A DNA stretch of 38,306 nucleotides from Okeania sp. SIO1I7 (GTDB lineage: Bacteria > Cyanobacteriota > Cyanobacteriia > Cyanobacteriales > Microcoleaceae), in the NCBI GenBank assembly GCA_010672585.1, contig JAAHGF010000046.1:1-38306 (forward strand), given 5' to 3'. The translations under genes and the position numbers were made by a program. Positions 1 through 38,306 of the stretch are shown piece by piece (within the stretch, counting starts at the first letter, position 1; each line of letters starts with the position of its first letter). The notes beneath the pieces were generated by a model. The model was not told the DNA's origin. It worked only from the letters and a program-made list of their open reading frames with translations, and ran no database searches.

Positions 1-790
1 ATTTTCAATAACTCCTAAAAACAAGGGGTGTGAGTTCCCATCTACTTTTCCTTTTTTCTGTCTTTGAGTCCTTATATTTACATCCGACATATTTTCAGTA
101 ACTTCTAAAAGCAAATAGTTAATGACTTATGAAAAACCAGCAATTATCTTTTGATGTTGGGTTTAATACCCCGGCGTCTATAAGATATTTACAATTTGTT
201 GTGGTGTGAGTTTTCATCCATTTTTGACTTTTTCTTGGTTCAACATTTACATACAACATATTTTCAGTAACTTCTAAAAGCAAATAGTTAATGACTCATG
301 AAAAACCAGCAATTATCTTTTGATTTTGGGTTTAATACCCCGCCGTCTATAAGATATTTACAATTTGTTGTGGTGTGAGTTCCCATCCACTTTTGACTTT
401 TTCTTGGTTCAACATTTACATACAACATATTTTCAGTAACTCCTCAAAACAAATAGTTAATGACTCATGAAAAACCAGCAATTATCTTTTGATGTTGGGT
501 TTAATACCCCGGCGTCTATAAGATATTTACAATTTGTTGTGGTGTGAGTTCCCATCCACTTTTGACTTTTTCTTGGTTCAACATTTACATACAACATATT
601 TTCAGTAACTCCTCAAAACAAATAGTTAACGACTCATGAAAAACCAGCAATTATCTTTTTTTCAGTAACTCCTCAAAACAAATAGTTAACGACTCATGAA
701 AAACCAGCAATTATCTTTTTGTTTTGAGTTGAATATCCCGCAACGTAATAGAATATTTACAATTTGTTGTGGTGTGAGTTCTCATCCACA
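1..790. repeat. 169-bp tandem repeat array
   Basis: Near-identical units begin at 92, 261, 430 and 599, an exact 169-bp period. The window opens inside an internally deleted unit (1-91), and the last unit fades near 790. Landmarks recur in the same order in each unit: ttttcagtaact, aaaccagcaattatc, aagatatttacaatttgttg, then tttttcttggttcaac. No reading frame runs through it. A diverged relative at 1581-1660 sits beside the 3' end of the sulfotransferase gene, so the array may derive from that gene's downstream flank (inference). Confidence 0.93.
601..720. repeat. Exact 60-bp tandem duplication inside the array
   Basis: Bases 601-660 and 661-720 are identical over all 60 bases. The duplicated block is the start of the 169-bp unit and ends in a T-run (ttatcttttt). 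Identity without a single mismatch means a very recent slippage or an assembly artefact. Confidence 0.9.
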
Positions 791-1677
791 GTATTTTGGC
801 ATTACCGAATAATTAATAATTAAATAATTAAATAATTAAACAATTCGGCTTACTCTGCCTCCCCTTTCAAGGGGAAAAAAGCGGTCGTTTGCTTTTGCTT
901 CGCAAAACTGGCGTAACGCAACGCTGACGCGAAACGCGACAGCGGAACGGAGTTCTCTCTTCGGAGCGCACCCGTTGGGTGGGATGGCTCCGAAACCTGC
1001 GCTGTCCTCCAATCAACCAAGAGAATAAATTTTTTCCTTATTTGTCAATCCTCTCCCTAAAAGGGAGAGGTAATTATCAATTATCCATTAATGAAAAGTA
1101 GTGGTGAGAATCAAAGATAAATGGGTTCTATAGAAAATATACTTCCTGTTTTATCTTCTGAAAAGCTTTATCTGTAACCTTTTTAAGGTTTAATAATTGG
1201 TTAAAAAAACATTTATATAAATTAAGCTTATAAAATATTGTCAAATATATTTGGAATTTAAACTAAATTTTCCCAAAAAAGTTTAAATGAGCTATTTATG
1301 GGGAAAAATGGGGATAATTTGAGTGCGAACGGTCTACCCTTGGCCATTTATTAAAAGTGTTGATACATAAGAAATACAGGGTGGTTGCTTGTGAAGAAAT
1401 TTTCGTGTATTTTTGAAGTAAGTAATTCGCTCTGCGTAGGAGCTTATTAAAATAAAAAAAGAGAATTAGTGAGTGGAAGTGCGTTCGCGCTAGCGTAACG
1501 TAGTTTTATCGCCTAGCGGAACAGAGTTCGATCAACTTTAGATATATTTTTTAACTACATCAATTTTTACCCAGGCAAAGATACCAAATGCCTTCTATAG
1601 GATATTTACAATTGGTTGGGGTGCGAGTTCCATCAACTTTTTCTTTGTTCTATCTTTCCTTCTTCCTTCTTCAATAA
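791..1677. other. Intergenic, repeat-rich, no gene seen
   Basis: There is no convincing reading frame. The stretch holds an AATAATT-type 7-bp repeat (about 808-840), a hairpin CCCCTT-TC-AAGGGG (861-874), and GC-rich mosaic repeats with words such as cggaacggagttc (900-1010, again 1470-1530). A second hairpin, CCTCTCCCT with AGGGAGAGG, lies at 1050-1070; its flank gagaggtaattatcaatta recurs at 31026-31044. A diverged unit of the 169-bp repeat lies at 1581-1660. Confidence 0.7.
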
Positions 1678-3723
1678 TTACCAATTAAACTTCATCCCTA
1701 AATATTCCTCTAATCTCTGATTATGGGTTTGGAAATATTCAGATAATTGTTGACGGAGCAGATCGGAAATTGGTGCATAAGAACCAGAATTCAACTTTTT
1801 ATATTTTGGCAGTTTATATTCTGGCAAACCTAAAAAATCAAAAACTTGTTTCATCTTCTCATCCGGCGTTTGATAAAGGTCTTCTCCTCTCAAAATTAAA
1901 AATTGTTCCCTCGGAAATACTTCCATCCATTTCTGGATAAATTCTATATAAACACCCCTCCCTATATAATTTCCTGGAAGTTGCCAATATTTTTTATCTC
2001 CTTGAGGTTGTTTCGGAGTAGTTTTGAGTATTTCTAATTCTTGATTAATAGCTACTTCAAAGGAGCGGTCTTCCCAGTTTAATCTTTGCCAATGATGGTA
2101 TTGAGAAAAAGCTCTATCTACAGGGTTTCTTAAAATGACCAATAGTTTAATATCAGGTAGTAAACTATAGATTCTTTCTGGAACTTGATAATTGACTAAA
2201 TAATTAGGAGTAGCTTCTCCAGTAATAAAATTTTGTGACTTAGGAATGGAAGGAAAATGAGCTAAATACCAATCAATTCCTCGATGAAATTCTCCTGACC
2301 AAAAATGTGTTTCTTTCTTAATAGCTGGTAAAACTTGAGGATGTTGGTTAATGTAATTTGCTAAAGAGGTTGTACCACTTTTTTGAGAACCGATAATAAT
2401 GAAATTAGGACTTGATGCGTTATGAAAATCCCAATGGTTTTCTACAAAAGTAGGATGGATTTTTTGGGTTTGATTGTAACAGGCTTTTTTATAACTGCTA
2501 ATGGCTGCTTCAATATTTCCAATTTTTGTAAAAATTTCCCCTAAATTAAGATGACCAAAAAAACTATTTTGCTCAATTTTAGTGGCATTTTGATATAAAT
2601 TTAATACTTCCTCAAGCCTATTTTCTAATAAATGCTTCCATAAGACTGAATGATAGGAAAACCAAGAATGTTCTGGTCTAAGTCTAACAGCTTCTAAGTG
2701 AGCATTAATAGCTTCTTGTTTTTGAGAATTGTGCAAAAAAGCATCAGCTAAGTTATAGTATGCGCCAGAAAATTTTGGGTTGATAATAGTTGATTTACGG
2801 TAAGCAAAAATTGCTTTATCCCATCGTCGTAGCTTAATATATATATTCCCTAAACTGTAGTAAGACCAAAAAAAATCAGGGTTGATTTCTATAGACTTTT
2901 GGTAACAGGCGATCGCTGGCTCTAGCTCACCTTTTTGTTGAAAGACATCTCCTAATTTTTTGTGGAATAAATGATTTTCTGGTTTGAGTTTTATTGCACT
3001 ACTATAGGCGGAGTGGGCTAAATCATATTCTTTTTTTTCTTGGAACACTTTCCCTAGTAAGTAGTAAAGTCTAGGATTTTTAGGAGCTAATTTTATGCCT
3101 TGGTTTAAAACTACTAATGCTTCTTCTAATTCTCCCTTTTGACTCAAAATTTCTCCTAAATGTTGATATGCTGCTGATAAATTGGGGTTGATTTTAATAG
3201 CATGACGGTAGCAGTTAATTGCTGCCTCTATTTTGTCTAACTCTAAAAGTTTATTTCCTAAATTTAGATGTTCTGTAGCCGTCAATGATTCTGGTTCTAG
3301 AATAACTGCTTGATAATTACATTCTGTGGCTAATTTTTCTTGACCAATACTATGCCATACTTTAGCTAAATTTCGATAAACTCCTGCTAAATTTGGTTGA
3401 ATTTTGAGGGCTTTTTCATAAGCTAAAATTGCTTGTTCCCATTCCTGTTGTTTAGCATACATACTACCCAGGTTGGCATGAGCTTCAGCAAAATTGGGTA
3501 GTATTTGAATAGCCTTATTGTAGTAATTTTTTGCTGCTTCTATGTCACCTTGTGCTTGAAAAATATCTCCCATAGTTTTGTAAGCTGGTGCAAATTCTGG
3601 TTGGCTATTTAATGCTTTTAAACAAGCTGCATAAGCCTCATTTAACTTTCCTGTCGCTAAATGAGATGTTGCTATTTGGTTTAAATTAATTGTTGTTTTT
3701 TTTGTCTTCTCATTATTAGACAT
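1678..3723 (-). CDS. TPR protein with C-terminal PAPS-dependent sulfotransferase domain
   Basis: This 681-residue protein starts with about twelve TPR units (residues ~14-425; recurring pattern A..LG.....G....A...Y..AI...P). They should form a protein- or glycan-binding solenoid. The C-terminal ~240 residues are a Sulfotransfer_1-type domain. The 5'-phosphosulfate loop GSQKSGTT lies at ~445-452, a KETHFW segment supplies a candidate catalytic Glu, and the 3'-phosphate motif LRNPVDRAFSQY is at ~531. The order matches heparan-sulfate 3-O/N-sulfotransferase-like enzymes, which move sulfate from PAPS to sugar hydroxyls or amines. Sulfation of an exopolysaccharide or surface glycan is likely but inferred. 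No signal peptide or membrane segment is seen. The ATG has no clear Shine-Dalgarno and abuts the 115-bp repeat array. It is paralogous to the genes at 4667 and 7855. Confidence 0.93.
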   Translation of the reverse strand: MSNNEKTKKTTINLNQIATSHLATGKLNEAYAACLKALNSQPEFAPAYKTMGDIFQAQGDIEAAKNYYNKAIQILPNFAEAHANLGSMYAKQQEWEQAILAYEKALKIQPNLAGVYRNLAKVWHSIGQEKLATECNYQAVILEPESLTATEHLNLGNKLLELDKIEAAINCYRHAIKINPNLSAAYQHLGEILSQKGELEEALVVLNQGIKLAPKNPRLYYLLGKVFQEKKEYDLAHSAYSSAIKLKPENHLFHKKLGDVFQQKGELEPAIACYQKSIEINPDFFWSYYSLGNIYIKLRRWDKAIFAYRKSTIINPKFSGAYYNLADAFLHNSQKQEAINAHLEAVRLRPEHSWFSYHSVLWKHLLENRLEEVLNLYQNATKIEQNSFFGHLNLGEIFTKIGNIEAAISSYKKACYNQTQKIHPTFVENHWDFHNASSPNFIIIGSQKSGTTSLANYINQHPQVLPAIKKETHFWSGEFHRGIDWYLAHFPSIPKSQNFITGEATPNYLVNYQVPERIYSLLPDIKLLVILRNPVDRAFSQYHHWQRLNWEDRSFEVAINQELEILKTTPKQPQGDKKYWQLPGNYIGRGVYIEFIQKWMEVFPREQFLILRGEDLYQTPDEKMKQVFDFLGLPEYKLPKYKKLNSGSYAPISDLLRQQLSEYFQTHNQRLEEYLGMKFNW

Positions 3724-3725
3724 AT

Positions 3726-4197
3726 TTCAATAAGTTATATCAGGTTTCATTAATTAGAGATAATAAAAATATTTTTCTTGATTATCTGGAGAATGTCGGA
3801 AATTTCCCACCACTCCCTACCGCCTACTCCTTGCTCTCTTTTCAATAAGTTATATCAGGTCTGATTAATTAGAGATAATAAAAATACTTTTCTTGATTAT
3901 CTGGAGAATGTCGGAAATTTCCCACCACTCCCTACCGCCTACTCCTTACTCTCTTTTCAATAAGTTATATCAGGTCTGATTAATTAGAGATAATAAAAAT
4001 ACTTTTCTTGATTATCTGGAGAATGTCAGAAATTTTCCACCACTACCTACTCCCTACTCCTTACTCTCTTTTCAATAAGTTATATCAGGTCTGATTAATT
4101 AGAGATAATAAAAATACTTTTCTTGATTATCTGGAGAATGTCAGAAATTTTCCACCATTCTTTACCTCCTACTCCCTACTCTTTTTTCAATAAGTTA
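3726..4197. repeat. 115-bp tandem repeat array directly upstream of the TPR-sulfotransferase start
   Basis: Units begin with ttcaataag at 3726, 3841, 3956, 4071 and 4186, spaced exactly 115 bp. The first unit touches the start codon of the minus-strand gene at 3723. The fifth unit is cut at 4197 by a MITE-like element and resumes at 4419; the next ttcaataag is at 4522. Units carry atatcaggtctgattaatt, tttcttgattatctggag and a pyrimidine-rich ctccctactc stretch. If the gene's promoter lies here, it has been amplified; no promoter box can be proven. Confidence 0.93.
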
Positions 4198-4415
4198 TAC
4201 CAAATTTATAAATGTTTGCTACAAATAGCTAGGGTATTTCTTAGAATTGCTGAATTTCCTACGGAATGCTCCACAAACAGAATTTAGGAGTCACACGGGA
4301 ATAGATTTAATACCATTTTTGGTGTTGTAAATTATCTTTTTCATCAAATAGATTTTCATATAAAGTATGCGCGATGGTGTTTATTATTCGTAACATTCTT
4401 TTTTCATGCATGGTA
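4198..4415. mobile_element. MITE-like element C1 inserted in the 115-bp array
   Basis: The ends are TACCAAATTT and CATGGTA, with 3-bp target duplications TTA at 4195-4197 and 4416-4418. Removing the element plus one TTA leaves a repeat unit of exactly 115 bp, so the boundaries are well supported. The left end (TTTATAAATGTTTGCTAC) and right end (reverse complement GAAAAAAGAATGTTACGAA) each match one end of element C2 at 9914-10107, in the opposite orientation. It has no coding capacity. Confidence 0.88.
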
Positions 4416-4418
4416 TTA

Positions 4419-4530
4419 TATCAGGTCTGATTAATTAGAGATAATAAAAATACTTTTCTTGATTATCTGGAGAATGTCGGAAATTTCCCAGCATTCCCTA
4501 CCCTCTACTCCCTACTCTCTTTTCAATAAG
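4419..4530. repeat. Remainder of the interrupted 115-bp repeat unit
   Basis: Bases 4421-4521 continue the fifth unit exactly where 4199 left off (14 + 101 = 115 bp). A sixth unit begins at 4522 (ttcaataag) and ends after a few bases. Confidence 0.9.
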
Positions 4531-4566
4531 ACAAATTACCATGCATTAATGCTTAATTTAGGTATC

Positions 4567-4620
4567 ACTTCAATTATTAAGTAATTAACGCGAAACAAAT
4601 CACTTTTTTGATAATTATTA
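4567..4620. repeat. Dispersed repeat shared with 20681-20730
   Basis: The segment acttcaattattaagtaatt followed about 20 bp later by cttttttgataatta recurs near 20681-20730 with small differences. Its centre is palindromic (aattatTAAgtaatt). It is probably a degraded miniature element. The following 4640-4666 holds a ctactcccc 9-bp tandem run. Confidence 0.6.
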
Positions 4621-4666
4621 GCTGATTAGCATTAATGATTATCATGTTTACTACTCCCCTACTCCC

Positions 4667-6031
4667 CTACTCTCCGGTTTCAGATGGTAATTGATGTTGA
4701 TTTCTACATTTTTCTGCTGCAGAGCGATCGCCTAACTGTTCAAAAATATAGGCTATTTTTTCGTAAGCTTTATGGTAGTCTGGTTTAATTTGTATTGCTT
4801 TTTTCAAACATTCGACAGCATCAGACCAATTTTCTTGTTGGATATATGTTTTTCCTAATGATGTGTATAACCAGCAAGAATTAGGATTAATTTCAATAGC
4901 TGTTTGATAATTAATAATTGCCTCATCTAGTTGTCCTAGTTGTTGTAGAGCATCTGCTAATTTACGATAAAATAAATAATTATCTACTTTTAATTCTATA
5001 GCTCGACGATAAGATGGAATTGCTAAGTGCAGTTTTTTTTGTTTACTTAGTGCTTCGCCCATTTTATAGTGAAGTCTCGCTAAATTAGGATTAAGTTTGA
5101 GACCACTTTGATAAATAATAAGTGCTTGATTTATTTTTCCCTGCTTGAGTAATATTTCTCCTATTTTACAGTAAGCATCCCAATTTTTAGGGTTACTTTT
5201 AATCGCTTGATGATAACAAGTAATAGCTTGATTTAACTTACCCTGTTCATACAAAATATCTGCTAAATATTTGTGAGATAAAGGAAAATTAGGATTAAGT
5301 TCTATAGCTCGTTGAAATGCCTCAAATGCATCATTTAACTTGCCTATATCTTGGAAAATTTTGCCTAGTTTGTAATAAAACATCCAATTTTCAGGTAAAA
5401 GCTTAATTAAATGTTGATAACAATTGATAGCTGAATCTAGTTCTCCTCGTTCTACAAAAATTTCCCCTAATTTAGAGTAAGCTTCCGATAAATTAGGATT
5501 TAATTCTATAGCTTCACGATAATCAGCTATTGCCTCTTCCGTTTTACCTTCATTTAAAAAAATATTTCCATGATTCACTTTTTCTAAAGCAATCTTTTCT
5601 AATTCTATTTTTTGAGCTTGATACCAATATTTTTCTGCCAAACTTAACTGACCTAATTTTTGGCAAACCCTAGATAAATTTCGATAAGCACCAGGCAAAT
5701 TTGGTTGTAATTCAATAGCTGTTTCATAGCAAGCTATAGCTGGATACCATTCATTTTGTTTAGCATATAAACTCCCAATATTTATGTATATCTCCGCCCA
5801 ATTTGGCTGCTGCATCATAGCTTTTGTATACCAATTTATCGCCTCTTCTAATTTTCCCATTGCCTGTAATACATTTCCTAATGTTTTACAAGTCAAAGGA
5901 TAAACTGGTAATATTTCTAGAGATTTTTCACAGTATAAATAAGCCTCATCTAATTTTCCAGCTTCTAAATAAGATTCTGCTTCTTGATACAAACTAAAAG
6001 CTGACATTTCAGGAGTTAAATTTGAATACAT
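4667..6031 (-). CDS. TPR-only protein, paralogue of the flanking TPR-sulfotransferases
   Basis: The 454 residues are TPR repeats almost throughout (about thirteen 34-residue units from ~9 to ~445; signature NP.....Y..LG....(Q/E).G...AI..Y..AI). Residues ~1-180 align closely with the N-terminus of the protein at 1678-3723 (for example YAKQNEWYPAIACYETAI beside YAKQQEWEQAILAYEKAL). Unlike both neighbours it stops without a sulfotransferase domain; the C-terminus ends QLPSETGE. It could be a paralogue that lost the domain or a stand-alone adaptor. No signal peptide is visible. The ATG at 6031 lacks a strong Shine-Dalgarno. Upstream it faces the 285-322-bp repeat array. Confidence 0.9.
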   Translation of the reverse strand: MYSNLTPEMSAFSLYQEAESYLEAGKLDEAYLYCEKSLEILPVYPLTCKTLGNVLQAMGKLEEAINWYTKAMMQQPNWAEIYINIGSLYAKQNEWYPAIACYETAIELQPNLPGAYRNLSRVCQKLGQLSLAEKYWYQAQKIELEKIALEKVNHGNIFLNEGKTEEAIADYREAIELNPNLSEAYSKLGEIFVERGELDSAINCYQHLIKLLPENWMFYYKLGKIFQDIGKLNDAFEAFQRAIELNPNFPLSHKYLADILYEQGKLNQAITCYHQAIKSNPKNWDAYCKIGEILLKQGKINQALIIYQSGLKLNPNLARLHYKMGEALSKQKKLHLAIPSYRRAIELKVDNYLFYRKLADALQQLGQLDEAIINYQTAIEINPNSCWLYTSLGKTYIQQENWSDAVECLKKAIQIKPDYHKAYEKIAYIFEQLGDRSAAEKCRNQHQLPSETGE

Positions 6032-6270
6032 ATTGATGTTTTAAACTTTTGAAAATAATATGATAATTTGATTGTAGCTCACCCAAATTTCAATCTCTCT
6101 TTTTTTTGAGAACAACATTGGGTCTCAAGCCTTCCTTTTTAAATATATAAAAATCAAGTTCAGTATTTTCTTGCCTGCCTATTCCAGGAAGTACTGATAG
6201 GGTAACTCTTCTGTAAAGAGGCTAACTGAAGTCTATAGTTTATCCGGTAGGATGCTAACTGAATTTATTT

Positions 6271-6369
6271 CTAATTCCAGTTAAATTTCATTCCTAAAGA
6301 CTCCTCTAATTTTTGGTTATGAATTTGAAAATAATCATTGAAACGCCTACATATTTATGAATTAATAAA
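6271..6369 (-). pseudogene. Sulfotransferase C-terminal remnant 1
   Basis: The minus strand reads LEE-LGMKFNWN then stop, matching the end of the sulfotransferase genes (LEEYLGMKFNW) apart from a change at the Tyr codon (agactc for atactc). No start and no catalytic part remain. It is the most distant copy from the intact gene. Confidence 0.8.
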
Positions 6370-6592
6370 TGTTGGAAATAATCTCATAACCTGATGGTAG
6401 CTCACCCAAATTTCAATCTCTCTTTTTTTGACAAAAATATCGGGCATCAAGCCTTCATTTTGAAAGAGATAAAAATCAAATTCAGTATTTTCTTGCCTGC
6501 CTATTCCAGGAAGTACTGATAGGGTAACTATTCCGTAAAGAGGCTAACTGAAGTCTACAGTTCATCCGGTAGAATGCTAACTGAATTTACTT

Positions 6593-6691
6593 CTAATTCC
6601 AGTTAAATTCCATTCCTAAATACTCCTCTAATTTTTGGTTATGAATTTGAAAATAATCATTGAAAATTCTACAGATTTATGAATCAATAAA
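6593..6691 (-). pseudogene. Sulfotransferase C-terminal remnant 2
   Basis: The minus strand still reads ...LEEYLGM-FNW then stop, in frame over the terminal residues, from a ~99-bp copy of the gene's 3' end. Confidence 0.8.
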
Positions 6692-6865
6692 TATTGGAAA
6701 TAATCTCATAACCTGATGGTAGCTCACCCAAATTTCAATCTCTCTTTTTTTGACAAAAATATCGGGTATCAAGCCTTCATTTTTCAGGGAATAAAAAATC
6801 AAGTTATGAATTTTCTCGCCTCCCTATTGCAGGAAGTACCGATTAAGGGTATTCCAGGCTGATGA

Positions 6866-6955
6866 GGTACAGTAGCATTAGTTTTTTAAATAGTTGTTGA
6901 AGTATGGAATTAAATTTTCATTCTTTTTGAGACAATTTACTAGAATTACTGTACC
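6866..6955. mobile_element. Candidate miniature inverted-repeat element G
   Basis: It starts GGTACAGTA and ends TACTGTACC, with imperfect inverted similarity extending inward. It accounts for most of the extra length of the 406-bp array unit. No target duplication could be read, so the boundaries are provisional. Confidence 0.5.
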
Positions 6956-6998
6956 ACACTTACATGGAATAGGTTGTAACTGATAACTGAATTTACTC

Positions 6999-7097
6999 CT
7001 AATCCCAGTTAAATTTCATTCCTAAATACTCTTCTAGTCTTTGGTTATGAATTTAGAAATAATCATTTAAACTTCTACGGATTGATGAATCAATAAA
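6999..7097 (-). pseudogene. Sulfotransferase C-terminal remnant 3
   Basis: The terminal reading frame is intact on the minus strand (LGMKFNWD then stop). The upstream segment corresponds to residues ~33 from the C-terminus of the gene at 7855. The catalytic part is absent. Confidence 0.8.
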
Positions 7098-7284
7098 TGT
7101 TTGAAATAATCTCATAACATGATGGTAGCTCACCCAGATTTCAATCTCTCTTTTTTTGACAAAAATATCGGCTCTCAACCCTGACTTTTTCAGAGGATAA
7201 AAAATCAAATTATCCATCTTATCCTATCCCTATTCCAGTAAGTACTGATAACTGATAACTGATAACTGATAACTGAATTTACTC

Positions 7285-7382
7285 CTAATCTCAGTTAAAT
7301 TTCATTCCTAATATTCTTCTAGTTTTTGGTTATTAGTTTAGAAATAATCATTTAAACTTCTACGGATTGATGAATCAATAAA
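7285..7382 (-). pseudogene. Sulfotransferase C-terminal remnant 4, frameshifted
   Basis: It copies the same 3' gene end but lacks one A in the run coding Leu-Tyr (cattcctaatattc here, cattcctaaatactc in the gene), so the frame is broken. Confidence 0.8.
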
Positions 7383-7569
7383 TGTTTGAAATAATCTCAT
7401 AACCTGATGGTAGCTCACCCAGATTTCAATCTCTCTTTTTTTGACAAAAATATCGGCTCTCAACCCTGACTTTTTCAGAGGATAAAAAATTAAATTATCC
7501 GTCTTATCCTATCCCTATTCCAGTAAGTACTGATAACTGATAACTGATAACTGATAACTGAATTTACTC

Positions 7570-7667
7570 CTAATCTCAGTTAAATTTCATTCCTAATACT
7601 CTTCTAGTTTTTGGTTATTAGTTTAGAAATAATCATTTAAACTTCTAGGGATTGATTAATCAATAAA
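7570..7667 (-). pseudogene. Sulfotransferase C-terminal remnant 5, frameshifted
   Basis: It sits 285 bp from the intact gene end and shares the single-base deletion of remnant 4, which suggests copies 4 and 5 arose by one duplication after the deletion. Confidence 0.8.
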
Positions 7668-7854
7668 TATTTGAAATAATCTCATAACCTGATGGTAACT
7701 CACCCAGATTTCAATCTCTCTTTTTTTGACAAAAATATCGGCTCTCAACCCCGACTTTTTCAGAGGATAAAAAATCAAATTATCCATCTTATCCTATCCC
7801 TATTCCAGGAACTACTGATAACTGTTAATTCATAACTTATAAATGAATTAACTT

Positions 7855-9726
7855 CTAATCCCAGTTAAATTTCATTCCTAAATACTCTTCTAATCTGTGG
7901 TTATGAATTTGGAAATAATCATTTAAATTCCTGCGGATTGATGAATCAATAGAAGAATAATTTCCCATATTATAATTTTTGTACTCTGAGAGTTGATATT
8001 CTGGCAAATTTAAAAATTTCAAAACCTTCCCCATAGTAACTTCTGGATAGGCATAAAAATCTTCACTTTTCAAAATTAGGAATTGTTCCCGTGGAAATAA
8101 ACTCATCCATTCCCGAAAAAATTCAACATATACTCCTCGTGCTAAATAATTTAATTCCTTCATCCAGTAATTAACTTTTTCAGGAGCTTTTGTTAGCTGC
8201 TCTAAATCTAATTGAATTGCCTCCTCAAAAGATCGATTTTCCCAGTTTAATCGTAGCCATTGATAATATTGAGATATAGCTCTATCTACAGGATTCCTTA
8301 ATAGTATAATTAGCTTAACTTTAGGGAACACTTGAAAAATTCTTCTTGCAGCATTCGGATAATCAAAATAACTAGGACTAGCTTCCCCTGTGAGCAAATT
8401 TTTCCCTTCTGAAATTGCTGGGAAATGAGCTAAATACCAATTTATAGACTCATTAAATTTCCAAGACCAAAAATCCATTTCTTTTTTAATCGGAGGAATA
8501 ATTTGTGGATGTTGAGTCAGATAACTATAAAGGGAAGTAGTACCTCCTTTGTGAACTCCAATAATGATAAAATTCGGTCCTTGTACTTGTTCTAAATTCC
8601 ATAGTTGGGATACTAATTCAGGGTATAACTTCTGAGTTTGCTGATAACAAGCAGTTTGATAATAAGGTATAGCTTCTTCAATTTTATTCAAACGAGTTAA
8701 AGCTTCTCCTATATTTAAGTAAGACCAAAAAGAATCAGGATGAGATTTTTGAAATTGCTGGAAAAAAGTTAGTACTTCTAATAGTTGATCTTCTCTCGAA
8801 AAAGCTTCCCATATATTGGGATAAAACCACCAATATAGGTCTGGATTAATTTCAATAGCTTGACGATAAGCTACAACTGCTTCATCCCATTTTTGTTGTC
8901 GAGTTAGGGCAATTCCTAAATTATAATAAGACTTACTATTTGGATTTAATTCTATTTTTCTTCGGAGTTCTAAAATTTCTTGGGATAACTGATGTTTTTT
9001 ATCTAAAACTTCCTGTAGCTTGTGGCAAATGTCTAAATCATCTTGATTAATCTCTAGAGCTATTTTATAAAAAATAATCGCCCCATTATTCTTATCTGCT
9101 TTAGCTAAATTATTTGCTATTTCTACAAATAAATTTGGATTATCCTGTAAAAATTCCAGTAATTTATCGTAAATAGGATATTGCCCTCGATGCTGAATAG
9201 CTTGATGATAATCCTGAATTGCTGCATCTATATTTGAATGATATTTTTGCTCTATAGCATCTCCTAATTTACTATAAATTCCTGGCGCTCCTGGCTGTAA
9301 CTTAATCACATAAATATAGTTATATATCGCTTCATCCCATTGTTTTAACTCTACTAAAGCATTTCCTAAATTGTAGTAAGACCAAGGAAAATTTCTATCA
9401 AGTTGAATTGCCTTTTTATAAGCATTAACAGCATCTTCCCATCTTTGTAATTTGCTTAAAGCATCTCCTAAATTATAATGAGACCAAGAAAAATCATGGT
9501 TTAACTCTATAGCGTGATAGTAAAATTTTATAGCTTCATCCCAGTTTTCTTGTTGATGTAAAACTTGTGCTAAATGATAGTGATACCAAGAAAAATTGGG
9601 TTTTAGTATAATAGCTTGACGGTAGTTTTCAATTGCTAATTCCCATTTTTTCTGTTTAGCATATATAGTCGCAAGTTTGGCATACTCTTCAGGTGTATTC
9701 GGATTGAAATTATTGCTTGACGACAT
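7855..9726 (-). CDS. TPR protein with C-terminal PAPS-dependent sulfotransferase domain (second copy)
   Basis: I take the ATG at 9726 (MSSSNNFNPN, 623 residues); the longer frame would open with GTG at 9768 and adds an unconserved 14 residues. N-terminal TPR units cover ~10-190 and ~265-375, with a looser helical stretch between. The sulfotransferase domain has the phosphosulfate loop GVHKGGTT at ~390, KEMDFW with the candidate catalytic Glu, and LRNPVDRAISQYYQW at ~476. The end LEEYLGMKFNWD is nearly identical to the first gene. It probably sulfates a carbohydrate using PAPS, possibly with a different acceptor since the TPR part differs. The stop codon region is the seed of the downstream repeat array. 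Confidence 0.92.
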   Translation of the reverse strand: MSSSNNFNPNTPEEYAKLATIYAKQKKWELAIENYRQAIILKPNFSWYHYHLAQVLHQQENWDEAIKFYYHAIELNHDFSWSHYNLGDALSKLQRWEDAVNAYKKAIQLDRNFPWSYYNLGNALVELKQWDEAIYNYIYVIKLQPGAPGIYSKLGDAIEQKYHSNIDAAIQDYHQAIQHRGQYPIYDKLLEFLQDNPNLFVEIANNLAKADKNNGAIIFYKIALEINQDDLDICHKLQEVLDKKHQLSQEILELRRKIELNPNSKSYYNLGIALTRQQKWDEAVVAYRQAIEINPDLYWWFYPNIWEAFSREDQLLEVLTFFQQFQKSHPDSFWSYLNIGEALTRLNKIEEAIPYYQTACYQQTQKLYPELVSQLWNLEQVQGPNFIIIGVHKGGTTSLYSYLTQHPQIIPPIKKEMDFWSWKFNESINWYLAHFPAISEGKNLLTGEASPSYFDYPNAARRIFQVFPKVKLIILLRNPVDRAISQYYQWLRLNWENRSFEEAIQLDLEQLTKAPEKVNYWMKELNYLARGVYVEFFREWMSLFPREQFLILKSEDFYAYPEVTMGKVLKFLNLPEYQLSEYKNYNMGNYSSIDSSIRRNLNDYFQIHNHRLEEYLGMKFNWD

Positions 9727-9778
9727 AAAAGTTGGTAATAGGTAATTGGCACATTTATATAGCAGCACCTTCTTTGGT

Positions 9779-9897
9779 TATGACAATAAATTTGAGTTAT
9801 TAGTTATGAAAAAACCTATCTTTTTACACAGGGAAAATATCCCTATTATCCCTACTCCCTACTCTCTTAATTTATAAGTATTCAAGCGGAGATGATA
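9779..9897. mobile_element. Degenerate MITE-like element A4
   Basis: The right end ATAAGTATTCAAGCGGA followed by GATGATA and TAA is the inverted form of the family A end (TATCATGTCCGCTTGAATACTT). The left part TTATTAGTTATGAAAAAAC matches the inner sequence of the other end in element A3 (TAATTAGTTATAAAAAAAC). The left terminus itself is eroded. It lies just upstream of the gene starting at 9726. Confidence 0.6.
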
Positions 9898-9913
9898 TAA
9901 GTGAGGTACATAA

Positions 9914-10107
9914 TACCAATTTAAAAAAAAGAATGCTACAAAAAGGTAGATTTTGATCGAATATGCTTAAAAATAGCTGCTCCAGTTCATTTTAGATAAT
10001 TATTTCTATCGTTTTTCCCTTTTTTTCAAAATTTTACCCTTCTTCCTTCTTCCCTCTTCCTTCTTTCTTACTTCTACCATTTGTAACAAACATTTATCAA
10101 ATTGGTA
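9914..10107. mobile_element. MITE-like element C2
   Basis: The terminal repeats TACCAATTT and AAATTGGTA are flanked by TAA on both sides (9911-9913, 10108-10110). Inner ends AAAAAGAATGCTAC and the reverse complement TAAATGTTTGTTACAAATG match element C1 in inverted order. The interior is AT-rich with a ttcttccttcttccc pyrimidine run and is non-coding. Confidence 0.85.
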
Positions 10108-10730
10108 TAAGTCGTGGACAAAATGCCCACACCACAAAAATTAAAACTCCGTCCTTAAGGGAGAGGTCTTAAATATTTGTACTTCATATACTTGCAATTT
10201 ACAGTAATTTAAGAAATGGTAACTTTCTACATATATTCCAACAAAACTCTGAGTAAAGCAATCTTAATCATAACTGATTATACGAATATGATATTTTTTA
10301 AAGGAGAGAACAGGAAATAGGGAAAAATCATCAATCTGTTTGATAAACTAGACTTTGTATAATCTCTCTTTCTCATAACTATAAACAAGATTTTTTTATT
10401 GATAACGCACTTATTCAAACTTGATAGAAATTCTAGGGTAGCAAGGTTAAAAGAATTGAAAATTTTAACCTTATATGAAATACAAAAAATAATACTACAA
10501 TTATTTCACAAAACCTCAATAAATAAGTTGAGCGAGAGAATAAAAGATAAATTTCATCTGAAATACAAGTAATTATGCTATTTTCCCATTCCCCCATTTC
10601 CAAATCTCTCTATCTCACCATCAATTGCCTGTAGCAAACATTCACCTATTTCATATTATATAGTCAAAAATTTGCTCAATTCCGAGATAATGACATAATA
10701 GTGAATAACACAAAATATTCTAGGAATTCA
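10108..10730. other. Intergenic, no gene seen
   Basis: AT-rich sequence with no supported gene, RNA or terminator. It includes a gtggacaaaatgcccac fragment (10114-10130) and the leader of the thioredoxin-TPR gene. No confident promoter could be chosen. Confidence 0.5.
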
Positions 10731-11549
10731 ATGGGTATATCTATAGAAGTTGACAACACAACCTTTGCTACCGAAGTCTTAAAAAATTCCCACCAAAAAC
10801 CTGTTTTAGTAGACTTTTATGCTACTTGGTGTGGTCCGTGTAAAATGCTCAAACCAATCTTAGAAAAGTTGGTTCAAGAATATGACTTTATCCTAGCTAA
10901 AGTGGATGTCGATCAAAATCCCGAATTAGCTCAAACTTATGGTGTAGAGGGAGTACCAGATGTTAAAGTCGTAAATCAAGGAGAAGTAAAACCAGGTTTT
11001 GTAGGAGTTCTTTCAGAGCCAAAACTACGAAATTTTCTAGGTGAACTTAATCTTAAATCAGAACTAGAAACAGAACTAGCAACACTGCGGAACTTGACAA
11101 AATCTGGTGAATTAAAACAAGCAAAAAATCTTTTAGACCAGCTTTTTCAAAAATACCCTCGTAATATTAGCTTAATCATAGAAGCTGCGAAATTTTTAGT
11201 AAGCTTAAATCGATTAGAAGAAGCTCAAAAACTAATAGAAACTATTGGAGAAAATAACCGAGAGTTTTATCCCCAAATACAAGCAGTAAAAGGACTAATT
11301 CACTTTAAACAAGAAGCAGAAAATCCTGGTGATAGTGAACTAGATAAAATATATGCTCAAGCTTGTAATTTAACACTATCAGCTAACTATGAAGAAGCAC
11401 TAAAATTATTTTTAGATATAGTCACCAGGAATCGTAAATATAAAAATGATGGCGCACGCAAAGCAATGCTGGCAATATTTAATATATTAGGAGATGATAA
11501 CTCTACCAGTAAAGAATATCGAAAGCAGCTATTATTAAACTTGTACTAA
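10731..11549 (+). CDS. Thioredoxin-TPR fusion protein (CnoX/YbbN-like)
   Basis: The N-terminal ~110 residues are a thioredoxin fold with the active site WCGPCK (residues 33-38) and a GVPDVKV cis-proline segment. The remaining ~160 residues are TPR-like helical repeats (L..SGEL.QAK..L..L.......I). This architecture is that of the YbbN/CnoX family, redox-regulated chaperone helpers. Here both active-site Cys are kept, so disulfide exchange is plausible, unlike the E. coli protein whose site is altered. Start: ATG at 10731 follows ctaggaattca (AGGA spaced 6 bp), preferred over an in-frame GTG at 10701. It stands alone on the plus strand and is probably soluble and cytoplasmic. Confidence 0.9.
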   Translation: MGISIEVDNTTFATEVLKNSHQKPVLVDFYATWCGPCKMLKPILEKLVQEYDFILAKVDVDQNPELAQTYGVEGVPDVKVVNQGEVKPGFVGVLSEPKLRNFLGELNLKSELETELATLRNLTKSGELKQAKNLLDQLFQKYPRNISLIIEAAKFLVSLNRLEEAQKLIETIGENNREFYPQIQAVKGLIHFKQEAENPGDSELDKIYAQACNLTLSANYEEALKLFLDIVTRNRKYKNDGARKAMLAIFNILGDDNSTSKEYRKQLLLNLY

Positions 11550-11666
11550 AAGTAGTTCTTCATTTGTAAGAAGCATTCAGCCGTCAGCTATCAGCAATCA
11601 GCTACTGCTTTTAGTTTTAGATAAAAACTTTACTAATTGAGGCAGAATTTATACTTAACTATAAAA

Positions 11667-11917
11667 CCCACATTCCGCACTTCAATTTGTAAAATTAAAA
11701 GTAGTATATAAATCCGTTGCTTGGTAAGTATTTATACTATGCAAATCATCTCAATTACTTTTTTCGTTCATCAAATTCCGAGTAAATAATTAAGCATAAA
11801 TAATTGTTTGATTGATTACTCAATCACGGCAGTTATGATTTTCTCCTAAATTCTGTCTCCTGACTCCTGACTCCTGACTCCTTCTTCGGTTGCTACATTT
11901 TGTGGTGCGGAATGTGG
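11667..11917. mobile_element. MITE-like element E1
   Basis: The ends CCCACATTCCGCAC and GTGCGGAATGTGG form a 13-bp perfect inverted repeat. The interior is shared with E2 (37441-37696, opposite orientation): aaagtagtatataaatcc, tttatactatgcaaatcatc, aattccgagtaaataatt, attgattactcaatcacggc. It carries a heptamer run (ctcctga). It ends 4 bp from the stop codon of the minus-strand hydrolase gene, so it probably supplies that transcript's 3' end. No target duplication is clear. Confidence 0.85.
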
Positions 11918-11921
11918 ATCT

Positions 11922-12830
11922 TTAAACTCCCATTGGCAGGACTAAACCTTCGCGGGCCATAACTGCCTGGGGAAAAGCTGCTTTGACTTTTTTTGCTATT
12001 TCATCAAGAAAATCATCACTGTGAGTAGGTTCATGGTGAAAAATTACCACCCGCTTCACTCTAGCAGCTTTAGCTACTTTGATTGCTTCCTGCCAAGTCG
12101 AATGTCCCCAACCTACCTTAGAAGAGTTGGGATTATGATACTCATCATCAGTGTACATAGCATCATAGATTAATACATCAGCATTGCGGGCTAAACTTAC
12201 CACACTTTCATCCAAGCGGTCGGGAAAATGTTCTGTATCAGAACAATAAACTACCGTCCGTCCATTCCATGTCACTCTATATCCCATTGCTGTATTAGGA
12301 TGATTCAGAGAACCAGTCTCAATCTCAATATCATCCAGCATCATTTTTTCCCCATGCTGAAGCTCATAAAAACGTAAGTCAGCCTGGATACCATTTAAAG
12401 GAATAGGAGAGTTATAGTGTAAAACCCTTTGTATAAAATGCTTTCTCATGGACTCCCCTTCTGGAGGTATAGCTCCGTAGATATGAAAACTATTTCCTTG
12501 GGTAAAAGCAGGAGTAAATAAAGGGAAACCTTGAATATGATCCCAGTGATAATGAGTGAAAAACATATAAGCTTCTACTGGCATTTCCTGCATCATTTCC
12601 TCGCCTAATTCTCGTAGACCAGTACCCCCATCAAATATCAGGCGCTTACCAGCTATTTGCATTTCTATGCAGGAAGTATTTCCACCATATCTAATAGTAT
12701 CTTTTCCTGGAGTAGGAACACTACCTCGTACACCCCAGAACTTCACTAAAAAATCTCCCATTTGTTCAGACATCTTCGAGAAATCAACATTATCTTTAGT
12801 TAGCACTTCAGAAGAAAGTTTAGTTTCCAT
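11922..12830 (-). CDS. Metallo-beta-lactamase-fold metal-dependent hydrolase
   Basis: This 302-residue protein has the metal-binding signature THYHWDH (His93, His95, Asp97, His98). Further ligands are likely in CSDTEH (~196-201) and FHHEP (~265). The opening FWGVRGSVPTPG and GGNTSC segments are typical of the PhnP / cyclic-phosphodiesterase-like branch. The family hydrolyses phosphodiesters and related esters with two metal ions. The substrate cannot be told from sequence. It is cytoplasmic: no signal peptide. ATG at 12830; Met20 and Met24 are alternative starts because the first ~25 residues precede the fold. It lies downstream of aroC on the same strand with a 166-bp gap, so it is probably transcribed separately. 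Confidence 0.88.
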   Translation of the reverse strand: METKLSSEVLTKDNVDFSKMSEQMGDFLVKFWGVRGSVPTPGKDTIRYGGNTSCIEMQIAGKRLIFDGGTGLRELGEEMMQEMPVEAYMFFTHYHWDHIQGFPLFTPAFTQGNSFHIYGAIPPEGESMRKHFIQRVLHYNSPIPLNGIQADLRFYELQHGEKMMLDDIEIETGSLNHPNTAMGYRVTWNGRTVVYCSDTEHFPDRLDESVVSLARNADVLIYDAMYTDDEYHNPNSSKVGWGHSTWQEAIKVAKAARVKRVVIFHHEPTHSDDFLDEIAKKVKAAFPQAVMAREGLVLPMGV

Positions 12831-12996
12831 ATGAATTTTCTTTTAGCAGTTTCCACTTTATGAATTTAAAGATTTCTGGATTTTTGGGAAATTTAACTAG
12901 GGACAGGGAATAAAGGAGCTTGCATTTTTATAAGTTGTTAATTATTACCAATTGAGAAATTTTTCCAATTTTAATAATTAACCAACCTGCAAACCA

Positions 12997-14094
12997 CTAA
13001 TTATATTTCAAACTCTCACATTGTCCATGATGGCGCAATAAATGATCGCATAGCACAATGGCTACCATTGCTTCTACCATAGGCACAGCTCTAGGTAAAA
13101 CACAAGGGTCATGTCTTCCTTTCGCTGCTAACAATACCTCTTCACCTCTACGACTAACAGTACGCTGCTCTTTACGAATTGTAGCAGTTGGTTTAAATGC
13201 TGCCCGTAACACAATATTTTCTCCATTAGAAATTCCTCCCTGTACCCCTCCAGAACGATTAGTAACAGTCCGAATTTCCCCTTGCTCATCTGTATAAAAT
13301 TCATCATTATGCTCGCTACCTGTCAGAGTAGTACCCGCAAAACCAGAACCAATTTCAAATCCTTTGCTCGCTGGCAAAGACATTACACCCTTAGCTAAAT
13401 CTGCTTCCAATTTATCAAATACAGGAGAACCAAGACCTTTCGGGACATTCCTGGCCACACATTCAACCACACCCCCCACAGAATCTCCCACATCCCGTAT
13501 TTGCTCTACTAATTCAATCATCCTGTCTGCACATTCAGTATCTGGACAACGAACAATATTACTTTCCACTTGTTCTATAGTCACCGTTTTTAGATCAACA
13601 ATGGCCTCTAAATTTTTGATGCGCTTCACATAACCGACAATTTCCACACCAGAATATTGTTTAAGAATTTTTTTAGCGATCGCTCCTGCAGCAACTCGTC
13701 CAATAGTTTCTCTAGCTGAAGAGCGTCCTCCACCTTGCCAGTTCCTAATACCATACTTAGCATCATAAGTTGCATCGGCATGAGATGGACGATATTTACT
13801 AGCCATCTCCTGATAATCTTGTGGACGAGCATCCTTATTTCTCACCAAAATCATCATTGGCGAACCCAAAGTTTTACCTTCAAATACTCCAGACAGTATT
13901 TCACAAATATCAGTTTCCTTGCGGGGTGTAGTAATTTTGCTTTGCCCTGGACGCCTACGGTCTAACTCATATTGAATTTCTGTAACATCTATTTCTAGTC
14001 TGGGAGGGCAACCGTCAATTATAACTCCTACTCCTCCTCCGTGGGATTCACCAAATGTTGTGACCCGAAACAGATGTCCAAATGTGTTGCCCAT
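12997..14094 (-). CDS. aroC: Chorismate synthase
   Basis: It catalyses the last shikimate step, 5-enolpyruvylshikimate-3-phosphate to chorismate, with reduced FMN. Diagnostic segments are all present: [19 protein letters not shown] at the N-terminus, [13 protein letters not shown] (~48-60), GGRSSARET (~123) and GGISNGENI with AAFKPTATI near residues 285-305. Length is 365 residues from the ATG at 14094, normal for the family. The frame opens three codons earlier at a TTG, but MGNTFGH is the conserved start. HIP1 octamers occur inside. Monocistronic in appearance. Confidence 0.97.
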
Positions 14095-14521
14095 GAAACT
14101 CAAACTACAATAAATAATTAAGACCTTTATTTATTTTAACCTGTTTTCTTTAAATAAAGCACTCAGCTATAGAAGTCAGAAATCAAAAGTCAGAAGTTAT
14201 AATTTAAACTCTTGCTGTGACTAAATTTGAGAGGAGCGAGAATATCCTAATAATAATGGCGACTGCTATATCAGCAAATACTTCGCTAGATCTAGGGTTT
14301 TTGAGGTTTAGGACTATGAGCGTGTAAAACCTTAACCGCGTTTGTTGAAGGAAAATTCGGTCTAGATACTGTCATTCAGGAAGATTGTAGCGTCAACCAA
14401 ATAATTTCCTTAAAAATATTTTATCGGCCTACTTTCAAAGGCCTAGCTAAGAGGCCAATTGAAATCCCTAATAATCTCCCGCTAAATTTAGATAATAATA
14501 ACGAGAGAGCATTAATCAGAC
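14095..14521. other. Intergenic between aroC start and psbN end
   Basis: No gene is supported. It contains the aroC upstream region and, about 50-90 bp past the psbN stop, a weak hairpin GGCCT/AGGCC (~14427-14443) that is not followed by a T-run on the psbN strand. Nothing else was recognised. Confidence 0.5.
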
Positions 14522-14653
14522 TTAGTCTTCGTGTTCATCAAAAGGGTCTCTTAACTCCTTAGCGGGAGGTCCGAAGGCTGTGTAAATTGAAAAGCTAGTA
14601 ATGGCCACAACCATTACACCGATGGATATACTAAGAACTGTTGCCGGTTCCAT
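14522..14653 (-). CDS. psbN: Photosystem II assembly/repair protein PsbN
   Basis: The 43 residues open MEPATVLSISIGVMVV and close FGPPAKELRDPFDEHED, the classical PsbN sequence with one N-terminal membrane helix (~5-27). PsbN is needed for assembly and repair of photosystem II rather than being a subunit. Start: the ATG at 14653. The frame stays open upstream to 14878, but that part is a transposase-gene remnant, not PsbN. psbN is divergent from psbH as in other cyanobacteria; here the gap is ~810 bp because repeats have entered it. Confidence 0.96.
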   Translation of the reverse strand: MEPATVLSISIGVMVVAITSFSIYTAFGPPAKELRDPFDEHED

Positions 14654-14659
14654 ATAATT

Positions 14660-14878
14660 CATTAAAATTATGAGTGTTATAGTTCTTGACATCCTCCCGA
14701 CGTTGCGCATGGCGCGACAACGCGGGATTCCTATACCTTGCGGTTTAGGACTTTCTGCTTCGTAGCACCTGCCTCCAAGGCCCTTCCCTCTTTCTGGTCT
14801 TACGGTCGCTCCACAGACTGACACTGCTAGCCCAGCAGCCTTATTTAAAGCTAACACACTATTGGTAAAACCGCACAA
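14660..14878 (-). pseudogene. IS605-type tnpB C-terminal remnant and right end
   Basis: The minus-strand frame reads KAAGLAVSVCGATVRPERG, typical of the C-terminus of TnpB proteins from IS200/IS605-group elements. It continues through GIPRCRAM and NVGRMS. The DNA cttgacatcctcccgacg near 14688-14702 is the reverse of the gtcgggaggatgtcaag pattern at right ends of such elements, with imperfect pairing CCCGaCGTTG/CAACGcGGG. The catalytic RuvC part is missing. The frame happens to be open into psbN. Confidence 0.75.
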
Positions 14879-15462
14879 TTGATTGGTTTTCCCATCTCTT
14901 CGATCCCCTAATAGCTACCTCTAGGCTCTGCCAAAGGGATAGCGCGGGTCTTCAACCAAAGTTGAGATAAAAATATAGTCAAATATGACATATCCTTATT
15001 TTGCAGGTGTTACCCTGACGCTCGTGTTAGGGTAGCTCCTCCGGAGGAGGCACTACAACACCACGCCAGTTGCTTTAAGTCGGGGGACCCGCAAGGGCGC
15101 ACTGGCTCCCATATCCATGGTCAAAGACATAAGGGAGTTGCTTTTTATTTTCCTCTTTGTTTGACGATCTCCCTGATTCAATTTCTGCTTGGTCATAATA
15201 CAGAGGCTTGGACGTAGGTTCTTATGTGTCTAGAGGTAGCGTGTCAGTCCAGGAATTTCACCCTATTGAAATCAGATCGTTGACTCTTGAGGCTATTTTA
15301 TTCTCTATTATTGCAGACATTGTTAAATTATCTCAACAGTCGCCCAAATTTCTGGAGACAAAAGACTATGTTTAACTGCGTTATTTATTTACAACGTTTA
15401 TTATACAATATTATTACAAAAGATTAAAAAATTCTGCTGAATTATAGATTACATAGAAACTT
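14879..15462. other. psbN-psbH intergenic filler with palindromes; psbH leader
   Basis: There is no intact gene. The stretch is more GC-rich than its surroundings from 14880 to 15110. A large imperfect hairpin GCCAGTTGC ... GCACTGGC lies at 15065-15106, and a ctcctccggaggag palindrome at 15037-15050. From ~15370 to 15462 the sequence returns to AT-rich and forms the psbH leader; promoter boxes are not certain. Confidence 0.6.
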
Positions 15463-15666
15463 ATGGCACAAAGAACTGGATTAGGAGACCTGCTCAAACC
15501 TTTAAACTCTGAATATGGTAAAGTATCTCCCGGTTGGGGAACTACACCATTAATGGCCGTTTTTATGGGCTTGTTCTTTGTCTTCTTGTTGATTATTCTC
15601 CAAATCTACAACTCTTCGTTGTTGTTAGAGAATGTTGATGTGGACTGGGCTAGTCTAACTAAATAA
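15463..15666 (+). CDS. psbH: Photosystem II reaction centre protein PsbH
   Basis: This 67-residue protein starts [19 protein letters not shown] and has a single membrane helix (~29-50, [18 protein letters not shown]). Length and sequence match cyanobacterial PsbH, which stabilises photosystem II and quinone-site function in the thylakoid membrane. The short N-terminal tail lacks the extended phosphorylated segment of plant PsbH, as is usual. It is followed after 106 bp by tatA on the same strand, a known cyanobacterial order. Confidence 0.97.
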
Positions 15667-15682
15667 GATAAATTAAAGAGTA

Positions 15683-15720
15683 GGGCTAAGAAATTCAATT
15701 AATTAAAATTTCTCCAGCCC
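15683..15720 (+). terminator. Hairpin between psbH and tatA, possible attenuator/terminator
   Basis: GGGCTAAGAAATT and AATTTCTCCAGCCC pair with one small bulge around an AT-rich loop. No long T-run follows, so it could end psbH mRNA partially or protect a 3' end. Confidence 0.5.
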
Positions 15721-15772
15721 TAGCTATATCTTTAGTAGTAATTTCAGATAAGTTTTAGGAGTAAAAAACAAA

Positions 15773-16045
15773 ATGAATATTTTTGGTATTGGTCTGCCTG
15801 AAATGATTGTAATTTTAGTCGTAGCTCTTTTGATATTCGGTCCAAAGAAACTACCAGAAATTGGTCGTAGTTTAGGGCAAGCGATAAATAGTTTTAAAGC
15901 AGGAGCTAAAGAGTTTGAAAATGAGTTAAAACGGGAGGCAAAACAGTTAGAAGAAGGGTCTCAAGTTAGTCAATATGCAACTGAATCTGAGTCAGAAAAA
16001 GTAGTAACTGTTTCTTCCCCTACAGATGCAAGTCAGAAAAGCTAG
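15773..16045 (+). CDS. tatA: Sec-independent protein translocase TatA/E-type subunit
   Basis: A 90-residue protein with an N-terminal membrane helix (LPEMIVILVVALLIF), the FGPKKLPEIGRSLG hinge (~23-36) and an amphipathic helix running into a charged tail. This is the TatA pattern: TatA multimers form the pathway that carries folded proteins across the thylakoid and plasma membranes. It lacks the Pro-rich extension of TatB. A Shine-Dalgarno AGGAG (15757-15761) precedes the ATG. It follows psbH and precedes pth, an order kept in many cyanobacteria. Confidence 0.93.
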   Translation: MNIFGIGLPEMIVILVVALLIFGPKKLPEIGRSLGQAINSFKAGAKEFENELKREAKQLEEGSQVSQYATESESEKVVTVSSPTDASQKS

Positions 16046-16048
16046 TTC

Positions 16049-16082
16049 ACAATTAATAATTAATAATTAATAATTAATAATT
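16049..16082. repeat. Heptamer short tandem repeat
   Basis: Period-7 run of aattaat, about four and a half copies, directly after the tatA stop. Confidence 0.85.
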
Positions 16083-16215
16083 ACCTATCTTTGAAAAGAA
16101 GAGGATTGACTAAAAAGAAATTGTTTTGTTGTTTCTCTTTTGAAGGAGAAGCTTTAAACCTTAATTATTTGGTCAAACTAGAGAAAAAAATCACCTGAGC
16201 CAATCCAAAAAATTA

Positions 16216-16314
16216 GGTACATCTCATATTTGCAAAAATACTTTTTTCCTGTTCCCTATTTCCTGTTCCCTAAAAGCGATAATTTTTTAGCTCTATTTAA
16301 AATTGAGATGTACC
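16216..16314. mobile_element. MITE-like element F upstream of pth
   Basis: The 11-bp terminal inverted repeat GGTACATCTCA / TGAGATGTACC is flanked by an identical 10-bp direct repeat CAAAAAATTA (16206-16215 and 16315-16324), a good target-site duplication. The 99-bp element is non-coding; it creates a spurious N-terminal extension on the pth reading frame. Confidence 0.85.
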
Positions 16315-16361
16315 CAAAAAATTATTATATTTTTGACGATTTAATTTTAATTCTTAACGTA

Positions 16362-17006
16362 ATGAAAGAGGTGGCATCAGGGCCAAATTTAGTGATTCCT
16401 CAATTAATTGTAGGTTTGGGAAATCCAGAGCCAAAATACGAAAGAACTAGGCACAATATAGGATTTGCCGCAGTTGATACTATAGCTAATATGTGGCAGA
16501 CTTCTCTATCTGAAAACCGGAAATTTAAAGCGGAATTTGGAGAAGGCAGAGGTATAAAATCTGATAAAATCTATTTGCTTAAGCCCTTAACCTATATGAA
16601 TAGGTCAGGACAAGCAGTGCGTGCAGTGTTAGATTGGTATAAATTGCCACCCCATTCAGTGCTAATCATATATGATGATATGGATTTACCGATGGGACGA
16701 TTGCGACTACGGTTATCTGGGTCAGCAGGTGGCCATAATGGTATGAAGTCAGCGATCGCTCATTTAGGGACTCAAGAATTTCCTCGTTTGCGAATAGGTA
16801 TAGGTAAGCCAAAGAATGCTGGTACTGAAAGTAGAGATCCAAATACTGTTGGTCATGTTTTAGGAAAGTTTAGCCCAACGGAAAGTCAATTAATGACTCA
16901 AGTGCTGAAGTTAGTTGTAGAAGCTGTAGAGCTTTCTTTGAGACAAGGAATAGAAAAAGCAATGAGTCTTTATAACAGTCGTAGTGTCAGCTTACCAGAA
17001 GATTAA
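16362..17006 (+). CDS. pth: Peptidyl-tRNA hydrolase
   Basis: It releases tRNA from stalled peptidyl-tRNA in the cytoplasm. The 214-residue product carries the catalytic-site segments GLGNPEPKYERTRHNIGF (with the key Asn and His), KPLTYMNRSG and DDMDLPMGRLR...GSAGGHNGMKSI-type sequence, all in the usual order. The reading frame is open from 16230, but the first 44 codons come from MITE F and AT-rich leader. The ATG at 16362 (MKEVASGPN) fits the family start. HIP1 is present inside (16753). Confidence 0.95.
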   Translation: MKEVASGPNLVIPQLIVGLGNPEPKYERTRHNIGFAAVDTIANMWQTSLSENRKFKAEFGEGRGIKSDKIYLLKPLTYMNRSGQAVRAVLDWYKLPPHSVLIIYDDMDLPMGRLRLRLSGSAGGHNGMKSAIAHLGTQEFPRLRIGIGKPKNAGTESRDPNTVGHVLGKFSPTESQLMTQVLKLVVEAVELSLRQGIEKAMSLYNSRSVSLPED

Positions 17007-17111
17007 TTGACTATTTAAGAAAGTATTTAAAAGTGCCTTGATTTGTATAAGTCAGGGTATTATAAGAATTTAAAATTTTGACTTTCATCAAAGTGTGACT
17101 TTTAACTATTA

Positions 17112-17378
17112 ATGAGTTATAAAGGTTTACCAGAAACTACTGCTTATGTCAGAGTAACTCGTCAGTCTTGGCAAAAAGGGACTATCGAAGGAGAAGTAAG
17201 TGCTGGTTCTTTTAATTGGAATTTTAAATGGGGTTTTCGCCATAAAAAAACTCTTTCCATTCAACCTTCTCAAGGACGTGCATTAATTCAAGAACCTTTA
17301 GGTAGGTTTTTAGAAAAATGGGATTATCAACTAGAAGCTGGTGGGGATTACTATTTTACAATTAAAGCAAAATTTTAA
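17112..17378 (+). CDS. Small conserved cyanobacterial protein (DUF3146-like)
   Basis: The 88-residue protein is rich in aromatic and beta-prone residues (TAYVRVTRQSWQKGTIEGEV ... QLEAGGDYYFTIKAKF). It resembles the cyanobacteria-restricted family I know as DUF3146; the assignment is from memory and moderate. There is no signal peptide, membrane helix or known catalytic motif. It follows pth after 105 bp on the same strand and may be co-transcribed. Function unknown. Confidence 0.82.
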   Translation: MSYKGLPETTAYVRVTRQSWQKGTIEGEVSAGSFNWNFKWGFRHKKTLSIQPSQGRALIQEPLGRFLEKWDYQLEAGGDYYFTIKAKF

Positions 17379-17529
17379 CAAAACATAAGATATTAATTAG
17401 GTAGGTGGGAAATTTTAGTTGAACTTTAGCTGAAACAGATTAAAAGTAATTGTAAGTATAAAAGTTAGTGATGATGTAAATTAACTGTCCAAAAGCAAAT
17501 AATAAATTTAAATCTAAGTATTTATAAGT

Positions 17530-17826
17530 AGGTCTTGCTGATTAAATCTAAAAGCATTGACATATAAAGGTTGAGCGCATTTTTTAGTAAAAAAAAGTCC
17601 AAGCTTAATGGTCTTAATGGTTCAAAAAAGAGCGCATATTAGGCAAGAGTTGAGCAGAATAATCAAGGGATTATTCTTTCTCCTACCTCCTCTATAATTC
17701 CCCGTTCCTCCTGTCTCCCCCTCCCCTCCTGGGAGGGGTTAGGGGTGGGTTGGTCGGGGAGGGGCGAGGGGTGGGTTGTCTCCTGTCTCCTACCCTTACC
17801 CATAAGACTAGTGAAGCGCAAACCCT
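17530..17826. mobile_element. MITE-like element B1
   Basis: The ends AGGTCTTGC and GCAAACCCT are imperfect inverted repeats, flanked by 4-bp direct repeats AAGT (17526-17529, 17827-17830). The inner start TGATTAAATCTAAAAGCATT is shared with B2, B3 and B4. A 16-bp palindrome CCCCTCC-TG-GGAGGGG (17723-17738) opens a long G-rich run. It is non-coding and lies in the pyrG upstream region. Confidence 0.87.
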
Positions 17827-17932
17827 AAGTATTTATTACCTAAAATCTATACAAAAATGCCAAAAATTATAACTATTGAAATGAGATTTTTCCAGCCTTT
17901 GACCTACTACCTAAAACCTTCTTCAAACCTAA

Positions 17933-19690
<1,758 letters not shown>

Positions 19691-19818
19691 GTTATTAGTT
19701 ACTAAAAATTTTTTATTATTATTTGTTATCTGGTTTAATTTCCTGATCTTAGGCGATTACTAATAATCTTAAGTACAGTATTAAACATTGTTATATTTTC
19801 TAATATTAATCGCTGATA

Positions 19819-20052
19819 GTTACCTTCGATCTGTCAAACTTTTAGTAGTGGTGAACTTCTTGATTTCAAGAAAAAATATTTTTCATTGAGTGAACCTATC
19901 CCAGTAAGAATATTTTTGCTAAAAACCCTAAATATTTTGAGAGTTAAAAACAAAAAATTGAACTTTTAAAACACATTTTACTTCAATAAATAAGTCTGTT
20001 AAAAATAGTGGGATAGGTTCATTGAGTAGTAATTTACCAGATCGAGGATAAC
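19819..20052. mobile_element. Candidate older inverted-repeat element J, containing H
   Basis: GTTACCTTCGATCTG (19819-19833) and CAGATCGAGGATAAC (20038-20052) pair at 13 of 15 positions. Element H plus its duplication lies between; without it J would be ~98 bp. No target duplication was identified for J. Confidence 0.5.
19892..20020. mobile_element. MITE-like element H
   Basis: A 12-bp perfect inverted repeat GAACCTATCCCA / TGGGATAGGTTC bounds 129 bp and is flanked by 7-bp direct repeats ATTGAGT (19885-19891 and 20021-20027). Non-coding. Confidence 0.85.
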
Positions 20053-20132
20053 TCAATAGTGTCTATCGGACTTTTAGGGTAACTTGCACTAATTTGGAGA
20101 AATGCAAGAAATCAAAGCTTTGAGGGGGTCAT

Positions 20133-20561
20133 GTGGCCTACTGGATTAAAATAGATTATGAAAGAAGTAAATACTTGATCGACCTTGATCGTATTACTGC
20201 TTTTTCTTGTCAGTCAAATAAGCGACTAACTTTCTGGTTGCCAAATAGCAGTCAGCCAATTACTTTAAATAAACAAAGTTGCGAATATGACTATCAGTTA
20301 GTACTAGGATATATTAAAGACAAAATTGAGATAAACTATCCACCTAATGATGAATTTTGGGTGCAAATTATGTACGATCGCCATGAATGGTTTATAAATT
20401 TGAATTGTATTAGTACATTTGTTTTTGAACCGAATGGTCGTATAACTTTTTGGCTACCAGATAGTACAAAAGATATTATTATTAGTCCTAATATCAATCC
20501 GGAAGCTTATGAAAAGGTTGTGGAATTTATCACAAAAGTAACAGGGTATTCTTTACCTTAA
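20133..20561 (+). CDS. Hypothetical protein with tandem-duplicated domain
   Basis: The 142 residues are two copies of one ~65-residue domain: YWIKIDYERSKYLIDLDRI ... LTFWLPNSSQPITL and FWVQIMYDRHEWFINLNCI ... ITFWLPDSTKDIII. Each copy seems to be a small beta-rich fold followed by a helix (QLVLGYIKDK; KVVEFITKV). I do not recognise the family; no catalytic motif, signal peptide or membrane helix is seen. The start is a GTG preceded by GAGGGGG (20122-20128); an in-frame TGA at 20121 excludes a longer protein, and an ATG two bases before it is out of frame. Upstream lie elements H/J. Confidence 0.8.
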   Translation: MAYWIKIDYERSKYLIDLDRITAFSCQSNKRLTFWLPNSSQPITLNKQSCEYDYQLVLGYIKDKIEINYPPNDEFWVQIMYDRHEWFINLNCISTFVFEPNGRITFWLPDSTKDIIISPNINPEAYEKVVEFITKVTGYSLP

Positions 20562-20640
20562 AGAAGCAAGAAGGAAGAAAGAAGAAGGAATAAAGACTGA
20601 AAAAGTTGATGGAGATAGTCTTGAACCAGTCATTTAGTGT

Positions 20641-20730
20641 CTTATAACAATTTGAAAAAAGAATGCTTAACTTAAACTGTACTTCAATTATTAAGTAATT
20701 AACACAGACTGAATAACTTTTTTGATAATT
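20641..20730. repeat. Degraded family C end plus repeat shared with 4567-4620
   Basis: TTATAACAATTTGAAAAAAG then AATGCTTAAC resembles the family C end TAATACCAATTTAAAAAAAAG then AATGCTAC. It is followed at 20681 by acttcaattattaagtaatt and cttttttgataatt, as near 4567. Confidence 0.55.
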
Positions 20731-20752
20731 AGCACGCTAGTTCTTGTTGATT

Positions 20753-21055
<303 letters not shown>

Positions 21056-21064
21056 AACTTTGAT

Positions 21065-21117
21065 GTCGGCAAGGGGTCTCCCGTTATACGAATGTTAACG
21101 GGAGGGGAATTGCCGAC
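21065..21117. repeat. Long two-tier hairpin
   Basis: An outer stem GTCGGCAA/TTGCCGAC encloses an inner stem CTCCCGTTA/TAACGGGAG with an 9-base loop. It lies between B2 and the tnpB remnant and may be part of an IS605-type end. No T-run, so a terminator role is doubtful. Confidence 0.7.
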
Positions 21118-21287
21118 CAACAAATAAACCGCGTAGCGTCCACTTAGTTTCTTGCATTTTGTACTTTTTTGTGTTAAATTTGATTGAATAAGGAGTAGCG
21201 GTAATACGCACCTGATAACAGCACGCTCGAAAACGACATAGAGTATGGGGTTCAATTCAGAAGTTCTAGTCAACCCGTGAAAAGGTA

Positions 21288-21413
21288 AAACTCTTGAGGG
21301 AACTAGATGAGTACAGAATTGTTTAGTACAAAAAGGCGGTGGGTCTCATCGTCTCTGTCTGTGGAGGGTTAAGTGGTTTCACTCCCCTTGAAACAGAAAG
21401 CCCGCGTCCGTGA
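21288..21413 (+). pseudogene. tnpB C-terminal remnant (IS605 type)
   Basis: The plus strand reads AVGLIVSVCGGLSGFTPLE then TESPRP and stop TGA (21411), a pattern of TnpB C-termini. An in-frame TAG at 21324 interrupts the frame upstream, and no catalytic part is recognisable. Confidence 0.65.
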
Positions 21414-21424
21414 GGTGGGGAAGC

Positions 21425-21462
21425 CTACATCATAATCTTTGATTTGATGTAGGAGAACGTCA
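21425..21462. mobile_element. Right-end hairpin of the IS605-type remnant
   Basis: CTACATCA and TGATGTAG (21425-21432, 21445-21452) form an 8-bp stem followed by gagaacgtcac, resembling the hairpin and cleavage region at right ends of IS200/IS605 elements. The element ends one base from the glucokinase stop codon and may act as that gene's 3' structure. Confidence 0.6.
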
Positions 21463-21463
21463 C

Positions 21464-22450
21464 TTAGTTATTATGCAAACTTGCCCAAGCTAATTTAGCA
21501 GCTCCTACAATACCAGCATGATTACCTAATTTAGCCGTTAATAATTGTAAGCCCAAACGAGAACTCAACAAAACTCGTCGCTCAATTTCAGCTTTAGCTA
21601 CAGGCAAAAAAAGTTCTGCACCAGCACTCACTCCCCCCCCAATAATCACAGCTTCTGGTGTCAAGATATAAATCAAACTTGCCAAACCTACACCCAAAAG
21701 TCTGCCATAATAATCCCAGAATTCTAGGGAAAATTTGTCTCCAGTTTGAGCCAAGTTTGCTAATTCCAAGGGTTCTTTACCAGTAGCTCGACGAATTGCT
21801 TGAACAGAAACATATTGTTCTAAAGACCCACTATTACCACTGTTACATTCTGGCCCATCAGGATTTAAAGTAATTAACCCTAACTCTCCACCAGCACCTT
21901 GATGACCCACAAAAAGTTGGCCGTCCAAAATAATTGCTCCCCCTACACCAGTACCCAGGGTAAGCATAATCATATTTTTAAAAGGACGACCCGCACCTAG
22001 CCAAGCTTCTCCTAAACCAGCACAATTAGCATCATTAGCTATAACTACTGGTAAACCTGTCTTTTCCTCCAAACATTCAGCCAAGGGAACATTTTGCCAA
22101 TCTGTCAAATTAATTGCTACTTTAGATATTCTACCTTGGACATCAGTAGGGCCAGGTACTCCAATACCTATGGCTTGAATAACTGCTGAGTTAACTGGTT
22201 GAGATTTAGCTACAGATAAATTCGGTGGATTAACACTATAATTGTTGAGTGAAGAATTACATCTTAAACCAGAGTTTGCAGAGCGCTGCAATAACAAAAT
22301 CGCTTCTACCACCACATCAATTACTGCTTTTGGGGTTGCAGGTTGAGGAGTTGGCACATTCAAAAATTGATGACAAACTCCATTTTTGTCAAAACGCCCC
22401 AGTTTAATTGCTGTCCCCCCTATATCAATACCTATTACCTGAACATCCAT
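21464..22450 (-). CDS. ROK-family glucokinase
   Basis: The likely product phosphorylates glucose with ATP. Residues 1-20 hold the phosphate loop GIDIGGTAIKLG; GIGVPGPTD, ANDANCAGLGE (with the catalytic-type Asp), TLGTGVGGAII and VIIGGGVSAG follow in ROK order. The usual ROK zinc motif CxCGxxGCxE appears as CNSGNSGSLEQ: only one of the three Cys is kept, so structural zinc is doubtful. Start: ATG at 22450 (MDVQVIGIDIGG), 328 residues. The frame runs 18 codons further, but that extension (cgcacaacgtacgttaacgc region) looks like repeat DNA. A fructokinase or other hexokinase activity cannot be excluded. Confidence 0.9.
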   Translation of the reverse strand: MDVQVIGIDIGGTAIKLGRFDKNGVCHQFLNVPTPQPATPKAVIDVVVEAILLLQRSANSGLRCNSSLNNYSVNPPNLSVAKSQPVNSAVIQAIGIGVPGPTDVQGRISKVAINLTDWQNVPLAECLEEKTGLPVVIANDANCAGLGEAWLGAGRPFKNMIMLTLGTGVGGAIILDGQLFVGHQGAGGELGLITLNPDGPECNSGNSGSLEQYVSVQAIRRATGKEPLELANLAQTGDKFSLEFWDYYGRLLGVGLASLIYILTPEAVIIGGGVSAGAELFLPVAKAEIERRVLLSSRLGLQLLTAKLGNHAGIVGAAKLAWASLHNN

Positions 22451-22627
22451 ATTAGTCAGCCTGTGTTTAGCTGTCGCACAACGTACGTTAACGCTTCGCG
22501 ACATATAAAGTGTAGCATTGCCTCAACAAAACAAGAAACTTCAGAAGGAAATTGGGTACAGTTATCCTTGTGTTGAAGTTCCCGTTATCATCTCAGATTT
22601 AACGGTTGCAGTGCGATCGCTACTTTC

Positions 22628-22771
22628 ATGCAACAAAGCCTTTCTAAGGGTAAATTTTGGGAATTTGGTAAATTGAAAGGAGATATTTTCACGAGAAATA
22701 TCATCAGCTATAACACTGGAGATTTAGATAGATTATTTGCCATAGTAAATTCTGTATTTCAGCAATGTTGA
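22628..22771 (+). pseudogene. Gene fragment, C-terminal part of an unrecognised family (copy 1)
   Basis: A 47-codon frame opens MQQSLSKGKFWEFGKLKG and ends DLDRLFAIVNSVFQQC then TGA. Its last ~35 residues (DIFTRNIISYNTGDLDRL...) match the second fragment at 22946. After the TGA the frame still reads LQLENSE, like copy 2's end, so the TGA probably truncates an older, longer end. I do not recognise the parent family. Confidence 0.6.
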
Positions 22772-22852
22772 TTGCAGTTAGAGAATAGTGAAAAAAATCT
22801 CTAAAATCTAGTATTTTATGGTGAGCGATCGCTTTTTGGTATAACATTTTAT

Positions 22853-22926
22853 CCCACATTCCGCACTTCAATTTATCAGATTAAAAGTAGTATAAAAATC
22901 CGTAGCTTGGTAGATATTTATACTAT
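22853..22926. mobile_element. Truncated MITE-like element E3
   Basis: CCCACATTCCGCACTTCAAT and the following ~55 bp match the left part of E1 (11667 onward), including aaagtagtata and tatttatactat. The sequence diverges after 22926 and the right end is missing. Confidence 0.8.
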
Positions 22927-22945
22927 TATCTACTTGTATACGAAT

Positions 22946-23056
22946 GATGTTTTTACGAGAAATATTATTAGTTATAGTATCGGGGATTTGGATAAATTAT
23001 TTGCCATTGTAAATTATGTGTTTCCAGAATGCTTGCTGCAGTTAGATAATAGTTAA
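22946..23056 (+). pseudogene. Gene fragment, C-terminal part of the same family (copy 2)
   Basis: The frame reads DVFTRNIISYSIGDLDKLF, then AIVNYVFPECLLQLDNS and stop TAA (23054). It has no start in frame. It is about 80 percent similar to copy 1 by eye. E3 lies between the copies. Confidence 0.6.
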
Positions 23057-23120
23057 ATAAGTTTGATATAATATCAGATTACAATCATACCATAAAATTT
23101 AAACTCAAATTTAATTATTA

Positions 23121-25910
23121 ATGAATATTGACTTAAATCCTAACTGGAAAAAACTCACAGAAATTGATTGGAATTTCTCCCAAGCTCAAACCAATTATCT
23201 AACCCATAGACTTCATCCCTATCCGGCAAAATTTATTCCTCAAATTCCCCACCAACTCATTCAAGAACTTTCTCGACCAGGGGAAATAGTTGCTGATATA
23301 TTTTGCGGTAGTGGTACAACATTAGTCGAAGCACTAACTCAGAAACGTCATACTATTGGTATTGATGCTAACCCCATTGCTTGTTTAATCAGTGAAGCCA
23401 AAACAACTTGCTTCAATACAGAAGATAAAGCATTATTAAATTCTCTTGTAAAACGCACAGAAAATTTATCTCAGTCAATCTATATTAATACTAAATCTCC
23501 CCTGTTAAACACAGAAAAATTTACCTCATATGCTGCTCGTCCCAATCATAAAGCAATATCCTTTTGGTTTGAACCATTTGTCGTTGAAGAATTAGCAGAA
23601 ATACTAAATTGGTGTCAGCAACTCTCCACAAAATCTAGTAGAAAAATTGCCTTGACAGTATTTTCTTCTATTGTAGTTACTGTTTCCAAACAAGATTCAG
23701 ATACTCGATATGTTCGTAGGCAAAAAAAGATTGTCCCAGGGGATACTTGCAAACGTTTTACTAAAGCTTTAAAAGAAGCGATCGTCTCTGTTTCTGAGTT
23801 TACAAACCAAGTCGAAGCTAACCTAAATTGCCAAGTAAATTGTGCCAACTTACTGACAAAACCTGATATTGGCGATGTAGATTTAGTAGTCTGTTCTCCC
23901 CCTTATCCCAATGCTTATAGCTATCACCTTTATCACATGACTAGGATGATTTGGTTAGGTATGAATCAACCTAAATTTAAACAAGAAGAAATTGGTAGTC
24001 ATCGCAAATATAGTAGTAAAAGTTCTAAAGGTGCGACAATAGAAACATTCCGCTCAGAAATGGAAACTATTTTTGAGTGGTTAGGAGAACATTTAAAATT
24101 TAACAGATATGCCTGTTTTGTTGTGGGAGATTCTTTAATTAAAGGTAAAAAAATCAGTAATGTCGATCTAATTTCTGAGGTAGCTAAAGATTATGGTTTC
24201 TCCGAAATAAAACGTATTCATAGACAAATGCAAGATAGAAAAAAATATTTTAATCCAGCTATTGGCAGAATTAAAACTGAACAAATTCTTATTCTGCAAA
24301 ATTCTGGAAAACCATTGCTCAAGTGTAAAATAAAACCATATATTCAACCCTTTGAACGAAAATTAGCACTATCTGAATTAACCACACTTACAGGTTCAGA
24401 ACCTTATGCTTTAACTACAGAAAAAGAAGTATTAAATTTTCAAGTTTTTTCTAATTTACCAGCTAACATTTTAGCCAGTAAATTATCTTACTGGGAATCA
24501 GTTACTCAGGAAGATAAAACATACATTACCACCCAAGTAAAACGAGAAGCTACTGTTAATACTACTCATCAAAAATTAGAAAAAATTTCCAAAAATTTAC
24601 CGTTTTCTCAATCAATACCTTTCCCAAAACGGCGCTGTTTAAGATACGGAACTCATGGCATACATGAATACCGAGGTAAGTTTTTTCCCCAACTTGTTCA
24701 GAGTTTAATTAATATTGCTAAAGTACCAGAAAAAGGAATTATTGCTGACCCAATGAGTGGAAGTGGTACGACTTTAGTAGAAGCAGTTTTAGGAGGTTAT
24801 CATGGGGTGGGGTTAGATATGAATCCTCTATCAGTATTAATAGGAAAAACAAAGTGCGATTTATTGTCAGTTCCACCAGATAAACTTTTAGAAAATTATC
24901 AGCAAGTTGCTGACACCATCGGCAACTTAAAACTTACAAAATCTTCAGCTAAACTACATTACTTTTCTAGTTTACCCAGAGAAAATCAAATCTATCTTAA
25001 TCGTTGGTTTGCACCGGAAATTTTAGCCAAACTTGACAAAATTGCTATTTTGATAAAATCGGTGGAAAATAATACAATGCAAAATTTAATGCAGGTTTCC
25101 ATGAGTAATATTATTCGGAAAGTTTCTTGGCAAAAAGAAAGCGATTTAAGAGTTCGCAAAGAAATAATTAATACTGCAAATATTCATCCAACACAAGAGT
25201 TTTTAAATGAGCTAGAAAATTCAGTTAAAACTGTTCTTTCTTTCCTGTATCAAAATCAAGATTCACAGTTAGGAACTTTTGATATTCAAGGTGGCGATGC
25301 CAGAAAAGTAACCACTATTTGGCAGGATTTAATAGGTAAGGTAGATGTGGTAATTACCTCTCCCCCCTATGCAACAGCACTACCTTATTTAGATACCGAT
25401 CGCTTGAGTTTATGTTATTTAGGTTTGTTATCGCGATCGCAACACCGCAAACAAGATTTAAAAATGATTGGCAACCGAGAAATAACAGAAAAACAACGGC
25501 GAGATTATTGGGAATCTTTTCAGCATAAAAAAGCACTTTTTCCTCAATCTGTAATTTCGTTAATTGAAAAAATAGACAGATTAAATACACAATCAAATGC
25601 TGGTTTTAGAAGACGAAATTTAGCTGCTTTATTGGCAAAGTATTTTTTTGATATGCGAGAAGTTTTCCAGGAGATATTACAACTTTTAAAACCAGGAGCT
25701 TTTGCTTATATTGTGATTGGTCATAATCATACAATTGCTGGTGGGGAAAGAGTTGAGATTGAAACTGCAAAATTATTAGTAGATATTGGAGAAATGGTAG
25801 GTTTGGAAATAGTAGAACAAATTGAGATGGAGATGTTAACTTCGCGGGATATTTTTAAGAAAAATGCTGTTGCATCTGAGGTTATTTTACCATTCTTTCG
25901 CCCCACCTAA
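23121..25910 (+). CDS. Two-headed DNA methyltransferase (two fused MTase domains)
   Basis: This 929-residue protein contains two full SAM-dependent DNA methyltransferase domains of the beta-type order. Domain 1 has HPYPAKFIPQ (~32-41), motif I DIFCGSGTT (59-67) and catalytic SPPY (259-262). Domain 2 has HEYRGKFFPQ (~513), motif I DPMSGSGTT (543-551) and catalytic SPPY (747-750). SPPY in this order is typical of N4-cytosine enzymes, with N6-adenine possible. The matching HxYxxKFxPQ lead-ins suggest an internal duplication or fusion. There is no nuclease motif and no partner restriction gene on the same strand. It converges with herA-nurA. The ATG at 23121 follows AT-rich DNA. Element A1 begins immediately after the stop codon. 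Confidence 0.93.
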   Translation: MNIDLNPNWKKLTEIDWNFSQAQTNYLTHRLHPYPAKFIPQIPHQLIQELSRPGEIVADIFCGSGTTLVEALTQKRHTIGIDANPIACLISEAKTTCFNTEDKALLNSLVKRTENLSQSIYINTKSPLLNTEKFTSYAARPNHKAISFWFEPFVVEELAEILNWCQQLSTKSSRKIALTVFSSIVVTVSKQDSDTRYVRRQKKIVPGDTCKRFTKALKEAIVSVSEFTNQVEANLNCQVNCANLLTKPDIGDVDLVVCSPPYPNAYSYHLYHMTRMIWLGMNQPKFKQEEIGSHRKYSSKSSKGATIETFRSEMETIFEWLGEHLKFNRYACFVVGDSLIKGKKISNVDLISEVAKDYGFSEIKRIHRQMQDRKKYFNPAIGRIKTEQILILQNSGKPLLKCKIKPYIQPFERKLALSELTTLTGSEPYALTTEKEVLNFQVFSNLPANILASKLSYWESVTQEDKTYITTQVKREATVNTTHQKLEKISKNLPFSQSIPFPKRRCLRYGTHGIHEYRGKFFPQLVQSLINIAKVPEKGIIADPMSGSGTTLVEAVLGGYHGVGLDMNPLSVLIGKTKCDLLSVPPDKLLENYQQVADTIGNLKLTKSSAKLHYFSSLPRENQIYLNRWFAPEILAKLDKIAILIKSVENNTMQNLMQVSMSNIIRKVSWQKESDLRVRKEIINTANIHPTQEFLNELENSVKTVLSFLYQNQDSQLGTFDIQGGDARKVTTIWQDLIGKVDVVITSPPYATALPYLDTDRLSLCYLGLLSRSQHRKQDLKMIGNREITEKQRRDYWESFQHKKALFPQSVISLIEKIDRLNTQSNAGFRRRNLAALLAKYFFDMREVFQEILQLLKPGAFAYIVIGHNHTIAGGERVEIETAKLLVDIGEMVGLEIVEQIEMEMLTSRDIFKKNAVASEVILPFFRPT

Positions 25911-26295
<385 letters not shown>

Positions 26296-26300
26296 TAATT

Positions 26301-26536
26301 AGGGTTTGCTGATTAAATATCAAAGCATTTACAGATAAAGGTTTTAGCCTTTTTAGGGTCTAAAAAAGTGTGCCTGTTTCAGTCTAAAACACTCAAAAAT
26401 TTAGTATTTTGGCAAGATTTGGGCAGAAAAATCATTCTTACAATTCTTACTCCTACCTCATCTAAATTCCCATTTTTCCTGTCTCCTGTCTCCTGTCTCC
26501 TACAAAGAGCAAAAAGACTTTTCATACGCAAACCCT
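26301..26536. mobile_element. MITE-like element B4
   Basis: The ends AGGGTTTGC and GCAAACCCT form a perfect 9-bp inverted repeat with AATT duplicated at 26297-26300 and 26537-26540. Its interior aligns with B2 and with B3 reversed. It lies 34 bp from the herA stop codon. Confidence 0.92.
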
Positions 26537-26569
26537 AATTATAACTAAACTCTAAAATTAATGACTTAA

Positions 26570-28393
26570 CTAATCCTCTTTATTCTCTACTTTTTGTTTG
26601 ATTATTTCCCACATTGAGCGAGTCACTCCTGACTTGGGTAAACCCTCTCCTCCATCCTTCTCTGGAGCCGTAAAATCTCTTACCTGAAATACAAGTGGGA
26701 AATTTTTAGTAGCTCCATTAATACCACTGAGAAACAAATTGTGATACTTTGGTAAATCCTTAGCAAATCCTTCAATTGTCTTTTTATCAGCTAAACCACA
26801 ATCAATCACTTTATCTATATCTTTTTGGTTAACCATTCGCGTCATAATTAAGTTGTCTAAAAGACGAAATACTGAATCCGGTAAAGCTCCTGGTGTGTTG
26901 GTGACAAAAAATAAATTCATGCCTAAATGTCGGATTAGAGGAATTAATTCATCAATATATTCTGCATCCATATACATATGAGCTTCCTCAAAAAAGATAG
27001 AAGGATATATGGGAATTTGTACTTTTTGAGAATCAAATGCTTGATACTGCTTATTGCATATTGACTTGAGTTGGTCAATAACTAGAGTAACCACAACTTT
27101 TTGTATATTTGAAGCTAAACCACCTAGATCAAAAACAATAATTCCAGCGTTATTTTTGAGGTCATTTAAACTTTGATTCTCACTAGAATTTCTATTTTCT
27201 GTATCGTGTGCCATTCTATAAAGAATACTTCTTAGAGAAACAACTTCAGTTGTTGGTTGCTGATTATTTTTAATAATTTTATCCTCTTCCTTTGCTTCGT
27301 CTTCTGTGCAAAAAAGATCGTAGCTTATTAAATTACTAATACCCCGATCATATGCACCTAGCATTTGTTGATTTGTTCCAACTACATCCTGACTTTGTGA
27401 TAGTATAAACTCTAGGTCAGGAATCCTATTAACTCCTATCCTATCTTCAATAACTCCAGGTAAATTAGCTCTAACAGCATTATCAGTAGCAGGAGTATTA
27501 AACAGAGATAGTTGTTCAAATACTTTAAAAAGACTAGAAATTGGTAGCTGATCTAGTCGGAACTTGAAATTTTCAGTAGGGCGAAGTTTTTTAACTTTTT
27601 GTAGAGAAGAATATTCTCCATTTATATCAAAAACAATTGAAGGCATACCCAATTTAGTTTGTAAATGGATAATTCCCTTTGTAATATGAGATTTACCACC
27701 ACCTTTCATTCCTGTGATTAAATTAACCTTTTCAAATCCACTTGCATCAACATTTATAGGATGTTTTTTATAATCTCCTAAAAATAAATTTAATTCAGGG
27801 AAAGATTTAATAATATGTTTTGTTAAAAATTCAGGATTAATTGGAAAAATATCAACATTCCTTGTTACTACCTTACCTTCTGGTTCTTTCCACTCTCCTT
27901 TTTGGATAGAAGCACGAACTATAAATTCTGCCACTAAAAACTCATCAATAACTTCCTTTGGTTCATTATAAGAACGTTTTATATCTTTAGCATGAGCAGT
28001 TGTTACTAACCGAAATAAAGCTTTACTATCTGCTTGGGGATAACTAGCAATTCCTTTTGAAATAATTTGGGCAATCAAACCATTTTCAGAATCTTTAGGT
28101 GGTAATTTATTTTCAGAAAATACTTTTTCCCGCAAAAAAATAACATCACCTACATCAAAATCTCTATCTTTAGGATAAAAAACTATACTACCTTCACTTC
28201 CCGTTAGTTCCAGAAGTTGTGCCGATTGAATAGCCGATTCATTTGATAAATTAGACTGAGGAGCTTCTTCATCAACCTCTTTTTCTATATCTAATTCTGG
28301 AGCTTCAAAACTTATAGGTTTAGGCAAAGGAGGACTTTGATTATTGTCACTATTTAGATTTTTTTTGTTGTTTGATTTCTTTTCAGTTACCAT
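26570..28393 (-). CDS. herA: HerA-type hexameric DNA translocase ATPase
   Basis: The 607-residue protein begins with a charged, low-complexity ~60 residues, then a beta-rich segment (~60-120) that could be the HAS-barrel. The FtsK/HerA ATPase core follows, with Walker A GMKGGGKSH (~226-235), FDINGEY (~258), Walker B FFEEAH (~467-472) and VTNTPGALPDSVF (~500). HerA rings pump DNA and work with NurA in end resection in archaea; bacterial relatives also occur in anti-phage systems with various nucleases. The nurA stop lies 22 bp upstream of its ATG, so the pair is an operon. Its 3' end faces the MTase gene across MITEs A1, B3 and B4. The physiological role here is unproven. Confidence 0.9.
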   Translation of the reverse strand: MVTEKKSNNKKNLNSDNNQSPPLPKPISFEAPELDIEKEVDEEAPQSNLSNESAIQSAQLLELTGSEGSIVFYPKDRDFDVGDVIFLREKVFSENKLPPKDSENGLIAQIISKGIASYPQADSKALFRLVTTAHAKDIKRSYNEPKEVIDEFLVAEFIVRASIQKGEWKEPEGKVVTRNVDIFPINPEFLTKHIIKSFPELNLFLGDYKKHPINVDASGFEKVNLITGMKGGGKSHITKGIIHLQTKLGMPSIVFDINGEYSSLQKVKKLRPTENFKFRLDQLPISSLFKVFEQLSLFNTPATDNAVRANLPGVIEDRIGVNRIPDLEFILSQSQDVVGTNQQMLGAYDRGISNLISYDLFCTEDEAKEEDKIIKNNQQPTTEVVSLRSILYRMAHDTENRNSSENQSLNDLKNNAGIIVFDLGGLASNIQKVVVTLVIDQLKSICNKQYQAFDSQKVQIPIYPSIFFEEAHMYMDAEYIDELIPLIRHLGMNLFFVTNTPGALPDSVFRLLDNLIMTRMVNQKDIDKVIDCGLADKKTIEGFAKDLPKYHNLFLSGINGATKNFPLVFQVRDFTAPEKDGGEGLPKSGVTRSMWEIIKQKVENKED

Positions 28394-28415
28394 AATTTTT
28401 TATGAGTTTTTATTA

Positions 28416-29585
28416 CTATTTTCCTGATGCTCCAAAAGGTTGAAATAAAATATCCATAGATGGTTGGAATTGTGGTTTTGAGCCTAATTTTACTGTAGCT
28501 TGAGCCAAAAGATTTTGGAAATCCTGAAATAAAAAGCAACTATTTTGATGTGCTTCAATCAATGGTTTCGGATATCCACCATAAATTCGGCAATAGTTAT
28601 AAACATCATTAATTACTTCATCCGTAGTCATACCCCGGCAATTATGTAAGTCTACCCTAAAAGTCATGCTAGTCGGGCTAAACCCAAACTTAGCTGCATA
28701 CATTTCACTAGCTTTTGTCACTCTAATTCTATTCTTTCCACCTGCTTTCTGAGCTTTTCTCCTTTCATCTTCCAAAAGTTTCTTGATAGGAACATACCCA
28801 ATAAAATCAGGACCATAAGCTTCTGTTAAAAATTTTTGAATAGGAATTCCTGCTACAGTTATTGTTGTTTTTTTGCTAATAGCAACAACATCTATCAGAT
28901 TTTTATTACATTCATCTAACAAATTTTTTACATAAGAATCTGGCGTATCAAAAGCTCTAGGTGTTATAGCTCCATCTATTAAAAGAATTCCACCTCCATA
29001 TTTTCTCAAAATACCTACTGCCTCAGCTTGAATAATTCGCTCCACAAAATTACGGAAGCGATCTTGAGTTTGATCTGCTGTTTCTGTGAAACTAGACCTT
29101 TCTGTCAAAAAAGGCTCTTCCTCTGTAACCTTGACATAAAATTCAGGCTCTCCTAAATACCTCCCCATCTCGTGTAGAACTTTTAACTTGTTTGTATTGT
29201 CAATAGCTATAGCTCCCGTATTATAGCGAAGTACAATTATGCTACCTTCAGATGTGTAAAAACAGGCAGTACCTCTGACAGCAAAAACAATCCCACCTTT
29301 AGCCAGACTACCTAAATTCACTACTCCAGCATCAACAGCAATAATTGGTGGTGGATGTCTCCTTTTAGGTCTTCCCATACGGGTAGCTTTGAGTGAACTA
29401 GACAAAGCAATATTATCTTCTAAACTATACCGATATGCTAATTTATCTGACTCATCTATCAGTTCATCTGGCTTCGTATTACGTTCTTGGTATAGCAGAA
29501 TATCCCCACGATGATTAGCCAGAGTTTCCCAAGAGAATTCAACTAAACCCTTGATGATTAGATTTTCACGATTAGCAAATTTCAT
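28416..29585 (-). CDS. nurA: NurA-domain nuclease
   Basis: This 389-residue protein shows the NurA motif series: IIAVDAGVV (metal ligand Asp85), LLIDGAITPR (Asp204), VVAISKKT (Lys238), MTFRVDLHNC (~307-316) and PLIEAHQNS (His346). NurA enzymes are RNase H-like 5'-3' exonucleases/endonucleases acting with HerA to process DNA ends. It is the first gene of a two-gene minus-strand operon, 22 bp before herA. There is no signal or membrane segment. The basic GRPKRRHPPP stretch just before the catalytic core may contact DNA. The ATG at 29585 gives a normal length for the family. Whether it serves repair or defence cannot be told from the gene alone. Confidence 0.88.
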   Translation of the reverse strand: MKFANRENLIIKGLVEFSWETLANHRGDILLYQERNTKPDELIDESDKLAYRYSLEDNIALSSSLKATRMGRPKRRHPPPIIAVDAGVVNLGSLAKGGIVFAVRGTACFYTSEGSIIVLRYNTGAIAIDNTNKLKVLHEMGRYLGEPEFYVKVTEEEPFLTERSSFTETADQTQDRFRNFVERIIQAEAVGILRKYGGGILLIDGAITPRAFDTPDSYVKNLLDECNKNLIDVVAISKKTTITVAGIPIQKFLTEAYGPDFIGYVPIKKLLEDERRKAQKAGGKNRIRVTKASEMYAAKFGFSPTSMTFRVDLHNCRGMTTDEVINDVYNYCRIYGGYPKPLIEAHQNSCFLFQDFQNLLAQATVKLGSKPQFQPSMDILFQPFGASGK

Positions 29586-29690
29586 AGAGTATATTTTTGC
29601 AAATTTTGTAAAGTCTACTATATACCCTAAATATCCTCAAAACTCAAAATTCTGAATAATGAGCTATAGAAAGTTTCCTCCAACAAATAA

Positions 29691-29901
29691 TATCATGTTC
29701 CCCCGGAGGGGGAGCTACGCTAACGGTTGAATACTTATAAATAACTGTTGTGAGGAGTCAGGAGTCAGTCCTCAGGAGGGAAGAAAGGGGAAAAATAGGA
29801 AATATGGGAGATGGGGTATTGATAATTTCAGTATTTCTTTGGTACCGTCAGTACTGTCAGTCCTTAAATTTTATTTATAACTGACCCGTCCGAACATGAT
29901 A
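29691..29901. mobile_element. MITE-like element A2
   Basis: The ends TATCATGTTC and GAACATGATA are flanked by TAA (29688-29690, 29902-29904). The left end is split by a ~24-bp insert CCCCGGAGGGGGAGCTACGC, after which the family sequence GGTTGAATACTTATAAATAA resumes. It carries gaggagtcaggagtc heptamer runs. It is located upstream of nurA. Confidence 0.88.
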
Positions 29902-30071
29902 TAACCCGACCTCTACTTCTGTATAAATATTGGCAAACTTAACTTACCGAAAATGCCAATTGTTGAGATGCAAAAATTGTTCATTTTAAAATTCAATTAA
30001 AACGCCGTTTGATTAATAATTTGCTCAATTATTTAACAGTAGAATTATTATTTATCGATCGAGACATCCTC

Positions 30072-30098
30072 AAGTTTATTAAAGCTAAGAATAAACTT
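30072..30098. repeat. 9-bp-stem hairpin in the nurA-Uma2 intergenic region
   Basis: AAGTTTATT and AATAAACTT pair around a 9-base loop. No T-run follows on either strand. The rest of 29902-30195 shows nothing recognisable. Confidence 0.5.
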
Positions 30099-30195
30099 AA
30101 TTATTTTCAAACAAAATGCCCCTATACCTTAGAATAATAGCTCGATAAAAATTGATTAAATCTCAAATAATAGTCAAGTCTATCCTACTTTCCCC

Positions 30196-30765
30196 CTACT
30201 CAAATTCTACATTTTCATAGATATCTGACAAAGAGATTTGAAACTCCACCGAACTCAAAGATAAAACGCTTTCATCACCTTCATATTCTGACAGTAACCA
30301 TTTACCATCCTCAGTTTTGCTAAATTGTTCGATATAATATCTGTATTGGTCAATGAGAATATATTCCTGGAAACTATTTACTCTGCGATAATACTCAAAT
30401 TTTTGCCCCCGGTCATAATTTTCTGTCGATCGCGACAATACTTCCACAATTATCTGAGGGTTAGTAATAGTATCTCGGCGACCTTCAGCATAAATAACTG
30501 GAGTAGCAATAACCATCAAATCTGGATAGGTGTAAATATTTTTTGTTGGTATTGACAAGCGCAAGTCGCTCATAAAAGTTTCGTAAGGTCGCCCTTTGAT
30601 GCCATACTTTAATGTTGCGTAAAAGTTACCAACAATTCGATTGTGGTTTACTGTTCCTCCAGTCATGGGTATTATTTCTCCATGGCGATATTCACTTCTA
30701 AATTCAGCAGTTGTTTCCTGCTCTAGATACTCTTCGACAGAATAACGGGTTTGAGTTGCCTGCAT
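30196..30765 (-). CDS. Uma2-family (DUF820) PD-(D/E)XK-fold protein, copy 1
   Basis: The 189 residues show Uma2 landmarks: SVEEYLEQE near the start, EYRHGEIIPMTGGTVNHNRI, YPDLMVI (~99; catalytic-type Asp) and IIVEVLSRSTENYDRG (~104-122). An FEYYR...EYILID segment follows. Uma2 proteins are restriction-endonuclease-like and very abundant in cyanobacteria, often dozens per genome, with no settled function. It stands alone with an ATG at 30765. It is only distantly similar to the copy at 32445. Confidence 0.88.
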   Translation of the reverse strand: MQATQTRYSVEEYLEQETTAEFRSEYRHGEIIPMTGGTVNHNRIVGNFYATLKYGIKGRPYETFMSDLRLSIPTKNIYTYPDLMVIATPVIYAEGRRDTITNPQIIVEVLSRSTENYDRGQKFEYYRRVNSFQEYILIDQYRYYIEQFSKTEDGKWLLSEYEGDESVLSLSSVEFQISLSDIYENVEFE

Positions 30766-30836
30766 TAAATTCTCTCCTGTTTGATTATATAAAATTATAT
30801 AATACTAAAATTTATCCTTTGATTCTAAAAGTTTTT

Positions 30837-30861
30837 TTGGGTTGCGCTGCGCTTAACCCAA
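30837..30861. repeat. REP-like palindrome
   Basis: TTGGGTT and AACCCAA enclose gcgctgcgctt; aacctac follows. It belongs to the common cyanobacterial class of ggttg...caaccc palindromes. It lies between the Uma2 start and the 3' end of the next gene. Confidence 0.65.
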
Positions 30862-31061
30862 CCTACAATTACAACCTTTACTCCTAATTTTCATAATTGT
30901 TGAACGATAAATAATATTCGCTACATAATCAAGCCCAAATTTACCGAATAATTAAGGTTTAAAGCCTCTCACTCGCCGTGGAGAAACAATTAATTAATTT
31001 TCCTTTTATTCAATCCTCTTCCTTTTAGGGAGAGGTAATTATCAATTATTGAAACAATGCC

Positions 31062-31859
31062 TCACTTTAATCCTAATAATATAGGCAATATAGCTGTTTC
31101 ATTAAAATTCAATTCTGGATGGGTTTGAGAATACAATGCCACCGAAGATCCTCCATCTAAATTAACAATATGTAAGGTCTTACCTGAAAACACAGAAAGC
31201 TTTAACAAATAGTCTGCCAGCTCATCTAATTTGACATTCTCTTTAGTAATAATAAAATATTTTCTTCGGTCTTCTTCTGTATAGGCTAATAATGTTCTTT
31301 CAAATAGCAAAAGACCATTAAGAGATTGGTTAATATATTTTGTTGTTACTTGATTACTATCTATAATTAACGGACCGGACTGAAATTCAATATTAGTTTT
31401 CTCAGTTGAAGGTTCAAATAGTTTAGTTTCAACAAACTTCAACTCTTCTGTATTTGGGTTAAAGCTAATAATATGGGAAAGTTGTTTATCTTCTTTGACC
31501 GGAGTTTTTACTTTACCTAATACAGAAAGCCATCCAGCGTGTTCTTTCGATCTCTCAAAAAATGAGCCATTAACTATATATTTATAGTTTGATTTGGTCG
31601 CAACAGTTTTGATGGATTCAGTCTGGGATGGTTTGTATAGAAAATCAAAATTTCCAACAAAAGAAACAATAGTCATGTCATAATTATTGAATTTATATGC
31701 CATAAATTCACCATCTTGAAAACTCGAATCAGGATAGATAGTTTGCTGATAAATGCTTTTTTTGTCTGATTTTTTTGCCCCTTGGAAAATAGTAATTCCT
31801 ATCCCTCCTAAACAAAGCAATACAATCATACACAGACCTATTTTTATTTTTTTGTTCAT
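31062..31859 (-). CDS. Membrane-anchored phosphodiester glycosidase-like protein (NAGPA/DUF2233 type)
   Basis: Residues ~5-25 (IGLCMIVLLCLGGIGITIF) form a signal anchor or signal peptide, so the protein probably acts outside the plasma membrane or in the periplasm. The core has IVNGSFF (~93) and IVNLDGGSSVAL (~236-247), motifs of the phosphodiester glycosidase (uncovering-enzyme-like) fold, which cleaves sugar phosphodiesters. I chose ATG at 31859 (MNKKIKIGL): GAGAGG is placed 8 bp upstream, while the longer frame begins with TTG at 31874. Length 265 residues. Isolated gene; possible links to surface glycan or teichoic-like polymer turnover are inferred. Confidence 0.8.
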   Translation of the reverse strand: MNKKIKIGLCMIVLLCLGGIGITIFQGAKKSDKKSIYQQTIYPDSSFQDGEFMAYKFNNYDMTIVSFVGNFDFLYKPSQTESIKTVATKSNYKYIVNGSFFERSKEHAGWLSVLGKVKTPVKEDKQLSHIISFNPNTEELKFVETKLFEPSTEKTNIEFQSGPLIIDSNQVTTKYINQSLNGLLLFERTLLAYTEEDRRKYFIITKENVKLDELADYLLKLSVFSGKTLHIVNLDGGSSVALYSQTHPELNFNETAILPILLGLK

Positions 31860-31977
31860 CACATGACCTCTCAAAGTAAACTACATTTCCACATAAAAAT
31901 TGCTTCAACGAGATATATTTTGCCAACATTATTCATGGCTCTCATTAAATTAACTCGTCCGATATTATCAATGGTAA

Positions 31978-32151
31978 TATCATGTCCGGTTGAACAGTGA
32001 TAAATAAATAACTACGGAGTCCTCAGGAGTCAACCCACCCCTAACCCCTCCCAGGAGGGGAAGTTAGGAGTCAGGAGGAAAGAGGGAAGAAAGAAGAAGA
32101 ACAGGAGAAGAAGGAGAAAGTTTTTTTATAACTAATTATCCGGACATGATA
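31978..32151. mobile_element. MITE-like element A3
   Basis: The perfect inverted ends TATCATGTCCGG / CCGGACATGATA are flanked by TAA on both sides (31975-31977, 32152-32154). It contains the complementary (C-rich) form of the G-rich block seen in B1 and B2 (32031-32060) and gaagaa purine runs. Cleanest copy of family A. Confidence 0.93.
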
Positions 32152-32185
32152 TAATTTCTTCAAAGCATCTGTTTTTTTACTGTTA

Positions 32186-32321
32186 GAGCTGATTTATAAA
32201 CTTAGTTAAAAGTCTTACATCACCTAGCTTTCAGGAATTTGAAGTCTACAGGACGATAATTCGTCAAACCTAAGTATAGCGAGAAATTCAGCCTCTTAAT
32301 ATTTACTTTATAAATCAGCTC
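32186..32321. mobile_element. MITE-like element I
   Basis: A 15-bp perfect inverted repeat GAGCTGATTTATAAA / TTTATAAATCAGCTC bounds 136 bp and is flanked by TTA at 32183-32185 and 32322-32324. Non-coding. The 3-bp TWA duplication is of the same type as families A and C. Confidence 0.87.
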
Positions 32322-32444
32322 TTAGACTTTTGAAAATAAGAAGTAATTGAATATTTAGTGAAATAAGTAAGTATGCAAATTTATTGTATTTATAATCTCT
32401 CTAAACTTTGTCTTAAAGGCAATTAATTAAACGCTTTTTTGTAA

Positions 32445-32993
32445 TTAATTTTCTGCGAAAAAAGAACTAACTGAAACAGAAATATCTGGAAATGCTAGGG
32501 GATTAATTTTTCCTTGCCGGAAAATAACTTCCGATTCATAATTATCTGCTTGAGGATGTCGAAAAACATAAATTTGTCGATTTTCCACATCTACTACCCA
32601 ATATTCTAAAATTCCCGCTTTTGCATAAGCTTGCTTTTTTTCCCCTAAGTCATAACCTAGAGTAGTATTAGCAATTTCTATCAGCAAAAAAATATCTTCA
32701 GGATAAGGATGACGTTGATAGTAATTATTTCTGGGTGGGCGTGCGATCGCAATGTCAGGTTGAGGTTCAGAATTAGACAGAGTAATAGGATGTGCTTCCC
32801 GAACATAAGCTAAATCTTTGAGCAGAGAGCGTAGATGTTCAACGCTAGTTTCTGTAATTTGAGTATGTATTGGACTTTCCGGTGACATTTCTACAATTTC
32901 CCCATGCAAAAGTTCCACATGACGGTTAACAAATATTCCAGTATTAATTAGATGATGATATTCTTTAACTGTCCACTTTAATAAAGTTTTCAT
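32445..32993 (-). CDS. Uma2-family (DUF820) PD-(D/E)XK-fold protein, copy 2
   Basis: The 182-residue product has WTVKEYHHLINTGIF at the start and LLHGEIVEMSPESPIHTQI (~29-47). These are followed by QPDIAIARPP (~78), LLIEIANTTLGYDLGEK (~101) and KKQAYAKAGILEYWVVD. These are the acidic and Lys positions expected of the PD-(D/E)XK core in Uma2 proteins. No partner gene is adjacent. The ATG at 32993 has no obvious Shine-Dalgarno. It may be a selfish nuclease-like gene or have a regulatory role; unknown. Confidence 0.9.
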   Translation of the reverse strand: MKTLLKWTVKEYHHLINTGIFVNRHVELLHGEIVEMSPESPIHTQITETSVEHLRSLLKDLAYVREAHPITLSNSEPQPDIAIARPPRNNYYQRHPYPEDIFLLIEIANTTLGYDLGEKKQAYAKAGILEYWVVDVENRQIYVFRHPQADNYESEVIFRQGKINPLAFPDISVSVSSFFAEN

Positions 32994-33307
32994 TTGACTA
33001 TAATTTTCGATAATATATGACTTTGTAGCATGAAAGTTGCGATCGCTAAGGGAAGTTAAAAGTTAAGGGTGACAAATTAAACTTTGCTTCCCTCTTGATC
33101 AGTTACGGCACTTTTCAGATTTATCAACCACATCGTCACAACCAAAACCTTGTTTCGATGATCGTACTTAGCAATAGTTATTCCAAGAACTTCCTAGTGT
33201 CTAGTATTATATAGAATCCGGTTATACAGTATCTGTTTATAATTCTATCCACACTCCAATATTAAATCAGACCACCTTCCCATCTCCCTATCTCTCCCAA
33301 CTATATC
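32994..33307. other. Intergenic, no gene seen
   Basis: One HIP1 octamer (33038-33045) and AT-rich sequence upstream of the Uma2 gene. No RNA gene, terminator or clear repeat was found. Confidence 0.5.
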
Positions 33308-33396
33308 AGGACTTACGCAGTATAGCTACATATAGTGTATAATTTGGTCATTATTGCCGATATAACCACTATAATTAGTGCTGTTGCGTAAGTATT
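33308..33396. mobile_element. MITE-like element D1
   Basis: AGGACTTACGCA at the left and TGCGTAAGT at the right form inverted ends of an ~89-bp element, the same length as D2 at 37927. The right end has decayed (TATTG for the expected CCT). Confidence 0.75.
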
Positions 33397-33453
33397 GTAT
33401 AGAATTAAGTATTCAACCTAATTTGATATTATAACGCATTTCCAAAAATAATT

Positions 33454-33479
33454 TAGGGACGTTCCATGGAACGTCCCTA
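33454..33479. repeat. Perfect 26-bp palindrome
   Basis: TAGGGACGTTCCA is followed directly by its reverse complement TGGAACGTCCCTA. It is located 3' of carB. No T-run follows on the carB strand, so it is more likely a dispersed REP-like repeat than an intrinsic terminator. Confidence 0.85.
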
Positions 33480-33533
33480 CGGGGTTGACGATTTTTTTAG
33501 GTAACGCTGTAACACAACGCCCTCATATTATCA

Positions 33534-33551
33534 GGTGCGTTGCAACGCACC
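33534..33551. repeat. Perfect 18-bp palindrome downstream of carB
   Basis: GGTGCGTTGCAACGCACC lies about 40 bp past the carB stop on its 3' side. It could stabilise the mRNA 3' end. Confidence 0.75.
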
Positions 33552-33589
33552 CTACAACTAAATTAATTCTGTCTTCTATCTCCTGACTC

Positions 33590-36500
33590 CTAATAATAAT
33601 CCTGCATCGCTTTCACCTCCAACACTTCAGACTTCAACGCTCGAATCGCTGCCGCCGTTGCTTTCGCACCTGCAATAGTCGTAATTAACGGCACCTTATA
33701 ATCTAACGAACTCCGGCGAATTTTAATCCCATCAGCACGCGCTTCCTCCCCAGAAGGAGTCGTAATAATTAACTGAATTTCTCCATTTTTAATCCCATCT
33801 AAAACATTTGGCCGTCCTTCGTGCAACTTCAACATCAACGCCACATCCAAACCATGCAAACACAATACCTTCCGAGTTCCCTCAGTCGCTATCACTTTCA
33901 AACCCAACTCAATCAGATCCTTAACCACTGGCACAACTGCTTCTTTATGCCGATCGCTCATTGACACAAATACTGTTCCCTCCAAAGGTAATTTTTGCCC
34001 TGCGGATAACTGTGCTTTAGCAAACGCTTTACCAAAGTCAACATCAATACCCATCGCCTCACCAGTAGAGCGCATTTCCGGTCCTAATATTGTATCTGTA
34101 CCAGGGAATTTAGCAAATGGTAACACTGCTTCTTTCACAGAAACATGACCGGGAATTTGTTCCTCTACAAAACCTAATTCCTCTAATTTTTTCCCAGACA
34201 TCACCCGCGATGCCATTTTTGCCAAAGGCGTTCCTATTGCTTTAGAAACAAAAGGTACTGTGCGTGATGCACGGGGGTTAGCTTCTAAAATGAATACATT
34301 TTCCCCTTGCACCGCAAACTGAATATTCATTAACCCGATAACATTCAACGCTTTTGCAAGAGCAACAGTCCATTGACGAATTGTTTCCACCGCAGCAGGA
34401 GCTAAAGTTTGATAAGGAATAGAACAAGCAGAGTCACCAGAGTGAATACCTGCCTCCTCAATATGTTCCATGATGCCACCGATAACTACCTGACCCGTAG
34501 CATCAGCAATAGCATCCACATCTACCTCAATAGCATTTTCCAAGAATTTGTCAATCAAAATAGGATGTTCCGGTTCCACCTGTACTGCAAACTTCATATA
34601 ACGTTCTAACTCTTGGTCGGAATAGACAATTTCCATTGCTCTACCTCCCAAAACATAGGAAGGTCGCACCACTACCGGATATTCTATTTTCTGTGCCACC
34701 TCCAACGCATCCTCAAAACTGCGAGCAAGACCGTTAGCAGCTTGGCGAATATCCAAATCTCGCAAAATCTTCTCAAATCTTTCCCGGTCTTCTGCGGTAT
34801 CGATAGAGTCTGGGGAAGTACCCCAAATTTTTGTTTTCGTTTCTGTTTGCTCTAAATATTTTTGCAGGGGAACTGCTAATTTCAGAGGTGTTTGTCCGCC
34901 AAACTGAACGATAATTCCTTCCGGGTTTTCCGCCTCGATAATATTGAGTACATCCTCTTTAGTCAAAGGTTCAAAATAAAGGCGATCGCTAGTATCATAG
35001 TCAGTCGAAACAGTTTCTGGGTTAGAGTTAACCATAATTGTTTCAAACCCATCTGCTCCCAAAGCATAACTAGCATGACAACAACAATAATCAAATTCTA
35101 TTCCCTGACCGATGCGGTTGGGTCCACCTCCCAGAATCATTACTTTCCGTTTTTCAGAAGGCAAAACTTCTGATTCTTCTTCATAAGTAGAATAATAGTA
35201 AGGTGTCAGCGCCTCAAATTCTGCTGCACAAGTATCCACCGTTTTATAAGCAGGTTTAACTCCCAAACTCAACCGATAACTTCTGACTTCATCCTCAGTA
35301 GTCTTACTGCAATAAGCAATTTGGCGATCGCTAAAACCCTGCCGTTTAATATCCCACATCTGCTCTTTTGTCAATTCCTTGAGCGGAGTGCGCTTAATCA
35401 ATTTTTCTGTATCGGTCAACTCCCGCATCTTATCCAGAAACCAAATATCAATTCCGGTCAGCTCATAGACTTCCTCTACTGTCATCCCCAACAACAAAGC
35501 ATGACGTACCGTAAACATTCTCTCTGGGTTAGGTGTGCGTAACCCGGAGCGTACTTGTTCCAAACTGGGTAACTTTTCCCAGCGATCGCCACCGAAACCA
35601 GCTCTACCTGTTTCTAGAGAGCGCAAAGCTTTCTGGAACGACTCCTGAAATGTCCGACCTATTGCCATTGCCTCACCCACCGACTTCATCTGAGTTGTCA
35701 GCACTGCTTGGGAACCAGGAAATTTCTCAAAAGCAAATCTAGGAATTTTCGTAACTACATAATCAATCGTTGGTTCAAAACTAGCTGGTGTCTTTTTAGT
35801 AATATCATTAGGAATTTCATCCAAACTATAACCAACTGCCAACTTTGCTGCCATTTTAGCAATAGGAAAACCAGTAGCTTTTGATGCCAAAGCAGAAGAA
35901 CGACTTACCCGTGGGTTCATTTCAATCACAATCACATCTCCATTCACCGGGTTGACAGCAAATTGAATATTGGAACCCCCAGTTTCCACCCCTATTTCCC
36001 GGATAATTTTAATCGAAGCATCTCGCAGTCGTTGATATTCTTTATCTGTCAATGTTTGAGCTGGAGCAACAGTGATCGAGTCTCCAGTATGTACACCCAT
36101 CGGGTCAATGTTTTCAATCGAACAGATAATTACGACGTTATCTGCTAAGTCCCGCATTACCTCCAGTTCATATTCTTTCCAACCAATCAACGATTTTTCC
36201 ACTAGGATTTGAGATACTGGACTAGCATCTATCCCTGCTTGTGCCATTACTTCGTATTCTTCCTGATTGTAAGCAATACCTCCTCCTGTCCCCCCTAATG
36301 TGAAAGCAGGACGAATAATTAAGGGATAAGTGCCAATTTGTTGAGCGATCGCCTTTGCCTCTGCCCAACTACTAGCGATACCTGATGGACAAACTGGGAT
36401 ACCAATTCGAGCCATTGCTTCTTTAAATAGCAGTCGGTCTTCGGCCATTTCAATTGCTGGTAGTTTAGCCCCGATTAACTCAACACCATACTTAGCTAAA

Positions 36501-36820
36501 GTACCATTTTTGGCCAAAGATACTGCTATATTTAAAGCTGTCTGACCCCCCATTGTGGGTAGGAGAGCATCTGGTCGTTCTTTGGCAATGACTTTTTCTA
36601 CAAGTTCAGGGGTCAGGGGTTCGATGTAAGTACATTCGGCAATTTCTGGGTCTGTCATAATTGTAGCTGGATTGGAGTTGACCAGCACAACCTCAAATCC
36701 TTCTTCCCTAAGAGCTTTACAAGCTTGTGTTCCACTATAATCAAATTCACAGGCTTGGCCAATAACAATCGGACCAGAACCAACCAGTAGAATTTTGCGT
36801 ATATCTTGGCGTCGCGGCAT
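33590..36820 (-). CDS. carB: Carbamoyl-phosphate synthase large subunit
   Basis: It makes carbamoyl phosphate from bicarbonate, ammonia (delivered by CarA) and two ATP, feeding arginine and pyrimidine synthesis. The 1076 residues show the duplicated ATP-grasp layout. Half 1 runs from [20 protein letters not shown] with [11 protein letters not shown]; half 2 from [20 protein letters not shown] with [30 protein letters not shown] and [18 protein letters not shown] are the paired metal/ATP segments. The C-terminal ~130 residues are the MGS-like allosteric domain ([11 protein letters not shown]). The ATG at 36820 begins [12 protein letters not shown]. carA is not adjacent in the window, as is common in cyanobacteria. 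Many HIP1 sites are present. Confidence 0.98.
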
Positions 36821-37134
36821 AGATTTATATTTATTTGTTTGACAATTAAGGGTTAATCCACAGTATTTTAAGGGTTAGTATAGTTGTAGTGTTATGATAT
36901 ACAGAGCAATTTTATATTTGGGCATTTAAAGCAATTAGCCCTGAGTTGTCAGCAAGAATACTATACTGAAAATTAAGGGTCCAAGAGCTATTAGCCTTTA
37001 GCTTAAGTTAATACTTTTGAAATTTAATCTTGTTAATGGTTAATTATTTTAGCGAAACTACCCATTGACAAGATACTCAAAGCTTTATTAATTAATACTT
37101 TTGAATTTTAAATTTTGACTGAAAATTTTTAGAT
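36821..37134. promoter_or_regulatory. Divergent intergenic region carB / 83-residue gene
   Basis: It must hold promoters for both divergent genes; individual boxes cannot be assigned with confidence. A direct repeat ttaatacttttgaa occurs at ~37009-37022 and ~37096-37109, in the upstream region of the plus-strand gene. Confidence 0.5.
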
Positions 37135-37386
37135 ATGCCAAGAAATCCTGATGAATTTGCTATACACCTATTGTTAGAAGGTGGCGCTCGCGAAGAAGTA
37201 CGTTTTCTGACTCTTAAAGAATTTCAAACTTGGTACAGTGGCGTTATAGTTCCAAAGCATGATTCTCCAGAGTTTGTCAATGTGCCAATTAAGACTATTC
37301 AAGGAGAATATATGGTTGTTCGTCCCTCTGCTATAATTGCTATCCGGGTTGAACCTATATTTAATTCTAGTGTTGAAAGATTTTAA
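37135..37386 (+). CDS. Small hypothetical protein
   Basis: The 83 residues (MPRNPDEFAIHLLLEGGARE ... VRPSAIIAIRVEPIF) appear to be a compact alpha/beta protein with no cysteine, signal peptide or membrane helix. Codon use resembles the neighbouring genes and the frame is clean, which supports a real gene. The frame-shifted ORF on the opposite strand is a shadow. It reads like a protein conserved in cyanobacteria, but I cannot name its family or function. It is transcribed divergently from carB; E2 starts 54 bp after its stop. Confidence 0.75.
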   Translation: MPRNPDEFAIHLLLEGGAREEVRFLTLKEFQTWYSGVIVPKHDSPEFVNVPIKTIQGEYMVVRPSAIIAIRVEPIFNSSVERF

Positions 37387-37440
37387 GTAGATGACCCGAC
37401 ACCAAGCTAGGCTATGGTGTGGGCTTTTGGTAGCCCTAGA

Positions 37441-37696
37441 ACCCACATTCCGCAGCACAAAATGTAGTATAGAATCAGGAGTCAGGAGACAGGAGACAGG
37501 AGACAGAATTTTATCAGAAAATCATAGCTGCCGTGATTGAGTAATCAATCAAGCAAGTATTAATGCTTAATTATTTACTCGGAATTTGATCGACGAAAAA
37601 AGTAATTGAGATGATTTGCATAGTATAAATATCTATACAAGCTCAGGATTTATATACTACTTTTAATGATACGCTCTTGAAGTTCCGAATGTGGGT
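37441..37696. mobile_element. MITE-like element E2
   Basis: It starts ACCCACATTCCGCA and ends GAATGTGGGT (11-bp inverted core). Its interior is the reverse complement of E1: gccgtgattgagtaatcaat, aattatttactcggaattt, agatgatttgcatagtataa. It contains a ggagaca heptamer run (~37481-37505). The target duplication is unclear. Confidence 0.87.
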
Positions 37697-37821
37697 TATA
37701 AATAAAGGCGTTGGTGATTTGAGGTATGATATAAAATCCGGAGCAGAGCGCGATAGAACTCTGTTCCGCGCTCCGCGACCAAAAAACTTTCTCCTTCTAC
37801 TGCTCTTTCTTCTTCTTTCTT

Positions 37822-37894
37822 CCCCTCCTGGGAGGGGCTAGGGGTGGGTTGACTCCTGACTCCTGTTCCCCTCCTGGGAGGGGTTAGGGGTGGG
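37822..37894. repeat. Duplicated G-rich palindrome block
   Basis: Two copies (37822-37848 and 37868-37894) of CCCCTCC-TG-GGAGGGG, each followed by a G-tract series (GGGG, then GGGTGGG-type). The same block is found in B1, B2 and, inverted, in A3. Each fits a four-tract G-quadruplex pattern on the plus strand. Confidence 0.85.
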
Positions 37895-37926
37895 TTGACT
37901 CCTAAGTAATCAAGATTAATATCATT

Positions 37927-38015
37927 AGGACTTACGCAGATACGGTATATATAGCGCTCAAAACTATTGTCCAATAGTTATTGGACTCTATACATAGTGC
38001 CTTTGCGTAAGTCCT
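37927..38015. mobile_element. MITE-like element D2
   Basis: A 12-bp perfect inverted repeat AGGACTTACGCA / TGCGTAAGTCCT bounds 89 bp. The centre is a second hairpin GTCCAATA-GT-TATTGGAC. No target duplication could be settled. Confidence 0.85.
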
Positions 38016-38070
38016 GATCATACACGCGCTTCACCAACGCCTAAATATAGCAATGTGCGCTGGCATATTT

Positions 38071-38256
38071 ACATATTACAGATTGAGTACTAATGTAGTA
38101 TGGGGGTGGGTAGGTGTATGGCCTGCATTTTTCATAAATTACGCGATCGCGTCCTCATCAAAGTCACATACTATAGATTAAATATTAATGTAGTATTGGG
38201 GTAGGTGTATGGCCTGCATTTTTCACAAATTACGCGATCGTGCCCTCGTCAAAGTT
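38071..38256. repeat. Two-copy ~93-bp tandem repeat
   Basis: Two units begin acata at 38071 and 38166 and share ttaatgtagta, taggtgtatggcctgcattt and caaattacgcgatcg. The spacing is 95 bp at the left landmark and 91 bp further in, owing to a small indel. The tail to 38306 shows no gene. Confidence 0.8.
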
Positions 38257-38306
38257 TTAAGGATGCGTGTTTAGATATTGACAATTTACGGTTTATAACT
38301 TATGAT

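What the first reader, a model, noticed from the sequence alone, without database searches (positions are those of the whole stretch)
23121..29585. Dual-headed methyltransferase converging on a nurA-herA operon: candidate modification-linked DNA processing or defence module
A 929-residue protein with two complete DNA methyltransferase domains sits next to a tightly spaced (22 bp) NurA nuclease and HerA translocase pair. HerA partnered with nucleases is known in archaeal end resection and in bacterial anti-phage systems. A methyltransferase could protect self DNA from a NurA-HerA machine. The grouping, with mobile-element debris around it, makes a functional unit plausible. I do not know a named system with exactly these three parts. 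Convergent orientation and the 659-bp gap argue for caution.
Basis: partly seen in the sequence, partly recalled or inferred. Interest (0 to 1): 0.75.

Follow-up and report, generated by a model that had tools for sequence, protein, structure and literature searches.

The report
NurA-HerA restriction arm swapped beside methyltransferase
In this cyanobacterium a DNA-degrading motor-nuclease pair sits where a close relative keeps the cutting enzyme of a restriction-modification system, beside the same DNA-marking enzyme, which suggests that cells can exchange the weapon of an anti-virus system and keep the shield.

Summary
A same-genus genome (L082) matches the window at 96-98% on both sides. 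It carries the same 929-aa two-domain methyltransferase (MTase), but where the window has herA-nurA it has one convergent gene for a BfiI-like PLD endonuclease. The last third of the MTase gene follows the effector type, with a recombination break at window 24934-24977. Exchange goes both ways: this MTase is paired with PLD or NurA-HerA in different genomes, and this NurA-HerA subfamily with this MTase (window, Okeania, Trichodesmium) or a distant one (Laspinema, two Chloroflexota). An MTase accompanies it in 6 of 6 genomes found, 4 contiguous and 2 inferred across contig ends. The 659-bp gap is two MITE copies; in Trichodesmium it is 31 bp. The pair is accessory: 4 of 388 genomes of the order, while a different core NurA is in 145 of 148. 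Best reading: an R-M-like defence unit in which NurA-HerA replaced the endonuclease and methylation marks self. The nearest precedent is TdpABC (HerA/NurA-like plus phosphorothioation; mechanism recalled, fold match). No activity has been shown.

The parts
23121..25910 (+). Two-domain DNA methyltransferase (929 aa), a fusion of the M1 and M2 genes of BfiI-like R-M systems
   Evidence: Residues 12-396 are 54% identical to M1 and 402-928 54% to M2 of a Rhizobium plasmid R-M locus, where they are separate genes
24934..24977 (.). Recombination breakpoint in the MTase gene: upstream the window groups with L082 (PLD type), downstream with Okeania L068 (nurA-herA type)
   Evidence: informative sites 60 v 5 for nt 1-1800 and 5 v 27 for nt 1801-2790; Fisher 3.8e-14; 0 of 10000 permutations reach the observed cusum (linkage between sites ignored)
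25889..29900 (.). Replaced segment: 4012 bp (MITEs + herA + nurA) in the window, against 1484 bp with one PLD endonuclease gene in L082
   Evidence: window 21461-25888 (97.4%) and 29901-30944 (95.9%) match L082 8458-12885 and 14370-15411; between them only repeat copies from elsewhere in L082 match
25928..26185 (.). MITE-like repeat copy 1
26296..26542 (.). MITE-like repeat copy 2, inverted to copy 1
26570..28393 (-). HerA-like translocase ATPase (607 aa; Walker A GMKGGGKS 228-235, EEAH 469-472)
   Evidence: HerA fold; dN/dS 0.43 against Okeania
28416..29585 (-). NurA-like nuclease (389 aa), 22 bp upstream of herA; conserved D85, E182, D204, H346
   Evidence: these residues are invariant in all 5 rows of A5. 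Their catalytic role in NurA is recalled; dN/dS 0.36

Best explanation
The locus is a restriction-modification-like defence unit. The MTase methylates its sites in the host genome with its two domains (one per strand, as expected for BfiI-type pairs). NurA-HerA forms a ring-shaped translocase with a nuclease that degrades DNA lacking the mark, in the place that a PLD endonuclease has beside the same MTase in relatives. Shown by sequence: the in-place difference PLD versus nurA-herA between congeners, the recombination break in the MTase gene, an intact MTase, and pairing of this NurA-HerA subfamily with MTases of two families. Inferred: that NurA-HerA attacks DNA, that methylation blocks it (read during translocation, as recalled for phosphorothioate in TdpAB), and that the target is phage or plasmid DNA. 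Because each module is found with unrelated or distant partners, the link is more likely through the mark on DNA than through a dedicated protein interface.
For: (1) Same-site exchange between congeners: CTP synthase, ROK, Uma2 and NAGPA genes are 97.3-98.4% identical in L082. Its PLD gene overlaps the MTase stop by 4 nt and is BfiI-like: PDB 2c1l 6e-7, BfiI_DBD 2e-4, below Pfam's cut-off. (2) Exclusivity: PLD found in 0 of 6 nurA-herA genomes and 4 of 4 genomes with PLD-linked MTases. HerA found in 0 of 3 PLD genomes of the family; the fourth, G484, has only a distant HerA. (3) Mosaic MTase, and a C-terminal tail that follows the effector. (4) Partner exchange: Laspinema NurA-HerA is 65-66% identical to the window's, but its MTase is 23%. 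MTases also follow herA by 213 bp in Oscillochloris and 13 bp in G660. (5) Linkage over divergence: 31-bp gap in Trichodesmium, MTase 81% and HerA 78% identical. (6) Cassettes move: between this genome and Okeania dS is 0.09 (herA), 0.08 (nurA) and 0.18 (MTase); for L082-L083 it is 0.13 (PLD) and 0.275 (MTase). (7) Purifying selection: MTase dN/dS 0.19-0.24 against L082, L068 and L083. (8) A separate core NurA exists elsewhere in the genome.
Against: The MTase and herA are convergent, not an operon, in the window and Trichodesmium. The Trichodesmium copy has broken nurA and MTase frames in its MAG. The Laspinema nurA alignment crosses a stop upstream of its open frame, and its herA lies at two contig ends with the middle not seen. 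The Okeania adjacency is inferred from contigs that end inside the MITE. Independent origins are few, perhaps two MTase pairings. Distant relatives mostly lack the link: of ten HerA loci about 25% identical, one has an MTase seen beside it. NurA and HerA show no obvious sequence-specific domain, so how methylation at sparse sites would be read is unknown. By profile the HerA is nearer to archaeal HerA (1.4e-12) and to Sir2/DUF4297-linked HerAs than to TdpA (1.5e-5). Of five same-genus genomes, three lack HerA and PLD, so the unit is dispensable. No phage, methylome or nuclease data.
Confidence: 0.68

Rival explanations
1. Orphan MTase plus an independent defence pair: nurA-herA came in by recombination in place of the endonuclease gene and acts alone (for example on free DNA ends). 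The MTase survives as an orphan for other reasons.
For: T. kodakarensis HerA-NurA is reported to degrade both strands of dsDNA regardless of end structure, with no MTase involved (PMC12977600, abstract and passages). Convergent orientation, no shared operon in the window. Distant nurA-herA pairs L046 and L052 have no MTase seen.
Against: Six of 6 genomes found with this subfamily have an MTase next to it or at the matching contig end, of two families. MTase dN/dS stays near 0.2, also between the two nurA-herA-linked copies (window-L068 0.187).
Confidence: 0.18
2. Hot-spot neighbours: the MTase gene end is a site where defence genes are exchanged, with no functional link between MTase and nurA-herA.
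For: Flanking Uma2 genes, MITEs and recombination breaks mark a plastic region.
Against: In the five near-full-length MTase genomes of the family only PLD endonuclease (3) or nurA-herA (2, one of them across contig ends) is in this slot. Chloroflexota loci in another context also have nurA-herA-MTase.
Confidence: 0.09
3. DNA repair: nurA-herA is a second end-resection pair and the MTase is incidental.
For: Deinococcus and archaeal NurA-HerA are tied to end processing (passages in PMC12977600).
Against: The core NurA, in 145 of 148 genomes of the order, is elsewhere (C37) and only 18% identical to this one in the aligned part. This pair is sporadic (4 of 388) and less diverged than the MTase beside it, as if moved.
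Confidence: 0.05

Closest known systems
TdpABC (TdpAB: HerA-like hexamer and NurA-like dimer; self marked by DNA phosphorothioation)
   Same: HerA-like plus NurA-like pair next to a DNA-modification gene. The NurA model's second-best PDB hit is TdpAB 8wfd chain G (6e-9); the HerA profile hits TdpA at 1.5e-5.
   Different: The mark here would be base methylation by a type II MTase, not sulphur in the backbone. Similarity is remote, and other HerAs match better. The TdpABC mechanism is recalled; the 12 listed of 7,552 papers showed none on it.
BfiI/BmrI-type IIS R-M (two MTases plus metal-independent PLD endonuclease)
   Same: Same MTase family and the same locus. PLD-like partner present in L082, L083, L084, L069 and in the Rhizobium, Roseibium and Methylobacterium plasmids. 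BfiI as PLD type IIS enzyme: passages of PMC4081073.
   Different: In the window the PLD gene is gone from the locus and not found in the genome at E 1e-5; nurA-herA is in its place.
HerA-nuclease defence (Sir2-HerA/Nezha, HerA-DUF4297)
   Same: HerA fold and a nuclease partner
   Different: Partner is NurA, plus an MTase. HerA_antiphage model only 18.9 of 800 bits.
CglI/NgoAVII R-M (MTase, R protein and ATPase)
   Same: MTase joined to an NTP-driven nuclease complex (PMC5737866 and PMC4267653, abstract starts, passages of the former)
   Different: Their ATPase is a DEAD-family helicase and their nuclease of PLD type (recalled); here HerA and NurA

Membership tests
HerA-NurA pair | HerA-type ATPase with Walker A/B and HerA fold | tested here: met
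HerA-NurA pair | NurA fold with conserved Asp/Glu/Asp/His | tested here: met
   top hit 2ygk NurA; D85, E182, D204, H346 invariant in A5. Model pLDDT 65; sequence profile alone only E 0.065. Catalytic role recalled.
HerA-NurA pair | HerA hexamer with NurA dimer; ATP-driven dsDNA degradation | not testable with these tools
   Needs biochemistry
BfiI-type IIS R-M system | Two MTases of this family | tested here: met
   Fused; 54% to separate M1 and M2 of a locus with a PLD partner. No BfiI MTase sequence itself was compared.
BfiI-type IIS R-M system | PLD endonuclease with B3-like DNA-binding domain | tested here: not met
   Not in the window or its genome at E 1e-5; present in L082
TdpABC | HerA-like and NurA-like subunits resembling TdpA and TdpB | tested here: met
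   by fold and remote profile only; not the best match for HerA
TdpABC | TdpC phosphorothioation enzyme beside them | tested here: not met
   Pfam names of the neighbours tested are ROK, Uma2, NAGPA and MTase; no sulphur-transfer gene. No TdpC sequence was searched.
Known PADLOC/NCBIfam HerA defence systems (HerA_antiphage, MADS, DndH) | Match to their curated models | tested here: not met
   HerA_antiphage 18.9/800 bits, DUF1156_antiphage 46.9/1000; PADLOC HerA 2.6e-12 and mad8 5.6e-8, partial
Restriction-modification (general) | Restriction of unmodified DNA, protection by the cognate MTase | not testable with these tools
   Needs plating and methylome tests

The most novel reading that the evidence does not exclude
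A modular R-M class in which a NurA-HerA motor-nuclease, with no site-specific endonuclease, serves as the restriction arm for ready-made type II methyltransferases and is exchanged in place with classical endonucleases by recombination inside the MTase gene. It would be the base-methylation counterpart of TdpABC, able to read marks set by unrelated MTases.
Probability: 0.55. Interest if true: 0.82.

Novelty: new variant of a known kind. Interest (0 to 1): 0.7.

Why it matters
If true, restriction and modification are separable parts: a cell can keep its methylation shield and change the weapon from a site-specific cutter to a processive DNA-degrading motor, without the two proteins having to co-evolve. 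That makes a direct test possible of how a non-site-specific nuclease reads sparse base methylation. It also links HerA-NurA, long discussed as repair enzymes, to self/non-self discrimination by ordinary DNA methylation.

Tried and rejected
Scans of viral contigs with single HerA, NurA and MTase proteins confirmed no relative, nor did alignment scans. Plasmid and phage tblastn found no NurA relative and only a short, weak HerA match in one Klebsiella phage (two records). PDB phmmer with NurA alone was uninformative.

Considered and rejected: membership in MADS, DndH or the anti-phage HerA/DUF1156 system (below cut-offs or partial); nurA-herA as core cyanobacterial repair genes; fusion of the two MTases as a mark of the NurA-HerA type (the PLD-linked L082 and L084 copies are fused too).

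Distant HerAs (about 25% identical) were not used to support linkage, and mostly do not show it. Of ten (L044-L053), one (L044) is followed 3 bp downstream by an MTase cut by the contig end. Five (L047, L048, L049, L050, L053) are followed by a PD-(D/E)XK-like gene; L047 and L050 score below Pfam's cut-off, L048, L049 and L053 just above it. L046 and L052 have nurA, and L045 and L051 no nurA hit; no MTase was seen in the neighbours tested (window MTase as query; Pfam on selected neighbours). Chloroflexota genome G894 had only a partial HerA match and is not counted among the 6.

Literature: searches listed no NurA-HerA-MTase system, judged by titles and starts of abstracts; five of these lists were cut (12 of 14, 10 of 16, 8 of 5,180, 12 of 209, 12 of 7,552). 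Only passages of PMC10853773, PMC12839542, PMC5737866, PMC10855626, PMC4081073 and PMC12977600 were read; the rest were seen as listings. PMC521647 (Iyer 2004, FtsK-HerA superfamily), which may touch on this, is not held. bioRxiv and most subscription journals are not covered.

Full report
What is there. The three ORFs are exactly as described. The MTase carries two catalytic halves, each with GSGTT and SPPY motifs, covered by PADLOC type II MTase models (residues 6-394 and 409-923). HerA is a DUF87/HerA_C protein. NurA is a divergent NurA, just above Pfam's cut-off. Predicted models of moderate confidence (pLDDT 65 and 72) have as best PDB matches Sulfolobus NurA (4e-9) and HerA (5e-20). Thermococcus HerA-NurA and TdpAB are the next hits for NurA and lie further down the list for HerA.

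The gap. The 659 bp between the two stop codons hold two inverted copies of a repeat of about 250 bp, similar to dozens of other places in the 9.48-Mb genome. In the Trichodesmium locus L041 the same genes are convergent with a 31-bp gap.

The pair is accessory. A search of 148 genomes of the order with the Pfam NurA model finds a core NurA in 145, including this genome at C37:39403-40260. The window's NurA matches only itself in 148 at E 1e-10. HerA matches only itself in 386 genomes of the phylum with the single sequence at E 1e-8. With a 4-row profile it is found in 4 of 388 genomes of the order: this one, G1068, G1097 and G952. By identical coordinates these last three are Okeania sp. SIO2F4 (G477), a Trichodesmium MAG (G478) and Laspinema olomoucense (G480). 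In Chloroflexota, 4 of 400 genomes match: 2 strongly (G479, G660), plus a distant HerA (G483) and a fragment (G894).

The MTase belongs to a BfiI-type R-M family. On plasmids its relatives are two separate genes next to a phospholipase D-like protein (Rhizobium 54%, convergent; Roseibium 33% and Methylobacterium 32%, same direction; these are the three best of 8 records, the only ones whose surroundings I viewed). An Anaerolineales genome has the same set (L069). In the family of G478 (60 genomes), six genomes match the MTase at E 1e-20. Five are near full length, at 96, 93, 89, 81 (frames broken) and 65% identity; the sixth, G494, is 28% and was not counted. Of the five, two have HerA (Okeania, Trichodesmium) and three do not (G531, G493, G496). 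Those three have a convergent PLD endonuclease after the MTase: overlapping by 4 nt in L082 and L084, 220 bp away in L083. The PLD protein is absent at E 1e-5 from all six nurA-herA genomes and present in G531, G493, G496 and G484. One search listed 16 handles, of which two pairs are the same genome under two handles.

In-place exchange. G531 is G1025 (same coordinates), labelled same genus as the window. Its locus L082 aligns with the window in blocks of 96-98% identity (window 12467-20929 and 21461-25888, then 29901 onward), with flanking genes 97.3-98.4% identical. Between 25888 and 29901 the window has MITEs, herA and nurA, and L082 has the PLD gene. The PLD protein matches BfiI (PDB 2c1l, 6e-7; BfiI_DBD 2e-4, below Pfam's own cut-off; likewise in L083). 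The other three same-genus genomes have no HerA and no PLD.

How it was exchanged. Four-way comparison of the MTase gene (window, L082, Okeania L068, L083) gives 60 sites grouping window with L082 and 5 grouping window with Okeania in nt 1-1800, then 5 and 27 in nt 1801-2790 (Fisher 3.8e-14; break at 1814-1857; 0 of 10000 permutations, which ignore linkage between sites). The C-terminal tail reads VILPFFRPT in the window, IILPFFRPT in Okeania and, read from the DNA, nearly the same in Trichodesmium; PLD-linked copies differ. The end of the MTase gene thus travels with its effector. Synonymous divergence agrees: herA 0.09 and nurA 0.08 between this genome and Okeania, against 0.18 for the MTase; PLD 0.13 between L082 and L083, against 0.275 for the MTase. 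The direction of the exchange is not known.

Exchange from the other side. The closest NurA-HerA outside this group, in Laspinema (65-66% identical), lies at a contig end. The contig with the end of herA continues with an MTase only 23% identical to the window's but 33-35% identical to MTases in the two Chloroflexota loci. There the MTase follows herA by 213 bp (Oscillochloris, L042) and 13 bp (G660, L090). The latter is a plain nurA-herA-MTase run. All three are Pfam N6_N4_Mtase proteins. So the same NurA-HerA is found beside two MTase families, and the same MTase beside two nucleases. An MTase is present in 6 of 6 genomes found with the subfamily. For Okeania the adjacency is inferred (the MTase contig ends 199 bp after the MTase and the herA contig 228 bp after herA, both inside the repeat), and so is that of the two Laspinema contigs. 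More distant HerAs (about 25%) mostly have other neighbours.

Mechanism. Two-way exchange is what one expects if both sides communicate through the state of the DNA. The proposal is that the MTase marks host DNA and NurA-HerA degrades unmarked DNA. Thermococcus HerA-NurA is reported to degrade both strands of dsDNA regardless of end structure, and its authors suggest an antiviral role (PMC12977600, passages). TdpAB, a structural relative, is recalled to restrict phage DNA with phosphorothioate as the self mark. That methylation stops NurA-HerA here is inference. The main rival is an orphan MTase next to a self-sufficient nuclease. It does not explain why another MTase family is found in the same partnership elsewhere.

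Limits. Few independent cases; two broken or doubtful copies (Trichodesmium frames, Laspinema nurA start); draft genomes; a genome scan based on two short peptide patterns, so many relatives may be missed; no experiments.

Noticed in passing
window 25928-26185 and 26296-26542; also near 17.5 kb and 20.8 kb: MITE-like ~250-bp repeat with TAGGGTTTGC/GCAAACCCTA ends, at dozens of genomic places (115 matches listed, many places counted once per inverted copy). The Okeania contigs with MTase and with herA both end inside it.
   Followed up: partly
L042 12043-17428: TniQ-, TnsC- and TnsB-like genes (Tn7-type) directly after the nurA-herA-MTase set of Oscillochloris, suggesting a mobile carrier.
   Followed up: partly
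L047, L048, L049, L050, L053: Anaerolineae-type loci with a distant HerA followed by a ~290-aa PD-(D/E)XK-like gene. Possibly another HerA-nuclease pair.
   Followed up: partly
L044 2320-4536: Armatimonadetes HerA-like gene with an MTase starting 3 bp downstream, cut by the contig end.
   Followed up: no
L046 6630-10629: nurA-herA pair between argininosuccinate synthase and a lyase-family gene start in a Chloroflexi MAG, no MTase seen.
   Followed up: partly
L041 64-6143: Trichodesmium MAG copy has broken nurA and MTase frames; decay or assembly error.
   Followed up: partly
G041 / L071 7947-8603: Fragment of a related MTase (residues 350-553, with stops, 52-57% identical) among short ORFs that look like transposase pieces; seems a decayed copy.
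   Followed up: no
Pseudanabaena plasmid NZ_AP017561.1 33510-36005: Two adjacent MTases, one distantly like the window's N-half (25%) and one like the Oscillochloris MTase (24%). No HerA or NurA match on any plasmid record.
   Followed up: no
window 1681-9768: Three TPR-rich proteins on the minus strand, two ending in sulfotransferase domains.
   Followed up: no
window 30196-30765 and 32445-32993: Two Uma2-family genes on one side of the exchanged segment, kept in L082; a Uma2 gene also lies beside the distant HerA of L051.
   Followed up: partly
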